A stretch of DNA of 64,000 bases from a virus. The translations under genes were made by a program, and so were the position numbers. The DNA lies in IMG/VR virus record IMGVR_UViG_3300009431_000002, positions 1-64,000 of that record, one strand, 5' to 3'. Shown piece after piece: positions 1 to 64,000 of this stretch (position 1 is its first letter; the number at the start of each line of letters is the position of its first letter). Below the pieces are notes generated by a model. It searched no databases. It was not told the DNA's origin and saw nothing but the letters and a program-made list of their open reading frames with translations.

Positions 1-911
1 CCGGAGGTCTTCTCTGCTGCGTCCGCCTTCGCGGCCTCGGCCTTGGCCGCCTCCTCTTCCAGCACGGGCTGCATGGCGCGGTTCATGCCGTACAGGTACC
101 CGCCGCCGCCACCACCGAGGAAGCCGAGGGTGCTGCCGAGGCTGGCAGCCCCGGCGGCGGGCGCCGTGGCCTGCTCACGCAGCAGGTGTGCTTTCTGCTC
201 GGCGTCGAACAGCGCCTTCCTCGCGGACCCCAGCTCGTCGAACGCGTCGGACGACTCTCGTGAGGCCTGGGTGAACGCGTCGCTCATCTCCTGCGACCGT
301 CTGGCGAAGTCGTCCGCCCACTGCTCCGGATGGCCGGACCGCAGCCCACCACCCCGGGACGCCGCCCTCCAGGCGTCGTCTGCCCGGTCCACACGCTGCT
401 GCGCCGCCCGCAGCAGGTCGTCGGCCTGGGCCGCCAACGCCCGACCGCGCCCACGCGTCAGCAGTGCCGCACCGCCACCGAGCAGGGCCCCGCCGGCGAC
501 GGCGCCACCGAGCGACCCGAGCAGTCCGCCTGCTTGGCCGCCGAGCTCGCCGCGAACGGCCATCTCGGCCTTGCGGCCCTCGGGGGCTTTGTTGAGCCCG
601 ACGATGGCGCCGACACCGGGCACCACGGCCGTCTTCTCCACGCCCGCCTTCTTCTCCGGCTTGTGGTCCAGCGGGAAGTCCCGGTCGGTCTTGTGGTCGA
701 AGTGCTCGCCCAGGAAGCCGTCGTGGCCCTGACGGGCCAGCCGGTGGGCCTCCGGCGAGAGCTTGTCGTTCTGCGCCGGCACGCGGTCCCAGCCAGGCTC
801 GGCGGCGGGGTCCTGCTTGGGCTTGGGGTAGGCCGAGACGCTGCCCACGCGGGCGTCCTCGTTGGTCTCCAGCTGCGACGCAGCCAACTTCAGTGCCTCG
901 GTCACGCTCAT
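1..911 (-). CDS. Ala/Gly-rich virion-type protein, C-terminus beyond window
   Basis: The frame opens at ATG 911 and stays open to the window edge, giving at least 303 residues. It follows the 921-1403 gene by nine bases in the same minus-strand unit. The N-terminal third is hydrophilic. Around residues 115-150 and 250-275 there are Gly/Ala/Leu-rich stretches (for example LLGSLGGAVAGGALLGG) that could insert into a membrane, and the intervening part is rich in Ala, Gln, Arg and Glu as in a coiled coil. The family is not recognised. Position after the tail genes and composition suggest a virion or injected protein, which is inference. Confidence 0.7.
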   Translation of the reverse strand, partial: MSVTEALKLAASQLETNEDARVGSVSAYPKPKQDPAAEPGWDRVPAQNDKLSPEAHRLARQGHDGFLGEHFDHKTDRDFPLDHKPEKKAGVEKTAVVPGVGAIVGLNKAPEGRKAEMAVRGELGGQAGGLLGSLGGAVAGGALLGGGAALLTRGRGRALAAQADDLLRAAQQRVDRADDAWRAASRGGGLRSGHPEQWADDFARRSQEMSDAFTQASRESSDAFDELGSARKALFDAEQKAHLLREQATAPAAGAASLGSTLGFLGGGGGGYLYGMNRAMQPVLEEEAAKAEAAKADAAEKTS

Positions 912-920
912 CTCGGTCTC

Positions 921-1403
921 CTACTCCGGCGGGATGCCGATGTTGCCGATGGTGGTCGCCTGGGTCCGGAACTTGAGGCCTCGCGGCTTCCTCGGGGCGC
1001 CCTTCTGGTTCTCCTCGCGGATCTCCTGCTTCTGCATGAAGGTCGAGCCATCGCCCGGCATCCGTGTGGAGCTGCGCCGCGGCTTCCATCCGACGTCCGC
1101 GCCCTTGATGATGGCCGCCTCAAGGGCCTTCTTCGCCGCGGGGTCCGCCTCCACCAGCTCCTTGGCCGCGGCCTCCTCGAACTTCGGCGCGCTCTTGAAC
1201 AGGATGCGGGCGGCCGTCAGCGTCGGGGCCGACGTCGACACGGCTCCCGTTGCCCGCGCGGCCTGGGCGGCGCCGGCCAGGCCCTTGAGGAGCTTGGCCT
1301 TGCGCACCGCCTCTCCCTGGCTGACCTCCTCAAGCGCGCGGAGCTCGTCCTGCGCGATCTTGGTCAGCTCGTCGAAGAAGCTGGTGGCGGCCTGCTGGAT
1401 CAT
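921..1403 (-). CDS. F-x-DEL-x-KI motif protein (160 aa), unknown
   Basis: This 160-residue protein carries FFDELTKIAQDE near its N-terminus (residues 9-20). The motif also occurs in the neighbouring 1400-1759 product and in the 12663-13424 product, while the rest of the three proteins is unrelated. The body is Ala/Glu/Lys-rich and helical, with a basic Arg/Lys/Pro-rich C-terminus. Its start overlaps the stop of the upstream gene by four bases. A function cannot be assigned; a short shared N-terminal tag on different proteins next to tail genes would fit a virion-targeting signal, which is inference. Confidence 0.75.
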   Translation of the reverse strand: MIQQAATSFFDELTKIAQDELRALEEVSQGEAVRKAKLLKGLAGAAQAARATGAVSTSAPTLTAARILFKSAPKFEEAAAKELVEADPAAKKALEAAIIKGADVGWKPRRSSTRMPGDGSTFMQKQEIREENQKGAPRKPRGLKFRTQATTIGNIGIPPE

Positions 1404-1759
1404 CCCTGCCTCTGCGACATGGCCTTGCGGTACTGCCGCCCCATCTGCAGGTCCTTGGCCCCCTGGAGCCCGACTGCGCCCGCGGGGATACCTGCTCCGA
1501 GGCCCCAGACGAACTTGTTCTTGCCGAGCATCGCGGCGAGCTGGCCAAGCGTCATCTCGGTGCCCGCCTTGGCCGCCCCGGCGATGGTGGCCTCCTTCTT
1601 GGCCCCCTGCTCCGCCAGCTTCCCGGGCTTGATGGGGATGCGCCCGCTGCGGGTCTTGGTGTGGTTGTCCCGCTTGTTGCGGTTCTCACGACAGGCGCCG
1701 ATCTTCTCGAGCTCGTCGAAGAACGCGTCCTGAAAGGCCGGACTGAACAGTAGCGACAT
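1400..1759 (-). CDS. F-x-DEL-x-KI motif protein (119 aa), unknown
   Basis: The product has AFFDELEKIGA at residues 12-22, then a basic linker and an Ala/Gly-rich segment near residues 75-100 that may be membrane-active. ATG 1759 has GGAG upstream and lies 15 bases after a GGTATAACGA box on the same strand, so this gene probably heads a short unit with 921-1403 and 1-911. The C-terminus is basic. It is not recognised as a known family. Confidence 0.75.
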   Translation of the reverse strand: MSLLFSPAFQDAFFDELEKIGACRENRNKRDNHTKTRSGRIPIKPGKLAEQGAKKEATIAGAAKAGTEMTLGQLAAMLGKNKFVWGLGAGIPAGAVGLQGAKDLQMGRQYRKAMSQRQG

Positions 1760-1774
1760 GGGGCACCTCTCCCC

Positions 1775-1784
1775 TCGTTATACC
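1775..1784 (-). promoter_or_regulatory. GGNAYAAGGG-type promoter box (minus-strand copy)
   Basis: GGTATAACGA on the minus strand, 15 bases before ATG 1759. It resembles the box found before plus-strand operons (GGTATAAGGG at 10391) but has C in place of the first G of the final triplet. It is the only minus-strand example noticed. Confidence 0.45.
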
Positions 1785-1808
1785 GGGTGGTCAGGCTACA
1801 GCCAATGC

Positions 1809-4800
1809 CTACCCGACCATGGCCCGGGACTTGAGCGCCTTCACATAGGCGAGGACGCGGTCACGCCGCGCGATACGCTGATCGAGCGACACTGCAATCG
1901 GCTCCTCCTTCCCGCGTCCATCGACACGCGCGAAGGTCTGATCCTCCCTGGACAGGTCCACAGGCTCACCGGCCTCGTCGGTCAGCAGTCCGTGCAGGTT
2001 CTCCAGCGGGGCCACGGCGCGGCTGTGGAACCCCTCGTCTGGCGAGCCGTCGAATGGGAGGCCGAGCTCAGCGTACGTCTTCCGCCGCCCCATCTCGTCG
2101 TACTCCAGCTCGGCGCCTCCGAGGATGTCCTTCAGCGTCGCCACGGGCCGGTGGATGTAGTTCCACGCCATCTTGTCGGCGCCGCCGTGCTCCTTGGCGT
2201 AGCCGTAGACGATGGCCAGGGCGTCGAGCATCTGCGCCACGGAGACTGTCCTCGATGCGTCGTCGCCGAGCTGCACGGTGCTGACGACGTCGGCGTACTT
2301 GCTGTTGGGGTCCACCACGAACCGCTCCTGGTCCGTCGCCACGGTCTTCCCCTCTGCCTCCACACCGCCGAGGAGCTCGGCGTCCTCGTCCGACCCAGGC
2401 ACGGGCACCGGGCGCTCCGGCTCCCCGACCTCACGCGCGGCGAAGACGTGCTCGTCGACCAGCGACCCCGTCCCGAAGAACACTTGGTAGATCTTCTCGC
2501 CGATCTCCTTGTTGCCGTAGTGCGGGGACACCCACGGGGGACGCAGCGCCTCCTCGGCCGGCATGTCGAACGACAGCGTCCCGAGGACCTCGGCCGCGCG
2601 AGCCGGGTCGATGGTCTCCGTGACGACCACGGTGTCGTAGTAGAAGTACCTGGCGCCGCTGCCCGACTCCTCGTACCGGATGACGCCGTCCGACCGCAGG
2701 CTGTGGATGGGGCCCTGGACACCTGTGTCGCCGATGCCCTTGGCGCAGTCGTTGCCGCTGCCCTTGGTCACCCGCTCTCCTGTCTCGTCGTCCATCGGCT
2801 CGACGCCGAGTACACGGTAGGGGGTGCCGGGCCCCGCCTCGTACACCGGGTCAGGCGGCACGACGCCACCGCTGCCGAAGATGGACCCGTCGGCCGTCCG
2901 CGGGAAGATCGGGTTGGGCGTCAGGTCCTTGAGCAGGTCCAGCAGGTCCTGGTGCCCCGCCTCCAGGAGCTGGTCGTACTGGAGGATGAACACGACGGCC
3001 GTCTGCTCGCTGGCCGCCACCTCCTGCTCGGTGATGGCCATGTTGAGGTACTCGTCGTCCGTGCCGTCCGCGGAGCGGTGGGCGCGGCAGAAGTTGAGGA
3101 CCCCCGAGGTGTAGCCGCCCTGCTGGTCCGCGACGATCTCCATGCTGCTGCACAGACCCAGGAACTGGGTGGGGAAGCGGATCTCCTGACCCAGCCCGGC
3201 CTCGACCGCAGGCACGTAGCCAGATCCAACAGCCTCGATCAGCTCCCGTTGGCTCACGCCGTCCGGCACGTGCATGGGCTTGTCGAGGATGGCCATGGGG
3301 AAGCCGCAGACCGGCAGGTAGTTGAACTGCCCGCTGAACTGGATGACCCTCGGTGCGAACCGGAACCGGAAGAAGTTGTGGTGCGCCACCCTCTGGGCCC
3401 AGCTGTTCTGCACGTCCTTGGCGTTCTCGGTACCCGCTGTCTGCGAGGCCACGTAGTCCCGCTGGGCCTTGTTGGCGTAGAACTTCACCTCGCTGACCGA
3501 GTGCATCTTCGGCACGATGCCGGAGTGCACCTCGTGCGGCATGATGATGGCCGACTGCGTGTAGTACGAGCTCCCGGCCAGGTCGAGCATCCCCGACAGG
3601 TCGGGCGCGTAGTAGAAGTAGTCGAGCAGCTCGTCCGGCCCGATGAGCTCCATGCTCGACCGGAGCTGGTAGCGCGTGCACTCCCGCAGGAGCTGCCGGT
3701 TGAGCGAGAACGAGTTGTAGTGCTCTGGGAACAGGACGTTGCACCGCGGCGGCGCAGCGAACCAGATGTCGGGCCGGAAGATCTGCGTGTTGAGCCGTGC
3801 CCCCGAGGTGTACTCGACCGTCTTGCTCCCCGTCGTCGTGTGGTTGAGGGCTGCCTCGATGGACGCCTTCGCCAGCTCGAGCTTGCGGAGCGCGGTCTCG
3901 GCCTTCTGCGTCGTCGGCGACCCCGTGGTCGACGCAGCCGTTCGCGCCTCGACGATGTCCGCCAGCGCCATCTCGACGTCGGTGTAGGGCTGCGTCCCGA
4001 TGTGGTCGTCGAGCCCGGGGATCACGGTGTTGTCCATGTACCGCCAGATCCCCCACACCATCGACGCGATGTCGATGTCCTCCTCCGTGGGCGTCGCCGG
4101 CGCCGACTCGTCCGTGAACGAGGTCACAGACTGCTCGACGGACGCCGTGCTCGTGGTCAGCGGTGCACCCACGCTCCACAGCACCGTACTCTCGTCTTCG
4201 GGCTGGCTGCTCGCCTCGATGGCGGCGACGACGTCCTCGATGTCGGTCTTCACCTTCGTGAGGTGGCCGCGGCTCTCGCCCGTGATGGTGGACGCGTAGG
4301 TCGGCTCGTCGTAGCTGCCCGGCTCGCCGCCCGCCGTGAAGTACGGAGCGGGGCACGGGACCATCGAGTACGTGATGTACTGGCCCACCATCCGCAGGAT
4401 GTCGCGGATGGACATGAGCCCGCCACCGCCGCCGAGCGAGTTGGTGAGCCACTGGCTGAAGACCTTGCGGTTGAACAGGTCGATGCCGGTGGTGTCATCC
4501 AGGTCCGTGGCGATCTGCCACAGCAGCTTGTTGCGCAGCTCCTCGACCGTGTTGAAGTCGTTCACCCCCTTGAAGTCGCCGGGGATGCCACCGACCGCCT
4601 CGATGACCGACACAAGTCCAGCGAGGAGCCCCTGGAGCTGCTTGAACTCGTGGAACTTCGGCGTCTTCCGCTGGAGCAGGCTGCCGACCACCGACGCGGG
4701 GTCGTTGATGATGTCGTCGAACAGGTTGGTGTTGGCGCCGATCATCCGGGCGTTGCTGCCCATGATCCCGGACCCGCGGGGGCCGTAGGTCAGCATGAAC

Positions 4801-5174
4801 TGGTACGTCGTGTCCCAGGCGATGGAGGCGTCGAGGCACTGCAGGATCAGGGTCCGCTGCGTCCCCTGCTTCATGTACCGGAACCCGATGAGCAGCCCGT
4901 AGAAGCACAGCTTGTAGTCGTCCAAGCGGATGATCTCGGCCTCGGTGAGCGGTCGGCCGTCGGCGGTCTGCGTGACCTCCGGGACGTTGACGATGTCGTG
5001 GGCGAACAGGTGGACCATCGACCGGGCGTGGAACTCCAGGCCCTGGTCGAGGGGGACGATCTGGATGGTGGCTGCGCATGGCGCGTTCTCGGCGATGCTG
5101 ATGCGCGCGCCGATGACGGGGACCTCGACGCCCTCGACGAGAAGCCGCAGCTTCAGCCAGCGGGCAGCGGCCAC
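1809..5174 (-). CDS. Large virion structural protein, probable baseplate hub/tail protein
   Basis: A 1121-residue protein downstream of a tape-measure-like gene on the minus strand. Its N-terminus (VEVPVIGARISIAENAP, about residues 15-31, then LVxLFAHD-like text near 60) reads like the beta-rich start of tail hub proteins. The middle is long, acidic and Ser/Thr-rich (about residues 290-420), and the C-terminal third is hydrophilic and helical. There is no signal peptide or membrane segment. In tailed phages the genes after the tape measure encode distal tail and baseplate parts, so a hub role is likely from position; no catalytic motif is visible. Confidence 0.7.
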   Translation of the reverse strand: MAAARWLKLRLLVEGVEVPVIGARISIAENAPCAATIQIVPLDQGLEFHARSMVHLFAHDIVNVPEVTQTADGRPLTEAEIIRLDDYKLCFYGLLIGFRYMKQGTQRTLILQCLDASIAWDTTYQFMLTYGPRGSGIMGSNARMIGANTNLFDDIINDPASVVGSLLQRKTPKFHEFKQLQGLLAGLVSVIEAVGGIPGDFKGVNDFNTVEELRNKLLWQIATDLDDTTGIDLFNRKVFSQWLTNSLGGGGGLMSIRDILRMVGQYITYSMVPCPAPYFTAGGEPGSYDEPTYASTITGESRGHLTKVKTDIEDVVAAIEASSQPEDESTVLWSVGAPLTTSTASVEQSVTSFTDESAPATPTEEDIDIASMVWGIWRYMDNTVIPGLDDHIGTQPYTDVEMALADIVEARTAASTTGSPTTQKAETALRKLELAKASIEAALNHTTTGSKTVEYTSGARLNTQIFRPDIWFAAPPRCNVLFPEHYNSFSLNRQLLRECTRYQLRSSMELIGPDELLDYFYYAPDLSGMLDLAGSSYYTQSAIIMPHEVHSGIVPKMHSVSEVKFYANKAQRDYVASQTAGTENAKDVQNSWAQRVAHHNFFRFRFAPRVIQFSGQFNYLPVCGFPMAILDKPMHVPDGVSQRELIEAVGSGYVPAVEAGLGQEIRFPTQFLGLCSSMEIVADQQGGYTSGVLNFCRAHRSADGTDDEYLNMAITEQEVAASEQTAVVFILQYDQLLEAGHQDLLDLLKDLTPNPIFPRTADGSIFGSGGVVPPDPVYEAGPGTPYRVLGVEPMDDETGERVTKGSGNDCAKGIGDTGVQGPIHSLRSDGVIRYEESGSGARYFYYDTVVVTETIDPARAAEVLGTLSFDMPAEEALRPPWVSPHYGNKEIGEKIYQVFFGTGSLVDEHVFAAREVGEPERPVPVPGSDEDAELLGGVEAEGKTVATDQERFVVDPNSKYADVVSTVQLGDDASRTVSVAQMLDALAIVYGYAKEHGGADKMAWNYIHRPVATLKDILGGAELEYDEMGRRKTYAELGLPFDGSPDEGFHSRAVAPLENLHGLLTDEAGEPVDLSREDQTFARVDGRGKEEPIAVSLDQRIARRDRVLAYVKALKSRAMVG

Positions 5175-5175
5175 A

Positions 5176-6612
5176 TCAGCCTCCCGCCGGGATGGAGCCG
5201 CTCTGGCTCAGCGCGCTGCCGAGCACGCCTTCGCCTGTGGCCAGCGCCTCGTGGCCCGCGACGCCACCCGACTCGACCACGGCCGTCTCCGGGACGTGCG
5301 GGTGTTCGACACCGAAGTACTCGGCGGCCTCGTTCTCGGTCCGGACGAAGTTCTGCCCGCCCTCCACCACGATCTGCGACATCTCCTCGGCCGTGGCCTG
5401 GACCTGCGACACGACGCTGGCGGTCAAGTTGACTCCGAACTTGGCGAAGTTGAGGAAGGTCTGACCGAACACTTCGGCGTTGGAGGCGGCGAGCTTGGTG
5501 AGCAGCAGCGGGTCGTGCGCCGGGTGGAACGGGTAGACGTTCGGGATGTCCCGGGCCGGGTACTCGTCGATGTTGTCCCAGATGCGCGACCGGCCGACCC
5601 GGTTGGCGGGGATCACGCCATACCGGCTCGTGTCAGGTCCGCGCACCGTGACCTGTCCGAACGCGCTCCTCGCCTGCCAGCCGGCTGGTGCGGACCCGGG
5701 CGCGATGTGGGTGCCGCTGGCCACCATGACGTGGGCCCCGAGCGCACTGATGGGCACGGTGTTGGCGCCACCGAAGGCGAACTGCTTGGCCTTCTCGATC
5801 AACGTGTGGGCCATCCCGAGTGGCCCGGTGATGTTCTGGATGCCCCACTTCACGGCGTCGATGACGCTACGCGCCTTGAACGCGGCCGTGTTCATGTTCC
5901 GCATCCGCATCAGCGACGACTCCAGGGCCGTGTCGAACTTGTAGACGTCGATGCCGCCCCCGGTGATGGGGTACTGGGTGCTGCCCACATTCGAGACGTC
6001 GGAGTGCCGGGTCACCCACATCGTGAAGGTGAACGGCACCTCCCGCGGGCGCCGGGAGTCCTCGGTGGTCGACGACCGGATGAGGTAGCCCTCGAGGGCG
6101 ATGGAGTCGTAGGTCAGGTACACGCGGGCGCCGCGCTCCACCAGCTTCGTGCCGCGCAGGTTCTGCTCGTAGTTGTGCCACCACTCCGAGCGCCAGTTGA
6201 AGTCCTCGGAGTTGGCCAGGACGCCCGAGAATCGCATCATCCGAGGCTTCTGGCCGAAGAAGAAGCCGTAGTCCTCGCCGAAGGTCTCGACCAGGTGGAA
6301 CTTCTCCTCCTGCACACGCTGGACGGACTGGATGATGAAGTTGGAGATCAGCGGCTGCGACGACCACGACCCGCTGGAGGAGTCACGGTTGCCGCCGGAG
6401 TCGTACAGCCCCAGGTTCTTGAGGTCGGACGTGAAGACTTGGATGGTGGCGTAGGTGTCATCCTTGATCTGCATGCCGCGCAGCGGCCGGCGCACGTGCG
6501 AGTAGTCCCGCAGCGCAGACCACGCCCCGCCCGGATCCGTGTCCCAGGTCTGGGCGGCGTCCGCCTCCATGGCGAACGGGTCTTCTTCGACCAGGATGAA
6601 AGCCGCCATCAC
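5176..6612 (-). CDS. Virion structural protein, probable distal tail/baseplate component
   Basis: This 478-residue protein lies between the tape-measure-like gene and the large hub-like gene; its stop is one base from the next start and its start overlaps the preceding stop by four bases. Aromatic, Trp-containing beta-type segments occupy about residues 85-200 (for example RWxxWWHNYEQNLRG-like text), followed by a low-complexity central part and a helical, Glu-rich C-terminus. No enzyme motif is visible. A structural role in the distal tail is inferred from gene order. Confidence 0.68.
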   Translation of the reverse strand: MMAAFILVEEDPFAMEADAAQTWDTDPGGAWSALRDYSHVRRPLRGMQIKDDTYATIQVFTSDLKNLGLYDSGGNRDSSSGSWSSQPLISNFIIQSVQRVQEEKFHLVETFGEDYGFFFGQKPRMMRFSGVLANSEDFNWRSEWWHNYEQNLRGTKLVERGARVYLTYDSIALEGYLIRSSTTEDSRRPREVPFTFTMWVTRHSDVSNVGSTQYPITGGGIDVYKFDTALESSLMRMRNMNTAAFKARSVIDAVKWGIQNITGPLGMAHTLIEKAKQFAFGGANTVPISALGAHVMVASGTHIAPGSAPAGWQARSAFGQVTVRGPDTSRYGVIPANRVGRSRIWDNIDEYPARDIPNVYPFHPAHDPLLLTKLAASNAEVFGQTFLNFAKFGVNLTASVVSQVQATAEEMSQIVVEGGQNFVRTENEAAEYFGVEHPHVPETAVVESGGVAGHEALATGEGVLGSALSQSGSIPAGG

Positions 6613-6857
6613 ACCTCCGGCAGGGAGAAGCCCAGCTTGGTCAGGTAGTCCTTGACCTGCCGGGGGATCTCGGTCGTGGCGTCCGTGCCGCGCACGGTGG
6701 AGGTGACGTGGGACCGGGCGAGGAAGGCCACGACGTCGTCCATCGTGATGCGGTCGTACATCCGCGCCACCCGCTTGCGACCGCCCCGCATGGGCACGGA
6801 GTGAACCATCTCACGCCGCGTCAGCGTCTGGTCCCACCTGGGAGTCGCCCGGCTCAT
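6609..6857 (-). CDS. Small basic protein in tail operon
   Basis: An 82-residue basic protein overlapping both neighbours by four bases, which indicates translational coupling with the tape-measure-like gene upstream and the tail gene downstream. The N-terminal half is Arg-rich and the C-terminal half looks alpha/beta. It is not recognised; small proteins at this place in tail operons are often tail joining or chaperone parts, but nothing here decides it. Confidence 0.65.
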   Translation of the reverse strand: MSRATPRWDQTLTRREMVHSVPMRGGRKRVARMYDRITMDDVVAFLARSHVTSTVRGTDATTEIPRQVKDYLTKLGFSLPEV

Positions 6858-9800
6858 CTACCCGCTCCTGGGCTGGCAGTCTGCTCGGTCAATTCGGTGA
6901 CCTCCCGCAGCTTGGGCAGCTCCTCGCCGACGGCGCGCACGAAGATGGTGTTGGCCTCCATCGCTCGTTCGATGGACTGGGCCAGCTCGACCACGTCCCC
7001 CGACAGCGTACCTGTCCTGGCGCCTCCTGTGGAGGCTCCAGAGATCGCGCCACGCTCCTGCGCCACCGCGAGCATGTCAGCGAGCTTCTGGCCCTCGGTG
7101 TCCGAGATGCTCAGGTCGCGGATGCTCTTCTCCAACTCGTAGTACAGCTCTCGCCCTATGCGGCCAGCAGACTCCGGGCCGCCCTCCCGAGTTTCCATCG
7201 ACCGCATGAGCCCCTGCACGTCGACGCCGCTGCGGCTGGCGATCTGGGCGAGCACCATATCCCTGTTGGTGCCGCCGATACCGCCGAGCCTCCGTTGGCC
7301 CTGCTGCATGCGCATGCCGACCCCAGCGGCGAGGACCTCGCCTTCCGGCCCGAGGGAACCGAGGTAGGCCATGACGTCGCCGCGTGCTCCCGACCCCATC
7401 CCGCGCATGAGTCGCGCGAGATCCGCGCCGCCGGGTCCGGCAACCTCGCCTGCGGCCATCGCCGCGGCATCCTCAAAACTCAAACCCTCCAGCTCGCTGG
7501 CGTAGGCCCGAATCTCACGCAGGGTCGCCTCGTCGACCCCATGCCGCGCCGCGTCCTCCTTCGAGATGCGGGCGCTGAGCGCGGCGCCCTGGCGGTTGGC
7601 CTTGTTCTGGAATTCCGTTACGACCTCGGTGGCCTCGTGCATGCCGGCTTCGGTCATCATCGCCTTGACCTGGTCCGGGTCGTTATCCTGGATGATCCGC
7701 TGGAGCGTCCTCAGTTCCTTCTGCGTCAGGTCTCCGATTTGCTCTCGGAAGCGCCGGAGCTCCTGCTTCTCCCCGCCTGTGATGGTCCCGTCCTCCTCCT
7801 TCTGGAGCAAGTTCCGGTACTTGGACGTCTGCTGGAACTTGTCCCCGACAGTCGTACTGGACCCGAGCCACGACATGACCTGCGTGCTGCTGTCGCCTGT
7901 GAGGAGGTCGCGGACCTTGCCGCGCATCGGCGCGTGCATCATCCCCGCGCCGACCGTGTACGCCCATGGCGTGAGCGACGCCTTCGCCGCCTCCCCGACG
8001 CTCTCGCCGGAGATCAGGCCAGCGTACATGCGCGTCATCCAGCCGCCGCCGTACTGCACCGCCGTCATCGCCGGCGCCACGAGCGACATCGCCGGCCCCG
8101 TGTACGCCCAGTTCCCCAACGACCCCCGGCCCAAGGTCTGGACGGCCTCGTCGATCACCTCTTCCCGCCCGCGCGCCGCCATCAACCCCATGGCCCCGAC
8201 GCCGTAGTCGTCGTCCGGCAGGGTGACGCCGCCCTGCTGCGCCGCGAGCCGGACGATGTCCTCCCGCTCCTGTCGAGGTCGTCCCTGGAGGTACTCCTCG
8301 TAGAAGCCTGTGCCTCGAAGCCCGCGCTGGACACGCCGCGCACTCATGTTCCCGGCAGTCCTGGCACGAATCGACCAACGGGCGCCCCCCAACGCCTCAC
8401 CGAACTCCGAGCCCATCTGCGAGAGGTCGACGTTCCGCCCGAGACCGACGTCGGCGGCGGTGAGGCCACCGAGGAAGCCTGCACGACGCTGCTCCAACTG
8501 CTGGAGTTGCCCGAACTGCCCCTCGGTGATCTGTCCCCGTCGGAGCTGGCGGTTCGCGGCACCCATCCGACCGAGCCCGCGGCCAGTCGACATCGCGGTG
8601 AGCCCCGCGACATCGCCCATGCCCGTCCCCATCATCCAGGCCTGGCGCTCCTGCTCGGTGATGGTGACGTCGTACCGTCCCCACAGGCGGTCGAAGAAGC
8701 GGTCAGACCGCTCCTCGATGCCGCCGCCCAGGCCCTGGCCCAGCTCCTGCAGGGGGTTGGAGATCTGCGCCTCCCACTCCCGGCCCACGTTCTGACGCCA
8801 CCAGCCCCGGATGCCGCGCTTCCGCTGCTCCGCCTGGTTGATGGCGTTGTCCACGGCCTGCAGGGTCCTCTCACGCTGCGTGCGGCGGATCGTCGCTGCC
8901 TCCCGAGCCATCTCCACCATCACCTCGGCCTCGGCCCTGTTGAGGTTGGTGAAGCGCTTCATCAGCAGCATCTCGATGTCTTCTTCGGCGCCGGCGATGC
9001 CCCGGCTCCCTGCCACGTCGCGGACGACGGACTCGATCAGCTCCGGGCCGGCCTGCTCCATCAGGTTGCCGCGGAGCAGCTCCTCGTTGGCCACGAACGA
9101 GACCCTGGAGCCGCGGCCCCCACCAAGCCGCCGGCTGGCCTCTCCACGGACGTTGCGGATGTTGATGTCGCCGGCGCGCAGCCGAGCGATCTGCCCCATG
9201 TCGACTTCGCCAGTGTACCGGCCGTCCTCGACCTCGCCGGTGGCGAGCATCATGGCCCTGCCCACAGGGGTCGTGGCGAACCGAAACGCCTGCTCGGCCA
9301 TCCGCATCGACAGCTGGTTGTAGGCCGCCGGGCCGGTCATGCCGCCCGTGGCCTCCATGATGGCCTCTTCGGAGATGGCCCCGGACTGTACGGCCGCGCC
9401 GAGAGACCCAGCGAGTCGGGTGGTCAGGCCGGCGCCTGTCGCCCGCCGGGATCCAAAGGCCTGTGCCAGAGAGGCTCCGCCCCGCTGCAGCTGGTTGAAC
9501 TGCTGCGTCCCGTAGCCCATGGTCCCGAGGACTTGGCGCTGGACCGTCGCACCCATCACGTCCTGGGCCGTGTAGAAGCCCGACCGGCGCATGTCCTGGA
9601 AGAAGGGGATGGCCTCCTGCAGGGAGACCCCCATCACCGACGCCACCTCCTTGGTCGCGCTGACGATGTCCTTGAACTTGCGCTGGAAATCCTGGGCGTC
9701 TCGGACGGCCTGCATCATCCCCATCTCGGGGAGTGCGGCCGCGATGCCGGCGAGGTCGCGGATGTCCATGTTCATCTGCGTGCCGATGTCACGCATCATG

Positions 9801-10339
9801 GAGGTGACCTGGCGCGCCTGGGCACCGCTGAACCCCTGGCCTCCTTGGGCCCCGGGGTTGTAGAAGTTGTAGCCGCCGAGCGCCTGCGAGGTCTGCCGGT
9901 ACTGCGAGTAGCCCCGTCCGACCTGCGACACGCCGTAGGCGCCGGCCGCAGCCGCAGCGGGGATGCCGAGGCCCAACGACAGGGGCAGAGCGCCGAGCGC
10001 CGCACCGCCGAGCAGACCGACGGGGCCGCCGAGCGCACCACCGAGGACACCCCCGACGGCCGCGCCTCCAGCCGACATCGGCAGCATCCCGGCCGCCCCC
10101 ATCCCGAGCGCGCCGACCGTCGCCGCGGCAGTCGCCATCTGGGGTGCGTGCTGCAGGGCGCCCATCGCGGCCGACGCGAGTCGGGGTCCAGCCGTCGCTC
10201 CGGGCGGTGGCGTGGCCGACGATCCGACGTACCCACCGTGCACCTGGCCCAACGCGGACGCGTAGGCCATCTGGTTGTAGGCGTAGGCCTGCTGTTGCCC
10301 GATCAGGGCCCCAGCCTGGTGACTCGACATGATCGTCAT
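6854..10339 (-). CDS. Tape-measure-like tail protein
   Basis: About 1161 residues from ATG 10339; a TTG at 10378 would add 13 residues, and neither start has a strong ribosome site. After a short polar start, residues about 60-140 are a continuous Gly/Ala/Leu hydrophobic block, followed by roughly 1000 residues of Gln/Arg/Glu/Met-rich helical sequence, with another hydrophobic segment near residue 760-800. This long helical layout with a membrane-type region is typical of tape measure proteins, which set tail length and help DNA enter the cell. It heads the minus-strand tail operon. No lysozyme or peptidase motif was found. Confidence 0.72.
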   Translation of the reverse strand: MTIMSSHQAGALIGQQQAYAYNQMAYASALGQVHGGYVGSSATPPPGATAGPRLASAAMGALQHAPQMATAAATVGALGMGAAGMLPMSAGGAAVGGVLGGALGGPVGLLGGAALGALPLSLGLGIPAAAAAGAYGVSQVGRGYSQYRQTSQALGGYNFYNPGAQGGQGFSGAQARQVTSMMRDIGTQMNMDIRDLAGIAAALPEMGMMQAVRDAQDFQRKFKDIVSATKEVASVMGVSLQEAIPFFQDMRRSGFYTAQDVMGATVQRQVLGTMGYGTQQFNQLQRGGASLAQAFGSRRATGAGLTTRLAGSLGAAVQSGAISEEAIMEATGGMTGPAAYNQLSMRMAEQAFRFATTPVGRAMMLATGEVEDGRYTGEVDMGQIARLRAGDINIRNVRGEASRRLGGGRGSRVSFVANEELLRGNLMEQAGPELIESVVRDVAGSRGIAGAEEDIEMLLMKRFTNLNRAEAEVMVEMAREAATIRRTQRERTLQAVDNAINQAEQRKRGIRGWWRQNVGREWEAQISNPLQELGQGLGGGIEERSDRFFDRLWGRYDVTITEQERQAWMMGTGMGDVAGLTAMSTGRGLGRMGAANRQLRRGQITEGQFGQLQQLEQRRAGFLGGLTAADVGLGRNVDLSQMGSEFGEALGGARWSIRARTAGNMSARRVQRGLRGTGFYEEYLQGRPRQEREDIVRLAAQQGGVTLPDDDYGVGAMGLMAARGREEVIDEAVQTLGRGSLGNWAYTGPAMSLVAPAMTAVQYGGGWMTRMYAGLISGESVGEAAKASLTPWAYTVGAGMMHAPMRGKVRDLLTGDSSTQVMSWLGSSTTVGDKFQQTSKYRNLLQKEEDGTITGGEKQELRRFREQIGDLTQKELRTLQRIIQDNDPDQVKAMMTEAGMHEATEVVTEFQNKANRQGAALSARISKEDAARHGVDEATLREIRAYASELEGLSFEDAAAMAAGEVAGPGGADLARLMRGMGSGARGDVMAYLGSLGPEGEVLAAGVGMRMQQGQRRLGGIGGTNRDMVLAQIASRSGVDVQGLMRSMETREGGPESAGRIGRELYYELEKSIRDLSISDTEGQKLADMLAVAQERGAISGASTGGARTGTLSGDVVELAQSIERAMEANTIFVRAVGEELPKLREVTELTEQTASPGAGR

Positions 10340-10390
10340 GCTGGCAACACCGTACCCGCGCACGCACGCGAAATTCAAGGATTACGGCTC

Positions 10391-10400
10391 GGTATAAGGG
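10391..10400 (+). promoter_or_regulatory. GGNAYAAGGG promoter box
   Basis: GGTATAAGGG lies 25 bases before ATG 10426, with GAGGAGG between them as ribosome site. No TTGACA-like -35 is present 17 bases upstream (the sequence there is GAAATT). Confidence 0.6.
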
Positions 10401-10425
10401 TAGCGCACCCAAACGAGGAGGTCAC

Positions 10426-10704
10426 ATGGCTTTCGTCATCCCCCTGCTGACCGTCCTCGGCGGCCCGAGGGTCCTCAAGTCCCTCATGGTCCCGATCTTC
10501 AGCTGGCTCGGAATCGCCATCCGCACCGCCCGCGACCACGAGGTCGAGGGGGACGTGGCGGGTGTCAAAGTCCGTCTGCCGCAGTCCGAGTACGGAGCGT
10601 TGCTGTCGTTCATCGCCTGGCGCGAGCGCGGTGACGTGCAGCCGCTCGTGGACGAGGCGGGGTTCGACCGCCTGCTGGCGAAGGGACGGCTGGCCGCCGA
10701 GTGA
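10426..10704 (+). CDS. Small protein with hydrophobic N-terminus
   Basis: A 92-residue protein whose first 30 residues are largely hydrophobic (IPLLTVLGG, then VPIFSWLGIAI), followed by a soluble part with the look of a short alpha/beta domain (residues 40-92). GAGGAGG precedes ATG and a GGTATAAGGG box lies 25 bases upstream. The N-terminus may be a membrane anchor. It is divergent from the tail operon. Function unknown. Confidence 0.7.
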   Translation: MAFVIPLLTVLGGPRVLKSLMVPIFSWLGIAIRTARDHEVEGDVAGVKVRLPQSEYGALLSFIAWRERGDVQPLVDEAGFDRLLAKGRLAAE

Positions 10705-10722
10705 AAAGGCTGGGCGGTGCGT

Positions 10723-10732
10723 GGCACAAGGG
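10723..10732 (+). promoter_or_regulatory. GGNAYAAGGG box before a gene-free stretch
   Basis: GGCACAAGGG occurs here, but no credible start codon with ribosome site follows within 40 bases. The stretch 10705-10889 holds no convincing gene. It contains GTTTC and GAAAC in inverted orientation around 10857-10876, so a short untranslated RNA is possible. Confidence 0.35.
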
Positions 10733-10889
10733 GTTCGGTCGCAGTCCAGAGTGACAGCGACCCCGCTACGCACCACCCGGCCCGTCAGGTCGGCGCGCCA
10801 TCCGGACACGGGGGCGCCGGCACAGAGGACGGCGACGGGGTTCTGCAGGACAGGTGTTTCATTAGCCCGCGAAACTGTGTCGCTGGTCG

Positions 10890-10899
10890 GGCACAAGGG
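10890..10899 (+). promoter_or_regulatory. GGNAYAAGGG promoter box
   Basis: GGCACAAGGG lies 27 bases before GTG 10927, followed by AAAGGAGG as ribosome site. The layout matches the boxes at 10391, 15947 and 57438. Confidence 0.55.
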
Positions 10900-10926
10900 T
10901 AGTACACCGAAAGGAGGATCGTTCAA

Positions 10927-11349
10927 GTGACATCCGTACCTGTGGGCGTCAAGCCCAGCGACATCGACGTGTCCAATCACTTCTGGGATGCGTTCGATCA
11001 CATGGAGACCGAGATCTCCGCCCGATGGATCGTCCGGTTCCTGCAGGACCGCGACGACACATGGGGTCCGTTCACCCGCGAGGAGCTCGAGGCGTACTAC
11101 ACCGCGCCCGGCCGCCGGCCCGCGGGAGAGCGCTTCAACTTCAACCGGCTGGTCAGCCCCGAACTCGTGCCGCGTGACGCCGCCGCTGCGTTCGCCGGGT
11201 TCATCGGGGACAGGGTGGAGAAGGGCGGCGGCTGGGTCGAGAGGACCGACGGCCGCTACCAGGTCACCGAGGATTTCATTCGCCGCTGCGCCGAAGGGCG
11301 ACAGAAGGCACGAGAGGAGACGCAGGATGACGGACAGCAACGGGACTGA
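10927..11349 (+). CDS. Conserved-looking phage protein, unknown (140 aa)
   Basis: GTG start with AAAGGAGG nine bases upstream; the gene overlaps the next start at 11327. The protein is acidic and mostly helical with no Cys and no membrane segment (WIVRFLQDRDD about residues 37-47; FTREELEAYY about 52-61). A winged-helix-like arrangement is conceivable but no diagnostic motif is visible. It is the first gene of a two-gene unit that ends at the hairpin at 12236. Confidence 0.7.
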   Translation: MTSVPVGVKPSDIDVSNHFWDAFDHMETEISARWIVRFLQDRDDTWGPFTREELEAYYTAPGRRPAGERFNFNRLVSPELVPRDAAAAFAGFIGDRVEKGGGWVERTDGRYQVTEDFIRRCAEGRQKAREETQDDGQQRD

Positions 11350-12208
11350 GCACGTCGAGCCGGACGGTGGCTGGGGCAAGCCCACGGGTACGCCACCGCC
11401 CGACTGGGCCGCGTGGCGGGAGGAGCAGGGGCACTACGTGGTCCAGCTCCGCAACGGCAGCGAGGAGGTCTACGGCCTCGTCACGGTGGTGCTGCTGAGC
11501 ATCCGGAGCGCCTTCGCCCCCGCCACCGAAGAGGAGATGCGGGCGATGGAGCCCACCCAGCTCGGCGACGAGCTGCGGAAGGCCACCTCCCTCTACGACC
11601 TCGTGATGATGGCCCAGGACCCGGAGTACCGCGAGCAGGTCTCCCCGGACAACATCGCGTTCCTCAAGCGCTTCAATCTCGTCGAGGCCGACGGGCGCAT
11701 GCACGGGTCCACCCGCAACATCGTCCGCTCGGCGTTCGAGATCGGCGCCAAGGGCCAGATGCCGGTCCAGAACAATCCGCTGCTTCGCAGGGGCGACGTG
11801 CCCGACCGTCGGGAGGACAAGTCGTTCGAGGACCCGCTGATGCGGATGATGCGGACGACGCCGAGCCCCGTCGCCGACCCCATCCCGGAGGTGCCGGGGG
11901 ACCAGCGGCCCGTCGCGGGCGAGGTGTTCGTCGGCAAGGCCTCCCGCGGCCGCGTGGTGGTGCTGCCGCCGTCGATGAACCCGAGCATCTTCCCGCACCA
12001 CGACACGGTGGTCTACACCAACGAGAAGTGGCCCACGGAGGAGCACCTCCAGTCCCACCAGCCGCACACCATGCGGACCGCGGTGTTCCTGGACACGTTC
12101 GACCGCGTCGAGGACGACGTCATCGGCACCGAGCAGCTGCGGGAGATCGCCAGCCGCTTCGGCGACCCCAACCAGTGGATCCACGCCGACAAGGAGACCG
12201 AGGAGTAG
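11327..12208 (+). CDS. Unknown phage protein (293 aa)
   Basis: ATG 11327 lies inside the end of the preceding gene, with AGGAGA upstream. The 293-residue product is hydrophilic, with helical segments around residues 70-125 and a beta-type stretch near residues 200-235 (GEVFVGKASRGRVVVLPP). No Cys clusters, nucleotide-binding loop or membrane segment were found. The gene is followed within 30 bases by a strong hairpin. Family not recognised. Confidence 0.7.
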   Translation: MTDSNGTEHVEPDGGWGKPTGTPPPDWAAWREEQGHYVVQLRNGSEEVYGLVTVVLLSIRSAFAPATEEEMRAMEPTQLGDELRKATSLYDLVMMAQDPEYREQVSPDNIAFLKRFNLVEADGRMHGSTRNIVRSAFEIGAKGQMPVQNNPLLRRGDVPDRREDKSFEDPLMRMMRTTPSPVADPIPEVPGDQRPVAGEVFVGKASRGRVVVLPPSMNPSIFPHHDTVVYTNEKWPTEEHLQSHQPHTMRTAVFLDTFDRVEDDVIGTEQLREIASRFGDPNQWIHADKETEE

Positions 12209-12235
12209 CCTGAGTCCCTCCAGCCGGAGGGGCCA

Positions 12236-12258
12236 GGGGCGCGCCCGACGCGCGCCCC
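12236..12258. terminator. GC-rich hairpin between convergent units
   Basis: GGGGCGCGC and GCGCGCCCC form a perfect 9 bp stem with a CCGAC loop, followed on the plus strand by GCTTATCTTA. It sits between the plus operon ending at 12208 and the 3' end of tRNA region 1 on the minus strand, so it may serve both directions. Confidence 0.6.
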
Positions 12259-12272
12259 GCTTATCTTAGAGT

Positions 12273-12349
12273 TGGTGCGGGTGCTCGGGATCGAACCGAG
12301 GACCTCCTGGTCCCGAACCAGGCGCGCTACCAGACTGCGCTACACCCAC
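12273..12349 (-). tRNA. tRNA-Pro(CGG)
   Basis: Cloverleaf on the minus strand with acceptor GTGGGTG/CACCCGC, anticodon loop TTCGGGA and encoded CCA. It reads CCG. It is the last tRNA of the minus-strand array. Confidence 0.93.
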
Positions 12350-12352
12350 ACC

Positions 12353-12429
12353 TGGGGCCGACGCTCGGAATCGAACCGAGAACCTGCTGATTACGAGTCA
12401 GCTGCTCTGCCTGGTTGAGCTACGTCGGC
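12353..12429 (-). tRNA. tRNA-Thr(CGT)
   Basis: Acceptor GCCGACG/CGTCGGC, anticodon loop CTCGTAA, CCA encoded. The discriminator reads as C, which is unusual. It reads ACG. Only three bases separate it from tRNA-Pro. Confidence 0.92.
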
Positions 12430-12430
12430 G

Positions 12431-12507
12431 TGGTGCCCCGACCCTGAATTGAACAGGGGACCCCGGACTTATCAGGTCCGTGCTCTACCGGACTGAGCTA
12501 CCGGGAC
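12431..12507 (-). tRNA. tRNA-Ile(GAT)
   Basis: Acceptor GTCCCGG/TCGGGGC with two G-U pairs, anticodon loop CTGATAA, CCA encoded. It reads ATC. Confidence 0.93.
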
Positions 12508-12536
12508 ACGGGAACTATTCAGTTGTGCATAGGTGC

Positions 12537-12557
12537 GCCCACCCGGACCGGGCGGGC
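12537..12557 (-). terminator. Hairpin between tRNA-Ile and a tRNA fragment
   Basis: On the minus strand GCCCGCCCG and CGGGTGGGC pair over nine positions with one G-U and a three-base loop. There is no clear U-run after it. It may be a processing or termination structure; the rest of 12508-12622 holds no gene. Confidence 0.35.
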
Positions 12558-12622
12558 TAGATAATGGTCGTAGGTGGTGTCAGCCAACGCATGAGGGCAC
12601 TGTAGCACAGGAGGTAGGGTTG

Positions 12623-12675
12623 TGGTAGCCCGACCCGGACTCGAACCGGGGACCTTCGGTATCTAGCCGAAGATC
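12623..12675 (-). pseudogene. 3' half of a tRNA (anticodon arm to CCA)
   Basis: The minus strand reads a complete anticodon arm (CTTCGG, loop CTAGATA, CCGAAG), short variable loop, T arm and acceptor 3' strand TCGGGCT-A-CCA. No D arm or matching 5' acceptor strand lies upstream; that DNA is the end of the 12663-13424 gene, whose stop codon lies in the anticodon loop. The loop would give anticodon AGA, but the short variable loop rules out tRNA-Ser, so the loop is probably not original. A matching 5' half lies at 13957-13988. Confidence 0.75.
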
Positions 12676-13424
12676 CCTTCCACGCGGCCGGCTCGACCCG
12701 ACTGAGTCAGGGTCTTCCCCATGATGTGCCGGGCTTGTCGTTGGGCCATCTCGCCCGCCTGCTCTGGTGACATCTCCGGTAGTTCCTTGGCGCCTCGGAG
12801 GAATCTCCTCTTCATGGCGGCCGGGACCCTCTGGCCGCTTTCCAGGAATTGATGAGCGCGGGGGTCCTTGAACACCTGCGCGAACTGCTGACGGAGAAGC
12901 TCGGTTTCCCCGGTAGCCTCTCTCATTTCCCGCAGTCGCCGGGCAGCGTGCCTCAAGCTCTTGGCTTGCCCCTTCGGAGCGGCCAGACGGTTCAGGAGGT
13001 TCAACTCCTCTACCAGCACTCCGGGGCTGAGGTGAAGACTCTTGCCTAGAGGTACGGCCTTCCTCTCCAACCCCTCATGCAGCGTGAGGAGTGTCTTTGG
13101 GCCACGGCCTTCCACCCCAGGGAGCAGGCCCTTTGCCGCAGACGGGCCGTAGAAGATTCTCCCGGCGTGACGCCCGTACCTGGACTGGAGAGCCTGCACC
13201 AGCTCTTCTGGGATCATTCCCCGCTGCCACTCGAAGAACTCTGGATGCTTGAGGGACTTGCGGATGTGGGCCTTCGTCGGGATCAGCGTCGCTCCCAGCT
13301 GACCCGCCAGCCCCCTAGACCTGGTAGGTGCCAGTCTCCTGGCTGCCGCGTACAGCTCCTGAGCGGACGCAGCCTCCTTGATCTTGCAGAGCTCGTCAAC
13401 GAAAGCCGGGAAGGAGGGACTCAC
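12663..13424 (-). CDS. F-x-DEL-x-KI motif protein inserted in tRNA array
   Basis: A 253-residue basic protein beginning with FPAFVDELCKIKEA (residues 5-18), the same motif as the 921-1403 and 1400-1759 products. The rest is helical and Arg/Lys/Leu-rich, with a segment TLLTLHEGLERKA (about residues 112-124) that could be catalytic or structural; no full metallopeptidase motif is present. The stop codon falls in the anticodon loop of the 3' tRNA fragment at 12623-12675. It lies next to a homing-type endonuclease gene, so both probably form one inserted cassette. Function unknown. Confidence 0.75.
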   Translation of the reverse strand: MSPSFPAFVDELCKIKEAASAQELYAAARRLAPTRSRGLAGQLGATLIPTKAHIRKSLKHPEFFEWQRGMIPEELVQALQSRYGRHAGRIFYGPSAAKGLLPGVEGRGPKTLLTLHEGLERKAVPLGKSLHLSPGVLVEELNLLNRLAAPKGQAKSLRHAARRLREMREATGETELLRQQFAQVFKDPRAHQFLESGQRVPAAMKRRFLRGAKELPEMSPEQAGEMAQRQARHIMGKTLTQSGRAGRVEGIFG

Positions 13425-13433
13425 GCTCAGAGA

Positions 13434-13829
13434 CTACCCCACCTCGTAGTCGGCCGTAAAGCGGATACCCTTCTTCTGCCCGTTCTTGGGCGGGGTGATC
13501 CGCAACGCGGCTACGCGGATGGCTACATCTTCTACGGGCACCAGGTAGACCTTGTCCAGATCGGGGCAGTAGACACCGAAGAGCTCGACTTGCCCCCTGT
13601 ACCCCTTCCGCTTCCTGGTGCGGTAATCCACGCTGCAGGGGTCGAACTGCACCGCGCCGTTCCGCAGGCGCCCGGTCTTGCACTGGATGCGCTTGAACTC
13701 CCCGTCGTCGTCCATGACGAGGTCGTACCGTTGGTTGTCCCCGAAGGGCTGGAGCATGACCTTCCCTGCCTTGAGGAGGGTGCCGAGGATCACGCCTTCC
13801 GACTTCTCACCGACTTCCTTGGTGTTCAT
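13434..13829 (-). CDS. PD-(D/E)XK homing-type endonuclease (PDDEXK_5/I-Ssp6803I-like)
   Basis: The 131-residue protein matches the small PD-(D/E)XK family that includes I-Ssp6803I. The start MNTKEVGEKSEG holds the helix glutamate (about E11), QRYDLV gives the catalytic Asp (about D36), and IQCKTGRLRNG gives Q-x-K at about 49-51, followed by an alpha/beta C-terminus (FGVYCPDLDKVYLVP). Known relatives act as intron or free-standing homing nucleases, some at tRNA anticodon regions. Here the gene lies between a 5' tRNA half (13957) and a 3' tRNA half (12623), which fits mobility into a tRNA gene. No group I intron core was recognised. Confidence 0.85.
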   Translation of the reverse strand: MNTKEVGEKSEGVILGTLLKAGKVMLQPFGDNQRYDLVMDDDGEFKRIQCKTGRLRNGAVQFDPCSVDYRTRKRKGYRGQVELFGVYCPDLDKVYLVPVEDVAIRVAALRITPPKNGQKKGIRFTADYEVG

Positions 13830-13874
13830 GGGGCCAGCGTACCTGAGAGCGTCGGGTAGGTCAACCGGAGGTGT

Positions 13875-13950
13875 TGGTAGGTCTGGCTGGGCTCGAACCA
13901 GCGACTTCTGCCGTGTGAAAGCAGCACTCTCCCAACTGAGTTACAGACCC
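13875..13950 (-). tRNA. tRNA-Val(CAC)
   Basis: Acceptor GGGTCTG/CAGACCT, anticodon stem CTGCT/GGCAG, loop TTCACAC, CCA encoded. It reads GTG. It lies between the endonuclease gene and the 5' tRNA half. Confidence 0.9.
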
Positions 13951-13956
13951 ACTGAC

Positions 13957-13988
13957 ACCGCTGCTCTCCCTAGCTGAGCTACCGGCCC
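13957..13988 (-). pseudogene. 5' half of a tRNA (acceptor, D arm, half anticodon stem)
   Basis: On the minus strand GGGCCGG-TA, a normal D arm (GCTC...GAGC) and GCGGT stop where the anticodon loop should begin; tRNA-Val follows a few bases later. The acceptor strand pairs with 6 of 7 positions of the 3' half at 12623 (two G-U pairs, one G-G mismatch), and GCGGT pairs with 4 of 5 positions of ACCGA in that half. The two may be one tRNA split by about 1.3 kb. Confidence 0.65.
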
Positions 13989-13989
13989 G

Positions 13990-14066
13990 TGGTGGAGGCG
14001 ACAGGAATCGAACCTGCGACCTGCTGCGTGCAAGGCAGCTGCTCTCCCAGCGTGAGCTACGCCCCC
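13990..14066 (-). tRNA. tRNA-Ala(TGC)
   Basis: Acceptor GGGGGCG/CGCCTCC with one G-U pair, anticodon loop CTTGCAC, CCA encoded. It reads GCA. Confidence 0.93.
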
Positions 14067-14093
14067 ACGGCGAAGATGTAGATGTAGAGGGTC

Positions 14094-14112
14094 GCTCCCC
14101 GAACCGGGGAGC
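14094..14112 (-). terminator. Hairpin after a 20-codon reading frame
   Basis: GCTCCCC and GGGGAGC form a 7 bp stem with a five-base loop directly at the end of the small frame at 14112-14174. No U-run follows, so it could be a processing site within the tRNA transcript. Confidence 0.35.
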
Positions 14113-14174
14113 TAGATCGCGGCCACGACAACTGGCAGCGCGAGGAAGACGGAGAGTCGTGCGAGACGTTCCAT
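14112..14174 (-). CDS. Possible 20-residue hydrophobic peptide between tRNAs
   Basis: ATG 14174 opens 20 codons with a membrane-type segment (VFLALPVVVAAI) and a stop next to a hairpin. The ribosome site is poor, and it lies inside a tRNA array, so it may be chance. No other gene fits this gap (14067-14193). Confidence 0.25.
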   Translation of the reverse strand: MERLARLSVFLALPVVVAAI

Positions 14175-14193
14175 GCCGCGACTGTAGCACAAG

Positions 14194-14269
14194 TGGCGCG
14201 AGCTGTGGGAATCGAACCCACCCAGTTGGTTTTGGAGACCAACTCGCCTGCCTTGGGACATGAGCCCGC
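14194..14269 (-). tRNA. tRNA-Trp(CCA)
   Basis: Acceptor GCGGGCT/AGCTCGC, anticodon loop CTCCAAA, discriminator G, CCA encoded. It reads TGG. Confidence 0.93.
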
Positions 14270-14271
14270 AC

Positions 14272-14347
14272 TGGAACCCCCGACTGGACTCGAACCAGCG
14301 CACGGCGGATTAGAACTCCGCTGCTCTTCCAACTGAGCTACGGGGGC
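14272..14347 (-). tRNA. tRNA-Arg(TCT)
   Basis: Acceptor GCCCCCG/CGGGGGT, anticodon loop GTTCTAA, CCA encoded. It reads AGA, a rare codon in this GC-rich genome. The gap 14348-14404 holds only a weak CCGGC/GCCGG hairpin. Confidence 0.92.
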
Positions 14348-14404
14348 CGACTTGACTGAACTCCCCTACTTGACCGGCTGCTCAAGCGGCCGGGTTTGGT
14401 CAAG

Positions 14405-14480
14405 TGGTACAGACGTCAGGGGTCGAACCTGAAACCACTGGGGCCACATCCCAGCGCTCTGCCAGTTGAGCTACGTCTGC
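14405..14480 (-). tRNA. tRNA-His(GTG)
   Basis: Acceptor GCAGACG/CGTCTGT, anticodon stem CTGGG/CCCAG with loop ATGTGGC, CCA encoded. It reads CAC. Confidence 0.92.
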
Positions 14481-14483
14481 ACG

Positions 14484-14561
14484 TGGTACCCGCGGGAGGA
14501 CTCGAACCTCCGACCTTCCGGTTCGTAGCCGGACGCTCTAGGTCCACTGAGCTACGCGGGC
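14484..14561 (-). tRNA. tRNA-Arg(ACG)
   Basis: Acceptor GCCCGCG/CGCGGGT, anticodon loop CTACGAA, CCA encoded. With A34 converted to inosine it would read CGT/CGC; that modification would come from the host TadA. Confidence 0.92.
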
Positions 14562-14564
14562 ACG

Positions 14565-14639
14565 TGACCCCGGCAGGACTCGAACCTGCGACCTCCGCGT
14601 CCGGAGCGCGGCGCTCTGGGTCCACTGAGCTACGGGGCC
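14565..14639 (-). tRNA. tRNA-Arg(CCG)
   Basis: Acceptor GGCCCCG/CGGGGTC with one G-U pair, anticodon loop CTCCGGA. CCA is not encoded (discriminator A is followed by CGT). It reads CGG. Confidence 0.92.
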
Positions 14640-14651
14640 GGTTGTCAAAGA

Positions 14652-14727
14652 TGGCGGTGCCGCCAGGACTCGAACCTGGAACCAGAGCGTTAACAGCGCC
14701 CCGCTCTAGCCATTGAGCTACGACACC
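14652..14727 (-). tRNA. tRNA-Asn(GTT)
   Basis: Acceptor GGTGTCG/CGGCACC, anticodon stem GGGCG/CGCTC with loop CTGTTAA, discriminator G, CCA encoded. It reads AAC. Confidence 0.92.
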
Positions 14728-14728
14728 G

Positions 14729-14803
14729 TGGTTGCTGCGCCTGGGGTCGAACCAGGGACCTGCCGGTTATGAGCCGGCTGCTCTACCGCTGAGCCACGCA
14801 GCA
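14729..14803 (-). tRNA. tRNA-Met(CAT)
   Basis: Acceptor TGCTGCG/CGCAGCA, anticodon loop CTCATAA, CCA encoded. The paired T1-A72 speaks against an initiator tRNA, which has a 1-72 mismatch. A tRNA-Ile2 with modified C34 cannot be excluded from sequence. Confidence 0.9.
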
Positions 14804-14806
14804 TCG

Positions 14807-14879
14807 AGGGTCGACCGGGACTCGAACCCGGATCTCCGGATTAAAGGTCCAGGGCGTTATCCATTACGCTCATCGACCC
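14807..14879 (-). tRNA. tRNA-Lys(TTT) with C33
   Basis: Acceptor GGGTCGA/TCGACCC and anticodon stem CTGGA/TCCGG enclose loop CCTTTAA, which gives anticodon TTT with C at position 33 where U is almost universal. The adjacent tRNA-Lys(CTT) has the normal T33 in the same stem. CCA is not encoded. It would read AAA, rare here, so relaxed selection is possible. Confidence 0.85.
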
Positions 14880-14880
14880 A

Positions 14881-14956
14881 TGGAGGGTGGAGGGGGACTC
14901 GAACCCCCAACCGCCGGATTAAGAGTCCAGCGCTCTACCTGTTGAGCCATCCACCC
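14881..14956 (-). tRNA. tRNA-Lys(CTT)
   Basis: Acceptor GGGTGGA/TCCACCC, anticodon loop CTCTTAA, CCA encoded. It reads AAG. It is the promoter-proximal tRNA of the minus array. Confidence 0.93.
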
Positions 14957-15035
14957 GCAGTTCTCCGTCTCCACCTGCCGCCCCTTCGGGCAACAAGTAG
15001 ACACGGAGGGGCGGACGCAGATTTACCTGTGCTTG
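14957..15035 (-). ncRNA. Conserved hairpin leader before tRNA array 1
   Basis: Between the promoter at 15080-15108 and the first tRNA, the RNA can form a long hairpin (14963-15008): CTCC/GGAG, GTCT/AGAC, CTACTTG pairing with CAGGTGG through wobbles, and GCCC/GGGC at the tip. A hairpin of the same design with different stem bases lies at 26592-26637, immediately before tRNA array 2. Role unknown; processing or stability are possible. Nothing else is seen up to 15079. Confidence 0.5.
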
Positions 15036-15079
15036 TTCCAGCGGTGCATGAAGGTGGGTCTGACGAAGGTCATGTGGCG

Positions 15080-15108
15080 AGCGTAGACCAGCTCGAGATG
15101 GAGGTCAA
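15080..15108 (-). promoter_or_regulatory. Sigma70-like promoter of tRNA array 1
   Basis: On the minus strand TTGACC (15108-15103), 17 bases, TACGCT (15085-15080). Transcription would start near 15073 and run through the leader into tRNA-Lys(CTT). The same style (TTGACC-N17-TACGGT) precedes tRNA array 2. Confidence 0.6.
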
Positions 15109-15178
15109 CGGATCCCGACATGAATCCCGACTTCGTGTCGGGATAGCCCCACGCACGTCATCCGGATCCCGACAGGGG

Positions 15179-15207
15179 TTGACGACACAGTGTCGCCGTG
15201 CTGTACT
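15179..15207 (+). promoter_or_regulatory. Sigma70-like promoter of plus-strand tRNA array
   Basis: TTGACG (15179-15184), 17 bases, TGTACT (15202-15207). It leads through about 115 bases of leader, including CCCCGGG/CCGGGGG hairpins near 15269-15315, into tRNA-Leu(CAG). The 13 bp palindrome at 15183-15195 lies within its spacer, so a bound protein would control it. Confidence 0.55.
15183..15195. repeat. Palindrome CGACACAGTGTCG, copy 1
   Basis: A perfect 13-mer (six-base arms around A/T) in the promoter spacer of the plus tRNA array. Three further exact copies occur at 39099, 52738 and 58973. Confidence 0.6.
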
Positions 15208-15412
15208 CCGGCCCATGCACTCCTTCGACATCCAATTCGGATTGTCGCTACAGCTCCTGGGTACCCAGTAGTCGCCGCCCCCGTACGCCCGTAACCCCGG
15301 GTAGCCGGGGGCGGGAGAAGTGCGTTTGGGAGAGTGGCGGAATGGTAGACGCGCGGGTTTCAGGAGCTCGTGTCCTTCGCGGCGTGGGGGTTCGACTCCC
15401 CCCTCTCCCACC
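15195..15412 (+). repeat. Inverted repeat, left arm (leader + tRNA-Leu)
   Basis: About 215 bases closely match the reverse complement of 18540-18758, with the longest near-identical block (about 60 bases, one indel) around 15269-15328. The arm covers the -10 region, leader hairpins and much of tRNA-Leu(CAG). The arms enclose 15.4-18.5 kb, which carries the only plus-strand tRNAs. Confidence 0.75.
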
Positions 15413-15413
15413 A
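15328..15413 (+). tRNA. tRNA-Leu(CAG), copy 1
   Basis: Class II tRNA: acceptor GGGAGAG/CTCTCCC, anticodon stem CGGGT/GCTCG with loop TTCAGGA, long variable arm, CCA encoded. It reads CTG, a preferred Leu codon here. A diverged copy lies on the other strand at 18539. Confidence 0.93.
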
Positions 15414-15415
15414 GT

Positions 15416-15500
15416 GCCGGAGTGGCGGAACGGTAGACGCGCGGGTCTGAGGGGCTCGTGTCCGAGTGGCGTCCGGGTTCGACTCCCGGTTCCGGCACCA
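15416..15500 (+). tRNA. tRNA-Leu(GAG)
   Basis: Class II: acceptor GCCGGAG/TTCCGGC, anticodon loop CTGAGGG, long variable arm, CCA encoded. It reads CTC. Confidence 0.92.
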
Positions 15501-15514
15501 CAACAAGAACTCGT

Positions 15515-15592
15515 GCGGGAGTAGCTCCAACTGGCTAGAGCAGCGGCCTTCCAAGCCGACGGTTCAGGGTTCGAGCCCCTGTTCCCGCACCA
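15515..15592 (+). tRNA. tRNA-Gly(TCC)
   Basis: Acceptor GCGGGAG/TTCCCGC, anticodon loop CTTCCAA, CCA encoded. The anticodon stem has a terminal G-A mismatch. It reads GGA/GGG. Confidence 0.9.
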
Positions 15593-15593
15593 T

Positions 15594-15671
15594 GTGCCGG
15601 GGCGCAAGGCGTCATAGGGAGAAGGGGACGGCCTCGCTCCTGTTTCGCGTGGGGAAACCCACCCCCGGCAC
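15594..15671 (+). ncRNA. Cloverleaf-like structured RNA between two tRNA-Gly genes
   Basis: GTGCCGGGG pairs perfectly (9 bp) with the CCCCGGCAC that closes the element. Inside are three hairpins: AGGCGTC/GACGGCCT with one bulge and a purine loop containing AGGGAGAAGGG, CGC/GCG around TCCTGTTTC, and GTGGG-GAAA-CCCAC. It has no anticodon arm, T-loop consensus or CCA, so it is not a normal tRNA. TCCT in the second loop could pair with the purine loop. It lies in the tRNA transcript. Confidence 0.45.
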
Positions 15672-15673
15672 CT

Positions 15674-15749
15674 GTGGGCATGGCGCAGTCGGTGGCGCGT
15701 CGGGTTGCCAATCCGAAGGTCGCGGGTTCGAGCCCCGCTGCCCACACCA
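15674..15749 (+). tRNA. tRNA-Gly(GCC)
   Basis: Acceptor GTGGGCA/TGCCCAC, anticodon loop TTGCCAA, CCA encoded. It reads GGC. Confidence 0.93.
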
Positions 15750-15757
15750 ACAGCTTT

Positions 15758-15846
15758 GCGAGCGTGGCGGAATTGGTATACGCGCCGGATTCAAAATCCG
15801 GTGGTCCTTCGCGGCCGTGCAGGTTCGATGCCTGCCGCTCGCACCA
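15758..15846 (+). tRNA. tRNA-Leu(CAA)
   Basis: Class II: acceptor GCGAGCG/CGCTCGC, anticodon stem CCGGA/TCCGG with loop TTCAAAA, CCA encoded. It reads TTG. Confidence 0.93.
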
Positions 15847-15848
15847 GA

Positions 15849-15924
15849 TGGGGAGTAGTTCAGTTGGTAGAACGGTTGGCTCTGGACCAGCATGTCGGGG
15901 GTTCGAGTCCCTCCTCCCCATCCA
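15849..15924 (+). tRNA. tRNA-Gln(CTG)
   Basis: Acceptor TGGGGAG/CTCCCCA, anticodon stem GTTGG/CCAGC with loop CTCTGGA, CCA encoded. It reads CAG. It is the last plus-strand tRNA. Confidence 0.93.
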
Positions 15925-15946
15925 TCGTGAAACCCGGCTCGAAATC

Positions 15947-15956
15947 GGGATAAGGG
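15947..15956 (+). promoter_or_regulatory. GGNAYAAGGG promoter box
   Basis: GGGATAAGGG lies 25 bases before ATG 15982, with CAGGAGG as ribosome site. It separates the operon from the tRNA genes just upstream. Confidence 0.6.
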
Positions 15957-15981
15957 CCCCGAACCCGAAGCAGGAGGTAGC

Positions 15982-18060
15982 ATGCCCGAATTCAAGCCGT
16001 TCGCCGAGCTTGTCCGATCCGCGTTCCAGGAGATGGCCGCCGGTGGGCTCTTCGTCGTCAACATCAGTGGGGACGACCTGTACGAGTCCTACCTGGGTGC
16101 GTTCCCGGACGGCACCAATCCCGTCTTCCGTGAGCGCACCGAGCACGACTGCAGCAGCTGCAAGCACTTCATCCGCCGCGTGGGCATGGTCATCGACCAG
16201 GACCGCAACACGGTCTGGGACAAGGCCGCCCGAACGGCCGAGTACCCCTACAACGAGGTGGCCTCCGACCTGGCCGCCATGGTCAAGGCCGCTCCGATCC
16301 GCGACGTCTTCCGCGTCCAGGAGAGCGGCATCGGCACCGCCATGAACCGCGGCGTGAGCCCGTCGGGCCAGGTCGAGCGCTGGCACCACTTCCACACCGG
16401 CAGCATCCCGAAGCGCTTCCGCGCGGCGAGCCCGGGGGAGGCCCAGGGCGCGTACCGCACCACCGTCCAGGTCTTCCGGCGCGGGCTGGAGGAGCTGACC
16501 ACCGACGCCCTGGAGACCGTGCTGGCGCTGATCGACGCCAACAACCTCTATCGGGGCGAGGAGCACCGCGAGAAGGTGGCGGGCTTCCTCAAGACGCAGC
16601 AGGAGTTCCTCGACCTCGGCGCCGTTGACCGGGAGCGCTTCGTCTGGGCACGCGCCGACGACCCGGCCACCCGCTTCCGCAACACCGCCATCGGCACCCT
16701 GGTCCAGGACCTGAGCGAGGGCATGGACGTCACGAAGGCGGTCAAGCGGTTCGAGGCGAAGGTCGCGCCGGAGAACTACAAGCGCACCTCGGCCGTCATC
16801 ACCCCCGGCATGGTCAAGGAGGCCATGAAGACCATCACGACGATGGATCTGGAGCCCGCCCTGGAGCGGCGGTTCGCCCGCGTCGAGGACGTCAACGTCA
16901 ACGACGTGCTGTGGGTGGACAACCAGGTCAAGCCGCTGATGGCCGGCGGCCTCGGCGACATGCTCATGGACCACGCCCAGGCAGCGCAGGGCTACGAGCT
17001 CGACGAGAAGCGCGCCGAGGACATCGCCGTCGACGAGTTCCTGGCCAGCGTGCTCCCCGAGGCCGCGGCCGTGGAGCTGCTGCTGAAGACCGCGCACCTG
17101 GGCAACCTGATGTCGCTCACGGCGCCGGTCCACCCGGCGCCCCACCAGCTGTTCCAGTGGGACAACGACTTCGCCTGGTCCTACGCCGGCAACATGGCCG
17201 ACTCCGAGCTGCGCAAGCGCGTGTCCGCCGCCGGCGGACGCGTGGACGGGGCGTTCCGCTTCTCTCACTCGTGGAACCACGACAAGCGCAACGCCTCGCT
17301 GATGGACCTCCACGTCTTCATGCCCGGGAACGGGACCTCGTACTCCCGGCCCGGGACCACCCACGACGTCTACGGCAACAACGAGCGCGTGGGGTGGAAC
17401 CACCGACAGCATCCCAGGTCCGGCGGCGTCCAGGACGTGGACTACGTGAAGGAGGCGCCTCCCGGGTACATCCCCGTCGAGAACATCACGTTCCCCGACA
17501 TCACGCGGATGCGTCCCGGCACGTATATCTGCAAGATCCACAACTGGCAGCTCCGACAGCCCACGCAGGGCGGCTTCCAGGCCGAGATCGAGTTCGGCGG
17601 GCAGGCGTTCACCTACGAGCACCTGGCACCCCTCAAGCACAAGGAGTGGGTGACGGTCGCCACGGTGACGCTGAAGCATGGCGAGTTCTCCATCGAGCAC
17701 CACCTGCCGTGCGGCACGGCCGCCCAGGAGAAGTGGGGCCTGACGTCCGAGCGGTTCGTCAAGGTCAACTTCGTGACCCTGAGCCCCAACCACTGGGGCG
17801 ACAACGCCGTGGGCAACCGCCACACGCTCTTCGTGCTCGACGGCGCGAAGAACGACGAGCCCTGCCGAGGCATCTACAACGAGTTCCTGCACCCCCGCCT
17901 GATCAAGCACCGCAAGGTGTTCGAGGTCATCGGCGACAAGACGAAGTGCCAGCCCACCGAGGGCCAGCTGTCCGGCGTCGGCTTCTCGTCCACGAAGCGC
18001 GACGCCGTGCTCATCAAGATCGACAACCAGCGCCTGTACCGCGTCCGGTTCGGCGCGTAG
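15982..18060 (+). CDS. Large conserved phage protein with YfaP/DUF2135-like region
   Basis: A 692-residue soluble protein. The N-terminal part includes a Cys pair (HDCSSCKHF, about residues 55-63) and a helical central section. From about residue 395 the text WDNDFAWSYAG..., FSHSWNHDKRNASLMDLHVFMPG and the repeated beta-strands around 500-620 resemble the YfaP/DUF2135-type beta-sandwich proteins found in many large phages, always annotated as hypothetical. It is the first gene of a two-gene operon with 18072-18485, a pairing I recall from other phages. Role unknown; high conservation suggests a core replication-phase or particle function. Confidence 0.8.
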   Translation: MPEFKPFAELVRSAFQEMAAGGLFVVNISGDDLYESYLGAFPDGTNPVFRERTEHDCSSCKHFIRRVGMVIDQDRNTVWDKAARTAEYPYNEVASDLAAMVKAAPIRDVFRVQESGIGTAMNRGVSPSGQVERWHHFHTGSIPKRFRAASPGEAQGAYRTTVQVFRRGLEELTTDALETVLALIDANNLYRGEEHREKVAGFLKTQQEFLDLGAVDRERFVWARADDPATRFRNTAIGTLVQDLSEGMDVTKAVKRFEAKVAPENYKRTSAVITPGMVKEAMKTITTMDLEPALERRFARVEDVNVNDVLWVDNQVKPLMAGGLGDMLMDHAQAAQGYELDEKRAEDIAVDEFLASVLPEAAAVELLLKTAHLGNLMSLTAPVHPAPHQLFQWDNDFAWSYAGNMADSELRKRVSAAGGRVDGAFRFSHSWNHDKRNASLMDLHVFMPGNGTSYSRPGTTHDVYGNNERVGWNHRQHPRSGGVQDVDYVKEAPPGYIPVENITFPDITRMRPGTYICKIHNWQLRQPTQGGFQAEIEFGGQAFTYEHLAPLKHKEWVTVATVTLKHGEFSIEHHLPCGTAAQEKWGLTSERFVKVNFVTLSPNHWGDNAVGNRHTLFVLDGAKNDEPCRGIYNEFLHPRLIKHRKVFEVIGDKTKCQPTEGQLSGVGFSSTKRDAVLIKIDNQRLYRVRFGA

Positions 18061-18071
18061 AGAGGAGAACT

Positions 18072-18485
18072 ATGGACACCGCCAAGATGTACGAGGTCGC
18101 GCTCCGCAACAAGCTCCGGTTCGAGAGCCCCAAGGGCCCGCTGAGCCTGGAGCACCTGTGGGACGTGCCGCTGCGCTCCCGCACCAACTTCAACCTGGAC
18201 ACCATCGCCCGGACCGCCAGCCGCGATCTCAAGGAGACGTCCGAGGAGAGCTTCGTCGCCACGCGCAAGAGCCCGAAGCAGACGCTGGCCGAGGTCAAGC
18301 TCGAGCTCGTCAAGCACGTCATCGCGGTCAAGCTCGCCGAGGAGGAGAAGGCCGAGAAGCGCGCCGACGCCGTCAAGCGCAAGGAGAAGCTGACGGAGAT
18401 CCTGGAGCGCAAGCAGGACGCCAAGTTCGAGGAGATGGACGAGGCCGCCATCCGCAAGGAGCTCGCCGAGCTCGACGCCTCCTGA
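18072..18485 (+). CDS. Conserved phage coiled-coil protein (partner of upstream gene)
   Basis: The 137-residue product has the conserved opening ALRNKLRFESPKGPLSLEHLWD (quoted in part; about residues 9-30) seen in a small family widespread in phages, then a charged coiled coil rich in Glu/Lys/Ala with EIVKH-like text (LELVKHVIAVKLAEEE, about residues 77-92) and the ending KELAEL. AGGAGAA precedes ATG 18072, 11 bases after the upstream stop. A strong hairpin at 18498 ends the unit. Function is not established for this family. Confidence 0.85.
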   Translation: MDTAKMYEVALRNKLRFESPKGPLSLEHLWDVPLRSRTNFNLDTIARTASRDLKETSEESFVATRKSPKQTLAEVKLELVKHVIAVKLAEEEKAEKRADAVKRKEKLTEILERKQDAKFEEMDEAAIRKELAELDAS

Positions 18486-18497
18486 CCCCACGCCCTG

Positions 18498-18526
18498 GGA
18501 GGGCCGGCACGCCGCCGGTCCTCCCG
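18498..18526 (+). terminator. Strong hairpin after two-gene operon
   Basis: GGGAGG-G-CCGGC pairs with GCCGG-T-CCTCCC (11 bp with one mismatch), followed by GTTAGC. It lies 12 bases after the stop of 18072-18485. Confidence 0.6.
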
Positions 18527-18538
18527 TTAGCTCGGAAT

Positions 18539-18622
18539 GGCGGAGAGGGTGGGAATCGAACCCACACGCCCGAAGACACGAGGTCCTGAACCCCGCGCGT
18601 CTACCAATTCCGCCACTCTCCC
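18539..18622 (-). tRNA. tRNA-Leu(CAG), copy 2 (diverged acceptor)
   Basis: The anticodon arm (CGGGG, loop TTCAGGA, CCTCG) and long variable arm are intact, but the acceptor is out of register: 5' GGGAGAG faces 3' CCTCTCC-G-CCA, leaving a mismatch whichever way it is aligned. Copy 1 at 15328 pairs perfectly. It may be a decaying duplicate. It stands alone on the minus strand with its own promoter. Confidence 0.8.
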
Positions 18623-18758
18623 ACACGCACTTCTCCCGCCCCCGGCTACCCGGGGTTCGGGCGTACGGGGGCGGCGACTACTGGATACCCAGAAGCTGGA
18701 GCGACAATCCGAGGACTTGGATGTCGGAGACGTGCATGGGGGCACTACAGCACGGCCC
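18540..18758 (-). repeat. Inverted repeat, right arm
   Basis: Reverse-complement partner of 15195-15412, with shared -10 area, GGATTGTCGCT, the CCCCGTACGCCCG block and tRNA-Leu(CAG). The arms differ by scattered substitutions and small indels, so the duplication is not recent. Confidence 0.75.
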
Positions 18759-18772
18759 GCCAAGCGTGTCAA
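18744..18772 (-). promoter_or_regulatory. Sigma70-like promoter of tRNA-Leu copy 2
   Basis: On the minus strand TTGACA (18772-18767), 17 bases, TGTAGT (18749-18744), the counterpart of TTGACG-N17-TGTACT at 15179. It diverges from the GGTATAAGAC box at 18779. Nothing else is seen between 18623 and 18743 except the leader hairpins of the repeat. Confidence 0.6.
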
Positions 18773-18778
18773 GTTCTC

Positions 18779-18788
18779 GGTATAAGAC
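18779..18788 (+). promoter_or_regulatory. GGNAYAAGGG-type promoter box
   Basis: GGTATAAGAC lies 27 bases before ATG 18816, with GAGAGG as ribosome site. It heads the 18.8-24.7 kb operon. Confidence 0.5.
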
Positions 18789-18815
18789 GGATGAACCTAA
18801 CCACGAGAGGTAACC

Positions 18816-19472
18816 ATGACCACCTGGACCGTTATCGTTGGCAACATCGGCACCGTCTACGAGGGGTGCAACAGCCACGAGGCGCAGCAGTCGTACAAGA
18901 CCTACGTCAGCCTCTCCCAGCAGGGGTACGGCCGGGGGGGTGACGAGGTCGTAACCCTCATCAAGGGCGAGGAGATCGTGCAGGAGCATCTCCCCGACCT
19001 CGACGAGCCCCACAAGGTGAGCGAGGGCACGGACGCCCATGCCTACTACCGCGCTCTGCAGCGGGCCGAGGGGGAACTCCACCAGCTCCAGAAGGACCAC
19101 CGGACCACCCTGGCCCACACCCTGGCCCACAACCAGGCGCAGTCCAAGAAGCTCACCGAGCTGGGCAATACCGTCTCAGCACTGAAGAGCCTACTGCGCA
19201 AGATGGCCGAGCAGCGGCTGCTCGACAAGATTCACCACTTCAGCAGGGACGCCTCCATCGTCCCCAGCGGTCTCCCCGAGGCCAACACCAGCAGCGAGGA
19301 GGAGAGGGCTGCGCTGCGCGCACTCCAGTCCCAAGGCTTGGTGGAGCGAGTGGGGGAACAGCGCTGGGCGGCGTATCGCCTGACCTACGAGGGGCGTACC
19401 CGACGCGACTACCTGCACAACCACTACAACCTCGACGCATCGCTGATGCGCTACCTGACGGAGAACACATGA
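18816..19472 (+). CDS. Unknown protein with central coiled coil
   Basis: A 218-residue protein: an alpha/beta N-terminus (residues 1-60), a coiled-coil middle rich in Gln/Leu/Lys (about 80-140, with HTLAHNQAQSKKL) and a basic helical C-terminus that could be a winged helix (SQGLVERVGEQRWAAYRLT, about 170-188). It is the first gene of a long plus operon and overlaps the ComM-like gene by four bases. Not recognised; regulation or DNA binding is only a possibility. Confidence 0.7.
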   Translation: MTTWTVIVGNIGTVYEGCNSHEAQQSYKTYVSLSQQGYGRGGDEVVTLIKGEEIVQEHLPDLDEPHKVSEGTDAHAYYRALQRAEGELHQLQKDHRTTLAHTLAHNQAQSKKLTELGNTVSALKSLLRKMAEQRLLDKIHHFSRDASIVPSGLPEANTSSEEERAALRALQSQGLVERVGEQRWAAYRLTYEGRTRRDYLHNHYNLDASLMRYLTENT

Positions 19473-20713
19473 AGACTGCAACGCTACTCGGCCTCGAAGC
19501 CCAACAGATCAACATCCTCGTGAGCAGGGAGCCCAGCGCGGGCCACAGGTTCTGGATCATCGGACTACCCGCTCACGCTACCGGGGAGACCGCCGCGAGA
19601 GTTCGCGCTGCCATCGTGGCCAGCGGATACGAGTTCCCGTCTGGGGTCTCCGTGCGGCTGTTCCCCGACGACGTGCCCAAGTACGGCACCCACTACGACC
19701 TGCCCATCGCCCTGGCCATCATCGACGCCCTCTACCTCGCCAAGGTGCACTTCACCTCCCACTACCTGCCCGTGGGCGAGCTGGGACTGAACGGTGAGGT
19801 GCGGCCCGTCCGCGGCGTGCTGGCCATGCGCTCGGCGGAGGATCTCAACACCAGTGGAGTCCTCTGCCCCTACGACAACATCGCCCAGGCGGCCATGTAC
19901 CCCGGCGGGGTCGGCAGCGTCTTCGGCGTCCGCACCCTGCAGGAAGCCGTCGCCTACGCCAGCGGGGAGATCGCCGACCCCACTCCGCCTCCTGTGCCGG
20001 TCCCGCCCTCCCAGGACGTCGTCGACATGTACGACGTAAGGGGCCATAAACGGGCCAAAAGGGCTATGGAGGCGGCTGCCGTCAATGGCGCCAACATCCT
20101 CCTGCAGGGACCGGCTGGCTGCGGCAAGACCATGCTGGCCCGCCGGTTCCCTACCATCCTACCTACCATGCACGCGGTGGAGGAGCACGGCGTGGCGCGC
20201 ATCTTCAGCGCCTCCGGTCTGACGGCTCCTGGCGCCGCGGCCTACGTGACCACGAGGCCCTTCCGCGCGCCGCACCACACGTGCTCAGCGCAGGCCCTCG
20301 TGGGCGGTGGGGTGCCTGTCCGCCCCGGCGAGGTCACGCTGGCCCACAACGGAGTGCTCTTCCTGGACGAGCTGCCCGAGTTCCCGCGGGCCGCCATCGA
20401 CGCCCTGCGGCAGCCGCTGAGGGAGAAGAGGGTCACCTTCGCCCGTGCGGGCATGGTCTACGAGTTCCCCGCCAGCTTCCAGCTGGTGGCCGCGGCCAAC
20501 CACTGCCCCTGTGGGAGATTGATGCAGCAGTGCACCTGCAGCAGTGCCGAGCTGCGCCGGTACACGGCGCGCGTCGATGAGCTGGTGGACAAGCTGGAGC
20601 TGGAGGTCATCCAGGTGAAGGGGGCCAACCCCTACCAGCTGTACGACGAGCCCAAGGGCGAAACATCGGAGACCATCCGGGAGCGGGTGGAGGAGGCACG
20701 AAGAAATGACTGA
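19469..20713 (+). CDS. comM: ComM/YifB-like AAA+ ATPase, C-terminally short
   Basis: The 414-residue protein follows bacterial ComM over its length. An N-terminal ChlI-like domain (GLPAHATGETAARVRAA, DLPIALAI, PVGELGLNGEVRPVRG, residues about 30-120) precedes an Mg-chelatase AAA+ domain with Walker A GPAGCGKT (214-221), PFRAPHHT (264-271), Walker B VLFLDELPEF (296-305) and NHCPCG (345-350). Cellular ComM is a ring helicase that promotes branch migration during uptake or recombination and is about 500 residues. Here the conserved R-x-SGPLLDRIDL region is replaced by RVDELVDKLELEV and the C-terminal domain of about 90 residues is absent, so activity may differ. Confidence 0.88.
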   Translation: MKTATLLGLEAQQINILVSREPSAGHRFWIIGLPAHATGETAARVRAAIVASGYEFPSGVSVRLFPDDVPKYGTHYDLPIALAIIDALYLAKVHFTSHYLPVGELGLNGEVRPVRGVLAMRSAEDLNTSGVLCPYDNIAQAAMYPGGVGSVFGVRTLQEAVAYASGEIADPTPPPVPVPPSQDVVDMYDVRGHKRAKRAMEAAAVNGANILLQGPAGCGKTMLARRFPTILPTMHAVEEHGVARIFSASGLTAPGAAAYVTTRPFRAPHHTCSAQALVGGGVPVRPGEVTLAHNGVLFLDELPEFPRAAIDALRQPLREKRVTFARAGMVYEFPASFQLVAAANHCPCGRLMQQCTCSSAELRRYTARVDELVDKLELEVIQVKGANPYQLYDEPKGETSETIRERVEEARRND

Positions 20714-21404
20714 CAACTACCAGCAGTGGAGCGAGATCATCGAGGATCTGACGGGCGAGGAGATCGCCTGGATCAACGAAGACCTCCTCCGGTTCAGTCC
20801 GGGGGAAGACGGAGGCATCATCGAGCGTGGCGGGGACACCCTGCTGCTCATCGACAAGAACGGCAACTGGACTCCGCTGGGAGAGCAGTGGCGCGAGAAG
20901 CACCCGGCGTTCACCGAGGACGACTACGCCTGGCCCAGCTTCGACTGGTCCATCAGCACCTACAAGGGAGAGCCCCACATCTGGTTCCGGGGCGACTCCG
21001 GCTGCAACCTGGAGCACCTCGCTGACTTCGTGCACAGGTTCATCAAGAAGTTCCGCCCAGACATGATCTTCAAGCTCACCTGGGCCGAGTGGTGCTCTGG
21101 CCCCCGTGTCGGCGAGTTCGGCGGCGGCTGGTTCGTCGCGCACAAGGGTGGCGTGGAGTGGGGGAACACCTACGAGGACACCAAGATCTGCGCCGACCGG
21201 ATCAAGCACCCCTGGCTGACCGACAGGGTCCAGTTCGCCCGTCTCCTCTGCGAGATGAGCGCCCTGGGACTGCCGGACGGTGAGGACAACTGGGATCTCT
21301 TCAACGACCTGAAGGAGAACATGGACCTCACCGACAATGACATCGACGAGCTGTTCGAGCGCGCCCACAAAGTGTGGGAGGACGCGAAGGAGAGGATGAC
21401 GTAA
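20706..21404 (+). CDS. Unknown acidic protein (232 aa)
   Basis: The protein is Trp-rich and acidic (pI clearly low by composition) with a glutamate/aspartate-rich C-terminus. Beta-type stretches carry WFRGDSG, WAEWCSGPR and GGGWFVAHKGG (about residues 95-150), and the C-terminal 60 residues look helical. It overlaps the ComM-like gene by eight bases and the next gene by one base (TAATG). No family recognised. Confidence 0.72.
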   Translation: MTDNYQQWSEIIEDLTGEEIAWINEDLLRFSPGEDGGIIERGGDTLLLIDKNGNWTPLGEQWREKHPAFTEDDYAWPSFDWSISTYKGEPHIWFRGDSGCNLEHLADFVHRFIKKFRPDMIFKLTWAEWCSGPRVGEFGGGWFVAHKGGVEWGNTYEDTKICADRIKHPWLTDRVQFARLLCEMSALGLPDGEDNWDLFNDLKENMDLTDNDIDELFERAHKVWEDAKERMT

Positions 21405-21718
21405 TGGAGGTGCACCCACCTGTGCGGGTGTTCTGCTTCGAGTGTGGAGACGAGATCGAGGTGGTGGACACACAACGAGAAGAAGACGGCTCGCTGTCTG
21501 TCAGCATCTCCGGTGCCTGTGAGCGCGAGTGCCAGCAGGCGGCAGAGAAGTCCTCCTGGGCGGCGCACCAGCGCGAACAGCAGATACAAGAGAGGGCCGA
21601 CCGCCTACTCCGTGAGGAGCGGCAGAACGCCGAAACCGAGCGGTTCCTGCGCGATGAGCGCGACCGCAAAAACAAACAGGATCGCGCCTTCTGGCGCGCG
21701 ATGGGATGGAACCGATGA
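21404..21718 (+). CDS. Small Cys-pair protein with charged helix
   Basis: ATG 21404 overlaps the previous stop as TAATG. The 104-residue product begins with a C-x-x-C pair (VFCFECGDEIEV, about residues 8-19), another Cys pair near residues 40-44, and then a long Arg/Glu/Gln-rich helix, as in small treble-clef zinc proteins. Function unknown. Confidence 0.68.
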   Translation: MEVHPPVRVFCFECGDEIEVVDTQREEDGSLSVSISGACERECQQAAEKSSWAAHQREQQIQERADRLLREERQNAETERFLRDERDRKNKQDRAFWRAMGWNR

Positions 21719-21951
21719 TCCTGCCTGGCTACAAGACCAACTACGAGACCCTGCTCCGCGCCGCCAAGGCTGGCGACCTGGCGCTGGTGGAGTGCACCAG
21801 CATCGAGACCGGAGAGCCCGTCTTCGTGATCTGTAGCGTCCACGTGAGCGATGGCGAGTACGTCATGACTCCACTGGCCAAGATGTTCGACGGCAACCCC
21901 TACGAGGAGGTGGCTCCTCCCAGCTCGGAGAGGCCAGAGAATGAGAGCTAG
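21715..21951 (+). CDS. Small conserved protein, DUF6117-like
   Basis: From ATG 21715 (ATG 21706 is also possible) the 78-residue product reads MILPGYKTNYETLLRAAKAG and EPVFVICSVHV, a pattern I associate with the DUF6117-type short proteins of phages and proteobacteria. An alpha/beta fold without Cys or membrane segment is likely. It overlaps both neighbours by a few bases. Function unknown. Confidence 0.72.
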   Translation: MILPGYKTNYETLLRAAKAGDLALVECTSIETGEPVFVICSVHVSDGEYVMTPLAKMFDGNPYEEVAPPSSERPENES

Positions 21952-22141
21952 GGTCACCGCCACCCTCGACAAGCGCGTGCTGGCGCTACTCAAGGAGGAG
22001 GCAGCCCGTATGAACACGTCGGTCTCACACTTGATCGAGCGGAGCATCTGGAGGGCAATCAACTCCCCCGAAGGGCTAGGTGTGGACGATGTCGACGAAG
22101 CCATCAACAGGTACAAGGAAAGGAAAGATCATGCCGACTGA
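21941..22141 (+). CDS. Ribbon-helix-helix-type small DNA-binding protein
   Basis: The 66-residue product reads RARVTATLDKRVLALLKEEA followed by MNTSVSHLIERSIWRAI, the strand-helix-helix layout of CopG/Arc-type repressors. It binds DNA as a dimer if the assignment holds. It overlaps the previous stop by 11 bases and ends two bases before the RadC-like gene. No operator was identified near it. Confidence 0.65.
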   Translation: MRARVTATLDKRVLALLKEEAARMNTSVSHLIERSIWRAINSPEGLGVDDVDEAINRYKERKDHAD

Positions 22142-22143
22142 GG

Positions 22144-22587
22144 ATGGGCAGCATGCTACTTCGTGAGGCGCGGGTCACCTACACCAGCAGGCGCATCGAC
22201 CTGAAGCGCAAGTCCCTCAAGGGTTCCCAGGAGGCGTACGACGTGGTGAAGCACATCTTCACCCCGGGAGACCCCCAGGAGCGCTTCTACGTCGTCCTGC
22301 TGAACGCCAAGCACATGTACGAGGGCCACGCGCTGGTGTCTGTGGGGACTCTGGACGCAGCCATCGTTCACCCCCGAGACGTGTTCCGCCCCGCCGTTGC
22401 ACAGAGCAGCGCACTTGTAATCCTGGCCCACTACCACCCCTCGGGCGACCCAACACCTTCCGCAGAAGACGTGGCCGTCACCAAGCGGCTGGTCGCTGCG
22501 GGGGAGGTTCTGGGCATCGACGTACTGGACCACTTGATCATCTCGGATGAGAGCTGGTGCTCCATGCGGGACAGAGGAGAGATATGA
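22144..22587 (+). CDS. radC: RadC-like JAB/MPN-domain protein
   Basis: The 147-residue protein has the JAMM metal signature of RadC proteins: Glu near E46 (QERFYVVLL), H96-x-H98-PSGDPTPS and D109, then GIDVLDHLIIS (124-134). It lacks the helix-hairpin-helix region of full-length RadC and corresponds to the short phage/YeeS type. These are putative metal-dependent hydrolases with uncertain role. ATG 22144 or 22153 could start it. Its stop overlaps the next start (ATGA). Confidence 0.88.
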   Translation: MGSMLLREARVTYTSRRIDLKRKSLKGSQEAYDVVKHIFTPGDPQERFYVVLLNAKHMYEGHALVSVGTLDAAIVHPRDVFRPAVAQSSALVILAHYHPSGDPTPSAEDVAVTKRLVAAGEVLGIDVLDHLIISDESWCSMRDRGEI

Positions 22588-22760
22588 GCATCGCCATCAC
22601 CGGGACCCCCAACCGGGAGCGCACCTACGACGCGGGCTTCGGCGGCGCGGACAACCCTTTCCCCGACGACCCCGAGCTGTCCCGCTACTACGAGCTGGGG
22701 CGGCGGTGCCGAACCGATTGGCGGATGGAGCAGGCGATGGGCCGAATGGAGGCCCAGTGA
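22584..22760 (+). CDS. Small unknown protein (58 aa)
   Basis: ATG 22584 follows AGGAGAG and overlaps the RadC-like stop. The 58-residue product is polar with Tyr/Arg-rich text (YYELGRRCRTDWRMEQ) and no fold signature. The stop overlaps the next GTG start. Coding is supported by the tight coupling on both sides. Confidence 0.6.
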   Translation: MSIAITGTPNRERTYDAGFGGADNPFPDDPELSRYYELGRRCRTDWRMEQAMGRMEAQ

Positions 22761-22966
22761 CCGACCCCAAACAACTGGCCCGGGACCTGTTGCGGGACTT
22801 CGTCAGCGACATGCGCTGGGCCAAGAAGCAGGACGTCGCGTACCTCAAGAAGGTCCGCAAGGAGTTCCAGCTCTTCTGGCCCACCAGGCACAACCCCAAG
22901 TTCGACGAGTTTGGCTGGCCCGTAGTGCTGGCTGAGTTCAGCACCTTCAAGGAGGGAACACCATGA
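22757..22966 (+). CDS. Small basic unknown protein (69 aa)
   Basis: GTG 22757 overlaps the preceding stop (GTGA). The product is helical and basic in its first half (DLLRDFVSDMRWAKKQD) with an aromatic second half. It overlaps the next ATG by four bases. Not recognised. Confidence 0.58.
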   Translation: MTDPKQLARDLLRDFVSDMRWAKKQDVAYLKKVRKEFQLFWPTRHNPKFDEFGWPVVLAEFSTFKEGTP

Positions 22967-23202
22967 TCACCTGGGACGCCAAGGCTGTCGTAATCTGGTG
23001 CGGTACGTGTACGGCTCATGGCCGGACACTACGGCTCGAAGTCGAACCGTCAACCCTGGTCGTGGCCGATACCGTCTGGTACTGGCGAGTCCGCGACGAG
23101 GAGGGCGCTGTCCAGAAGAACGGGACGCGGCACTCCGCTCTGCAGGCCAAGGCATCCTGTACCCGAGCGGCTAACAAGTACGCCAAGGCGCCGCGGCCGT
23201 GA
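22963..23202 (+). CDS. Small beta-type protein (79 aa)
   Basis: The 79-residue product begins with AVVIWCGTCTAHGRTL, a Cys pair within predicted strands, then VWYWRVRDEEGAV and a basic C-terminus. It overlaps both neighbours by four bases. Family not recognised. Confidence 0.6.
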   Translation: MITWDAKAVVIWCGTCTAHGRTLRLEVEPSTLVVADTVWYWRVRDEEGAVQKNGTRHSALQAKASCTRAANKYAKAPRP

Positions 23203-23300
23203 GTGTCCTTGACCAACTCTCTGCCGTCTCGTGCATCGCAGTGGCACTGCTGCTCATCCCCTGTGTCGCGCACCTCATCACTGAAAGGAAAGACCGTTGA
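23199..23300 (+). CDS. 33-residue single-pass membrane peptide
   Basis: GTG 23199 overlaps the previous stop (GTGA), and the stop overlaps the next TTG start (TTGA), so the frame closes an otherwise unexplained gap exactly. The product has a hydrophobic core (CIAVALLLIPCVAHLI) followed by ERKDR, the shape of a small membrane protein. Confidence 0.55.
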   Translation: MSVLDQLSAVSCIAVALLLIPCVAHLITERKDR

Positions 23301-23830
23301 TCACCTACGAAGACCTGATCCGTCCGCTCAAGGAGGGCGGGCACTACGAAGTGTCCCCCCAGACCATCTACAGCTTCCTGACGCTCGTCAAGAAGGGCGA
23401 CCGGGCGTTGCTCTACCAGGGCCACATGTTCGACAGCAGCCAGATGGGCAAGACGGCCCTGACCGTAGCTGGCCCCGGCCGTACCATCGACGACCCCGAC
23501 AACCCGCCCAAGCGTATCGGCAACGCGCCGTCCAACTTCAAGGAGCTGGAGGGTGAGGTGGACATCCCCAGCCTCCGCGCGGGCATCAAGGACTTCGACC
23601 CCATCTCACGCGAGAAGTGCGTCGCCGCGGCCGAGAAGTACCTCGGAGACGGGCAGCACGGCGAGCTGCTGTGGGAGACCTACCTCTGCACCATCACCAA
23701 TTCGGGCTACCAGGCAAGCGTGAAGGGTGAGATGACCCCGCTCAAGGAGCTGGGCCTCGTCTCGTACCGAGCGAAGTACCCGGCTGGGTGGACGCTCACC
23801 AGCAAGGCCTGGAAGATCCTGGAGGCGTGA
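23297..23830 (+). CDS. Unknown protein (177 aa)
   Basis: The TTG start at 23297 is chosen from the TTGA overlap with the preceding frame; GAAAGGAAAG precedes it. The product is alpha/beta with a basic middle and a C-terminal segment (MTPLKELGLVSYRAKYPAGW) that resembles a small winged-helix unit. No catalytic motif. The next ATG overlaps its stop. Confidence 0.65.
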   Translation: MITYEDLIRPLKEGGHYEVSPQTIYSFLTLVKKGDRALLYQGHMFDSSQMGKTALTVAGPGRTIDDPDNPPKRIGNAPSNFKELEGEVDIPSLRAGIKDFDPISREKCVAAAEKYLGDGQHGELLWETYLCTITNSGYQASVKGEMTPLKELGLVSYRAKYPAGWTLTSKAWKILEA

Positions 23831-24012
23831 TGTCCGACGCACAACGCATCGAACAGCTGGAGGAGCAGGTCGCGCGTGTCCGCCTGATGTGCAAGACCCT
23901 GCTGGAGGAGATCGAGGAGAACCCGGTCGCCCAGGTCGGCAACGCGGCCATGGGCATCCGAACCGCTGTACGGGCGATCAACCACGCCCTGGGCGAGACG
24001 GAGGAGCCGTGA
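23830..24012 (+). CDS. Small coiled-coil protein (60 aa)
   Basis: ATG 23830 overlaps the preceding stop. The product is a heptad-type helix (AQRIEQLEEQVARVRLMCK) followed by a short Ala-rich helix. It overlaps the next GTG. Function unknown. Confidence 0.6.
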   Translation: MSDAQRIEQLEEQVARVRLMCKTLLEEIEENPVAQVGNAAMGIRTAVRAINHALGETEEP

Positions 24013-24245
24013 GCCGCATCTCCTGCGGCGTCCCCATCTACAAGCCCAACGATGAGTGCCTCTGGTACTACTGGCTCGACGGCAAGCAGGGCTACTACAG
24101 CGGCTGGCTGTGGGCACGTACCCGCATCGGCGCCCGGCGCAAGATCAAGAAGAAGCACCCCAACAACAGCATCGACTCGGTGCTGCACCAAGACCAGTAC
24201 CACGGTCGCAGTCAGCACTGCCCGTTGGACAGAGGAGGACCATGA
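24009..24245 (+). CDS. Small basic aromatic protein (78 aa)
   Basis: GTG 24009 overlaps the previous stop (GTGA). The product has WYYWLDGKQGYYSGWLWART followed by RRKIKKKH, aromatic then basic, which may bind nucleic acid. The next gene starts four bases before its end. Confidence 0.58.
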   Translation: MSRISCGVPIYKPNDECLWYYWLDGKQGYYSGWLWARTRIGARRKIKKKHPNNSIDSVLHQDQYHGRSQHCPLDRGGP

Positions 24246-24715
24246 GCAAGTTCGACATCGACTTCGAGACTACCCGAGACGGCACGCGGTGCTGGGGCGT
24301 CATCTACAGGGATGGCGAAGAGGTCTGGAGGGACAGGCCCTGGCCTGCCGACGGCAGCGCCCAGCAGGCGGGCTACGAGAAGCTGAAGAAGCTACGAAAG
24401 GCGGAAGCGGTACTGGATGACGCTTCCCAGGAGGCCCCCAAGTCAGCCAACACGGTCTGCCGTGTTGAGTTTCGGCTCTACTACGACGTCCCAGAGCACC
24501 TCGTCAAACGCGCTGGGGACACCATCATCAGCGCCATCGAGTGCATGGTCGCGGACCACGATGTGGTTCCAGAGGTCCGCACACTTCGGGCCGACGAGGT
24601 GGACCAAGACCTAGTGGACTACGCCCTGGGCTTCCTGGACGAAGGCTGCCCCACCTGTGGCGGCAGCCTGGACGACGGCATCTGCATGAGCGGGTGCGAC
24701 AACCTCCTCCCCTGA
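24242..24715 (+). CDS. Unknown protein with C-terminal zinc-ribbon-like Cys set
   Basis: The 157-residue product has an alpha/beta body and ends with CPTCGGSLDDGICMSGC (about residues 136-152), a C-x-x-C plus C-x3-C arrangement suited to one zinc ion. GAGGAGG precedes ATG 24242. It is the last gene of the 18.8-24.7 kb operon; tRNA region 2 follows on the opposite strand after 44 bases. Confidence 0.65.
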   Translation: MSKFDIDFETTRDGTRCWGVIYRDGEEVWRDRPWPADGSAQQAGYEKLKKLRKAEAVLDDASQEAPKSANTVCRVEFRLYYDVPEHLVKRAGDTIISAIECMVADHDVVPEVRTLRADEVDQDLVDYALGFLDEGCPTCGGSLDDGICMSGCDNLLP

Positions 24716-24759
24716 CAGGAGGCCCGCGTTCTGCAGTGCCTTCTTTCTTAGATCAAAGT

Positions 24760-24848
24760 TGGCGGAGAGGGGGAGAATCGAACTCCCGGCCCTGTCGGGT
24801 CAACGCCTTAGCAGGACGCGGTAGGGCACCAACGCCTACAGCCCCTCC
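24760..24848 (-). tRNA. tRNA-Ser(GCT)
   Basis: Class II: acceptor GGAGGGG/CCTCTCC, anticodon loop CTGCTAA, long variable arm, discriminator G, CCA encoded. It reads AGC. Confidence 0.9.
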
Positions 24849-24881
24849 TTGCCGCTCGAGCACGCACCCAGAATCACAGAA

Positions 24882-24923
24882 GCTCCGAACATACCGGCCC
24901 TTTGTTCGGAGCTACTCCGAACA
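24882..24923. repeat. Hairpin with triple TCCGAACA repeat between tRNA-Ser genes
   Basis: GCTCCGAACA (24882) and TGTTCGGAGC (24903) form a 10 bp stem with an 11-base loop; TCCGAACA recurs at 24916. It lies between two tRNA-Ser genes, with no gene in 24849-24926. It could be a processing structure or a protein site. Confidence 0.45.
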
Positions 24924-24926
24924 TTG

Positions 24927-25012
24927 TGGCGGATGGAGAGCGGATCGAACGCTCGCTGGTGTCCCAGGCCTCGACTTTCCAAGCCGGCACCTTGCCACTC
25001 GGTCACCCATCC
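24927..25012 (-). tRNA. tRNA-Ser(GGA)
   Basis: Class II: acceptor GGATGGG/TCCATCC, anticodon loop TTGGAAA, discriminator G, CCA encoded. It reads TCC. The stop codon of the 25003-25413 gene lies in its acceptor region. Confidence 0.9.
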
Positions 25013-25413
25013 GTGTTGGAGGAGGGTGGGGGATTCGAACCCCCGCACCCAGGGTCACTGGACTCGCCGGATTTCCGGACCTTGACCCCCCTTTTGCGCA
25101 GCTCTGCGCGCCAGGTGCTGTCGCCTAGTGCATCACCTGTGGCGAGGCAGTTGCCCAGGACAGGTACCCGGCAGTGTGCCCTACCGGCAACCCAGTCCTC
25201 CCCCACGTATTCATGGATGCCCCCATCTTGGTCGACGGCGACCATACGGTCGGGAGGAAGGTCGAGTACACGTGACACCTGCGTCCAGACGTCGTCGATG
25301 ACATCGGGGCTGTGCCTAGACCGCGTAGCATGCCAAGGGACCGTGGGAAGTGCCCCAGCGAAACAGGTCCGCACGATCACAATGGCGTCCTCGTTGGCGC
25401 CGTGCTCACACAT
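25003..25413 (-). CDS. Unknown protein whose end runs into tRNA sequence
   Basis: From ATG 25413 the 136-residue product has an alpha/beta body up to about residue 105, then a low-complexity tail (PGCGGSNPPPSSNTDG) encoded by a tRNA-Ser 3' fragment and the first bases of the intact tRNA-Ser(GGA). The original stop seems lost or displaced by the junction. It lies downstream of an HNH endonuclease gene, suggesting one inserted cassette. Function unknown. Confidence 0.6.
   Translation of the reverse strand: MCEHGANEDAIVIVRTCFAGALPTVPWHATRSRHSPDVIDDVWTQVSRVLDLPPDRMVAVDQDGGIHEYVGEDWVAGRAHCRVPVLGNCLATGDALGDSTWRAELRKRGVKVRKSGESSDPGCGGSNPPPSSNTDG
25017..25085 (-). pseudogene. 3' part of a tRNA-Ser
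   Basis: The minus strand reads GGAAATCCGG (anticodon onwards as in a tRNA-Ser(GGA)), a long variable arm with CCAG/CTGG, T arm GGGGG/CCCCC, acceptor 3' strand ACCCTCC-T-CCA. No D arm or 5' acceptor is present. The break falls at the anticodon loop. It differs in sequence from the intact tRNA-Ser(GGA) next to it. Confidence 0.65.
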
Positions 25414-25876
25414 CGTTTTTCTTCTCCAGTCCGTAGTGCTCCTCGGCGTGGCAGTTGGGGCACAGCAGCTCCAGGTTCTCTGGGTCGTCCGTGCCCCCGT
25501 CAGCGCGGTGCACCTTGTGGTGCACAATCAGGATTTCCGGCAGTCGGTTATACGGGCACCGCTCACACTGCTCTCCACGGAGCTCCCCGAGCATCTTCCG
25601 GAGACGCTTCTTGCGCGCCATGTGGCTATTAGGTTGTCCCTGCCCATATTTGATGCCTGTCCTTTTCTTGTTCGAGCAGGCCTTGCTGCAGGTGATCCTG
25701 CGGCTGTTACCGGCCAGAAACTCGTCGCCGCACACCGGACAGGTCTTCGGCTTCCTGCACCACTTCCCATAGCAGGCCTTGCTGCAGAAGACCTTTCCGC
25801 TCTTCGAGTTCAGATCGCGCTTCCTCCGGTAGACGGGCTTCTCGCAGACAGCACACTCGGCATTGGGTTTGTGCAT
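25406..25876 (-). CDS. HNH homing-type endonuclease with zinc fingers
   Basis: The 156-residue protein starts with several C-x-x-C or C-x3-C knuckles (about residues 8-67; for example CPVCGDEF, TCSKACSNK), a basic linker, another Cys pair (CERC, 104-107) and an HNH motif: VHHKVHRADGG (118-128), PENLELLCPNCH (132-143). Free-standing HNH nucleases are common mobile elements in phages. It lies in tRNA region 2, next to a partial tRNA-Ser. ATG 25876 is the only good start. Confidence 0.88.
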   Translation of the reverse strand: MHKPNAECAVCEKPVYRRKRDLNSKSGKVFCSKACYGKWCRKPKTCPVCGDEFLAGNSRRITCSKACSNKKRTGIKYGQGQPNSHMARKKRLRKMLGELRGEQCERCPYNRLPEILIVHHKVHRADGGTDDPENLELLCPNCHAEEHYGLEKKNDV

Positions 25877-25909
25877 GATATGAAATCATAGCACACCCAA
25901 TACCAGAAG

Positions 25910-25995
25910 TGGCGGGCAGGGTGGGAGTCGAACCCACGGAGCTTTCGCCCACTGGTTTTCGAGACCAGCACCATAAGCCACTCGGACACCTGCCC
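25910..25995 (-). tRNA. tRNA-Ser(CGA)
   Basis: Class II: acceptor GGGCAGG/CCTGCCC, anticodon stem CTGGT/ACCAG with loop CTCGAAA, CCA encoded. It reads TCG. Confidence 0.92.
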
Positions 25996-26193
25996 TCACT
26001 TCTGCTTGGGCGGGTCGGCCTTCTCTCGTGCCTTACCAGACTCGGCCAACCCTCCCAGTCGCTCGATCCGCAGACCGTAGTGGTGGGTTGACTCACCTGG
26101 CTTCAGCGCCGCCATCTTCATGCCGAGCCCGGGCTCGTTCCATGGCGCGTCGGCCAGCACCTCCGCATGCTTCTCTCGTCTGTCCTCGGCCAT
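25996..26193 (-). CDS. Small basic protein between tRNA genes (65 aa)
   Basis: ATG 26193 is chosen because GGAGG lies five bases upstream. The product is polar and basic (AEDRREKHAEVL, then a Lys-rich end), and its stop abuts tRNA-Ser(CGA). Longer starts at 26238 and 26280 lack ribosome sites. Not recognised. Confidence 0.5.
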   Translation of the reverse strand: MAEDRREKHAEVLADAPWNEPGLGMKMAALKPGESTHHYGLRIERLGGLAESGKAREKADPPKQK

Positions 26194-26242
26194 CTGGGCC
26201 TCCGTTTTGCAACCCAACGTCCTTGACAGGACGGGCATCTTG

Positions 26243-26330
26243 TGGTGGGCCGGGGAGGGATCGAACCTCCAGGGTCGCAATGACTCCGGGTCTACAGTCC
26301 GGCGCGCTTCCAGTTACGCTCTACCGACCC
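26243..26330 (-). tRNA. tRNA-Tyr(GTA)
   Basis: Class II as in bacteria: acceptor GGGTCGG/CCGGCCC, anticodon loop CTGTAGA with an A-C mismatch at the stem end, long variable arm, CCA encoded. It reads TAC. Confidence 0.88.
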
Positions 26331-26346
26331 ACGTGTATTCAGTTGT

Positions 26347-26422
26347 TGGCGGAGACGACGGGGCTCGAACCCGCTACCTCCCGGGCGACAGCCGGGCGTC
26401 CTTCCACCAGGACCTCGTCTCC
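26347..26422 (-). tRNA. tRNA-Asp(GTC)
   Basis: Acceptor GGAGACG/CGTCTCC, anticodon stem CCCGG/CCGGG with loop CTGTCGC, CCA encoded. The D arm (GTCC/GGAC) is atypical but paired. It reads GAC. Confidence 0.92.
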
Positions 26423-26425
26423 GCA

Positions 26426-26501
26426 TGGTGGATCGGGCTGGAGTTGAACCAGCGGCACCGAGATTTTCAGTCCCGTGCTCTACCTGCTGAGCTACCGATC
26501 C
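26426..26501 (-). tRNA. tRNA-Phe(GAA)
   Basis: Acceptor GGATCGG/CCGATCC, anticodon loop CTGAAAA, CCA encoded. It reads TTC. Confidence 0.93.
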
Positions 26502-26504
26502 ACA

Positions 26505-26580
26505 TGGAGCAGGCATCCGGACTCGAACCGGAGATGACCGGAGCTGCAATCCGGCGCCTTACCAACTTGGCTATGCCCGC
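26505..26580 (-). tRNA. tRNA-Cys(GCA)
   Basis: Acceptor GCGGGCA/TGCCTGC, anticodon loop TTGCAGC, discriminator T as usual for Cys, CCA encoded. It reads TGC. It is the promoter-proximal tRNA of array 2. Confidence 0.93.
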
Positions 26581-26660
26581 TCAAACCTCTGCTCTCCCAT
26601 CCTGCGCCCCTTCGGGGCCAGGACAGGTCACGGAGAGACGCAGACGCAGTTATGCGGAGT
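26581..26660 (-). ncRNA. Conserved hairpin leader before tRNA array 2
   Basis: The hairpin at 26592-26637 has CTCTCC/GGAGAG, then TCCTG/CAGGA and GCCCC/GGGGC near the tip. It is built like the leader hairpin before array 1 (14963-15008) with compensating base changes, and both are followed directly by the first tRNA. A role in tRNA processing or transcript protection is inference. Confidence 0.5.
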
Positions 26661-26718
26661 CGCTATCGAAGCAATAGGAAGACGATGACAGGAGGGGTGC
26701 AGCGGTGTGCATGGGGCG

Positions 26719-26747
26719 ACCGTACCTCAGCCTGTCGAGGAGGTCAA
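26719..26747 (-). promoter_or_regulatory. Sigma70-like promoter of tRNA array 2
   Basis: Minus strand TTGACC (26747-26742), 17 bases, TACGGT (26724-26719). The -35 overlaps the end of the 26744-27001 gene. Start near 26712 would give a leader of about 130 bases. Confidence 0.6.
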
Positions 26748-27001
26748 CGACGAAAGAGCGTCTCCAGTGCGCGGCGGACCAGCTCCCAGACGGGATAGGA
26801 CTCCCGCGGGTAGTCGAGTACCTCACACTCCCGCTGGACGCGGTCAGTGGTCCCGCGCCGCATCAGGCTCACGTCGTAGTTCCCGCGACGGGGGTGGTCG
26901 GGGTGGACACCGAAGCCCTGATTGGCGAGGGTCATGCGGCCGATCTCACGCTTCCGCCGCTCGCTCCCGCCAGGCCACAGCTCGATGCGGACTACGATCA
27001 C
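26744..27001 (-). CDS. Small conserved phage protein (85 aa)
   Basis: The text MIVVRIELWPGGSERRKREI, then GNYDVSLMRRG and a C-terminal helix (YPVWELVRRALETL), matches a short protein seen in many phages and their hosts, of unknown role. The fold is probably ferredoxin-like. It overlaps the 26998-27210 gene by four bases. Confidence 0.8.
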   Translation of the reverse strand: MIVVRIELWPGGSERRKREIGRMTLANQGFGVHPDHPRRGNYDVSLMRRGTTDRVQRECEVLDYPRESYPVWELVRRALETLFRR

Positions 27002-27210
27002 TCTTCGGCTCCCTCGACGGGGTTGGGGATCTGGAAGTTGAGCTTGCCCATGATGTAGGTCCGGACGCAGGACTTCTCGAAGTTGGTCATGGGGTCGTCG
27101 CCGTGGCGCTGCATGAACGAGTCGAGCGCCTCGATCTCCTCCTCCACCAGCTTGATGGCCTCCGCCTCGGCGGTTGGTACGGTTCCGTCTTCCTTGCAGA
27201 TTCGCAGCAT
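26998..27210 (-). CDS. Small acidic helical protein (70 aa)
   Basis: A Glu-rich 70-residue protein (AEAIKLVEEEIEALDSFMQRH) ending IPNPVEGAEE, likely helical. GGAGAA precedes ATG 27210, and a sigma70-like promoter lies at 27232-27260. Coupled to the 26744-27001 gene. Not recognised. Confidence 0.68.
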   Translation of the reverse strand: MLRICKEDGTVPTAEAEAIKLVEEEIEALDSFMQRHGDDPMTNFEKSCVRTYIMGKLNFQIPNPVEGAEE

Positions 27211-27231
27211 GTCAGTTCTCCTCTGGGCCTC

Positions 27232-27260
27232 AGTGTCCCAAGGCGGCAGAATCCCGTCAA
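27232..27260 (-). promoter_or_regulatory. Sigma70-like promoter, divergent from DUF932 operon
   Basis: Minus strand TTGACG (27260-27255), 17 bases, GACACT (27237-27232), 22 bases before ATG 27210. It diverges from the GTCATAAGAG box at 27265. Confidence 0.45.
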
Positions 27261-27264
27261 CACC

Positions 27265-27274
27265 GTCATAAGAG
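27265..27274 (+). promoter_or_regulatory. GGNAYAAGGG-type promoter box
   Basis: GTCATAAGAG lies 28 bases before GTG 27303, with AAAAGGAGG as ribosome site. It would drive the 27.3-39.1 kb replication operon. Confidence 0.5.
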
Positions 27275-27302
27275 CCGTAGCTATAGCGAAAAGGAGGTAG
27301 CC

Positions 27303-28283
27303 GTGAACGTACCTTGGACCAAAGTCCTGGCCGAGGTGGACACCGACGAGGCGTCGGTAGCCATCGAGAGGGCCCGCCTGGACTGGGAAACCAGTCTCCA
27401 CTCCATGACCATCGAGGTCACCGACGACGAGGGCACCATCGTGCCCACGACCGTCGACGACCACAGCTGTGTGGTCCGCCTCGACAACCAGCTCCAGCTC
27501 GGCGTCGTCGGGTCGTCCTACAAGGACATCCAGAACGACCGCGCCTTCGAGATCTTCGAGTCCATCGCCCGCGAGGGCGACCTCAAGTTCACCCACGCCG
27601 GCGAGCTCGCCGGCGGCCGCATCATCATGGCCGTCGTCGACCTCGGCCGCACCATCGAGCTCGGCGATGACGACATCATCTTCGGCCACATCTGCATGTT
27701 CACCAGCCACAACGGGTCCCGGGCTCTCGGCGCCATGCTGATGGCCACCACCTCCGAGGGGAACGCTGCGCTCAACGTCAAGGTCCTCGGCAAGCGCTCC
27801 GGCATCAAGATCCGCCACACCGGCGATGTCAAGCAGAAGGTCAAGCAGGCCTCCAAGATCATCGACACCCTGATCGCCGCCTTCGAGAGCTACGAGGAGA
27901 AGGTCGTCCGGCCTCTCATCGGCTGCGAGCTGTCCTTCCGCGAGACCAAGGAGGTCCTGCTGGAGCTCGTCCCCGACCCGAAGCGTGAGGGCGCCTCGAA
28001 CTCCAAGGCCGCCAAGCGCCGGGACAAGATCCGGGAGCTGTTCGAGATCGGCCCCGGGGCCCACCTCCCGTCCCGCGAGAGCACGGCCTGGGGCCTGCTG
28101 TGCGCCGTGAGCCAGTACTACGCGGCCGAGTGCCACACCCGCGGCGTCGAGGACGACGACGAGGTCGGCAAGCAGACGAACCGGATGAAGGCCGTGTGGT
28201 TCGGATCCGGCGGGCAGTCGACGCTGAAGACGGCCTCGATTCTGCTGGACCTCATCAAGCGGAAGCGGGAGGCTCAGGCCTGA
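27303..28283 (+). CDS. DUF932 phage/plasmid-like protein
   Basis: The GTG start is fixed by AAAAGGAGG seven bases upstream. The 326-residue protein has features of DUF932 (TIGR03299-type) proteins common in phages and plasmids: an alpha/beta N-terminal region with VVRLDNQLQLGVVGSSYKDI (about residues 58-77), FTSHNGSRAL (about 138-147) and a C-terminal section with ESTAWGLLCAVSQYYAAE (about 260-277). Function of the family is not settled; DNA-related roles are suspected. It heads the replication operon. Confidence 0.85.
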   Translation: MNVPWTKVLAEVDTDEASVAIERARLDWETSLHSMTIEVTDDEGTIVPTTVDDHSCVVRLDNQLQLGVVGSSYKDIQNDRAFEIFESIAREGDLKFTHAGELAGGRIIMAVVDLGRTIELGDDDIIFGHICMFTSHNGSRALGAMLMATTSEGNAALNVKVLGKRSGIKIRHTGDVKQKVKQASKIIDTLIAAFESYEEKVVRPLIGCELSFRETKEVLLELVPDPKREGASNSKAAKRRDKIRELFEIGPGAHLPSRESTAWGLLCAVSQYYAAECHTRGVEDDDEVGKQTNRMKAVWFGSGGQSTLKTASILLDLIKRKREAQA

Positions 28284-28582
28284 TGCCGGGGTTCTGGGAG
28301 AGCTTCGAGGGCCGGGCCTTCGTCTCTCAACTGCAGGCGGTCTTCCCGTCGGTGACCCGCATCGGGATGCACGTCAAACAGGTCGCAGACGAACTGAAGC
28401 GCCGCAACGACGAGTCCCAAAAGACACGACAGGTGCTTCAGCAGCTGACGCAGCAACTGCAGGACGAGGACACGGTCCGAGAGGGCAGTGGGGTCCACGT
28501 CCTGATCATACACGTGGAGGACCGAGATGGTGTACCCGCAGTTCGTGGTCCTGGAGATGGGTCGGGGGGACGCCGTGGATGA
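28283..28582 (+). CDS. Small helical protein (99 aa)
   Basis: ATG 28283 overlaps the previous stop (TGATG). The first 70 residues form a helical segment (DELKRRNDESQKTRQVLQQL), while the last 30 are low-complexity and overlap the next gene by 56 bases. Function unknown; only the first part looks conserved in style. Confidence 0.55.
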   Translation: MPGFWESFEGRAFVSQLQAVFPSVTRIGMHVKQVADELKRRNDESQKTRQVLQQLTQQLQDEDTVREGSGVHVLIIHVEDRDGVPAVRGPGDGSGGRRG

Positions 28583-29015
28583 GACGAAGATGCCCCCGCC
28601 CGGCGGCTGGTCCGAGCGCAGGGACGCCAAGCTCAAGGAGGTCGAGGCCGAGAAGGTCCGGCAGTCGAAGCTCAAGCACATCCCCCTGGAGGGGTGGATC
28701 TTCGGCTGGCGGCGCCCGACGCCCAAGCCCTTCGAGTACATGGGCTGCTGCGTCGTGCTCGAGCCCGAGTTCGTCAACGTCCTGGTCGAGAACTCCGAGG
28801 AGGTCACCTACGCCGAGATGCTCAAGCACTGCGACCTCGTCATCTTCGCCCAGGTCTTCGACTACGTCCGGAGCCAGCGGGAGGGCCATGGCGGGACGCT
28901 CAAGGACGACCGCGCCGTGTCCTTCCACCGCGCCGAGATCCCGTCCACGGGCGAGGTCTACTACTACGTCGACCACTCGCGCATCGAGTGGGTCTACAAG
29001 AAGAGGGCCGCGTGA
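28527..29015 (+). CDS. Unknown protein (162 aa)
   Basis: ATG 28527 has GGAGG seven bases upstream. The acidic/basic mixed N-terminus leads into a beta-type C-terminal region with EPEFVNVLVENSEE and VYYYVDHSRIEWVYK. The stop overlaps the GTG of the helicase gene (GTGA), indicating coupling. Not recognised. Confidence 0.68.
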   Translation: MVYPQFVVLEMGRGDAVDETKMPPPGGWSERRDAKLKEVEAEKVRQSKLKHIPLEGWIFGWRRPTPKPFEYMGCCVVLEPEFVNVLVENSEEVTYAEMLKHCDLVIFAQVFDYVRSQREGHGGTLKDDRAVSFHRAEIPSTGEVYYYVDHSRIEWVYKKRAA

Positions 29016-30928
29016 CCTACATCACCGACAGCTTCAAGGCCGGCGGGCACATCGACCAGCGTATGCCGAGCTACCTGCCGCGGCCGCAGCAGCTGGAGTA
29101 CGCCCAGGCCGTCCACGAAGCCGTGGCGGACCCGCACCACCTCATCGCCGAGGCACCGACCGGCATCGGCAAGTCCCTCGGCTACCTGGTCCCCGTCTCC
29201 AACGCAGTGGCCACCACCAAGCGCAAGGCCGTCATCGTCACCGCCGGCATCACCCTGCAGGAGCAGCTGCTCCGCAAGGACCTGCCGATGCTGCAGGACG
29301 CCGTGCCCTGGCACTTCAGCTACGCCTTGCGCAAGGGCCTGAGCAACTACGTCTGCCTCTACCGGCTGACGCAGTCCCGAGCGAAGCCGCCGGGCGGCCG
29401 CGAAGTGCGTGAGGCCTTCGACCGCCTGTCCGACTGGGAGCGGACCTCGGCCTGCACCGGCGACCGCAGCGACGCCGACCTCCCGAACGCGGACAAGGCG
29501 TGGCACCTCGTGTCGACCAACCACCAGGACTGCCTGCGCGGCGACTGCACGTTCAAGGAGGCGGGCCGCTGCTACGCCTACCGCGCGTTCAAGGGCGTCG
29601 CCGAGGCACAGATCGTGGTGACCAACTACCACGTCCTGTTCGCCGACCTGCAGCTGTACAGGCTCACCGGCGACCACCACGTCCTGCCTCCCTACGACAT
29701 CCTCGTCATGGACGAGGCCCACCAGGCGGCCGACGTGGCCCGACAGTTCTTCGGCTTCCGCGTGACCCGCCGGCAGTGCGCACGCGCCGCCAAGCTCCTG
29801 AACGACGACCCCCTCGACAAGCCGAGGATGTTCCGGGGCCTGATGGCCGAGATCAACGACGTCTTCGCCCACGCCGAGACCCACTACGGCAAGGCCAAGG
29901 GGAAGAAGCGGATCACCGAGGCCGGCGCGCTGAAGGCCCTGGAGCTCGCCAAGAAGCTCCACGACGCCGGCGACGCCTACCAGGACTACCTGGACACCAA
30001 GAGGGTGCCCAAGGAGGTGGGAGCGCGGCTGAAGGGCGCCATCCGGCGGTGTGAGCACATCGTCGACGCCCTGGACTCCCTGGAGCACCTCGAACCCAAC
30101 CTGTCCTACTTCGTGGCCAAGGAGCGCAGCCAGTACTCCATCAACGCCTGGACCATCCGCGTCGACCGGCTCCTGCACAAGACGCTGTTCGCCGACCTGG
30201 CGACAGCCGTGGCAACGTCGGCGACCCTGGAGGTCGACAGGAGCTTCGGGTACATCCTCGGCGAGCTGGGGATGAAGCCCAAGGTCGAGGGATCCGTCGG
30301 CAGTCCGTTCGACTTCTCGAAGCAGGCGCTGGCCGTCACGCCGGGCATGCCCGAGCCCAACGCCGACAACTTCCCGGACGCCGTGCGGCGCTGTGTCGAC
30401 GACGTCATCCAGCAGGCCAAGGGCCGAACGCTGGTGCTGTGCACCTCCTACAAGATGCTCAAGCACCTGCAGTCCACCCTGCAGCCGGGGGCCCACACGC
30501 TGATGTGCCAGGGCGACCGGCCGCGCATCCGGCTCATCGACGCGTTCCGCAAGGACACGCACTCCGTGCTCCTGGGGACCGAGTCCTTCTGGAGCGGCGT
30601 GGACGTGCCCGGGGAGAGCCTCAGCTGCGTCGTGATGGACCGTCTGCCCTTCCGGTCGCCCGACGACCCCATCAGCGCGGCGCTGAGCGACCTGGACAGC
30701 ATGGCGGCGTTCCAGGAGTGGACACTGCCTCGCGCCGTCGTCCTGTTCCGACAGGCCGTTGGCCGCCTCATCCGAACCGTCGACGACCGCGGCGTCGTCG
30801 TCCTCCTGGACCGTCGCCTCCTCGCCAAGAACTACGGGGGCATGTTCTGGTCCGGGCTGCCCGAAGGGATCAAGCACACGTACAACGTCGATGACATCGG
30901 CCCATTCCTGGAAGGAGGTGCACGTTGA
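29012..30928 (+). CDS. XPD/DinG-like superfamily 2 DNA helicase with Fe-S cysteines
   Basis: GTG 29012 overlaps the previous stop; longer readings upstream are in the wrong frame of another gene. The 638-residue protein has Walker A EAPTGIGKS (47-55), motif Ia VIVTAGITLQEQ, four cysteines spaced as an Fe-S cluster site (C115, C174, C179, C187), DEAH at 234-237, SATLEVDRSF near 410, and a C-terminal RecA domain with GTESFWSGVDVPG and QAVGRLIRT. Family members unwind DNA 5' to 3'. It belongs to the replication/repair operon. Confidence 0.92.
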   Translation: MTYITDSFKAGGHIDQRMPSYLPRPQQLEYAQAVHEAVADPHHLIAEAPTGIGKSLGYLVPVSNAVATTKRKAVIVTAGITLQEQLLRKDLPMLQDAVPWHFSYALRKGLSNYVCLYRLTQSRAKPPGGREVREAFDRLSDWERTSACTGDRSDADLPNADKAWHLVSTNHQDCLRGDCTFKEAGRCYAYRAFKGVAEAQIVVTNYHVLFADLQLYRLTGDHHVLPPYDILVMDEAHQAADVARQFFGFRVTRRQCARAAKLLNDDPLDKPRMFRGLMAEINDVFAHAETHYGKAKGKKRITEAGALKALELAKKLHDAGDAYQDYLDTKRVPKEVGARLKGAIRRCEHIVDALDSLEHLEPNLSYFVAKERSQYSINAWTIRVDRLLHKTLFADLATAVATSATLEVDRSFGYILGELGMKPKVEGSVGSPFDFSKQALAVTPGMPEPNADNFPDAVRRCVDDVIQQAKGRTLVLCTSYKMLKHLQSTLQPGAHTLMCQGDRPRIRLIDAFRKDTHSVLLGTESFWSGVDVPGESLSCVVMDRLPFRSPDDPISAALSDLDSMAAFQEWTLPRAVVLFRQAVGRLIRTVDDRGVVVLLDRRLLAKNYGGMFWSGLPEGIKHTYNVDDIGPFLEGGAR

Positions 30929-31386
30929 CCGAGATCGACATCGAACGCGAACGCATGGCCTGCGCCTTCTGTCTGGGAGGCGGAGAGCTCCACGAGCCAC
31001 ACCCGGACTTCCCCGACGAGTGGGACGGGACCATCGCCTACTGGTACGAGGGCACGCCCGAGTACGCCACCGAGTACCGTGACGAGCACGACTGCCGCAC
31101 TGCCCTGATGTCCGTCTCCGCCGGCCTGCCGTCGCCGCCCGACGGCTGGGAGCTCCTCGGCACCCACACTGCCTCTGGCGAAGCGGAGTGCTGGTGGTGC
31201 GGTCCCGGCACCGGCTGGGATGGCAGCGACGAACAAGTCCTCGCTGAGCACCACGCCGAGATGCCGACGCCGACCGGCTACCGTGGCGACCCCAAGTGCA
31301 AGCTCTGTGGGGGCGACGGCCACGTCTACCTCGGCGGTGGTTGGGCGGAGGTCGTCTTCGCGCGGCTGGAGGACGAGGATGAGTAG
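30925..31386 (+). CDS. Cys-rich zinc-binding protein
   Basis: TTG 30925 overlaps the helicase stop (TTGA) with GGAGG upstream. The 153-residue acidic protein has three knuckles: CAFCLGGGEL (about residue 12), CWWCGPGTGW (about 90) and CKLCGGDGHVY (about 127), recalling DnaJ-type Cys-rich repeats. It probably binds zinc. Function unknown. Confidence 0.7.
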   Translation: MTEIDIERERMACAFCLGGGELHEPHPDFPDEWDGTIAYWYEGTPEYATEYRDEHDCRTALMSVSAGLPSPPDGWELLGTHTASGEAECWWCGPGTGWDGSDEQVLAEHHAEMPTPTGYRGDPKCKLCGGDGHVYLGGGWAEVVFARLEDEDE

Positions 31387-31879
31387 ACCGCGCGCCTACG
31401 CAGAGGAGACCACGGTCTCCGTGAGCCGCACCCGCGAGCAGATCAACAAGCTGCTCCGCACCTGGGGCTGCGAGCAGATCCTGTGGATGGACAACTTCAA
31501 GGAGGGCAGCGCTCTCCTGCAGCTCGTCTGGATCACGGAGAAGGGCCTGCAGATCCCCCTCGAGTACTCCATCAGCCTGCCCACCGAGGCGGAGATCCGT
31601 GCCGAGTACCAACGGCCGCCGACGAAGGCGCAGGTCGAGAAGCGGCGCCAGCAGCGCAACCGGGCGATGTTCCGGCTCCTGCTGCTGAAGCTGAAGGCCG
31701 ACCTCAACTGGGTCGCCGCCGGCGGCGAGGATGAGATCTCCGTCTTCCTGTCCCACGTGATCATGAACGACACCGATGGCGTGCCGATGCAGATCGGCCA
31801 GCTCGTCGGGCCGAAGCTGCTGGAGGGCTACACCGGTCACCCCGTGAAGCTGCTGGGAGGACCCCATGGCCGCGAATGA
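31379..31879 (+). CDS. Unknown protein (166 aa)
   Basis: ATG 31379 overlaps the upstream stop by eight bases. The product has an alpha/beta N-terminus (WITEKGLQIPLEYSI), a basic helical middle (AQVEKRRQQRNRAMFRLLLL) and LSHVIMNDTDGVPMQIGQLV near the end. It resembles a small family found in phages without assigned role. It overlaps the PP-loop gene by 14 bases. Confidence 0.68.
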   Translation: MSRPRAYAEETTVSVSRTREQINKLLRTWGCEQILWMDNFKEGSALLQLVWITEKGLQIPLEYSISLPTEAEIRAEYQRPPTKAQVEKRRQQRNRAMFRLLLLKLKADLNWVAAGGEDEISVFLSHVIMNDTDGVPMQIGQLVGPKLLEGYTGHPVKLLGGPHGRE

Positions 31880-32837
31880 CGACCGCATCATCACCCTGAA
31901 CGCCGGTGTCGGCCGTGACTCCACGACGATGCTGTGCCTGCTGTGCGAGGGCCTGCTCGAGGTCAAGGACCTGGGCACCCTCACCCCGCTCGACATCGAC
32001 GTCGTGGTGTTCAGTGACACCGGCTGCGAGTGGCCCCACACCTACGAGCTGGTGCCGCGACTGCACAAGCTGTGCACCGACAACGGCATCCCCTTCATCG
32101 TGCTGGCCAAGCCGCCGTGCAAGCCGGACCCCAAGGACTACTCCTGGATCACCCACGAGCCGTGGACCGACAAGATCGGCGGCGGCGCCTACCACTACCG
32201 CCTCGGCGTCCTCGAGGACTACCGCAGCCGCGAGACCGTGGTCTCCCTGGGCAAGGGGGACTGCACGGACAACCACAAGATCCAGCCGATCCGTAGGTTC
32301 GTGCAGGATCTGTCCGTGCAGCGCTTCGGGCTCACCAACCGCCAGTACTCCGGCGAGGTCCGCAAGGGCGTCCGGGACCCCCACGTCAACCTCATCGGCA
32401 TCGCCGCCGACGAGACGCGCCGGCTGTCCAACGCCGGCCGCAGCCCGGCCTACGTCACCGAGCTCTACCCGCTGGTAGACATGGGCATCCCCAAGGACGA
32501 CGAGGCGGCCGTGCTCTCTCAGTGGGGGCTCAACGGCGTCAAGAAGTCCGGGTGCTTCGTGTGCCCGTACCAGCCCGCCGGCTGGTGGTGGGCGCTGTCC
32601 GTGAGCGAGCCGGAGCTGTGGCAGCGCGCCGTCGAGTACGAGACCACGGCGCTGGCCCGCAACGCCAAGATGAGCGTCGCCAACGTCAAGGTCGCCGGCG
32701 ATCTCCTCACCATCGACCAGGTCGTCCATCGCTGGCGCGAGCGGAACCCGCGCGCTACTGTCGAGGCCGTCCTGGCCAAGAGCTACACCCAGTGCCCCGC
32801 CGAAGCGCGGGCTGACATGAAGGGCCTCTCCGAATGA
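31866..32837 (+). CDS. PAPS-reductase-like PP-loop (adenine nucleotide alpha hydrolase) enzyme
   Basis: The 323-residue protein has the PP-loop LNAGVGRDSTTM (11-22) and the further landmarks of the phage PAPS-reductase-like family: VVFSDTGCEWPHTYE (about 48-62), CTDNHKIQPIRRFV (about 137-150), GIAADETRRLSN (about 177-188) and GVKKSGCFVCPYQPAGWWWAL (quoted in part, about 227-245). Such enzymes activate substrates with ATP; some act in sulfur transfer to nucleic acids. The next gene encodes an adenine methylase, overlapping by four bases. Its true substrate cannot be told. Confidence 0.85.
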   Translation: MAANDDRIITLNAGVGRDSTTMLCLLCEGLLEVKDLGTLTPLDIDVVVFSDTGCEWPHTYELVPRLHKLCTDNGIPFIVLAKPPCKPDPKDYSWITHEPWTDKIGGGAYHYRLGVLEDYRSRETVVSLGKGDCTDNHKIQPIRRFVQDLSVQRFGLTNRQYSGEVRKGVRDPHVNLIGIAADETRRLSNAGRSPAYVTELYPLVDMGIPKDDEAAVLSQWGLNGVKKSGCFVCPYQPAGWWWALSVSEPELWQRAVEYETTALARNAKMSVANVKVAGDLLTIDQVVHRWRERNPRATVEAVLAKSYTQCPAEARADMKGLSE

Positions 32838-33700
32838 CCCCGTTCCTGAAGTGGTTGGGCGGCAAGGCCCGACACATCGACACCATCCACAAGCACCTGC
32901 CCGAGCCCGCCGAGCACATGCACCGCCGCTTCCGGGTCTACGAGCCCTTCGTGGGCGGCGGGGCCGTGACGCTCTCGCTGCTGGACCGCCTGTCCGCCGC
33001 CCGGCCGCCGGTCATCCGCGACCTCAACCCCGCCCTGATCCTCACCTGGGAGGCGATCCGCGACGACGTGGAGGGCGTCATCGACGAGCTCGAGCAGCTG
33101 TGTCGCAACATGACCAAGGAGGCCTACGAGCTGGCCCGCGCCGACTTCAACCACGCCAAGAAGTTGATCCCCGACCTCATCGTCCGGCCGTCGGTCGTGC
33201 TGGCAGCGTACTTCGTGTACCTCAACAAGACCGGCTTCAACGGGATGTACCGGGAGAACAAGCAGGGCAGCTTCAACGTGCCGTGGGGCCAGAGGGAGAA
33301 CGCGGGCGTGTACCGCGCCTCCCACCTGCGCGCCGTGAGCCGGGCCCTCGACGACGCGGGCGCCATCATCGAGTGTGGCCCCTTCCAGGGCGTGCTGCCC
33401 GAGATCGGCAGCGACAGCTTCATGTACCTGGACCCGCCGTTCCCGCCGACGGCCGGCAAGGAGGGGTTCACGGACTACACGCCGGGCGGGTTCAACGACA
33501 TGGACCAGCTGGAGCTGGCCGTGTTCCTGCGCAGCGCCACAACGCAGGGCGGGAAGTGGATGCTCTCCATGCCCGACCAGCCCTACGTCCGGGAGTTGTA
33601 TCGTGGCTACAACTTCCACGAGATCCAGGCCCGCCGGGCCAACAGCGCAACCCCCGAAGGTCGAGGTGTGGTCAGCGAGCTGCTGATCACGAACTACTGA
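32834..33700 (+). CDS. dam: Dam-like DNA adenine N6-methyltransferase
   Basis: The 288-residue protein follows the D12-class pattern: FLKWLGGK (4-11), SAM-binding EPFVGGGAV (37-45), AAYFVYLNKTGFNGMYREN (124-142) and catalytic YLDPPFPPT (198-206), a DPPF variant of DPPY. It methylates adenine in duplex DNA, probably to avoid restriction or control timing. It overlaps the PP-loop gene and the following gene, consistent with joint expression. Confidence 0.93.
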   Translation: MTPFLKWLGGKARHIDTIHKHLPEPAEHMHRRFRVYEPFVGGGAVTLSLLDRLSAARPPVIRDLNPALILTWEAIRDDVEGVIDELEQLCRNMTKEAYELARADFNHAKKLIPDLIVRPSVVLAAYFVYLNKTGFNGMYRENKQGSFNVPWGQRENAGVYRASHLRAVSRALDDAGAIIECGPFQGVLPEIGSDSFMYLDPPFPPTAGKEGFTDYTPGGFNDMDQLELAVFLRSATTQGGKWMLSMPDQPYVRELYRGYNFHEIQARRANSATPEGRGVVSELLITNY

Positions 33701-34245
33701 TGCACGCCACGTCACCGCACCACGTCGAGTGGGAGGACCTGGATGTCCAGCACCACGACGACGGCGTCGTGACCGTCGACATCCCCGGGCGCGTGCTGCC
33801 CATCGTCATCAACGTCGAGGCCGAGGACTGGAAGCTCGACGACCACAGGTCGTTCGTCCGCGGCGTCCTGTTGCAAGAGGGCTACCTCGTCCTGCCGCTG
33901 GAGTTCGTGGGCTACGGCCGCGCCATCCAGGCTGCCAACGGGAAGTGGTTGTGGATCCACCTCCTGCTGTACGACGACATCCCCATCCACGCCATGTCCG
34001 ACGACCGCGCCGTCCACATCCGAGTCTGCTACCAGGTTCCGGGGAGCATGCGACAGGACGAGCTGGTTGAGATCCGAACCCAGCTGGGTGAGCATGAGCA
34101 TCGCCTGGCCTACAAGCTGATGGACCTGATCGCAGATGAACTAGAGCTGGGACTGCGCTCGGTCAGCGCCCGGGCCCTCCTCAAGGTCGAGGGGTGGTCA
34201 CCGGACGTCGTGGCGGAGCATGTCACGCAGGAAGGAGGAGTATGA
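33700..34245 (+). CDS. Unknown protein (181 aa)
   Basis: ATG 33700 overlaps the Dam-like stop (TGATG). The product has a beta-rich N-terminal half (VVTVDIPGRVLPIVINV; GYLVLPLEFVGYG) and a helical acidic C-terminus. No motif recognised. It overlaps the next start by four bases. Confidence 0.65.
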   Translation: MHATSPHHVEWEDLDVQHHDDGVVTVDIPGRVLPIVINVEAEDWKLDDHRSFVRGVLLQEGYLVLPLEFVGYGRAIQAANGKWLWIHLLLYDDIPIHAMSDDRAVHIRVCYQVPGSMRQDELVEIRTQLGEHEHRLAYKLMDLIADELELGLRSVSARALLKVEGWSPDVVAEHVTQEGGV

Positions 34246-34613
34246 GCTGCGAACACCTGCCGACGGACGTGGGCTTCGGCTACGACGCCGGCAACATCAA
34301 GGTGACTGCGCGCTGCAACATCTGCGGCGCCAACCTGTACTACCACATCCCCCGCGACGAGTGGGGGGTCACCGACGACAGCCCCGTCGTGGTCGAGAAG
34401 TGGCAGGAGGCCGTCGATCTCTGCGACGACCTCATCGGCCGTGCCGAGGAGCTGATGGAGCCCCACGACGACATGGCCGCCAGCGCCATGGACTTCCTGG
34501 AGAGCGTTCGTGCCGACGCCGAGAGACGGCAGAGCGTCACGGACGCGCAGCTCGAGGGCATCGCCAAGTGGCGGACGGCCATCGAGAACGCGGAGGACCG
34601 GGCGTGCTACTAG
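34242..34613 (+). CDS. Small zinc-finger-like protein (123 aa)
   Basis: ATG 34242 follows GGAGG. CNICGANLYYHIP (about residues 25-37) and an earlier Cys suggest a half zinc ribbon, followed by a long acidic helical region. It overlaps the HD gene by ten bases. Function unknown. Confidence 0.62.
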   Translation: MSCEHLPTDVGFGYDAGNIKVTARCNICGANLYYHIPRDEWGVTDDSPVVVEKWQEAVDLCDDLIGRAEELMEPHDDMAASAMDFLESVRADAERRQSVTDAQLEGIAKWRTAIENAEDRACY

Positions 34614-35152
34614 AGATCACTGCCCGGTACACCGAGCCGCACCGCGTCTACCACACCGTCGAGCATCCCGCACGGATGCTCCAAGAGGCCGCTAACCGCG
34701 GCATCCCCCTGACCGACACGCAGATCTGGGCCATCTGGGGCCACGACCTCGTCTACGAGCCAGGCGCCAGCGACAACGAGCGCCGCAGCGGGGAGCTGAT
34801 GGTGGAGATGCTCGACCGAGCCGGCCACCACCCCGACAAGGGCCGCATGGTCGAGCAGATCATTCTCGACACCAAGGACCACGTGCCGCACGTGCACCTC
34901 TCCGAGTTGGTCATCGACCTGGACCTGCTGGGCTTCGCCGACCTGGAGACCTCGCTGCGGAACATGCGCATGGTCCGCGAGGAGTTCACCCGCGCCCTCA
35001 AGCTGACCCACGAGCAGTGGGTCACGGGCCGCCGCGACTTCCTGCAGGGCATGCTGGAGCGCGACCCGTTCTTCGTGTCGGCGCCGTTCCGCAACCTGTC
35101 CAGCGCCGCGCGCGACAACATCGGCTACGAGCTCCAGAGGTTCCTGACGTGA
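34604..35152 (+). CDS. HD-superfamily metal-dependent phosphohydrolase
   Basis: GTG 34604 gives 182 residues. YHTVEH (16-21) supplies the first metal His and WGHDLVYEP (45-53) the HD pair, in the order seen in the small COG4339-like HD hydrolases, followed by SDNERRSGEL. These proteins hydrolyse nucleotides or phosphoesters; the substrate is unknown. It is coupled to coaD by GTGA. Confidence 0.85.
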   Translation: MLLEITARYTEPHRVYHTVEHPARMLQEAANRGIPLTDTQIWAIWGHDLVYEPGASDNERRSGELMVEMLDRAGHHPDKGRMVEQIILDTKDHVPHVHLSELVIDLDLLGFADLETSLRNMRMVREEFTRALKLTHEQWVTGRRDFLQGMLERDPFFVSAPFRNLSSAARDNIGYELQRFLT

Positions 35153-35664
35153 AGGCCATGTACGCCGGGTCCTTCGACCCCCTGACCAACGGCCACCTCT
35201 GGGTCATCGCCGCCGCGTCGAACATCTTCGAGGAGATCGTCATCGGCGTCGGGTACAACCCCGCCAAGAGCGGCCACCTCCCCCTGGACCGCCGCATCAG
35301 CATCATCCAGCACGTGCTCATACGCATGGGCCTCGACGCCCTCGTCATCCCCGTGAGCACCGACACCTACCTGGTCCACAAGGCCGCCAGGCGTGGCTGC
35401 GGGGCGCTCATCCGCGGCGTCCGCAACTCCGAGGACCTGCGCTACGAGCAGATGGTCCAGGAGGTCAACCGCAACCTGGAGCCGGACGTCCAAACCGTCT
35501 TCCTGGTGCCCCCACCCCACCTCGCCAACGTCAGCTCCAGCCTGGTCCGGCAGCTCGTCGGGCCCGGCGGCTGGGAGAACATCGTGAACAAGTACGCGCC
35601 AATGGAGACCGTCCAGGCCCTGGCGCAGGCCCGTGCACGGGCCGAGGAGAACTCCAGTGGATGA
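35149..35664 (+). CDS. coaD: Phosphopantetheine adenylyltransferase
   Basis: GTG 35149 overlaps the HD stop. The 171-residue protein aligns along its length with CoaD: YAGSFDPLTNGH (5-16) holds the (T/H)xGH nucleotidyl motif, followed by LIRGVRNSEDLRYE (85-98 approx.), NRNLEPDVQTVFLVPP and VSSSLVRQL. The enzyme joins phosphopantetheine and ATP to dephospho-CoA. In a phage it may boost CoA or NAD-type cofactor supply, or have a shifted substrate; this is inference. Confidence 0.93.
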   Translation: MKAMYAGSFDPLTNGHLWVIAAASNIFEEIVIGVGYNPAKSGHLPLDRRISIIQHVLIRMGLDALVIPVSTDTYLVHKAARRGCGALIRGVRNSEDLRYEQMVQEVNRNLEPDVQTVFLVPPPHLANVSSSLVRQLVGPGGWENIVNKYAPMETVQALAQARARAEENSSG

Positions 35665-36232
35665 GGCCATGTGGGTCCTGATCTTCGCCATCTGCAACGA
35701 CCGCTTCCTGCTGCGCCGGAAGACGCACCCTGCCCCGCAGGCTGGGAAGTGGAACGGCCTGGGAGGCAAGGTCTGCGACGACGACTACGCCGACCAGACT
35801 GCGGACCGTGACACCAAGGCGGGCTACTTCGACCTGCCGTACTACACGGCCATCCGCGAGTTCGCCGAGGAGGCCGGCGTCGACCTGCCGGGCCAGCGGC
35901 TCACCAACATGGCGACGCTGCACCTGCCGCTCGGCGAGCTCCACATCTTCCACGCCGACCTGACCGACGCCGAGGCCCAGCGCGTCGACACCACGCCGGA
36001 CAACACTGGCGAGTACAACCGCTGGTTCACCGTCGACGACGTCAACGACCTCGCCAACGAGGACCGCGTCGCCATGGACGAAGCCGGCATCGCCGTCAAC
36101 GACGACAGCGAGTGGGCCGTGGCGCACACCGTCGCGCTCATCGACCTCGTCCGCTCCCTGACCGGGGAGTGGGCCTCGATGGACCGCAGCGGCCCGCCCT
36201 ACGACCCCGCCTACCGGAAGCCGACCACCTGA
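35657..36232 (+). CDS. NUDIX hydrolase
   Basis: GTG 35657 overlaps the coaD stop (ATG 35669 is an alternative). The protein has KWNGLGGKV (about 34-42) and REFAEEAGV (about 69-77) of the Nudix box, but about 30 residues lie between the G and the RE part, longer than usual. Such enzymes hydrolyse nucleoside diphosphate derivatives, for example oxidised dGTP or NAD-like compounds. Placement after coaD suggests cofactor metabolism. Confidence 0.85.
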   Translation: MDEAMWVLIFAICNDRFLLRRKTHPAPQAGKWNGLGGKVCDDDYADQTADRDTKAGYFDLPYYTAIREFAEEAGVDLPGQRLTNMATLHLPLGELHIFHADLTDAEAQRVDTTPDNTGEYNRWFTVDDVNDLANEDRVAMDEAGIAVNDDSEWAVAHTVALIDLVRSLTGEWASMDRSGPPYDPAYRKPTT

Positions 36233-36507
36233 TGCCTATGCAGGAGCGTGTGCAGCAGGAGATCGCGGCCGTCTGCGACGAGGTCAAGGAGCTGCTCCTG
36301 GCCAAGAACCGCGAGTACGGCAACAGTGCCTTGGAGCCTGTGCGGATCTTCTCCAAGGCGGACAGCGTCGAGCAGATCAAGGTCCGCATCGACGACAAGC
36401 TCTCCCGGCTGTCCACGGCCGGCGAGAAGACGATCACCGAGGACACGGAGATGGACCTCATCGGCTACCTGGTGCTGCTGAAGGTGGCTCAGAGGCTGCG
36501 GGACTGA
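36232..36507 (+). CDS. DUF1599/Nmad1-like small protein
   Basis: ATG 36232 overlaps the Nudix stop by one base. The 91-residue product has KNREYGNSALEP and VEQIKVRIDDKLSRL, the pattern of DUF1599-type (nucleotide modification associated) proteins, which are all-helical relatives of MazG/dUTPase-like enzymes. A role with nucleotides is likely but untested. The next ATG overlaps its stop. Confidence 0.75.
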   Translation: MPMQERVQQEIAAVCDEVKELLLAKNREYGNSALEPVRIFSKADSVEQIKVRIDDKLSRLSTAGEKTITEDTEMDLIGYLVLLKVAQRLRD

Positions 36508-36749
36508 TGGACGTCGTCGTCTGCCAGCAGTGCGGCCTGGAGCACTTCCTGGACCAGCTGTACGAGGAGCGCCGGAACCGCTGCGATGGCTGCGGTGCCG
36601 GGCTCCCGCTGTCCAAGCCGGTCACCGTCGAGTCCGAGACTCCCGAGGTACCACCGGAGCTGGCAGAGGCCGACTTCCTGGGCCGGATGATGGCTCACGC
36701 CTACGTGACGGAGCTGACCGCCATCACCGGCAAGGTGCTGGAGGACTGA
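36507..36749 (+). CDS. Small zinc-ribbon protein (80 aa)
   Basis: VVCQQCGLEHF and NRCDGCGAGLP form two C-x-x-C knuckles (residues about 6-9 and 26-29) of a zinc ribbon, followed by an acidic helical tail. ATG 36507 overlaps the previous stop. Confidence 0.7.
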   Translation: MDVVVCQQCGLEHFLDQLYEERRNRCDGCGAGLPLSKPVTVESETPEVPPELAEADFLGRMMAHAYVTELTAITGKVLED

Positions 36750-36750
36750 C

Positions 36751-37716
36751 GTGCTGACGCGACCAGAGCTCGTCCACCACGCCAACCGCATCTACCGGAA
36801 GTACCGCCGCATGGACCTGTCGCTCACCCTGCGGCAGCTCTACTACCAGCTCGTGAAGCTGGGGCTCATCGTCAACAAGCAGACCGAGTACGGACGCCTG
36901 GGCAAGGCGCTCTCCAAGGCACGGCTCAACGGCGACTTCCCCCTCGAGGGGCTGGTCGACCGCGGCAGGCACGTGACCCCCGACACCGCCACCCTCTACA
37001 GCGACGACGTCGACATGGTCGAGCCCGTCGCCCAAGCCTACGCGGGCGCACTGCCCAAGTGGCTGCTCGACTACGGTCGCTGGGCTGGGCAGGAGAAGTA
37101 CGTCTGTGTCCTGTGCGAGAAGGAGGCGCTCGCGGGCGTCTTCCAAAGGCCGTGCAAGAGCCTCGGCGTCTCGTTCCTCGCCTGCAAGGGCTACCCCAGC
37201 ATCTCGTCCCTCTACGCCTGGGTCCTCCAGGCGAACCAAGCGATCAACGGTGGCCAGTGGACCGACGACCGCCACCTGCAGCACTGGGCGTTCGCACAGC
37301 GCGCCGTCATCCTGTACTTCGGCGACCTCGACCCCGACGGGTGGGCGGTCCCGAAGGTCGTGAGCGACCGGGTCGGGCGCATCCAGAGCTTGACGGGCAT
37401 GGAGTTCCCCGTGGATGTGGAGCGTGTCGCGCTGAACCTGGACCAGATCGAAGACCGCGGCCTCCCACCCTTCCCGGCAAAGGACAGCTCCTCGCGGTAC
37501 AAGAAGTACGTTCAGGAGGTCGGCATCGAGGACGCATGGGAGCTCGATGCCCTAGACCCGCCCGAGCTCATCGAGATGATCCAAGACGCCATCTCGGTCC
37601 ACTTCGATGAGCACGTGCACGCGTACAACAGCGACCGGATCGAGACCCTGCGGGACGACCTCCGTCGGCGCATGCTGACAGACGGATGGTTGGAAGACGC
37701 ACTGGGAGAGGAGTGA
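36751..37716 (+). CDS. Toprim-domain protein, Topo VI A/Spo11-like
   Basis: GTG 36751 gives 321 residues. An N-terminal winged-helix part (LSLTLRQLYYQLVKLGLI, about 25-42) is followed by a Toprim-type core: YVCVLCEKEALAGVF (about 115-129), FLACKGYPSISSLY and VILYFGDLDPDGW (about 188-200), giving the E and D-x-D acidic set. This order resembles topoisomerase VI A/Spo11 proteins and phage relatives with unknown role. It may cut or bind DNA. No catalytic tyrosine could be placed with certainty. Confidence 0.78.
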   Translation: MLTRPELVHHANRIYRKYRRMDLSLTLRQLYYQLVKLGLIVNKQTEYGRLGKALSKARLNGDFPLEGLVDRGRHVTPDTATLYSDDVDMVEPVAQAYAGALPKWLLDYGRWAGQEKYVCVLCEKEALAGVFQRPCKSLGVSFLACKGYPSISSLYAWVLQANQAINGGQWTDDRHLQHWAFAQRAVILYFGDLDPDGWAVPKVVSDRVGRIQSLTGMEFPVDVERVALNLDQIEDRGLPPFPAKDSSSRYKKYVQEVGIEDAWELDALDPPELIEMIQDAISVHFDEHVHAYNSDRIETLRDDLRRRMLTDGWLEDALGEE

Positions 37717-37718
37717 CG

Positions 37719-39098
37719 ATGAACTGGCGCTACTTCCGTCAGAAGGGCCGGCGGCACACGCTGGCCTGGCAGATCGCCGTCGCCGACGACACCGTCTTCG
37801 TCCACTACGGGATCGTGGACGGGCAGTTCCAAGACACCAGCGACACCAAGCGCCCCGTGAACGTGGGCAAGCGCAACGAGAAGTCCGCGGAGCAGGTGGC
37901 CCAGGAGAACGCCGAGAGGCAGATCCTGATGAAGCGCCGCTCCGGCTACTACGAGGTCGACGCCAAGGGCCGCCCGCTCGAGGCCGCGCCCGAGATGATG
38001 GACTTCGACGACATCCCCATCAGCCTCCGGTTCTGGAAGCCCACCAACACCCTGGGCGCCGGCATGGTCAAGAAGTTGGAGCGAGGGCACGCCTGGGCGG
38101 GCCGCAAGCGCAACGGCATGGCCTACCCGATGGTCGTCCAACCCGACGGGTCCGTGGACCTGTACAGCCGCGTGATGCTGCCGGCCCACCGCGAGGACCC
38201 GGAGACGCCGTGGAACCAGTACTTCCGCCACGTCGTGACCGAAGCCGAGGACATGGTCCGCCGGCACAGCATCCCGGGGGAGTCCATGCTCCTGGGCGAG
38301 CTGGTGGCCAGCCGCGACACCGACGACTTCTACTACGTCGAGTCCGTGACCGGCAGCCTGTGCGCCCGCGCGCAACGTCTGCAGGCCGAGCAGGGGCTCC
38401 TGCACTACTACTTCTGGGGCGTCGGCTTCTGGGGCGGCAAGCCCGCCTGCAGCCTGTGGCCGATGGGTCGGCAGTACGAGGTCCTCGAGGACCTGGCCTT
38501 CGGCGGCGAGTTCCTGCTGCCGCCCGACATCTTCTTCCCGGAGGAGATCGCTCGCTTCGTCGACAAGCACCAGACCGCCACGGCCGTCGTCGCCCTCCAA
38601 CAGGAGGCCATCGAGCGTGCGTGGGAGGGCTGGGTCGTCGTGGACCCCGAGCTCTCCCTCAAGGACCGCGCGTGGAACCTGCGGGGCAAGACCGACCGCT
38701 CCGCGCCGGTCGCCGGCAAGTGCAAGCCCATCTTCGAGGACGACTTCGTCGCCCTGTGGAACCCCGACGACGGCTACGGCAAGTGGGGCACTGGCAAGTT
38801 CCAGGGCTCCGTCGGCTCCGTGGCGCTGTACCAGTACACCACCAACGGCACGCTGACCTACATCTGCGACTGCAAGGGCGGCATCAAGGAGAAGGGCAAG
38901 GACCCCAAGGCTCCCCCCGACTCCTGCTGGCGCCACATCCTCGAGAACGTGGCCAGCTACCCGCTGGTCGTCGAGGTCCACTACGACTCCCGCACCTACG
39001 TCTCCAAGGGCGCCAAGACCGACGCCCTGTCCTTCCCGCGGATGGTCCGCATCCGCCACGACAAGGCCCCGGAGGAGTGCATCAACGAGGAGCTGTGA
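37719..39098 (+). CDS. WGR domain fused to ATP-dependent DNA ligase core
   Basis: ATG 37719 gives 459 residues. Residues about 1-80 match a WGR domain (FVHYGIVDG, VNVGKRNEKSAEQ). The rest resembles ATP-dependent ligases: KRNGMAYPMVV (about 128-138) as the lysine motif, LLGELVASRD (about 194-203), EGWVVVDPE (about 312-320) and WNLRGKTDRSAPVAGKCKP (about 327-345), with a beta-rich OB-like C-terminus. It seals nicks during replication. The palindrome CGACACTGTGTCG and a GAAA-loop hairpin follow the stop. Confidence 0.82.
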   Translation: MNWRYFRQKGRRHTLAWQIAVADDTVFVHYGIVDGQFQDTSDTKRPVNVGKRNEKSAEQVAQENAERQILMKRRSGYYEVDAKGRPLEAAPEMMDFDDIPISLRFWKPTNTLGAGMVKKLERGHAWAGRKRNGMAYPMVVQPDGSVDLYSRVMLPAHREDPETPWNQYFRHVVTEAEDMVRRHSIPGESMLLGELVASRDTDDFYYVESVTGSLCARAQRLQAEQGLLHYYFWGVGFWGGKPACSLWPMGRQYEVLEDLAFGGEFLLPPDIFFPEEIARFVDKHQTATAVVALQQEAIERAWEGWVVVDPELSLKDRAWNLRGKTDRSAPVAGKCKPIFEDDFVALWNPDDGYGKWGTGKFQGSVGSVALYQYTTNGTLTYICDCKGGIKEKGKDPKAPPDSCWRHILENVASYPLVVEVHYDSRTYVSKGAKTDALSFPRMVRIRHDKAPEECINEEL

Positions 39099-39111
39099 CG
39101 ACACTGTGTCG
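39099..39111. repeat. Palindrome CGACACTGTGTCG, copy 2
   Basis: Starts one base after the ligase stop and 28 bases before the promoter box at 39139. It is followed at 39114-39129 by GACCGC-GAAA-GCGGTC, a perfect hairpin that may end ligase transcription. Confidence 0.6.
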
Positions 39112-39138
39112 TCGACCGCGAAAGCGGTCTACGATCCA

Positions 39139-39148
39139 GGGATAAGGG
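39139..39148 (+). promoter_or_regulatory. GGNAYAAGGG promoter box
   Basis: GGGATAAGGG lies 15 bases before ATG 39164, with GGAGG in between. It gives the lipoprotein gene its own transcription start. Confidence 0.55.
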
Positions 39149-39163
39149 GTACGGAGGTGACCC

Positions 39164-39739
39164 ATGTATCGTTTCACGCTTCTCGCACTCCTGCTCGCCC
39201 TGGGGTGCACTCCGACCGTCTCGATGGAACCGGAGCCACAGTCCCACCACTGGCTCGACGATGACGACATCACGGCCGGCGACGACGACACCGTCGCTGA
39301 CGACGATGACGACGACTCGACGGGTGATGACGACACCGGCGACGACGACACCGCGGACGACGATGACGTTGGCGATGACGACTCCGCCGACGACGTCGGC
39401 ACCGTCACCGTCGACCCCGTGGAGATCGACCTCGGCGTGGTCCTCGTCGGCACCGACCGCTCCGAGATTCTGCACATGGAGGTGGTGGAGGGTGCCGGCA
39501 CGGTCGTCGTGGACATCGACGTCGCCGAGATCCTCGAGGCCGGCTTCACCGTCAATGGCTACGAGGCCGTGGTCGAACTCTCGGAGGATCCTTGGGCCAC
39601 GCCGGACTACTCGATGACGGTCATCGCGGAGCCGACCCTGGAGAGCCAGGTCGGCGTGTGGTCCGGAAGCATCTACATCGAGGCCTCACCAGGTGGCGAG
39701 GTCGTGGTGCCGGTGGTCGTGGAGGTGGTGCCGGAGTGA
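39164..39739 (+). CDS. Asp-rich surface lipoprotein with C-terminal beta-sandwich
   Basis: The first residues MYRFTLLALLLALGC form a lipoprotein signal with lipobox ALGC (cleavage before C15). Residues about 32-78 are an Asp/Thr/Gly repeat tract (GDDDT, TADDDD), and the remainder is an Ig-like beta-sandwich (VDPVEIDLGVVLVGT...). This architecture is typical of surface lipoproteins of myxobacteria-like Deltaproteobacteria, suggesting host origin. In a phage it may alter the infected cell surface, for example exclusion of other phages. It has its own promoter box. A hairpin (39748-39776) follows. Confidence 0.8.
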   Translation: MYRFTLLALLLALGCTPTVSMEPEPQSHHWLDDDDITAGDDDTVADDDDDDSTGDDDTGDDDTADDDDVGDDDSADDVGTVTVDPVEIDLGVVLVGTDRSEILHMEVVEGAGTVVVDIDVAEILEAGFTVNGYEAVVELSEDPWATPDYSMTVIAEPTLESQVGVWSGSIYIEASPGGEVVVPVVVEVVPE

Positions 39740-39747
39740 CTGGTTCC

Positions 39748-39776
39748 CCGGGGGCCCTGCGGGGGCCTCCGGGGCG
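39748..39776. terminator. Hairpin between convergent operons
   Basis: CCCCGG and CCGGGG form an outer stem with GGCCC/GGGCC inside. It lies after the lipoprotein gene on plus and the 39781 gene on minus, so it may stop both. Confidence 0.5.
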
Positions 39777-39780
39777 GCGG

Positions 39781-39975
39781 TCAGGGGCTCAGCGCCATAG
39801 CCCCGAAGGACTTGCCGCACGCCGGGCACTGGCTGACCGCCCGGCCGCTGCGGCTGGGCCTCTTGACCAGCATGGCGCCGCCGCATCTCGGGCAGACGCT
39901 GTTGGCGGCTGCGGTGCCGCCCTTCTTCTTCAGCCTCTTGAGGTGGGGCGGGCTCTGCGTGCGGACCTTCGGCAT
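39781..39975 (-). CDS. Small basic zinc-ribbon protein (64 aa)
   Basis: A Lys/Arg-rich N-terminus is followed by CPRCGGAML and CPACGKSFG (about residues 28-31 and 50-53), a zinc ribbon. It is the last gene of the 57-39.8 kb minus run. Nucleic-acid binding is likely. Confidence 0.7.
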   Translation of the reverse strand: MPKVRTQSPPHLKRLKKKGGTAAANSVCPRCGGAMLVKRPSRSGRAVSQCPACGKSFGAMALSP

Positions 39976-39983
39976 GACGGCTC

Positions 39984-40628
39984 CTAGTCTTCGTCCTCAC
40001 CGAAGAACTGCGTGCCCTCGGCGTAGCCGGCGGCGACACCCTCCGCAGCGGCGGCCGTGGCCTCGGTGAGCTCCTTGTCGTTCAACTCATCGAGCTTCAT
40101 ACTATCGCGTTCCGCTGCCTCTTTGGCTACCTTTTCCTGCGCAGCCTTGAGCCGCTCGGCCTCCTCGAGGCGCTTCTTCTGGGCCTCGACGCGCTCGACC
40201 CTCGCGGAGTTGGCGCACTTGAGCAACATCTCGTCCGTGATGACGGGCGCCCAGCCCTTCGGCACCTCCTCGGCCGTGCGGCCGTCGCCGGCGAGCTGGG
40301 CCTCCAGGAGCCGCAGCCGCTGCTCGTGGTCCTCGGCGACCTGTGCCTGGACCGCCGAGTGCTCCCGGTACGCCCGCGCGATGCCGTGGAGCTTGTCCGC
40401 CACCTCGTCGATGTAGTCGCACAGCGTCTTGTCGTTGGTCGAAAAGGCGTCGTTGAAGCTCTTCATCGACTTGTTGACGTTGATGGAGATGCCGTGCACC
40501 TCCGTGCGCAACCCGTCGAGGGAGCCCTTCAACTCCTCGGCGAGCTTGAGGGCGCGCTCGGCGATGGTGAGCTTCTTCGGCTTGTCCTTGCCCTTCTTGC
40601 CGGGCTTCTTGGCGGGCTTCTTGGACAC
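39984..40628 (-). CDS. Lys-rich coiled-coil protein (214 aa)
   Basis: The N-terminus (KKPAKKPGKKGKDKPKK) is strongly basic, then a long coiled coil runs over residues 25-120 and 145-185 (RLEEAERLKAAQEKVAKEAA). It has no Cys. This layout suits a DNA-associated or scaffold-like protein. It lies two bases from the 40631 gene. Confidence 0.68.
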   Translation of the reverse strand: MSKKPAKKPGKKGKDKPKKLTIAERALKLAEELKGSLDGLRTEVHGISINVNKSMKSFNDAFSTNDKTLCDYIDEVADKLHGIARAYREHSAVQAQVAEDHEQRLRLLEAQLAGDGRTAEEVPKGWAPVITDEMLLKCANSARVERVEAQKKRLEEAERLKAAQEKVAKEAAERDSMKLDELNDKELTEATAAAAEGVAAGYAEGTQFFGEDED

Positions 40629-40630
40629 GA

Positions 40631-40894
40631 CTACACCTCCGCCTCGAGGATCTTGCCGATCTCGGTTTCGAGCGGCCCGACGAAGTCGTGCATCAGCTGC
40701 TCGCGCACGGCCTCGATAGCCTCCTGGCTCACCTTGGGCTCGGCGCAGTCCTCCGCCGTCAGAGCGACCTTCGGCTCCGGCCGGGCGTCGTCCACGGTGA
40801 GCTGCTCGTCCATGTGCTCCACCAAGTGATAGAAGACGGCCAGCTTGTGCTGCTTGGCCTTCAGCTCGTCCAACTTCTCCTGCATCGTCGCCAC
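40631..40894 (-). CDS. Small acidic helical protein (87 aa)
   Basis: GTG 40894 is chosen because GGAGGG lies seven bases upstream; ATG 40885 is the alternative. The product is a helix-rich acidic protein (MQEKLDELKAKQHKLAVFYH). The stretch 40895-41048 holds no gene; TTATAGCACC on the minus strand (near 40920) could be part of a promoter. Confidence 0.6.
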   Translation of the reverse strand: MATMQEKLDELKAKQHKLAVFYHLVEHMDEQLTVDDARPEPKVALTAEDCAEPKVSQEAIEAVREQLMHDFVGPLETEIGKILEAEV

Positions 40895-41048
40895 TGCAAG
40901 TCCCTCCAGGTCGGTGCTATAAGTGGAGTGGTCGGCGTGTACGGTTCCCGGTGACGCGCGGCTGGACACCCCATCGTCGACCGGTGCGTCGTCAGCCACC
41001 CCGTGGGTTCGGGGAAAGGGCGGCGCACCTCATACCACCCTCTTTTAC

Positions 41049-41732
41049 CTATGCTGTCAGCATCGCGTAGATGCGCTTCTCCAGTTCAGCGCCACCGGAC
41101 ACGTCCCGAAGGATGCGGTGGAGCGGGTACACCAGCTGCCCCCTGCTGATCCGGGCCTTGTGGGCACCCTGCAGCAGCACGGCCGTCTGGTAGCGGATGT
41201 CGTCCTGGGCGAACCGGGCGACGAGGTCGGCCGAGTGCTCGGCCACACGAAAGTAGTGGGCCATGGCCCGTGCGACGTTCCTGGTGGTCGCCCTGAAGTA
41301 GATCTGGCCGGTCAGGAACGCCGCGTTGATGAAGTTGTGGCAGTGCGGGCACATCGCCGCGCCGTCGTGGACGTACTGCGGCGCGATGAACTTGCCGCAA
41401 CCGCCACCGCCACCGGGGCGGCCGACCTCGAAGTTGTCGCGCTCCGAGCCGCTGTCGGCCTCACGGCACAGGTACAGCATCTCGTCCCCGCCGCCGTGGA
41501 GCTTGCTGCCACTGAGCCAGAAGGTCAGCACACCCTTGTTGGGGCCCTGCAGGGTTCGGTTGGTCCCGAAGTTGACCTGCACCTTGTACTTGGCGATGAC
41601 GCGGCTGGCCAGCTCCTGCTTCTTCATGTCCTGCAGCAGCGCCAGCCCGCGGGCGAGGCCCTGCGGCGTCGTGCCGCGCATCATCTCCTCGGCGGAGACG
41701 AGGTTCTCGAATCGCTCGTTCGTCATGCTCAC
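41049..41732 (-). CDS. Unknown protein with possible zinc site (227 aa)
   Basis: The middle has C and CG(K) then CPHCHNF (about residues 88-135), with a Gly-rich loop, which would bind one zinc. The remainder is helical. It overlaps the next gene by four bases. Not recognised. Confidence 0.68.
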   Translation of the reverse strand: MSMTNERFENLVSAEEMMRGTTPQGLARGLALLQDMKKQELASRVIAKYKVQVNFGTNRTLQGPNKGVLTFWLSGSKLHGGGDEMLYLCREADSGSERDNFEVGRPGGGGGCGKFIAPQYVHDGAAMCPHCHNFINAAFLTGQIYFRATTRNVARAMAHYFRVAEHSADLVARFAQDDIRYQTAVLLQGAHKARISRGQLVYPLHRILRDVSGGAELEKRIYAMLTA

Positions 41733-42322
41733 CTACCGAGGATGCCCTTGGCACCCTTCTCACTCGGGATCATACGCCCCTCGGCGCCCTCGACCATCCC
41801 GCGCGGGATGTTCCGCATATTCGTGCCACCGGGCAGGCTCAGGACGAACTCCTTCTTCCTCCCGGACCGACGCTCGGCACGGATGTGCTCCTGCGAGACG
41901 GCCTCGCGCTTCCGGGTCCGCAGCACGTTGCGCTGCGCGTCCCGCATCTCGGGGTCCTCTTCGATCTTGGACTTCCGCGCCCGCGGGTCCTGGCTGCGGA
42001 CGGCGTAGTCCTGCTGCGGGTTCGAGAACGCGCGGCTGATGACCGCGAACATGGCGCGCAGCGACCCCTCGGCGTCCTGGGTCCACAACGACACGTTCCA
42101 CAGATACCCGCGCTGCCCATGGAGCTCGATGAGCTGCTTGGCCACGAACAGCTTGGAGTGCTTCAGGCAGTCCATCAGCGTGAACGCGAGCGTCTCCCAC
42201 CCATTCTCCTGCGCCGGCGTGATGCGGCACAGCACGGTGTACACGCCGTCCCTCTCGCCCTTCCACCGGACCGTGGCGTAGGGGATGCGGCCGATGATGT
42301 TGGCCAGGCCGTCAGCACTCAT
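41729..42322 (-). CDS. Unknown protein, basic C-terminus (197 aa)
   Basis: An alpha/beta N-terminal half (YATVRWKGERDGVYTVLCRI; LIELHGQRGYLWNV) is followed by a strongly Arg/Lys-rich half (RTRKREAVSQEHIRAERRSG). It overlaps the 42312 gene by 11 bases. Function unknown. Confidence 0.65.
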   Translation of the reverse strand: MSADGLANIIGRIPYATVRWKGERDGVYTVLCRITPAQENGWETLAFTLMDCLKHSKLFVAKQLIELHGQRGYLWNVSLWTQDAEGSLRAMFAVISRAFSNPQQDYAVRSQDPRARKSKIEEDPEMRDAQRNVLRTRKREAVSQEHIRAERRSGRKKEFVLSLPGGTNMRNIPRGMVEGAEGRMIPSEKGAKGILGR

Positions 42323-42629
42323 CGTCGTCGGGCTCCTTGCGCTCGGGGAGAGCGTACACGTTGTCGCGCCGCCCCTCCATGTCTTCGATCTGGCACTCCA
42401 GCGCCTGGATCATGTAGTCGAACTGCACAATCGACAGCCCGATGGCTCCCATCGCTGCCTGCGTCCCGGAGAAGTGGCGGACGTCCGAGGTGAGCTCGCC
42501 GGCGACGTCGCGGGCCTTGACATCGCTCAGCCGGTTCGACAGCACGCCCCTGGCGCGCATGAAGGCGGCCTTGTCGATCCGGACCTGCTCGAGGAGCTCC
42601 TTGAGCTGGTCGAGTGAGTACTCAGCCAT
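42312..42629 (-). CDS. Small helical protein (105 aa)
   Basis: Almost entirely helical: YSLDQLKELLEQVRIDKAAF, then IVQFDYMIQALECQIEDMEG, ending with acidic residues. No motif. It overlaps the 42622 gene by eight bases. Confidence 0.65.
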   Translation of the reverse strand: MAEYSLDQLKELLEQVRIDKAAFMRARGVLSNRLSDVKARDVAGELTSDVRHFSGTQAAMGAIGLSIVQFDYMIQALECQIEDMEGRRDNVYALPERKEPDDDEC

Positions 42630-43068
42630 CGTCCTCTTCCTTGCTCTTCACCGCCCGCAGCGGCGGGAACGTCTTGGGCTTCGGCGTCTCGGGCCGCGGC
42701 GCCCTCAGCTGGTCCCGCATGAACGGCGGCAGGTTCACGTCGTCGTCAGCCCTCGTCGGAGGGAGCCCCATCGGCGACGACTTGATCTCCAGCGGCCTCT
42801 GCACCCCCGGCGGATCCGGACCCATCGCCGCATCCGCCCTCGTCTGCGCGTTCCTGACCTGCTCCGCCTCCGTCTCGGTCATCGGCCGACCCAGGCTGGT
42901 GTCGATCTTCTCGACCACCATCTCCAGGACCAGCAGCTTCAGCTCCGCGAACAGCGTCTTGATGTTCGGCAGCTCCAGCCTCTGCCGGTTCTTCCCGATG
43001 TCCTCCCCTTCCAGCCGCAGCTTGTATCCCTCCGCCGTCTTGTAGATCGTGATCGAGTGGATCCGCAC
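42622..43068 (-). CDS. Unknown protein (148 aa), GTG start
   Basis: GTG 43068 has GGAGG six bases upstream. The product starts with a clear beta-hairpin (VRIHSITIYKTAEGYKLRLE) and continues helical, with a Pro-rich C-terminus. Its first 323 bases overlap the end of the 42746-43507 reading frame, which is unusual. Confidence 0.62.
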   Translation of the reverse strand: MRIHSITIYKTAEGYKLRLEGEDIGKNRQRLELPNIKTLFAELKLLVLEMVVEKIDTSLGRPMTETEAEQVRNAQTRADAAMGPDPPGVQRPLEIKSSPMGLPPTRADDDVNLPPFMRDQLRAPRPETPKPKTFPPLRAVKSKEEDDG

Positions 43069-43507
43069 CGTCGGCCTCCATTCCCAGGACGTACTTGGCG
43101 AGCTTCTCGAAGGCGCCGCCGTCCTTCGGTTCCTCGCCGATGAACGCGCCGAGGACGGGCGCGGGCGGCCCCGTGTCTCGCCGGGTCGGCGACGGCATGA
43201 CGACGTTCGGGTACGGGCAGCCGTCGTTCCGAAGACGCTTGGCCCCGCTGAACGGGATGCGCGTGGTCCAGATGCGACGTTCCTCGGTTGTGTCGCAAGG
43301 CCACGGGCCGCGCCCACGGCGCCACGGCGTCGTCCCTGGGCCCCACGGCGCGTCCTTCCGCATGATCGCGTCCTGGCGGGCCTTGGCGAGCTTCAGGGCG
43401 TTGTCGTAGTCGGTCAGCCCGACCTCTTCGGCTTGGCCCCGAACCGCGTGCTTGCCGCGGCGCAGGAGGCGCTTGACACGACGCTTGATTCGGTCCCGGA
43501 GTCTCAC
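42746..43507 (-). CDS. Basic protein; real extent uncertain (about 145-253 aa)
   Basis: From ATG 43507 the first ~145 residues look coding: basic N-terminus (RLRDRIKRRVKRLLRRGKH), then FSGAKRLRNDGCPYPNVV. Beyond about 43068 the frame continues to 42746 but the text becomes Gly/Ala/Asp-rich as in a shadow frame, while 42622-43068 becomes the good frame. Either the gene has a long overlap or a frameshift (natural or sequencing error) joins the two frames. Confidence 0.5.
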   Translation of the reverse strand: MRLRDRIKRRVKRLLRRGKHAVRGQAEEVGLTDYDNALKLAKARQDAIMRKDAPWGPGTTPWRRGRGPWPCDTTEERRIWTTRIPFSGAKRLRNDGCPYPNVVMPSPTRRDTGPPAPVLGAFIGEEPKDGGAFEKLAKYVLGMEADGADPLDHDLQDGGGIQAAAGRGGHREEPAEAGAAEHQDAVRGAEAAGPGDGGREDRHQPGSADDRDGGGAGQERADEGGCGDGSGSAGGAEAAGDQVVADGAPSDEG

Positions 43508-43959
43508 TCCATCACCTCCACAACGCAGCGGGTCCAGGGCGCGCCCTGGTAGGTCACCGCCGTCGCCTCCACGAGGTGGAGAGGCTCGTCGTTGGGCAGC
43601 GCCAAGCCCAGCGACGCGATGTTGGCCTGCGGCGAGTCCACGTAGAGCTCACCGCCCGCGCCGATGGAGGCCCGGACCAGCGCACCGCCCACCTTCAGGT
43701 TGATCCAGTCGTTGGGCAGGTCCAGGATGGTCTCGTCGGGCTCGTCGGTGGCGTCACCGAGCAGCTCGTCGAGCTCGTCGTTCAGCGCCTGGGCGCCCTC
43801 GATCCCGTCCGGCACGCTACCCTGGGCCGAACCATGCTGGTGGCTCATCGGTGGGAGCGCCCCCCTCTCCTCGAGAAACTGGAGCTGGTTCTTCGGGATC
43901 ACCCCATGAGTCGTCAACAGGTCCACGATCTTCTGCCGGTTCGACATAGCGTCCTCCAA
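43504..43959 (-). CDS. Unknown acidic protein (151 aa)
   Basis: ATG 43959 or 43947. The N-terminus looks like a small helical domain (QKIVDLLTTHGVIPKNQLQ), followed by an acidic linker and a beta-type C-terminal half (LKVGGALVRASIGAGGELYV). It overlaps the 43817 gene by 130-143 bases. Confidence 0.62.
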   Translation of the reverse strand: MEDAMSNRQKIVDLLTTHGVIPKNQLQFLEERGALPPMSHQHGSAQGSVPDGIEGAQALNDELDELLGDATDEPDETILDLPNDWINLKVGGALVRASIGAGGELYVDSPQANIASLGLALPNDEPLHLVEATAVTYQGAPWTRCVVEVME

Positions 43960-44488
43960 CCGTCATCTTGAGGGCCACCTGGGTCTCGGAGGGGCCCGCC
44001 CCGGCGCGCTTGGCACCGAAGACGATGACGACATCAGGCGGAAGCATCCGCGCCTCCACGACGCGGGCGTTGCAGATCATCCAGTCGTCCCCTGTGAGCC
44101 ACGCCTCCGCGCCCAACCAGCGCCGCAGCGCGTCCTTGTCGTGGCACAGAACGTGTGTGGGGACGAACTTGCCCGTGCCCACCAACATGAACAGCGAGAA
44201 CATCTGCGACCGCGGCTCCCTCGCCAGCTCGCCTGGGGCCGGAGCCCACTCGGCGAGGACCACGCGGTTGATCATGTCCTCCAACGTCAGCTCGGCCAAC
44301 AACGGGTCGTCCGGTGAGTCGACCTTGTCCGCCGGCGCAATCCGCTCGACGTAGATCGGCTCCCCGACGTTGAGAGCGATCATCTCGACATCGCCCGGCA
44401 TGGCGAGGATGCGGGCTACCGCGGCCGCAATCTCGTCGACCGTGGCCGGGCACGGATGGTGCTCAGTAACGCGTACCTTCCCTGGCAC
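43817..44488 (-). CDS. Unknown alpha/beta protein (223 aa)
   Basis: The first 175 residues are well-formed alpha/beta sequence (MIALNVGEPIYVERIAPADK; MFSLFMLVGTGKFVPTHVLC; DDWMICNARVVEARMLPP), while the last 45 are acidic/Gly-rich and overlap the next gene. It overlaps the RHH gene by 26 bases upstream. No family recognised. Confidence 0.62.
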   Translation of the reverse strand: MPGKVRVTEHHPCPATVDEIAAAVARILAMPGDVEMIALNVGEPIYVERIAPADKVDSPDDPLLAELTLEDMINRVVLAEWAPAPGELAREPRSQMFSLFMLVGTGKFVPTHVLCHDKDALRRWLGAEAWLTGDDWMICNARVVEARMLPPDVVIVFGAKRAGAGPSETQVALKMTVGGRYVEPAEDRGPVDDSWGDPEEPAPVSRGEGGAPTDEPPAWFGPG

Positions 44489-44663
44489 TGTCTTCCTCCT
44501 CCTTCAGCGCGACCAGGTAGTCGCGGAGGATCTGGCTCAACGTGTTGGACTTGCGACGGGCGTAGGCGAGGGCCCACTGATGTAGGTCCTTCGGCAGCTT
44601 GATGTTGAGGCGGCTGGTCTCGCCGTCCCACTGGCCGCGCTTTCGGATGGGGATCTCAGGCAT
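44463..44663 (-). CDS. Ribbon-helix-helix regulator
   Basis: The 66-residue product reads ETSRLNIKLPKDLHQWALAY then SNTLSQILRDYLVALKEEE, a strand-helix-helix dimer unit of the CopG/Arc class. GGAG precedes ATG 44663, and a TTGACA-N17-TACCAT promoter with an inverted repeat GTACA-N5-TGTAC overlaps the -10 region. This fits an autoregulated repressor; the same repeat lies at 55405. Confidence 0.78.
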   Translation of the reverse strand: MPEIPIRKRGQWDGETSRLNIKLPKDLHQWALAYARRKSNTLSQILRDYLVALKEEEDSAREGTRY

Positions 44664-44674
44664 GGCAGGCTCCG

Positions 44675-44703
44675 ATGGTACACACGCTGTACTTACCTGT
44701 CAA
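44675..44703 (-). promoter_or_regulatory. Sigma70-like promoter with inverted-repeat operator
   Basis: Minus strand TTGACA (44703-44698), 17 bases, TACCAT (44680-44675). The 15 bp element GTACA-N5-TGTAC (44678-44692) covers the spacer and -10. Identical hexamers precede the 57657-57896 gene. Confidence 0.65.
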
Positions 44704-45995
44704 GGCGGTCCTGCGAGCGAGTACCCCAACGCCTCCACGACGTCGGGATCGGCCGCGTCGCGCATCGCCTTGAGCAGCGGCTGGCTGTACCGACGCATGT
44801 ACTCCCCCTCGAGGTAGTACGCTCGCCGGGTGAAGGTCTTGTCTTCCAGCCCGTCGTCGCGGGAGAAGTGCTCCAACATCGGCGCAAGGCACCTGTCCGG
44901 CAGACGGACCACGCCGGGCACTGCTTCGCGCCCGAAGAGCGCCGCGACCCGCCGGAGCTCGACGCCCGGGTTGCGCAGGAGATCCTCGTAGCGCACGACC
45001 GCGGCGCGCTTGCCCTCGAAGAAGTCGAGCCAGGCACGGTGCAGCTTGTTCCAGCGCCCCATCCACTTCGTGACCGCTTCGGGCGTCACCGAGACCCGAC
45101 GCTTCGTGAGGCGTTCGGCCCATTCGGCGAAGCTGATGCACCAGGCGTAGGGGTTCTTCACGCTCAAGATGAAGCCGAGGTCGCCGCGGTCGTGGGCCGC
45201 CTTCACGTTGGTCTGCTCGTACTGCGAGGTGAACCCACGCGCGACGAGCGGCGACCAATCCCAATCGAGCTCCGCCGGCGCGTGGTGCTTCCCGCCGAGC
45301 GGGTTGGAGAGGACGCGGGCGTGGACGTACTCCTCGAGGAGCAGCTTGAGGAGGTTCGTGCCGGACCGCTCGATGCCGTACTGCTTGACGTAGAGCTTGC
45401 GTCCGCGGGGCTGGCTGCAGTTCGGGCCCGTGATGACCCGCCGGACGTCGGCGATCTCGGGACCAGTCGGCGGCTGCACCCGCCACCAATCTGTTCGCCA
45501 CCGACCGTTCGTGGTCTGCCCACCATCTGTTGCGAAGCGGCCGACGAGGTCCGCGCCGAAGTCGTAGTACCGCCGCTCAGCGTTGTCCAGCGCGATGACG
45601 CCGCCGCTGCGCACGGCGAGGAGTGCTGCCGCGAGGCAGCGGACGCGACGACGGCCATCCACGAGTGCGAAGTCAGCGCCCTGCAGGCCGACTGCGTCCA
45701 CGCCGGCCATCGGGTAGGCTGTCCGGTCGCCCCACACCGGCACGTGCTGCAGGCGGACCTGCTGGGGCAGCCTGGGGCGAAGGTCCTTGACGGCGGGAGC
45801 ATGGTGTTCGACCGACGACCACCCCTTCGTCCGGCGGGCGAACCACAGGGTCGACTCGCCGGAGCCCCACTCCAGGCCAACCCAGTTGCCCGTGTCCCAG
45901 GACTCGAAGAGGTCGATGAACTCGCGGGTCAGCCACGGCTCTCCGGGGCCACCGGTCAGCGCTTTGTACCTGTGCTTCGGGTTGATCCACGTCAT
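44700..45995 (-). CDS. Fusion: SAM methyltransferase-like domain + sulfotransferase-like domain
   Basis: ATG 45995 gives 431 residues; a much longer open frame upstream is shadow. Residues about 20-150 resemble a class I methyltransferase: LEWGSGEST (41-49), ADFALVDGRRR (107-117), GGVIALDNAE (131-140). From about residue 198 a second domain begins with LYVKQYGIERSGTNLLKLL, whose SGTN loop corresponds to the 5'-phosphosulfate-binding loop, and continues with FILSVKNPYAWCISF (275-289) and RYEDLLRNP. It lies last in the glycan-modification run. The pairing suggests two successive changes on one sugar or peptide. Confidence 0.75.
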   Translation of the reverse strand: MTWINPKHRYKALTGGPGEPWLTREFIDLFESWDTGNWVGLEWGSGESTLWFARRTKGWSSVEHHAPAVKDLRPRLPQQVRLQHVPVWGDRTAYPMAGVDAVGLQGADFALVDGRRRVRCLAAALLAVRSGGVIALDNAERRYYDFGADLVGRFATDGGQTTNGRWRTDWWRVQPPTGPEIADVRRVITGPNCSQPRGRKLYVKQYGIERSGTNLLKLLLEEYVHARVLSNPLGGKHHAPAELDWDWSPLVARGFTSQYEQTNVKAAHDRGDLGFILSVKNPYAWCISFAEWAERLTKRRVSVTPEAVTKWMGRWNKLHRAWLDFFEGKRAAVVRYEDLLRNPGVELRRVAALFGREAVPGVVRLPDRCLAPMLEHFSRDDGLEDKTFTRRAYYLEGEYMRRYSQPLLKAMRDAADPDVVEALGYSLAGPP

Positions 45996-46675
45996 CGGGG
46001 CACCCGGCAGTCGTACCCAAGGGCCCGCGCGAGCTGCGGCAGGGCCGCATCGCTCCGAAGGCGGCGACGCAGGGCCACGACATCCGCTGCAGAGCAAGTC
46101 TTCCACGGCTCGAGACGGCTCGGGTCGAGCGGCCGGTGGCCTCCCATCGCCTTGGTCGCCCACGGGTCGTCTGTCCTGAAGTGCCGGTGGCAGCCTGCGA
46201 AGGTGCGGCAGTCCTGGAGGTGGAAGGCGCGACGCAGCTGCCGCTGGATCGTCGCCGGGTCGGTGACCAGGGTCTCGAAGCGGACGACCTGAACATTCGC
46301 GTGCTGCCGAAACCGCAAGAGCATCCGCGCGGCGTAGGCCCACCGGCTCGGCGGGACGTAGAACTTGCCGCCGCTGGCGGGGTGGCGAGACAGCAGCACG
46401 GCCTTGGGGTCCCGGACCATGAACACGACGCCCACGCCAGCGGCCAGGGCCTCCCTGACGTCCTCCACCGACTCCGCGAGGTCCACCCAGTGCTTGGAGA
46501 CCATCCGCGGGTACTTCAGCGCCACGCACGACGACGGTGAGATGTGAACGTCCGGGACACACCGCCACTCGTGCTCCCCGGGTACGTGGGCGATGTCCCG
46601 GTACCCGGCGCCGATCAAGAAGTGCATCAGGGTGTTGCCCGAGCGAGCGCACCCGGTGGTGACGATCCGCCTCAC
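45992..46675 (-). CDS. Sulfotransferase-family protein
   Basis: The 227-residue protein begins RRIVTTGCARSGNTLMHFLI with the 5'-phosphosulfate loop (about 8-15), followed by ALKYPRMVSKHW, VFMVRDPKAVLLSRHP (3'-phosphate-binding R...S region, about 83-98) and VVRFETLVTDP. Sulfotransferases move sulfate from PAPS to sugars or other hydroxyls. It overlaps the 44700 gene by four bases and abuts the methyltransferase-radical SAM gene. Confidence 0.83.
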   Translation of the reverse strand: MRRIVTTGCARSGNTLMHFLIGAGYRDIAHVPGEHEWRCVPDVHISPSSCVALKYPRMVSKHWVDLAESVEDVREALAAGVGVVFMVRDPKAVLLSRHPASGGKFYVPPSRWAYAARMLLRFRQHANVQVVRFETLVTDPATIQRQLRRAFHLQDCRTFAGCHRHFRTDDPWATKAMGGHRPLDPSRLEPWKTCSAADVVALRRRLRSDAALPQLARALGYDCRVPR

Positions 46676-47986
46676 CTACTTCTTCCCGAAGAACTCCTTC
46701 ACCACCTTCGGCCGCATGGCGACAGCGACCTTGCGGTTCGACAGGCACATCGAGCAGAAAGGTTGCTTCAGCCGGTCCTGCTGCAACAGGCGGTTGAGGA
46801 AGTGGGGCCGCAGGGTGTCGTGGAACTGCGGGAAGTTGTCGTAGTCGCGGCCGAGGTGCAGCGCCGTGTTCCGGCCGTTGGGGCAGATGTCGACCTTCCC
46901 CTCGCGCAGCGTGAACTTCGCGCAGTTGCAGTGCGCCGGCAACGACTTCGGCACCGGGACGACGGGGCCGTTCACCCGCTGCTCCCGTTCCGAGATGACG
47001 ATGTGCTTGGCCTCGCCGTACTTGCCGGCCTTCGGGAAGGCCTTGCGCACCGCGGCCACCTGGGCCTTGTTGCCGGAGTACTCCGAGATCCGAACGAGGT
47101 CGGCCATCTCCAGCACGGGCGCGTACTTCCTGGTGGTCTTCTCGGTGAAGGGCAGCACCGCGGTGAGGATGTCCACCTGGTCCGTCAGGCCGGACTCCTT
47201 GAGCCGCTTGACGCCGGCGGCGATGTACTTCCACATCAGAGGCTCGCCGCCGCAGAGCGTGATGACGCGGTAGTGGTAGCCCGACTGCTTGCTGTAGTCG
47301 ATGAAGCGGTCGACCTCGGCCAACGACATGTGGTGGTTGGGAGAGCCCTCCATCCACTCGCGGACGATGCAGGGCACGCACCCACCCGAGCAGGTCGTGG
47401 TGGCCATCAGCGTCATCTTCAGCACGGGTTTCCTGGCGAACCAGGTGCTCCCCGGGCCACGCTGGAGCTCCAGGCCCTGCAGGGCGCAGAACTCGTCCAC
47501 GGCGTGGATCACGCCTGGGAACCAGCCCGCGTAGTCGTGGCCCGCGAGCCACCCACCGGGCTTGACCTTGCCGTACCATGCCCGGAGGTCGGCCGAGACG
47601 TCCTTGTAGCCGTGGCCGGCGTCCACGAAGACCATGTCGAGGGTCCGGTCTCCGATCATCTCCGCCGCGTCCACCGACGGCATGTGCATCGGCCGCACGT
47701 CGCACTTGGCGTCGCCGCGCGTGATCTCCAGGAAGGTCGCCTTGGCGTCGCGGTGCTCCTGGACCGACTCGTCCCAGGAGTCCACGGCGTAGAGCACCGC
47801 GGGAGGAACGGCCTCGAGCATGTAGCTCGTGCTCAGCCCAGAATGGACCCCCACCTCGGCCATCGTCCGCACGCGCTTCTCCCGGACGAACTTGGCGTAC
47901 CACTCCCCCTCCTTGGGGAAGAACCACCCCATGACCTCGCGTCCGCGGAACTGCCTGCTGCCTCGACTCTTGAAGTTGATCGCCAC
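46676..47986 (-). CDS. Fusion: SAM methyltransferase (MT24-like) + radical SAM domain
   Basis: The 436-residue protein has a methyltransferase domain in residues 35-160: EVGVHSGLSTSYML (44-57), YAVDSWDE (66-73), VFVDAGHGYKDVSADLRAWY (119-138) and KPGGWLAGHDY (142-152). After a short link comes a radical SAM core with C199-x3-C203-x2-C206, ITLCGGEPLMWKY (about 232-244) and C-terminal Cys sets (HCNC, DICPNG, FCSMC) like SPASM/Twitch auxiliary-cluster domains. Such a fusion could methylate and radically modify one acceptor. Its neighbours are glycosyl- and sulfotransferases. Confidence 0.82.
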   Translation of the reverse strand: MAINFKSRGSRQFRGREVMGWFFPKEGEWYAKFVREKRVRTMAEVGVHSGLSTSYMLEAVPPAVLYAVDSWDESVQEHRDAKATFLEITRGDAKCDVRPMHMPSVDAAEMIGDRTLDMVFVDAGHGYKDVSADLRAWYGKVKPGGWLAGHDYAGWFPGVIHAVDEFCALQGLELQRGPGSTWFARKPVLKMTLMATTTCSGGCVPCIVREWMEGSPNHHMSLAEVDRFIDYSKQSGYHYRVITLCGGEPLMWKYIAAGVKRLKESGLTDQVDILTAVLPFTEKTTRKYAPVLEMADLVRISEYSGNKAQVAAVRKAFPKAGKYGEAKHIVISEREQRVNGPVVPVPKSLPAHCNCAKFTLREGKVDICPNGRNTALHLGRDYDNFPQFHDTLRPHFLNRLLQQDRLKQPFCSMCLSNRKVAVAMRPKVVKEFFGKK

Positions 47987-47995
47987 GTCGTCCTC

Positions 47996-49825
47996 CTACC
48001 AGGCGTCCTTGCTGGAGACCCTGGGTCCAGTCACGCGATACTGGCACAGGAAGCCGTCGTGCGCACGAGCCTTCCGGTGCTTCTGCCTGTACCGCTTGTA
48101 GAAGTCGTAGTCGTGGCCCTTCTTCCAGACACCCTGTCCGGTGGACCACTCCTCGTCGTACATCGTCTCCAGCGCCCACGCAGTGCGGAACGCCACGCAG
48201 CCGCTGTGCGGGGCGAACCGGCGCCCCTCCTTGCCGTCCCATCGATGCTCCCCGACGCGCTCCCCGCCGTGGTCGATCAGCCGTGCGCTGCCCCAGAACA
48301 AGCCCAGCTGCGGGTCCTTCTCGAACGCCTCGACGGTGATCTTCAGCCGGTCGGGCAAGGAGATGTCGTCGTCGTCGTTGTTGGCGATGAGCGGGGCTCG
48401 CGCGTGCAACAGCACCTGGTTGCGCTTCCACGACAGGTTGCTGTTGGGGTAGTGGAACCACACGATCCGCGGGTCCCTGAAGGACTCCAGCACCTTCCGC
48501 ACCTTCGGGTCTGTGCTGTCGTCGATGATGATGAGCTCCCAGTCGCGCATCGACTGCGCCAGGATCCCCTCGATGGCCTGGAACAGGAACCGCGGCCGGT
48601 TGTGCGAGACCATCATCACCGTGACCTTCGGCGCGTTGGTCGCCGTCCGCAGGCCGTGCCGCCGTCGCCAGATATTGCCGAGGCGCATTAGGTCCTCCTT
48701 CTCCCAGTTCTGGTACATGTCCAAGCTCACCTCGGGGGCGTCGTCGGCGGCGAGCTCCTCGGCGAGCGCCCTTCGCCACTCGTCGAGGTCGTGCGGAGGC
48801 ACGAACACTCCGTGGTGCGGAAGGGCTTCGCGGATCCCAGGTAGGTCTGAGGCGATGACCCTCGCGCCCCCGATGGCCGCCTCCACAGCGGCCATGCCGT
48901 AGGTCTCGGTCTCCGAGGGCATGAGGTGAACCCGGCTGCGCGAGAAGAAGCGCCGCAGGTCCCGGGCCGGCCCCACCATCTGGACGTTCGGCAACACCTC
49001 CAGGCCCTCGACCTGGGTGCCGTAGCCGCCGCGGGCGATGAGGAAGTGCTGGTCGTTGAACTCCCGGGCCAGTTCCCGGACGATGTTGCCGCCCTTCGAC
49101 CCGGAGGGGTTGATCATGGTCACGCTGTCCCGCTTCGGCGCCAGTCCCCCGAGGATGCGCGACGTGTCGATGACTGGACGGACGATCACGCTGTCCTTCG
49201 GCTTCCCGCACTCCTCCCACAGCGAGTACGAGTTGAAGATCCATCCTGCGGGCTTGTACCCCTGTGAAAGCGGATGGTCGTAGCTCCACTTCACGTGGCA
49301 GTACAGGTAGACCGGCACGGTGCCGAGCTCGAGGAACGGATGCGCAGCCTCGAACTGCGCCACGACCACGTCCGGCCGCATCCGCGCGAGCAGGGGCTTG
49401 ACGTAGTGCCGTTCCCATCTTGGGAACCCGGAGTGCAGGAGCACCCCCTCCATCGACTCCACTCCGCCAGGGCCCTCGCCCTCGACTGCGACGACATCGA
49501 AGCCGTCCCGGACCAGGGCCTGGGCCAGCCCCATCATCGCGGTCTCGCCCCCGGCGTAGACGTAGGGGGGCAGCCTCGGGGACACGCACAGGACCAGTGG
49601 CTTGGTCTTGGGGGGCGCACCCGTCAGCAGGAGCATCGCGGCGCCCCGCCGTCCAGGCTTGACGTTCAGCGGGCGCCCTTCGATCTCGCCCATCCTCGTC
49701 ACGACGTTGCCTGCGAAGCGCGTGTAGCGCTCGGCGGGTACAGGGCTCGTCGGGGCCAGGACTGCGACGACGTCGCTGAACGTCTCGTAGATCCTATCCG
49801 AGATCAGGTGGATGTCGTCAGCCAC
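47996..49825 (-). CDS. Fusion of GT4 (GT-B) and GT2 (GT-A) glycosyltransferases
   Basis: GTG 49825 is set by GGAG seven bases upstream and an eight-base overlap with the preceding gene. The 609-residue protein has a GT-B domain: VSPRLPPYVYAGGETAMM (about 78-95), INPSGSKGG, VQMVGPARDLRRFFSRSRV and PSETETYGMAAVEAA (about 295-320). A GT-A domain begins near residue 385: VTVMMVSHNRPRFLFQAIEG, IIIDDST and NNDDDD as the metal-binding DxD. Two linkages could be built by one polypeptide. It lies in the glycan block. Confidence 0.87.
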   Translation of the reverse strand: MADDIHLISDRIYETFSDVVAVLAPTSPVPAERYTRFAGNVVTRMGEIEGRPLNVKPGRRGAAMLLLTGAPPKTKPLVLCVSPRLPPYVYAGGETAMMGLAQALVRDGFDVVAVEGEGPGGVESMEGVLLHSGFPRWERHYVKPLLARMRPDVVVAQFEAAHPFLELGTVPVYLYCHVKWSYDHPLSQGYKPAGWIFNSYSLWEECGKPKDSVIVRPVIDTSRILGGLAPKRDSVTMINPSGSKGGNIVRELAREFNDQHFLIARGGYGTQVEGLEVLPNVQMVGPARDLRRFFSRSRVHLMPSETETYGMAAVEAAIGGARVIASDLPGIREALPHHGVFVPPHDLDEWRRALAEELAADDAPEVSLDMYQNWEKEDLMRLGNIWRRRHGLRTATNAPKVTVMMVSHNRPRFLFQAIEGILAQSMRDWELIIIDDSTDPKVRKVLESFRDPRIVWFHYPNSNLSWKRNQVLLHARAPLIANNDDDDISLPDRLKITVEAFEKDPQLGLFWGSARLIDHGGERVGEHRWDGKEGRRFAPHSGCVAFRTAWALETMYDEEWSTGQGVWKKGHDYDFYKRYRQKHRKARAHDGFLCQYRVTGPRVSSKDAW

Positions 49826-50558
49826 GGTCCAGCTCCAGCACCTTCCGGACGCCCCACGGCCGCGGGGCCACGCCGTCCCGTTTGATGGTCTCGAACATCT
49901 CGTTGTTGCGGTGGTGGTCCCCGGCCGCGGCCGCGGACGGATGGTCTTGGTGGATGATGAGCGGGTCGTCGATCCAGCTGATGTCGCCGACCTGGTCGGC
50001 CTTCCAGACGGCGTGGTCGTCTTCGGCGCCCCAGCCGACGAAGCGTTCGTCGACGCCGGAGATCGCAGCCCACAGGGCACGCTCCGCGCCCATCGACATA
50101 CCGTTGGCACACCGAGACCAGGGGTTGGGCTGCGACGACGCGAAGTAGGCGCCCCAGTCCGACGAGAGGTCCTCACCCTCGGCGGCCTCGCGGCCGCGCC
50201 GGTGCTCGCACATGAGCATCAGATTCGGCCGGAGCCGGGCCTCGTAGGTCTCGACGAAGTGGGGGGCTGCGACGGCGTCGACGTCCAGCACGACGACGTG
50301 GCGACTCCGGCTCACGCGGATGCCGCAGTTGATGCTCGCGGCCCGACTGAACCGCGGGTCCCGCCACTCCACACGGAGGAACGTGAAACCGAAGGACCTG
50401 GTGATGCCGCGGATGTTGTCGAGGTGGTCTGTCGCGCTGGACAGGTCCGAGACGACGACCTCCTCAGGAGGCACCGTCTGGCGCGCCAAGGCGTTGAGGC
50501 AGTTCCACAACCGGGCGCCGCCACGGTCGCGCTGCGGGATGACGACCGTGGTGCCCAT
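49818..50558 (-). CDS. GT2-family glycosyltransferase with GT7C-like C-terminus
   Basis: The 246-residue protein begins TTVVIPQRDRGGARLWNCL, with VVVLDVDAVAAP (about 88-99) as D-x-D and GWGAEDDHAVWK (about 174-185), the pattern of galactosyltransferase-type C-terminal regions. It transfers a sugar from a nucleotide donor. It is the first gene of the glycan block and overlaps the next by eight bases. Confidence 0.85.
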   Translation of the reverse strand: MGTTVVIPQRDRGGARLWNCLNALARQTVPPEEVVVSDLSSATDHLDNIRGITRSFGFTFLRVEWRDPRFSRAASINCGIRVSRSRHVVVLDVDAVAAPHFVETYEARLRPNLMLMCEHRRGREAAEGEDLSSDWGAYFASSQPNPWSRCANGMSMGAERALWAAISGVDERFVGWGAEDDHAVWKADQVGDISWIDDPLIIHQDHPSAAAAGDHHRNNEMFETIKRDGVAPRPWGVRKVLELDRG

Positions 50559-50840
50559 CTACTCCGGCGGGACCTCCTGCTCCTGGACGTTCTGGAGCTT
50601 CGTCAGCCAGTCGTCCAGTCCCTCGAACATCGGGAAGCGCTCCCCGAGCCAGCAGGCGATGAACACGTGCGCCTCGCGCATGTCGCGCTCCGACGTCGTC
50701 AGCTCGCCGGCGAAGCGGTCGTTCAGCGCCTGGGCCAGCCGGATGTGCAGGTCACCCTGCACCGCGATGAAGGAGGGGAGGAGATCCCACCGGATCTCGA
50801 CGTTCCCCTCCTTGCGGCTACTGGGCCTGACGAGCAGCAC
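50559..50840 (-). CDS. Small unknown protein (93 aa)
   Basis: GTG 50840 overlaps the 50818 gene by 23 bases; no better start is visible. The product looks helical with IRWDLLPSFIAVQGDLHIRL and RFPMFEGLDDWLTKLQNVQ. Its stop is adjacent to the glycosyltransferase start. Function unknown. Confidence 0.58.
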   Translation of the reverse strand: MLLVRPSSRKEGNVEIRWDLLPSFIAVQGDLHIRLAQALNDRFAGELTTSERDMREAHVFIACWLGERFPMFEGLDDWLTKLQNVQEQEVPPE

Positions 50841-51162
50841 TGGGCCAGTCCACCAGCTTGAAGTCGAGCTCGAAGCCCGGCACGCGGTACGCCATCTCCT
50901 GGATGCGGTCCACGAGCGGCACCGGAATGGTCTGGTCCTCGCGGTGGTACAGCTCCAGCTCCAGGTGCTGCGTGACCTCGCCGGTCTCCGGGTCCAGGTC
51001 GCAGGTGAACCGGCAGCGCTTCACCAGCTGCAGCGCTTGGCCGTCGACGGTGATGACCGTCTGGTCCGGCGTGGCGCCGACGAGGATCTGCACCGGGTGG
51101 TTCTGGGAGGCGGTGGGGCGGCGGCCTGGCCGCTGTACTCCTTGGTCGATTCGACGTACCAT
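50818..51162 (-). CDS. Small beta-rich protein (114 aa)
   Basis: The N-terminus is basic, followed by strands (VQILVGATPDQTVITVDGQ; CRFTCDLDPETGEVTQHLEL). No motif. It lies 11 bases after the GroES gene in the same direction. Confidence 0.6.
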   Translation of the reverse strand: MVRRIDQGVQRPGRRPTASQNHPVQILVGATPDQTVITVDGQALQLVKRCRFTCDLDPETGEVTQHLELELYHREDQTIPVPLVDRIQEMAYRVPGFELDFKLVDWPSAARQAQ

Positions 51163-51172
51163 CGTGGTCTCC

Positions 51173-51529
51173 TCACATCACCGCGAGGTCGACGTCGTCG
51201 CCGACCTTCATCGTGATGTCGTTCATGTGCAGCAGGCAGTGCTCGACGTCCTCCACCTTCTTCAGGGGGATGGCGTCCTTGAGGAAGCGGCGGAAGGTGA
51301 TCCGGTCGCCCGGCTCCACCGGCGGCGTCAGGGTCACGCCCTTGTCGGTGAGCTGGCCGGGGCCGACGCGGACCACGCGGCCGACGCCCTCCATGACGTG
51401 CTCGCGGCCGACGTCCTGGTTGGGCCGGTACAGCCCGCCGCGGGTCTTCTCGCCGCGCGGCTCCACGGAGACGAGCACGTAGGGGCCCATCGGGCGGATG
51501 ACGTCGGGGTGGATGTCAGAGCTGTCCAT
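51173..51529 (-). CDS. groES: GroES-like co-chaperonin
   Basis: The 118-residue protein matches Cpn10: VIRPMGPYVLVSVEP (about 10-24), TRGGLYRPNQ as the mobile-loop region (about 29-38), GVGRVVRVGPG and VEPGDRITFRRF (about 71-82). GroES caps GroEL during folding; phage versions such as T4 gp31 adapt host GroEL to capsid protein. The C-terminal part differs from bacterial GroES (longer). It overlaps the 51516 gene by 14 bases. Confidence 0.85.
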   Translation of the reverse strand: MDSSDIHPDVIRPMGPYVLVSVEPRGEKTRGGLYRPNQDVGREHVMEGVGRVVRVGPGQLTDKGVTLTPPVEPGDRITFRRFLKDAIPLKKVEDVEHCLLHMNDITMKVGDDVDLAVM

Positions 51530-51869
51530 GGAGTGTGTCCTCGAGCTCGGCCTCGTCGACCTCGCCGTCGGGTCCGCCGATGTCCAGCATCTCCTCGTCC
51601 TCGCCGTCCACCACCCCGTCCAGCAGGTTGGCGACTTGACGACCCATCCGAGGGTGCATCGGGACCATGTCGAGGGTGAGGTCCTTCGGGAAGTTGAAGA
51701 AGGAGCGCGAGCCCTTCCCCTCCCCCATCATCAGGCAGAGCTGGGTCTTCTCCGCGTTGTTCCGGTCGATGTACCGGATGATGAAGACGTCACCCGGAAT
51801 CACCTCCAGTACCCTCGTCCCCAACGCTTGCGTAGTGCGCTGCCCAGGGTGGCGGCGTGCGTCCGTCAT
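51516..51869 (-). CDS. Small acidic protein (117 aa)
   Basis: A beta-type front half (RVLEVIPGDVFIIRYIDRNN) is followed by an acidic C-terminus with GEDEEMLDIGG. It overlaps GroES by 14 bases and the 51790 gene by 80 bases. Function unknown. Confidence 0.58.
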   Translation of the reverse strand: MTDARRHPGQRTTQALGTRVLEVIPGDVFIIRYIDRNNAEKTQLCLMMGEGKGSRSFFNFPKDLTLDMVPMHPRMGRQVANLLDGVVDGEDEEMLDIGGPDGEVDEAELEDTLHGQL

Positions 51870-52101
51870 TTGGATCCTCCACTTCGGGCAAGGTCATGCT
51901 GTGGACGCCGGTGTGGCATCCACACTGCCTGACGACCAGCCCATCGGCCGACGGCAGGTACCGGACGGGCTGCTCACAGACTGGGCAGACCGTCCCCGCT
52001 GTCATCGGAGGCGTCACCGCCTCCTGGTTGTGCTTGAGGTGCCACAGGATCAGGTCCTGCTTGTACTCGATCCTCGCCAGTGCCTCCATGATCGCCTTCA
52101 C
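51790..52101 (-). CDS. Small zinc-binding-like protein (103 aa)
   Basis: GTG 52101 has GGAGGAG upstream. CPVCEQPVRYLP and CGCHTG (about residues 38-66) could hold one zinc; the N-terminal helix is MEALARIEYKQDLILWHLK. It overlaps the neighbouring frames by 80 and 128 bases. Confidence 0.52.
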   Translation of the reverse strand: MKAIMEALARIEYKQDLILWHLKHNQEAVTPPMTAGTVCPVCEQPVRYLPSADGLVVRQCGCHTGVHSMTLPEVEDPNDGRTPPPWAAHYASVGDEGTGGDSG

Positions 52102-52525
52102 GGATCTCCTCCACCCTGTAGATGACGGCGCCGCTCGTGCTGGGCCCGAAGTGGAGCGCGAAGCGGCCTCCATCCGGGAAGCCTAGCAGCATGCTGTGCA
52201 CCACGGTCTTCGGCGGCACGCCGACCGGCTCCACGTCGAGGGCGAGGACCTTGCCGTACTTGAGCATCTGGGCCACGGTGTCCGGCGAGGCGCCGTACTC
52301 ACCCGGCAGCCCCATCCCACGGGTGGCGCGGTAGAAGTCCTCGGCGCCCATGGTCGTGAGCCGGTAGGGCTCGCCCTCCTGCGCCGCCCGCCCGAGGACA
52401 GGGTGGCAGATCATGTGGCTCGCCTTGCACCACGGACACGTCGGCGTGTCCGTGGCCTCCACCAGCGAGCCGTCCGGTGAGACGATGGCGACAGCCGCGA
52501 GGCAACCGGTACAGACGAAGATCAC
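51974..52525 (-). CDS. Unknown protein with N-terminal Cys pairs (183 aa)
   Basis: The start (FVCTGCLAAVAI, TCPWCKASHMIC) suggests a zinc-binding N-terminus. Residues 60-140 are alpha/beta and look conserved in style (VVHSMLLGFPDGGRFALHFG). The last 45 residues are low-complexity and overlap 51790-52101. Confidence 0.6.
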   Translation of the reverse strand: MIFVCTGCLAAVAIVSPDGSLVEATDTPTCPWCKASHMICHPVLGRAAQEGEPYRLTTMGAEDFYRATRGMGLPGEYGASPDTVAQMLKYGKVLALDVEPVGVPPKTVVHSMLLGFPDGGRFALHFGPSTSGAVIYRVEEIREGDHGGTGEDRVQAGPDPVAPQAQPGGGDASDDSGDGLPSL

Positions 52526-52929
52526 AGCTGACCCACTCCTCCCTCACCGGGCATGGACGGCTCGTGGTTGTATGACTCCCAGTCCGGGGCGTCGTCCACC
52601 TCGATGCCGGCCTCCTCGTCCATGTCGCCGAACGGGTCCTCGAGGCTTTCCGTCCGCGGTGGCGGCTGCTGTAGGACCCGCACCTCCGCGCCATCGGTGT
52701 GCGGCGCGGCCGGTGCTGGTGGCGCGGCGGGCTGCGACGACACAGTGTCGCCGGCCGGTGCAGAAGCGCCGGAGTCGGACTTCACCAGCCCCACGACCTT
52801 GGAGAGCTCCCGCTGGTCGATGACGACCTCCGCGGTGAGGCCGACGTCGTTCTTCAGGACCAGCGTGGTCGCCATCTGGCCACCGCGCTCCAGGTCCATC
52901 AGCTCTCCGACTCGGATGAGCCTGATCAC
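52522..52929 (-). CDS. Unknown acidic protein (135 aa), contains palindrome copy 3
   Basis: GTG 52929 has GGAGG five bases upstream. A short alpha/beta N-terminus (IRLIRVGELMDLERG; VVIDQRELSKVVGLVK) is followed by a Pro/Ala-rich linker and acidic tail. The DTVSS codons in the linker lie in the 13 bp palindrome and use the uncommon ACT. It overlaps the 52926 frame by four bases. Confidence 0.62.
   Translation of the reverse strand: MIRLIRVGELMDLERGGQMATTLVLKNDVGLTAEVVIDQRELSKVVGLVKSDSGASAPAGDTVSSQPAAPPAPAAPHTDGAEVRVLQQPPPRTESLEDPFGDMDEEAGIEVDDAPDWESYNHEPSMPGEGGVGQL
52738..52750. repeat. Palindrome CGACACAGTGTCG, copy 3
   Basis: Lies within the 52522-52929 gene, encoding DTVSS on the minus strand. 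Confidence 0.55.
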
Positions 52930-53429
52930 GTCCGCCTCCTTGCCCTCCGGACCTTGGAGGGTCGGGCACCCGCCCGTTCTCGCCACTCCTTGCTGCCGAT
53001 CCGCACCAGGTTGCCAGACTCCATCGCCTCGGCCCGGAGCTTCTCGGCCGCCGCCCCTCGGCGGCGCAGCCGCGACACCTGGGCCTGATTCGTCGTCGGG
53101 CCCAGCGGCCGGACAGCGATGGGCCCCATCGACGTCCAGTCGTGCAGCACGGCCTTCGCCTGCTGCTCGCGCTCCTTGATCTGGTCCTTCCGGAACGGGT
53201 AGAGCGCGTTACTGAAGTCCTCCAGTGCCTGTTGCACGTGCTTGCCCTCCTTGGGCGTCACGATTGCCTGGGTCAAGAGCCTGGCTTCCGTCCGCTGGAT
53301 CTCCTGCTTCCGTTGCCAGACCAACACCATGAGCGCCTCCTGCCAGCCCCCAGGATCGGGCATGCCGGCGAACTTGTCGTAGAAGATGTTCGCCAGTGCC
53401 CAGCCGACAGGAGTCGTTAGCCATTTCCC
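52926..53429 (-). CDS. Frameshift extension of tail-assembly-chaperone-like protein
   Basis: The frame has no credible start of its own. It begins at the slippery heptamer GGGAAAT (53429-53423) in the -1 frame of the upstream gene and continues WLTTPVGWALANIFYDKF..., ending with a basic tail. The size (about 167 residues), helical Gln/Glu-rich content and the slippage site match the T part of lambda G/GT-type tail assembly chaperones. The longer product would share its N-terminus with the 53417-54298 protein. Confidence 0.72.
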   Translation of the reverse strand, partial: GKWLTTPVGWALANIFYDKFAGMPDPGGWQEALMVLVWQRKQEIQRTEARLLTQAIVTPKEGKHVQQALEDFSNALYPFRKDQIKEREQQAKAVLHDWTSMGPIAVRPLGPTTNQAQVSRLRRRGAAAEKLRAEAMESGNLVRIGSKEWRERAGARPSKVRRARRRT

Positions 53430-54298
53430 AGTGTCTCCACGTTGATGGCGTCGCGGATGCGGTCGTCGAACCACCCGTGGTTGAGCCAGATGTCCTGGAG
53501 GATGACGAACGGCCGCGTGAGGAGGTCGAAGAACTTCTTCTCGAAGGTCTCCTCGTCCACCTCGCCGTTCGACTTGCGGTGCTCGAGGATCTCCTCGTCG
53601 TTGATGCGGGTCACCGACAGCGCCACCTGCACCATGCCCATGACGGTGTCGTGGTACATCTGGCTCGGCCGTTCGCCGACAGTGCTCTTGACCACGTCCC
53701 AGGTGTAGCGCTTGGCGAACAGGTCCTCCTGCCCGCTCAGAGCCCGGAAGGTCACCTCGAACTTGCCCTCGACGATGGGGACACGCTGGATGCCCCCGCG
53801 GCCCACCACGTAGTGCCGGATGTCGATGGGCTCGCACCGGGCCTCGATGGCCTCCCTCACCTCGGGGTTGTCGAGCTGGTCGGTGCGCTGCTGCATCAGC
53901 ATCTCGAAGAACTTGGGGTCGACGTCGGGGCGCGGCTTGTCACCCTCCTCCGCCTGCTCTTCGACCGCGGCGTCCGCCTGCTGCGCTGGCTGCTCCTCAC
54001 CCTCGTCCGGGGGCGGCGAGGCCGCGGCCGGCCCGGAGCCGAGACCGCCTGTGCGGATGGAGTCGCGGAGCTCGTCGGCCGTGAACGCCTCCTCCTGCTC
54101 CGGCATCATCGGGGGCGCGCCTCGGTGGGCGTGGTCGGTCAGGACCGGCGTGCCCGCGAGCGGCTTCGCGTGGCCGAGCGGGACACCGCCCTCCTGGCCT
54201 CCGCGTTGCGTCGCTGCGGCGATCCGCTGCTTGTAGTTCTCGACAGCCGCGTCGTCTGCGCCGTCGCCGAGTTCCAGAACTTGTCGCTTTGTCGCCAC
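53417..54298 (-). CDS. Tail-assembly-chaperone-like protein, short form
   Basis: The 293-residue protein has a polar, Pro/Asp/Glu-rich N-terminal half and a well-structured C-terminal half (VRALSGQEDLFAKRYTWDVV style; VMGMVQVALSVTRINDEEI; FFDLLTRPFVILQDIWLNH). It ends GNG-stop right after the GGGAAAT heptamer. Phage tail assembly chaperones are made in a short and a frameshifted long form that bind the tape measure protein. The tape measure lies 43 kb away, so the assignment rests on the frameshift layout. Confidence 0.7.
   Translation of the reverse strand: MATKRQVLELGDGADDAAVENYKQRIAAATQRGGQEGGVPLGHAKPLAGTPVLTDHAHRGAPPMMPEQEEAFTADELRDSIRTGGLGSGPAAASPPPDEGEEQPAQQADAAVEEQAEEGDKPRPDVDPKFFEMLMQQRTDQLDNPEVREAIEARCEPIDIRHYVVGRGGIQRVPIVEGKFEVTFRALSGQEDLFAKRYTWDVVKSTVGERPSQMYHDTVMGMVQVALSVTRINDEEILEHRKSNGEVDEETFEKKFFDLLTRPFVILQDIWLNHGWFDDRIRDAINVETLGNG
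53423..53429 (-). promoter_or_regulatory. Programmed -1 frameshift heptamer GGGAAAT
   Basis: On the minus strand the zero frame reads CTG-GGA-AAT-GGC-TAA; G-GGA-AAT is an X-XXY-YYZ slippery heptamer four bases from the stop-codon region. Slipping back one base opens the 52926 frame for about 167 codons. Confidence 0.72.
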
Positions 54299-54301
54299 GG
54301 T

Positions 54302-54730
54302 CTATCCCTCCGAGTAGTTCTTGCCCGGGTGCCGGTATGCCGGCGCGCCGGACGGAATGAAGTCCAACGGGGTGACGGGGGCGGCCGGCGGGGGCGCCGG
54401 CTGCGCCTGCAGCGCGGACTTCAACGTCGCGCCGACCGCCGACTCCCACTTGTTGCCGCACCCCTCTGCGAGGCACCGCCAGATGATCTTGCGCGGGCAC
54501 GTGGTGCCCTGCACCGCCGTGGACCCACACCTCGGGCACGTGGGCACGCGAGGTGCCTGCTTCTTCTCCGGGACCTTGCCTGTGCCCGCGGAGATCGCGT
54601 CTTGGATGCCGCCGATCCCCTGCTGGTGCTCGAGGTCCTCCAGCCACCGCTGCTCGTCGGGCGTCCGTTCCCCCGCCGGGATCGCCCGGAGCTTCCGGAG
54701 GATGTCCTGCCTCTTGGCGTCAAGACCCAA
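54302..54730 (-). CDS. Zinc-ribbon protein with Pro-rich tail (142 aa)
   Basis: A helical start (KRQDILRKLRAIPAGERTPD) is followed by CPRCGSTAVQGTTC and C-x4-C (RCLAEGCGNKW), four Cys in a zinc ribbon (about residues 65-91), and a Pro/Ala-rich tail. It overlaps the 54720 gene by 11 bases and lies three bases from the chaperone-like gene. Confidence 0.65.
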   Translation of the reverse strand: MGLDAKRQDILRKLRAIPAGERTPDEQRWLEDLEHQQGIGGIQDAISAGTGKVPEKKQAPRVPTCPRCGSTAVQGTTCPRKIIWRCLAEGCGNKWESAVGATLKSALQAQPAPPPAAPVTPLDFIPSGAPAYRHPGKNYSEG

Positions 54731-55388
54731 GGCGGTACTCCGCGGCCCGTCGGGTCTCGTCGAGCACCGCGGTGCCGTTCCGGGAGAAGGTGAGCTTCAG
54801 CTCGCCGTCCTCGATCTCCACGTCGACGGCCAGCGGCTCGGGGAAGTACAGCTTGCCGGCCTTCGGCGCGAACGCGTACATCCGGTCGACCTGCTGCAGG
54901 TCGCAGAAGAACAGGCTGCTCTCGCCGAGGCGCGCGTCGGGCTGCCGGCCGCGGCCGGGCATGTCGACGGCCATTCGACGGATGTCCTCATGCAGCGCGT
55001 CGCGCAGGCCCACCGGCGCCAGCCAGATGATGTCTCTCCCCAACAGCCCGAGTCCGGACTGGATGGCCTCACTCCAGGTGGGGAGCTGGAGGGCCCAGGT
55101 GACGTCGCGGCACGCGGCGTCGTCGATGACCTTGGACGCCGAGGACACCAGCTCCTCGACATCGCGCTGCAGCTTCGTGATGGGCACGTCCATCGGAAGC
55201 GCCGCGTCCCCCGCCACGACGAACGAGGCGCCATGCCCCGTCGGCGCGGGCCCGAGCTGGGTGACGAGGGCTGCGCTCGCCGCTGCGTGGTGACCGTCGC
55301 CGAAGGCCTTGTACACGAACTGGCGAACGCCGTTGATGAAGTGCCGGGGTGCCCGTTCCCACAGTTCCAGGGCGCTGAGATCGGTCAT
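54720..55388 (-). CDS. Unknown protein (222 aa)
   Basis: ATG 55388 is preferred over upstream starts, which would put the operator inside the gene. The protein is alpha/beta with many acidic residues and ends in a beta-type segment (VDVEIEDGELKLTFSRNGT). No motif recognised. An inverted repeat GTACA-N5-TGTAC lies 17 bases upstream. Confidence 0.65.
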   Translation of the reverse strand: MTDLSALELWERAPRHFINGVRQFVYKAFGDGHHAAASAALVTQLGPAPTGHGASFVVAGDAALPMDVPITKLQRDVEELVSSASKVIDDAACRDVTWALQLPTWSEAIQSGLGLLGRDIIWLAPVGLRDALHEDIRRMAVDMPGRGRQPDARLGESSLFFCDLQQVDRMYAFAPKAGKLYFPEPLAVDVEIEDGELKLTFSRNGTAVLDETRRAAEYRLGS

Positions 55389-55404
55389 GCGCGCTCCAAG
55401 GTGT

Positions 55405-55419
55405 GTACAGCGTATGTAC
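55405..55419. promoter_or_regulatory. Operator-like inverted repeat GTACA-N5-TGTAC
   Basis: The 15 bp repeat matches the element over the RHH gene promoter at 44678-44692 (both flanked by TAAGTACA). It lies before the 54720-55388 gene. A TTGACA occurs at 55445-55440 on the minus strand with only a weak -10 (TAAGTA) 17 bases on. Confidence 0.5.
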
Positions 55420-55422
55420 TTA

Positions 55423-55641
55423 CTAGCGTTCGCGCTCGGTGTCAAGCGCGACGATGGTGATGTCGAGGCCAACAGCGTGCGCGAGCCGGCGCACGACGCG
55501 GATGCCTGGGCTCCTGGTTTTGCCGGACAGCGCGCCGTGTACGGTCTGGCGGGTGACGCCGCCGACTCGGTCTGCGACGTCCTGGTAGGAGAGGTTCTGA
55601 CGGACGCGCTGCGCCTCGATCACCTGGACGATGGGATCGGT
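55423..55641 (-). CDS. XRE-type helix-turn-helix protein, start uncertain
   Basis: The core reads NLSYQDVADRVGGVTRQTVHGALSG (quoted in part), a typical XRE helix-turn-helix, followed by VRRLAHAVGLDITIVALD. GTG 55623 is in frame but lacks a ribosome site; GAGGAAGGG lies before an ATC at 55641 that would be a rare start. The length is about 65-73 residues. It is a likely regulator, and the operator-like repeat lies just after its stop. Confidence 0.65.
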   Translation of the reverse strand, partial: TDPIVQVIEAQRVRQNLSYQDVADRVGGVTRQTVHGALSGKTRSPGIRVVRRLAHAVGLDITIVALDTERER

Positions 55642-55808
55642 GATGGCGGACCCTTCCTCACCAGCGAGATGCTCGGCACGTCGAAGTCCTCCTGGCATCG
55701 TCCGCAGAAGTACTTGGACGTCCCCCTTCCCGTCGCCTTCACCCGGATCACCAGGTCCCTCTTCTTGCACTTCGGGCATAGAGCCGTGTTCAGCATGCGC
55801 AAGGTCAC
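55620..55808 (-). CDS. Small zinc-ribbon protein (62 aa)
   Basis: GTG 55808 overlaps the upstream stop and follows GAGGAGGGGAG. CPKCKKRDLVIRV and FCGRCQEDF (about residues 11-14 and 34-37) form a zinc ribbon. It overlaps the XRE frame. Confidence 0.62.
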   Translation of the reverse strand: MTLRMLNTALCPKCKKRDLVIRVKATGRGTSKYFCGRCQEDFDVPSISLVRKGPPSPIPSSR

Positions 55809-56092
55809 CGCGCAACTCCCCTCCTCACCTGCACCGAGCAGGTCGCCTCCGGCCACTCCTCCTCCACGAGCCGGCCGATGGCGTCCTCCACCGCGCGGTC
55901 CTCCGGCGCGTCCTCGATGACTCCGAGGAAGACGACGAAGCGGAGCGGGTCAGTCAACAGGCGAGGGTCGGTGTAGACGGACACGAAGATGACGAACGGC
56001 GCATCCAGCATGAGGATGCGCTCGCGGAGGCGCAGGGCCTCCTCGCGGTCCGTCGTGCGGACGTGGGGGGTCGGAGCCTTGAAGGCCGTCAC
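55805..56092 (-). CDS. Small unknown protein (95 aa)
   Basis: GTG 56092 has GGAGG four bases upstream and overlaps the previous stop. The product is alpha/beta (APFVIFVSVYTDPRLL; RFVVFLGVIEDAPE). Function unknown. Confidence 0.6.
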   Translation of the reverse strand: MTAFKAPTPHVRTTDREEALRLRERILMLDAPFVIFVSVYTDPRLLTDPLRFVVFLGVIEDAPEDRAVEDAIGRLVEEEWPEATCSVQVRRGVAR

Positions 56093-56367
56093 CGCGCCTC
56101 CAGGCCCGATTCCATGAAGCGACTCAGCGTGCGGCCCCACTGCGTCTCCTGCACACGCTCGTGCTCGAGGATGTCGAAGGCCAGACTCCCCAGCGTTCCG
56201 CTACGGAAGTCCGTGTTGATGTAGGTCTTGACGCGGGCGAGGTTGCGGGCCAACCGGAACCCGTCCCGCACGTCCGGCTTCGCCGGCGTCTGGTACCTGC
56301 CGACTCGAGCGGCTCTGCGGAGGGTCGGCGCGACCTTGGGGTTAGGCTGGACGGGCACGGCTGTCAC
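56089..56367 (-). CDS. Small basic helical protein (92 aa)
   Basis: GTG 56367 lies within the end of the glycosyltransferase gene (26 base overlap). The product is Arg-rich and helical (VAPTLRRAARVGRYQT; GFRLARNLARVKTY). Not recognised. Confidence 0.58.
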   Translation of the reverse strand: MTAVPVQPNPKVAPTLRRAARVGRYQTPAKPDVRDGFRLARNLARVKTYINTDFRSGTLGSLAFDILEHERVQETQWGRTLSRFMESGLEAR

Positions 56368-57412
56368 TCCTCAGCGGCGCCAGTTCCTTGTAGGCGTCCG
56401 CGTGGTCGTTCACCTTGTTGAGTCCGAACTGGGCCTCGCCGCGAGCGTACAGACGCTGGCGACGCGCCGGATCCGGCGCGTAGCCCCGCAGAGCGGGGAT
56501 GACCTGCGTGGGGTCGGTGCTGGCCACGTAGATGCCATCGGGTCCGAGGGTCTCGCGGGACGACCCAGAGTCGAGCGCGATGACCTCCTTCTTCGCCCCC
56601 ATCGCCAGCACGGCCTCGGTGCGGACGCTCTCGCTGCGGTCCCAGCTCAGTTCGAGCACGGCGTCCGCGGCGTTGATGAGCATCTCCTCCGGCTTGCTCT
56701 CGACCACGGTGACCCTGGGCCCAGCGGGCTGCGCCAGCGAGATGACCTGCTCCGCGGCCTCCTCGGCCGGGTCCGCGATGATGAGCTGGTAGCCCTCGTC
56801 CGACGAGGCGAGGTTGTTGATCACCGGCGTCAGGACCTCGATCTCCTCGACCGTCGGTTCCATGACGACCAGCGTCGTCTCCGCCGGCTGTACGCCGAGG
56901 TCGGCGCGGGCTTGAGCAGCCGGCCGCTGCTGCACCTTCTGGATGGGCGGCCGCAGGACCTTGATGCGTGGCTCCTCGATGCCGGCCGCCATGAGGGCGT
57001 TCTTCCCCCGGAAGTCCGGGACGACCCACAGCGAGATGCGCGAGTAGGCCAGTCGCTTGATGACGCCGCGCCGGACTGGACGGGCCCCGTAGCGGTGGGC
57101 CAGCATCCGCTGGCGCGTACCGTACAGGCCCATCACGCCGAGGCGCGACAGCTCCATGGAGTGGAAGATCACCAGGTCCGGGTTGATGAGCCGCGTCCGC
57201 TGCAGGATGTCGGCTCGCTCCAGCTGGAGACGCCTGTGGACCTCGATGGTGCGGTCGAGCACCCCGATGGCCCGCTTCCCAGCTTGACGCTGCTGGACAC
57301 GGTCGCCGAACCTCTCCAGGAAGATGTGCTCGTTGACCGCGTCGTTCTCGATCAGCGTCCGGACGAAACGGATGTGGGGGCCCCGCCGTGGGCCGATGTG
57401 AAGGAAACGCAT
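56342..57412 (-). CDS. GT-B fold glycosyltransferase-like protein
   Basis: ATG 57412 (start at residue 23 of the longest frame) gives 356 residues. FLHIGPRRGPHIRFVRTL (3-20) starts the first Rossmann half; LVIFHSMELSRLGVMGLYG and LWVVPDFRGKNALMAAGI (about 128-145) link to the second half with VVMEPTVEEIEVL, VTVVESKPEEMLINAADAVLELS (quoted in part) and EAVLAMGAKKEVIALDSG (about 268-285), the GT4-type pattern. It heads the 57-39.8 kb minus run, away from the main glycan block. Confidence 0.75.
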   Translation of the reverse strand: MRFLHIGPRRGPHIRFVRTLIENDAVNEHIFLERFGDRVQQRQAGKRAIGVLDRTIEVHRRLQLERADILQRTRLINPDLVIFHSMELSRLGVMGLYGTRQRMLAHRYGARPVRRGVIKRLAYSRISLWVVPDFRGKNALMAAGIEEPRIKVLRPPIQKVQQRPAAQARADLGVQPAETTLVVMEPTVEEIEVLTPVINNLASSDEGYQLIIADPAEEAAEQVISLAQPAGPRVTVVESKPEEMLINAADAVLELSWDRSESVRTEAVLAMGAKKEVIALDSGSSRETLGPDGIYVASTDPTQVIPALRGYAPDPARRQRLYARGEAQFGLNKVNDHADAYKELAPLRSDSRARPA

Positions 57413-57437
57413 GCCTGAAGAAGGGGGCGGTCGTTGT

Positions 57438-57447
57438 GGCATAAGGG
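57438..57447 (+). promoter_or_regulatory. GGNAYAAGGG promoter box
   Basis: GGCATAAGGG lies 25 bases before ATG 57473, with AGGAGGAG as ribosome site. Confidence 0.6.
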
Positions 57448-57472
57448 TACCTAACAGCAGGAGGAGAGTACC

Positions 57473-57649
57473 ATGCACAGTGTCAGGAGATCAACTGACA
57501 AGAAGAAGGCTCGGCGCGCCGCCGGCAAGGAGGCCGACGTGCTGTGTCCGAACTGCAACGAGATGATGGAGTTCCCGGTTGCGAGGCCGTGGCATCCCAT
57601 CCGGGCAACTCGCCGGTGCCCGGCGTGCGGCGTGGTGGAGCACCCCTAG
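57473..57649 (+). CDS. Small zinc-ribbon protein (58 aa)
   Basis: ATG 57473 opens 58 codons ending at TAG 57649. A Lys/Arg-rich start (STDKKKARRAAGKEAD) is followed by LCPNCNEMM and RCPACGVVE, a two-knuckle zinc ribbon. The promoter box and ribosome site upstream support translation. It is a single-gene unit, converging with the 57657 gene. Confidence 0.72.
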   Translation: MHSVRRSTDKKKARRAAGKEADVLCPNCNEMMEFPVARPWHPIRATRRCPACGVVEHP

Positions 57650-57656
57650 TCGGGGT

Positions 57657-57896
57657 TCACGCGCACTGCTCCAGATCCCCCTCCCACATCGCCTGGGAGG
57701 GGGACAGCGGCACGGGCAGTGTCCGCAGCTCCTCCTCCAGCTGACTCCGGAGGTCACGCAGCTCCTTGATGCGCTCGCCGACGCCCTCTTTGCGCTGGGT
57801 CTGGGGCCACTGGAGAAGCGCACGGATGGCTTCGTCCACGTCGTCCAACGACTCGAGGATGAACCGGCGTCGCACGTCTGGGTGCACGGTGCTCAT
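57657..57896 (-). CDS. Small coiled-coil protein (79 aa)
   Basis: The product begins with MSTVHPDVRRRFILESLDDV and has a heptad-type helix (GERIKELRDLRSQLEEELRT). It has its own TTGACA-N17-TACCAT promoter. An early small regulator or inhibitor is possible; nothing specific is seen. Confidence 0.68.
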   Translation of the reverse strand: MSTVHPDVRRRFILESLDDVDEAIRALLQWPQTQRKEGVGERIKELRDLRSQLEEELRTLPVPLSPSQAMWEGDLEQCA

Positions 57897-57902
57897 ACCT
57901 TT

Positions 57903-57931
57903 ATGGTACGCACGCGCAATCCAACTGTCAA
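57903..57931 (-). promoter_or_regulatory. Sigma70-like promoter TTGACA-N17-TACCAT
   Basis: Minus strand TTGACA (57931-57926), 17 bases, TACCAT (57908-57903). The start codon ATG 57896 is seven bases from the -10, so the message would be nearly leaderless. The hexamers are identical to those at 44675-44703. Confidence 0.6.
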
Positions 57932-58074
57932 CAAATTGCCTGACGCCTGGCCGGTAGCCGTTGTCGCACGGCTGTCTGATAATGGTCTTGGCGGTCGGGC
58001 GTTCTCCTCTGCAGGTTGGCGGAGAGGTTCGGCAACCGCGCCCGGCCGCCCTCGAAATTCCGCCCCCACTGCAT

Positions 58075-58084
58075 GGTACAAGGT
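58075..58084 (+). promoter_or_regulatory. GGNAYAAGGG-type box before possible small RNA
   Basis: GGTACAAGGT is followed not by a gene but by GGAGG-AAA-CCTCC and a strong hairpin. The stretch 57932-58074 before it shows nothing convincing. Confidence 0.4.
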
Positions 58085-58089
58085 AGATA

Positions 58090-58170
58090 GACCGACCGGA
58101 GGAAACCTCCGTTGGGTGAGATTAGGTCTGGGTGCGGGTCCGGTCGGTTACCCGCACCCCGACCTTTACC
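58090..58170 (+). ncRNA. Possible small RNA with terminator hairpin
   Basis: From the box at 58075 the RNA would contain GGAGG-AAA-CCTCC (58098-58110), which could hide a ribosome site, and end with a long hairpin 58124-58165 (AGGTC, GGGTGCGGGT with ACCCGCACCC, GACCT) followed by TTTACC. A 27-codon frame from GTG 58118 exists but lies in the hairpin. Confidence 0.4.
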
Positions 58171-58192
58171 TCGCAAAGGCCCGCGTCGGCCC

Positions 58193-58202
58193 GTCATAAG
58201 CG
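58193..58202 (+). promoter_or_regulatory. GGNAYAAGGG-type promoter box
   Basis: GTCATAAGCG lies 33 bases before ATG 58236, with GAGGAGAG as ribosome site. It heads the 58.2-62.2 kb operon. Confidence 0.45.
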
Positions 58203-58235
58203 ATGTAGATACCCATCAACCAGCTGAGGAGAGCT

Positions 58236-59165
58236 ATGCGCCACATCACCATCGACCGGAACTTCTGCCGGCTGTTCGCGTTCGTCGGAGACGACAGCCG
58301 ACCGCACCTGATGCCCATCTACATCGACGACGACGGCACCGCCTGGGCCACCAACGGCCACCTGATGCGCAAGGTCCCACTCCCGCCGCAGGGGAGCAAG
58401 GTGCCCCCCACCGCCCTCCTCTTCGACAAGCGGGTCAAACTCCTCGACGTGGATGAGACCGTGGTGCTCGACGTGGACGAGACCCCCACCAAGCACGCCG
58501 AGTACGGCACGTTCGCGGCGCCCGGCCGCCCCGGCATCAAGGGGAAGCTGGCCAACCTCGATGCCCGGCCGGACTACTCCTACGCCGTCCCGACGGTGGA
58601 CGAGGAGTTCGTCCTCCGCCGGCGCTACTTCATCGAGGTCCTGCGGTCGTTCGGCGACCACTTCGCCGTGCGCGCTGGTCTCCACCTCAGCTGGTCCGAC
58701 CGGCACCAGCGGCGCATCATCGACCCGTTCAGCGGCGTGCTCTTCAGCACACCCGACGCCCGCGACTTCGCCGTCGTGATGCCGGCGCGGCTGGACGACG
58801 TGGCGCACCTCCACGGCCGACGTCGGCGCGTGGTCGTCGAGTCCCCCTACGCTGGTTCGATGCCCGAGGAGATCCAGGCCAACGAGACCTACGCTCGGGC
58901 CTGCATGGTCGACTGCCTGTCGCGCAACGAGGACCCCATCGCCTCCCACCTCCTCTACCCCCAGGTCCTCGACGACACAGTGTCGTCGGAGCGAGAGACC
59001 GGCATGAACGCCGGCTTCAACTGGCGTGCTGTCGCAGACATGACCGTGGTATACGATGACCGAGGCATCACGCCGGGGATGCAGAAGGGCATCGAACACT
59101 CCGAGGCCATCGGCGTTCCGGTCGTGCGCCGCACCCTCAAGATGGAGACGGACGATGCTCGCTGA
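58236..59165 (+). CDS. Two-part protein: clamp-like N-terminus and DUF4406/DUF7768-like C-terminus
   Basis: The 309-residue protein seems composite. Residues about 1-180 read FCRLFAFVGDDSRPHLMPIY and GTAWATNGHLMRKVP, recalling the first domain of sliding-clamp-like phage proteins, which is tentative. From about residue 207 comes VVVESPYAG, ANETYARACMVDCLSRNEDP, ASHLLYPQVLDD, ERETGMNAGF and GITPGMQKGIEHSEAIGVPV, the pattern of the DUF4406/DUF7768-type nucleoside-deoxyribosyltransferase-like fold. The DTVSS codons at residues 249-253 lie in palindrome copy 4. It overlaps the next gene by 11 bases. Confidence 0.7.
   Translation: MRHITIDRNFCRLFAFVGDDSRPHLMPIYIDDDGTAWATNGHLMRKVPLPPQGSKVPPTALLFDKRVKLLDVDETVVLDVDETPTKHAEYGTFAAPGRPGIKGKLANLDARPDYSYAVPTVDEEFVLRRRYFIEVLRSFGDHFAVRAGLHLSWSDRHQRRIIDPFSGVLFSTPDARDFAVVMPARLDDVAHLHGRRRRVVVESPYAGSMPEEIQANETYARACMVDCLSRNEDPIASHLLYPQVLDDTVSSERETGMNAGFNWRAVADMTVVYDDRGITPGMQKGIEHSEAIGVPVVRRTLKMETDDAR
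58973..58985. repeat. Palindrome CGACACAGTGTCG, copy 4
   Basis: Lies inside the 58236-59165 gene, encoding DTVSS on the plus strand with the uncommon ACA codon. Confidence 0.55.
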
Positions 59166-59910
59166 CCCCCTGAAGGCCACCTACGACGACCTCCTCCGCC
59201 AGCTGAACCGCGGCATCATCCCCGATGGGTTCCAGGCCAAGGCGCGCTGTCCCCTCTGCCACGGCTCGAACACCATCCGCAAGCAGATCGGCTACGACGA
59301 CGAGAAGAAGAAGCCCGTCACGGCGCGCGTCGGCTGCCCGTGCATCGAGCGCCAGATCATCGCCGAGTACCACCGCGAGCAGCGGAAGCTCGCCAAGGCC
59401 GTCTCCTCGCCGGCGACGCCCGAGAAGAAGGGCCCGCGGCAGCCCACCAGGAAGGTGCTGGAGCGCCGCGCCCGGCTGCAGAACACCGTCGACTCCCGCA
59501 AGAAGAAGCTGGAGGGCGCCGAGCAGCTCGTCGCCGACCTCGAGGAGCAGGTCGAGCTGGGCACGGTCGAGATGCGCGAGGAGATGAACGAGCTTCAGGA
59601 GGAGCTGGGCCGGCTCAACGACGCGACCGGGCACGCCTACAAGGTCCACGACGAACTGGAGGAGACGGCCAAGGCCATCCAGGAGCAGCTGGCCCGCGTC
59701 CACGAGGCGCTGCGCGGCCTGGCGTCGGACAGGGAGGAGGTCAACGGCAAGGTGGAGGCGGTCGTCGCCCAGATCGACGGGGTCAAGGAGCGGCGCGCCG
59801 TGGACCTCGGCAGGGCCCGCGCCAGGATGGAGAACGCCCGCCGCAACTACGACACGTCGTTCGGCAAGCTCCAGAGCCTCGACAGGATGATCGATGCCGG
59901 CAACGCGTGA
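59155..59910 (+). CDS. Zinc-finger coiled-coil protein (251 aa)
   Basis: ATG 59155 overlaps the previous gene. The N-terminus has CPLCHGSNTI and GCPCIERQ (about residues 31-65), likely a zinc site, followed by a long coiled coil over residues 95-245 rich in Glu, Lys, Arg and Leu. The end overlaps the cytosine methyltransferase gene by 17 bases. A structural or DNA-associated role is possible. Confidence 0.7.
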   Translation: MLADPLKATYDDLLRQLNRGIIPDGFQAKARCPLCHGSNTIRKQIGYDDEKKKPVTARVGCPCIERQIIAEYHREQRKLAKAVSSPATPEKKGPRQPTRKVLERRARLQNTVDSRKKKLEGAEQLVADLEEQVELGTVEMREEMNELQEELGRLNDATGHAYKVHDELEETAKAIQEQLARVHEALRGLASDREEVNGKVEAVVAQIDGVKERRAVDLGRARARMENARRNYDTSFGKLQSLDRMIDAGNA

Positions 59911-61708
59911 GGAGATCACGCACTTCCACTTCTACTCCGGCATCGGCGGGTGCGCCATCGGCATGCAGGGCGGGCACGCCCGGGTCGGCCGCATGTACGC
60001 GTACCCCCACCTCCTGGGCGGCGTCGAGTCCGACCTGAAGCGCTGCTACGAGTTCGAGAAGCTGTCCGGCGTCCCCGCGGCCTGCTACGACCTCTTCACC
60101 GCCGATCAGTACGAGCTGTTCCACGGCCACGCGCCGCCGCGCAGCTGGCGGGAGGTCTCGGTCGACGACATCCGCAAGGCCGCCCGCGGCCGCCACCCCG
60201 ACGTAGTGTTCACCTCGCCGCCCTGCAAAGGCTTCAGCGGGCTGCTGAACTCCAAGGCCGCGGCCTCGCCGAAGTACCAGGCCCTCAACGAGCTGGTCTG
60301 CCGCGCCATCTTCCTGGCCATGGAGGCCTGGGGCGACGACCCACCCGCCTTCTTCCTGCTGGAGAACGTGCCGCGCATCGAGACCCGGGGCGGTCCCCTG
60401 CTTGAACAGGTGGAGCAGCTGCTGTGGCACTACGGCTACGCCGTCACCCGGAGCCGGCACGACTGCGGCGAGCTCGGCGGGATCCCCCAGCACCGCAACC
60501 GCTTCATGCTGGTCGCGCGGAACATGGAGAAGATCCCGCCCTTCCTGTACGAGCCGCCGAAGCGCAGGGTCAAGGCGGTCGGCGAGCTCCTCAGCACGCT
60601 GCCCATGCCCGAGGACCCGGCCGCTGGCCCCATGCACACGCTGTCCCGACTGGAGTGGCGCACGTGGGTCCGGCTGGCGCTCATCCAGGCCGGCAAGGAC
60701 TGGCGCTGCCTCGAAGGGTTGGACTGGGAGAACTACGGCATCGTGCCGGGCGAGGTGGCCTGGCACCGCGGCATCCTGGGTGTCCAGCGCTGGGACCAGC
60801 CGTCGGGGACCGTGACCAGTCGCGGCTCCGTGACCTGCGGTCGGTTCGCCGTCGCAGACCCCCGCTCCCACACGTCCCACCGCGGCCGTGGCAAGTACCG
60901 CATCACCCGGATGGACGAGCCTGCGGGCACGGTCATCGCGGCCAACGGCACCGGCAACGGCGCGTTCGCCCTCGCCGACCCTACGCCGCACCGGGACATC
61001 GGACGGTACCAGCCCTACGGTGTGCTCCGCGAAGACCAGCCCGGCCACACCGTCACTGGGCAGGCCGACGTCGGCGCAGGCCCCTACTCCATCGCGGACC
61101 CGCGGCTCCGCGGCGACAACTTCAACAACATCTACGCCGTGGTCCACTTCGGGGACCCCGCACACGCCGTCACAGCCGGAATGTCGCCGAGCTCCGGCGG
61201 CCAGGCCGTCGGCGACCCGCGCGTCGGCCGGTCCATCGCCCGCCGCAAGGACTTCCGCAACTCCCGGCTCTACGGCGTCTGTCGGTACACAGATCCGTCG
61301 CTGGCCGTCATCGCCCACATGAAGCACGACAACACCCAGGGATCCGTCGCCGACCCCCGCATCCCTGCTGAGCGCGACCGGCCGGACCCCGTGCCGATCA
61401 TCATCAGCCTGGACGGGACGTGGCACCGTCCCTTCACGACCTGGGAGCTCGCGGCCCTGCAGGGCTTCCCGGTGCTCGACGCGGACAACGAGCCCCTCGT
61501 CTTCGAGGGACGCTCGCACTCCATGTGGCGCGAGTGGATCGGCAACGCCGTCCCACCGCCCGCCGCGGAGGCCATCATGTCCGTCATCGCCGAGACCATC
61601 CTCATGTCGAGGCTCGGCGTGCAGGGCCACTTCAACCTGTTCGACCCGGTCTGGGTCCGCGAGATCAAGACCGCACTGAGCGTGGAGACCGCCCATGGAC
61701 CCCAATGA
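59894..61708 (+). CDS. dcm: C5-cytosine DNA methyltransferase with repeated insert
   Basis: The 604-residue protein has the family motifs in order: FHFYSGIGGC (I, 11-20), FTSPPCKGFSG (IV, 106-116, nucleophile C111), LLENVPRI (VI, 155-162), GIPQHRNRFMLVA (VIII, 196-208), LAALQGFPV and IGNAVPPPAAE (IX-X). Between motifs VIII and IX lie five related units of about 45-50 residues ending ADPR/GDPR (for example WDQPSGTVTS, MDEPAGTVIA, EDQPGHTVTG), where target recognition normally sits. It methylates cytosine in DNA; the specificity is unknown. The Dam-like enzyme is at 32834. Confidence 0.93.
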   Translation: MPATREEITHFHFYSGIGGCAIGMQGGHARVGRMYAYPHLLGGVESDLKRCYEFEKLSGVPAACYDLFTADQYELFHGHAPPRSWREVSVDDIRKAARGRHPDVVFTSPPCKGFSGLLNSKAAASPKYQALNELVCRAIFLAMEAWGDDPPAFFLLENVPRIETRGGPLLEQVEQLLWHYGYAVTRSRHDCGELGGIPQHRNRFMLVARNMEKIPPFLYEPPKRRVKAVGELLSTLPMPEDPAAGPMHTLSRLEWRTWVRLALIQAGKDWRCLEGLDWENYGIVPGEVAWHRGILGVQRWDQPSGTVTSRGSVTCGRFAVADPRSHTSHRGRGKYRITRMDEPAGTVIAANGTGNGAFALADPTPHRDIGRYQPYGVLREDQPGHTVTGQADVGAGPYSIADPRLRGDNFNNIYAVVHFGDPAHAVTAGMSPSSGGQAVGDPRVGRSIARRKDFRNSRLYGVCRYTDPSLAVIAHMKHDNTQGSVADPRIPAERDRPDPVPIIISLDGTWHRPFTTWELAALQGFPVLDADNEPLVFEGRSHSMWREWIGNAVPPPAAEAIMSVIAETILMSRLGVQGHFNLFDPVWVREIKTALSVETAHGPQ

Positions 61709-61916
61709 GACGATGCGTCTGCTCCGGCAGGCCGTCAAGAACCTCGACTTCGACAAGGCCGTCGAGTACGCCGAGTACCTCGTCGAGTGGCTGGAGAAGG
61801 GAGGCTTCGCCCCCGAGCCACCGACGCTGACCATCCCGGCCTCCTGGACCCGCACCTGGCTCCGGACGGCCGCGGACGTCATCAACCATCAGATCGAGAA
61901 GGGCACAGCCGAATGA
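61695..61916 (+). CDS. Small helical protein (73 aa)
   Basis: The product begins MDPNETMRLLRQAVKNLDFD and is helical with a Trp-rich C-terminal half (ASWTRTWLRTAADVINHQI). It overlaps the methyltransferase gene by 14 bases and the next by four. Function unknown. Confidence 0.62.
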   Translation: MDPNETMRLLRQAVKNLDFDKAVEYAEYLVEWLEKGGFAPEPPTLTIPASWTRTWLRTAADVINHQIEKGTAE

Positions 61917-62203
61917 TCGGATCGTTCAAGCAGCTCTGGAACCTCATCCCCATGGCCTACGGCATGTGGGAGATCGTCGAGATCCCCGACCCGCCGAGCA
62001 CGCAGCACGAGCTGTTCACCGCCGGGCAGAAGCCCGCGCCGGTGGGCAGCTGGTTCATCATCAAGGACGCCGGCGGCCGCGAGGTGGCCCGCACACGCAT
62101 CAAGCTCATGGCCAAGGTCATCAGCTCGCTGCCGTTGGTCTACGAGCCCGACCTGCGCAGCGACAGGGACATCTACATCGTCGGCATCCGCAAGGCGTCG
62201 TAG
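61913..62203 (+). CDS. Small beta-type protein (96 aa)
   Basis: ATG 61913 overlaps the preceding stop. The product has WEIVEIPDPPSTQHELF and GSWFIIKDAGGREVARTR, a compact beta structure. No motif. It is the last gene of its operon. Confidence 0.62.
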   Translation: MIGSFKQLWNLIPMAYGMWEIVEIPDPPSTQHELFTAGQKPAPVGSWFIIKDAGGREVARTRIKLMAKVISSLPLVYEPDLRSDRDIYIVGIRKAS

Positions 62204-62227
62204 CGCGGCAGACCCGTGGCTCTTCTG

Positions 62228-62237
62228 GGTACAAGGG
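62228..62237 (+). promoter_or_regulatory. GGNAYAAGGG promoter box
   Basis: GGTACAAGGG lies 23 bases before ATG 62261, with GGAGGAG as ribosome site. Confidence 0.55.
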
Positions 62238-62260
62238 TGGTACACCCAACTGGAGGAGTC

Positions 62261-62599
62261 ATGGTGAAGCTGAGACGAATGTTGTTGCCCCTGGAAGACC
62301 ACCACCTCGCGGCTCTCCGCGAGTCGCTCGCCCGTCGGGACGCCGAGACCACGGCGTCCCACATCGCCCGCATCCTCGCCGACCGCGGCCGCATGCCCGT
62401 CACCACGACCCGCGTGGAGGGCGCCGTGGTCGAGCTGTTCGAGGAGGAAGGTGACCGTGCCTTCGACGAGATGTGCTTCGTCCTGACCGGCGAGCACCTC
62501 GAGGACGGTGACCGGAGCTGGATGGACCCCGACGAGTACGCCGTCGAGGTCCTCACGGAGCACGCGCTGGATGCCGTGAGCGCGCTGCCCGCCTGCTGA
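62261..62599 (+). CDS. Small helical acidic protein (112 aa)
   Basis: ATG 62261 follows GGAGGAG. The product is mostly helical and acidic towards the end (MLLPLEDHHLAALRESLARR; DPDEYAVEVLTEHALDAV). It stands between its own promoter box and a terminator hairpin. Function unknown. Confidence 0.68.
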   Translation: MVKLRRMLLPLEDHHLAALRESLARRDAETTASHIARILADRGRMPVTTTRVEGAVVELFEEEGDRAFDEMCFVLTGEHLEDGDRSWMDPDEYAVEVLTEHALDAVSALPAC

Positions 62600-62646
62600 T
62601 TCGGCCCGCCGCCGTGGGGCGTCCATGACCACGCGCGGCGAGGCCG

Positions 62647-62672
62647 CGGGCCGCCCTTCACCGGGCGGCCCG
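62647..62672 (+). terminator. Strong hairpin after 62261-62599 gene
   Basis: CGGGCCGCCC and GGGCGGCCCG form a 10 bp stem with a six-base loop, followed by TCATTAGC. It lies 20 bases before the next promoter box. Confidence 0.65.
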
Positions 62673-62691
62673 TCATTAGCTGGCGAATCTC

Positions 62692-62701
62692 GGCACAAGG
62701 G
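62692..62701 (+). promoter_or_regulatory. GGNAYAAGGG promoter box
   Basis: GGCACAAGGG lies 33 bases before ATG 62735, with AAGGAGGG between. It heads the operon that runs off the window. Confidence 0.55.
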
Positions 62702-62734
62702 GGTCAACTACATCGAAGGAGGGCTACCGATTCA

Positions 62735-63016
62735 ATGATCCACAAGCTGATCTGGTTCGTGTGCATCTACGCTGCCGTGGCGCCGTTCGGGCTCATCCTG
62801 GACGTCGCCATCCGGAAGCTGTGGCCACGGATCCGACGAGAGTACATCCGCGCCCGCGTCCGACATCGGAACGAGACCTACGGTCGTCGCCCATGGCCGT
62901 CGAGGCGACGGGTCAAGGGCATGAGCTACCCGAAGAAGGGGCCTGGATTCAAGAAGGGCCGCAGGAAGCCGAAACGGAAGGGCGCCAAGAAGCCCGGGAA
63001 GAGGAAGAACCGATGA
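62735..63016 (+). CDS. Single-pass membrane protein with basic tail (93 aa)
   Basis: Residues about 5-25 are hydrophobic (LIWFVCIYAAVAPFGLILDV), followed by Arg-rich and then extremely Lys/Arg/Gly-rich sequence (about 63-93). The basic tail would face the cytoplasm and could bind nucleic acid. It overlaps the next gene by four bases. Function unknown. Confidence 0.65.
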   Translation: MIHKLIWFVCIYAAVAPFGLILDVAIRKLWPRIRREYIRARVRHRNETYGRRPWPSRRRVKGMSYPKKGPGFKKGRRKPKRKGAKKPGKRKNR

Positions 63017-63210
63017 CCCCCAAGACCCGCAAGGCCCACGCCGAGCTGCCGCACGGCGCCCTGATCGTCACGCCCATCGAGGCTGGCGTGAACCCCTGCC
63101 TGTCCTGCGAGTACCTGTACATGCGGGACACGGAGACGGACGAGCACTGCTACATGTTCCAGGAGGAGCCGAGCTGCCAGTGTGCGCAGCTCCGGGAGGT
63201 GCTGCCATGA
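63013..63210 (+). CDS. Small Cys-rich protein (65 aa)
   Basis: The product contains NPCLSCEYLYM and further Cys (EHCYMF, SCQCAQL), five Cys in 38 residues, suitable for zinc binding. It overlaps both neighbours by four bases. Confidence 0.62.
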   Translation: MTPKTRKAHAELPHGALIVTPIEAGVNPCLSCEYLYMRDTETDEHCYMFQEEPSCQCAQLREVLP

Positions 63211-63809
63211 GCCACGAACGCCGACGCCCCTGGAGGCCGAAGGATCTCCTGCGGCTCGACACGTTCTACAACCGCATCTGCCACAACCACGTGAGCCTCC
63301 CGGAGCGAGGCGGCGACGGCCAGGTGATGGTGAAGGAGCACCACGAGTCCGAGGCCTACAGGGCCGCCATCAACGTGCTCAGTGACCTCCCCTGGGACAT
63401 GCGCATCGTGATGACCCTCAAGCACTTCTGCGACATCCACATGTCCAACACCGAGATCGGCCTCGCCGCCGGGACGGACGCGAAGGCCGTCACGCGCCTG
63501 CAGGTGGCCGCACTGCGTCGCCTTCGGAAGCGCGAGGCGTACCGCGAGTTCCTCCACCTCCTGTCGCCCCGACGGGGCTGGCCGCTCCAGAAGCAGGAGA
63601 CGCCGGCGGAGATCCTCGACCATCGCCAGTACCAGATGTACCTGGACACCAACGTGGGATGTCCGTTCTGCGGACGACACGAGGACGCCACGGTCGAAGG
63701 CGGCCCCGTGGACATCCAAGGCCCCATCGCCGTCCAGGAGTGCTGGTGCCTCGACTGCGGCAAGCACTGGAACGCGTCGTTCCGGCTGGAGGGCATCGGC
63801 GGTGACTGA
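63207..63809 (+). CDS. Sigma-region-4-like HTH protein with zinc-ribbon C-terminus
   Basis: ATG 63207 overlaps the preceding gene. In the 200-residue product, residues about 50-115 read LSDLPWDMRIVMTLKHF...SNTEIGLAAGTDAKAVTRLQVAAL (quoted in parts), the layout of sigma factor region 4 (helix, then helix-turn-helix). The C-terminal part has CPFCGRHEDA and CWCLDCGKHW, a zinc ribbon. No region 2 is visible, so it is not a complete sigma factor; it could be a phage regulator working with RNA polymerase, possibly at the GGNAYAAGGG boxes (inference). Confidence 0.68.
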   Translation: MSHERRRPWRPKDLLRLDTFYNRICHNHVSLPERGGDGQVMVKEHHESEAYRAAINVLSDLPWDMRIVMTLKHFCDIHMSNTEIGLAAGTDAKAVTRLQVAALRRLRKREAYREFLHLLSPRRGWPLQKQETPAEILDHRQYQMYLDTNVGCPFCGRHEDATVEGGPVDIQGPIAVQECWCLDCGKHWNASFRLEGIGGD

Positions 63810-64000
63810 CCTGCTGAACCTCGTCTACCACGAGCGCCTGGTCCGCCACGAGCCCGGCGTGGCGAACCTCCGGACCGACGCGGACCTCCGCGCCGCGATC
63901 CTCCTCACGCTGGTCGAGCAGATGCCGCAGCAGGAGCTGGACGAGGCCACGCACACGGCCTTCCTGGAGCGTCTGCAGGAGCTGGGCGCCGATGGCGACG
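63802..64000 (+). CDS. Unknown helical protein, C-terminus beyond window
   Basis: GTG 63802 overlaps the preceding stop. At least 66 residues are visible, helical and acidic (LRAAILLTLVEQMPQQELDE). The frame is open to the window edge. Not recognised. Confidence 0.6.
   Translation, partial: MTDLLNLVYHERLVRHEPGVANLRTDADLRAAILLTLVEQMPQQELDEATHTAFLERLQELGADGD

Follow-up and report, generated by a model that had tools for sequence, protein, structure and literature searches.

The five adjacent genes at 44700-50558 on the minus strand of the genome of a large uncultured bacterial virus form an accessory cassette, most likely for glycan decoration, inserted into the operon that carries the tail-assembly-chaperone and GroES genes. 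The window analysed comprises the first 64,000 nucleotides of a 201,921-base phage record (IMGVR_UViG_3300009431_000002). We give about even odds to the cassette putting a methylated, sulfated glycan on a virion protein, and hold only tentatively the fuller picture, in which the glycan coating the virion carries both methyl and sulfate groups and has one of its sugars remodelled by a radical SAM enzyme that is joined to the sugar methyltransferase. In unrelated phages clusters of glycosyltransferase, methyltransferase and sulfotransferase genes adjoin capsid or tail-assembly genes, suggesting that phages sulfate their own glycans. Sulfotransferase genes occur in phage genomes without assigned role (PMC10580990), and the proposed reading, if true, would add a sulfated phage glycan and provide a function for these unexplained enzymes. 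Sulfation of phage glycans would bear on the tuning of surface charge, adhesion and recognition.

Enzymes Encoded by the Block

All five open reading frames that the first-pass annotation had placed here were found, co-directional on the minus strand, with neighbours overlapping by 4-8 bases or lying 0-9 bases apart. In the direction of transcription they encode a GT2 glycosyltransferase, a GT4-GT2 fusion, a Methyltransf_24-radical SAM fusion, a sulfotransferase and a methyltransferase-like/sulfotransferase fusion. Pfam bore out the proposed identities and fusions, the methyltransferase half of the last gene resting on weak evidence; searches for the sulfotransferase and radical SAM domains returned matches, some of them at or just below the Pfam cut-offs.

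The first gene (P0001, 49818..50558, 246 aa) matches PF00535 above the cut-off (4e-9) and carries a C-terminal WGAEDD motif of the galactosyltransferase (GT7C) kind (PF02709, 0.0014), and its product is homologous to gp144/gp143 of Mycobacterium phage Phrappuccino, annotated as 'galactosyl transferase', with E values down to 2e-7. The adjacent fusion (P0002, 47996..49825, 609 aa, with a corrected GTG start codon at 49825) combines a GT4 half (PF13692, 1.3e-13) with a GT2 half (PF00535, 2e-17), so that the two genes together provide three glycosyltransferase domains. The GT4 half matches gp20 of Streptomyces phage TurkishDelight, which lies between the major capsid and major tail genes. A further GT-B gene had been proposed at 56342, upstream in the same run; this assignment (P0006, 56342..57412, minus strand) is weak, as PF13692 reaches 3e-4 and 21.5 bits, below its cut-off of 27, and the product is best described as a probable GT-B glycosyltransferase.

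The third gene (P0003, 46676..47986, 436 aa) encodes a clear Methyltransf_24 half (PF13578, 2.3e-17), homologous to gp028 of cyanophage ACG-2014f. Its second half shows both the cluster motif and the family score of the radical SAM superfamily: the CX3CX2C motif is present as CSGGCVPC, together with C-terminal cysteines, Fer4_12 (PF13353) exceeds its cut-off, and Radical_SAM (PF04055) scores 2.1e-6 with 28.4 bits against a cut-off of 29.5 and rises above it, to 29.9 bits, in a frame-wise search. This half gives weak profile matches to MoaA, viperin and twitch-domain radical SAM proteins. A viperin identity was considered and rejected, since pVip is matched only weakly (2.7e-5, 21.8 bits), about as well as MoaA, and the context is unfitting.

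The small sulfotransferase (P0004, 45992..46675, 227 aa) matches Sulfotransfer_3 in two stretches with 1.1e-5 and 26.2 bits, 0.8 below the cut-off of 27, and a PAPS-loop-like TGCARSGNT as well as VRDPKAVLLS can be read from its sequence. Better defined is the C-terminal half of the last protein (P0005, 44700..45995, 431 aa, corrected start at 45995), which exceeds the Sulfotransfer_3 cut-off (6.8e-8), is homologous to three other viral open reading frames and has YG(L/I)xR(S/T)GTN...GxKH...VKNPYAWxxS in common with them; the family score and two PAPS-binding motifs that characterise PAPS-dependent sulfotransferases are both found in this protein. In its N-terminal half Pfam recognised no methyltransferase; phmmer returned a weak match to PDB 3cvo (E=0.044), which together with the motif LEWGSGEST hints at one. 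Single-sequence AlphaFold2 models of P0004 and P0005 had pLDDT values of 38 and 35 and were unusable. Phage-borne Sulfotransfer_3 (PF13469) genes like those of the block are also described in cyanophages and OM43 phage, where they are reported as auxiliary genes of unclear function (PMC10580990), whereas here they lie inside a putative glycan cluster.

Genomic Context

How did the block come to lie in this operon? On the upstream side it is bordered by a GroES co-chaperonin gene (51173..51529, minus strand; PHROG 3188, 2.6e-12) and on the downstream side by a conserved phage gene (43817..44488, minus strand), and 6.7 kb holding the block separate the two. Homologues of both are present in two long relatives, G005 and G006 (terminase identity 48-49%). 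There the GroES genes (131537-131911 in G005, 41010-41480 in G006) are followed directly by the homologues of the 43817-44488 gene (132044-132622 and 41584-42198, respectively). Because the border genes are contiguous in the relatives, the block is an accessory cassette. Two small minus-strand genes with no assigned function between the GroES and GT2 genes (50559-50840 and 50818-51162) have no homologue in G005 or G006 and may be part of the insertion; P0006 likewise lacks a counterpart in these two relatives. Dispersal of the five genes in related phages, which the first-pass annotation had named as evidence against its proposal, was not seen in that form: the block is absent from G005 and G006, and no relative carrying it was found. 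Contamination of the contig by host DNA was rejected, as the genes on either side of the block are conserved phage genes that keep their order in both relatives.

The cassette lies outside the main structural region of the genome (capsid gene at 115951-117072, terminase at 125817-127586). It does share a run with virion-assembly helpers, as originally proposed: besides the GroES gene, identified by its PHROG match, the run contains a tail-assembly-chaperone pair (52926..54298, minus strand) with a first frame at 53417-54298 and a -1 slippery heptamer G GGA AAT from 53429. Homologues of the first frame are found in G005 and G006, and the last part of the frame contains the slippery GGGAAAT in register both here and in G005 (at 130113). 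A promoter-like TTGACA-N17-TACCAT element stands at the start of the minus-strand run (57903..57931, minus strand), and a second copy lies directly behind the cassette (44675..44703, minus strand); these are the two exact matches in the window, where 0.34 would be expected with one mismatch allowed.

Comparable Clusters in Other Phages

The first-pass annotation could name no phage system of this composition, which holds only in part. Sugar-building clusters, among them glycosyltransferases with a methyltransferase, are already known in phages; what is unusual here is the addition of sulfate, the radical chemistry and the fusion of enzymes. Virion glycosylation has been reported for the mycobacteriophages Che8, Corndog and Myrna (PMC12363180, citing Freeman 2023). 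In Che8, gp108-110 form a glycosyltransferase cluster in which gp108 is a GT2-Methyltransf_24 fusion, and gp142-145 of Phrappuccino, a putative glycosylation row, encode three glycosyltransferases and a methyltransferase. What characterises this kind of cluster, at least two adjacent glycosyltransferase genes and a sugar-type methyltransferase within the cluster, is also found in the block, which shares Methyltransf_24 with Che8 (in P0003, and fused to GT2 in gp108) and the homology of P0001 to gp144 with Phrappuccino. Between the block and Che8 gp108-110 there is no significant sequence similarity (best E 0.8). Moreover, the Che8 and Phrappuccino records are without a sulfotransferase and their clusters have no annotated radical SAM gene, whereas the block has two sulfotransferase genes and P0003. 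Large algal viruses such as PBCV-1 glycosylate their capsids by virus-encoded glycosyltransferase and methyltransferase domains, a likeness of domain content, with the difference that these are eukaryotic viruses.

The combination with sulfotransferases recurs in two further phage lineages. In the uncultured phage G009 the order behind the major head gene is GT4-GT2-GT4-ST-MT24-MT-GT2-GT2-peptidase-ST-GT2 (ST, sulfotransferase; MT, methyltransferase), and in G007/G008, likewise uncultured, a GT2-GT2 fusion, ST, MT and GT9 lie beside baseplate/fibre-like genes. Like the block, each of these clusters holds GT2 with GT4 or GT9, methyltransferases and a pair of sulfotransferases, of which one is a homologue of the P0005 C-terminal half. 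They differ in their phage lineage and in that no radical SAM gene and no MT-ST or GT4-GT2 fusion was seen in them. Co-occurrence of the families in other phages was found for glycosyltransferase, methyltransferase and sulfotransferase, but not for radical SAM, which occurred in none of the other glycan clusters examined. Tblastn of P0001, P0004 and P0005 against 50,697 phage records yielded nothing, and no relative turned up when viral contigs were searched by pattern for P0002, P0003 and P0005, or genomes for P0003. A scan for glycosyltransferases of the P0001 type returned 32 viral contigs, many with further glycosyltransferase or Methyltransf_24 genes; none had a sulfotransferase or radical SAM match, which is weak evidence given the small, home-made and insensitive profiles used.

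Proposed Function and Alternative Explanations

In the proposed pathway P0001, P0002 and perhaps P0006 would use host nucleotide sugars in the cytoplasm to assemble a short glycan on one of the phage's virion proteins. The Methyltransf_24 half of P0003 would O-methylate a sugar, and its radical SAM half might remodel a sugar carbon by epimerisation, dehydration or the like, a role that is a guess because the domain is in no other examined glycan cluster. With host PAPS as donor, P0004 and the C-terminal half of P0005 would add sulfate, and P0005 may also methylate through its N-terminal half. Capsid or tail would thereby acquire an anionic, methylated coat. Donors would be host-supplied, as neither an epimerase nor an APS kinase was found in the phage record. 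The virion, which had been suggested as target, is favoured over the host surface; the acceptor itself, the order of the steps and the biological benefit, be it shielding, adhesion or receptor tuning, are what we infer.

Modification of the host envelope is the main rival to the virion reading, albeit a rather unlikely one. The enzymes would then rebuild or cap the host capsule or lipopolysaccharide during infection, which would block superinfection or conceal the infected cell. O-antigen conversion by phages is established, and lipid-linked or outer-core glycans of the host are also possible substrates of soluble glycosyltransferases, which counts against the virion as target. In addition, the glycosyltransferase domains partly match exopolysaccharide and teichuronic acid enzymes (EpsE, TuaG and WcaA profiles), and some bacterial sulfotransferase homologues are found near glycosyltransferase genes (in Cerasicoccus and Desulfobacterales). 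However, the block holds no flippase or GtrA/GtrB-type protein and no membrane-anchored glycosyltransferase as in the O-antigen conversion module, and its proteins have no convincing transmembrane segment, the highest 19-residue hydropathy being 0.9-1.75 with the top value in the methyltransferase-like core of P0005. Also against it, the block is in one run with virion-assembly helpers, and similar clusters adjoin capsid or tail genes.

Alternatively, the glycosyltransferase, methyltransferase, sulfotransferase and radical SAM enzymes could modify DNA bases, as phages have been suggested to possess nucleotide modification systems based on glycosyltransferases and sulfotransferases (PMC10829341, citing Iyer 2013). 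DNA methylases of the D12 class and of the C5-cytosine type are also encoded by this phage. Such a function is very improbable and DNA hypermodification was largely rejected: neither a Tet/JBP (PF12851) nor a thymidylate-synthase-type gene (PF00303) is present in the record, so that there is no evident source of a hydroxymethyl base, and the methyltransferase is of the Methyltransf_24 kind, the domain joined to a glycosyltransferase in Che8 gp108. Peptides or small molecules are frequent substrates of radical SAM proteins that carry additional cysteines, and the weak matches of P0003 to MoaA, viperin and twitch-domain proteins would agree with the production of a small sulfated metabolite or the modification of a host protein instead of a virion or envelope glycan. 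We consider this improbable, as the three neighbouring glycosyltransferase domains and the recurring phage clusters of glycosyltransferase, methyltransferase and sulfotransferase genes fit a glycan better.

A five-gene block with a probable role in glycan decoration

Five minus-strand genes follow each other nearly without gaps from 50558 to 44700. Pfam assigns a GT2 glycosyltransferase domain to the first (P0001), a GT4 followed by a GT2 domain to the second (P0002), and a Methyltransf_24 followed by a radical SAM domain to the third (P0003). The radical SAM family scored over its cut-off in the frame-wise search and the protein carries the CX3CX2C motif of these enzymes. The fourth gene product (P0004) matches Sulfotransfer_3 at a score 0.8 bits under the Pfam cut-off, and the fifth (P0005) matches the same family with its C-terminal half. 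The domain reading that the first-pass annotation gave for the five genes is right in the main. Its description of P0005 as a methyltransferase-sulfotransferase fusion holds for the C-terminal half, but the N-terminal half can only weakly be assigned as a methyltransferase. Similarly, the further GT-B gene proposed at 56342 (P0006) is present, but its assignment to this fold stays at a sub-threshold Pfam score. A ranking of the longer genes of this phage by codon fit places the two sulfotransferase genes at the 1st and 8th percentile and the gene for the methyltransferase-radical SAM fusion at the median, which may point to block genes of separate or of recent origin. Outside the window, a third GT2 gene is found at 80026-80955 of the phage record, of which a 62% orthologue is kept in G001, a viral contig with a related terminase.

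An accessory cassette in a conserved gene run

The window spans positions 1-64000 of an IMG/VR virus record that is 201,921 bases long and encodes a major head protein (115951-117072 of the record) and a large terminase (125817-127586 of the record), and the virus is therefore a large tailed phage. The GC content of the window is 67%. A related terminase was found in six viral contigs, with about 72% identity in G001-G003, which are fragments, and about 48% in G004-G006, among which are the long relatives G005 (188 kb) and G006 (183 kb). In the large terminases of G001, G002 and G003 an intein-like insert with a HINT-like start and a C-terminal HN/S splits the Walker A motif (GRQVEK/ST), as seen in stretches L016 and L018 within the first 500 residues of the frame; the window phage's own terminase is without it.

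The block lies in a gene run from 57.9 to 44.7 kb that is headed by a promoter-like TTGACA-N17-TACCAT element, a second copy of which is located directly behind the cassette; these two are the only such sites in the window. Both elements are inferred to act as promoters, with co-transcription of the genes in the run. Members of this run are the gene for GroES and those for a pair of proteins that resemble tail-assembly chaperones in having GGGAAAT, a slippery heptamer set in the -1 register, and G005 shares this site.

How did the block come to lie in this run? In both G005 and G006 a homologue of the gene at 43817-44488 follows within about 130 bases after GroES, whereas in the window phage the two genes are separated by 6.7 kb containing the five-gene block, two small genes and a further small gene at 44463-44663. 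No homologues of the block genes or of P0006 were found in G005 and G006. As judged from gene order, the block entered a conserved run of phage genes as an accessory cassette, because its border genes adjoin in these two relatives and block homologues are missing there. Loss of the block in G005 and G006 rather than gain in the window phage is the formal alternative to such an insertion. The slot was compared with these two genomes; the 72% relatives are fragments from outside it.

Related enzymes and clusters in other phages and bacteria

Several of the block enzymes have relatives in named phages. P0001 is homologous to gp143/144, two galactosyl transferases that Mycobacterium phage Phrappuccino encodes within a row of three glycosyltransferases and then a methyltransferase. 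The GT4 half of P0002 matches TurkishDelight gp20, encoded between the major capsid and the major tail protein, and the methyltransferase half of P0003 matches a cyanophage gene. A GT2-Methyltransf_24 fusion is gp108 of phage Che8, which lies inside the glycosyltransferase cluster of this phage, and the Che8 virion is described as glycosylated in PMC12363180, citing Freeman et al. 2023.

Three viral contigs (G007-G009) with true homologues of P0005 were detected by a DNA pattern derived from this protein's VKNPYAW motif. In G009 the major head gene is followed by GT4, GT2, GT4, sulfotransferase, Methyltransf_24, a methyltransferase-like gene, two GT2 genes, a peptidase, the P0005-homologous sulfotransferase and another GT2. 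G007 and G008 contain a GT2-GT2 fusion, a sulfotransferase-like gene, named from its motif as Pfam gave no match, a methyltransferase and GT9 genes, and baseplate- or fibre-like open reading frames adjoin. No radical SAM gene was found in the examined stretches of G009 and G007/G008. Bacterial members of the P0005 sulfotransferase family were detected chiefly in Bacteroidota and in some cases are encoded near glycosyltransferase genes. Behind the G009 cluster (stretch L061, 13423-16518) are long low-complexity Val-Asp/Val-Leu repeat frames, which probably arise when a repetitive gene is read on its antisense strand.

The system is a phage-encoded glycan decoration of a kind already known, with a putative product and acceptor. 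It is set apart by its two sulfotransferase genes, the methyltransferase-radical SAM fusion and the methyltransferase-like/sulfotransferase fusion.

Proposed product and acceptor

What could be made and onto what would it be placed? The block has enzymes with which a short glycan could be built and then methylated and sulfated. No convincing membrane segments were seen in the block proteins, and neither an NAD-dependent epimerase nor an APS kinase was found in the record, which argues that the donors would be supplied by the host and that the acceptor would be one accessible from the cytoplasm. As acceptor a virion protein is favoured, since the block adjoins virion-assembly helpers and similar clusters lie on the capsid side. 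A glycan of the host envelope is a possible acceptor as well, as soluble glycosyltransferases also serve such envelope pathways, and the location of the block and of similar clusters inclines us to the virion protein. That the block instead serves DNA hypermodification is disfavoured.

Other features of the record

At least six proteins, mostly from the virion gene region, have in common a short stretch close to their N-termini that reads approximately (A)FFDELxKI. They are encoded at 1400-1759 of the window and at 109315-109713, 109710-110426, 119771-120046, 141439-141861 and 152240-153178 of the phage record, and the shared peptide may serve as a tag for targeting, assembly or processing. 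The window also contains 29 tRNA genes at 12273-26580, in several groups and on both strands, and at 19616-20713 a magnesium-chelatase-type ChlI/MCM-like AAA protein (PF01078, 6e-70), near which an unnamed protein of PHROG 1735 is encoded (15982-18060).
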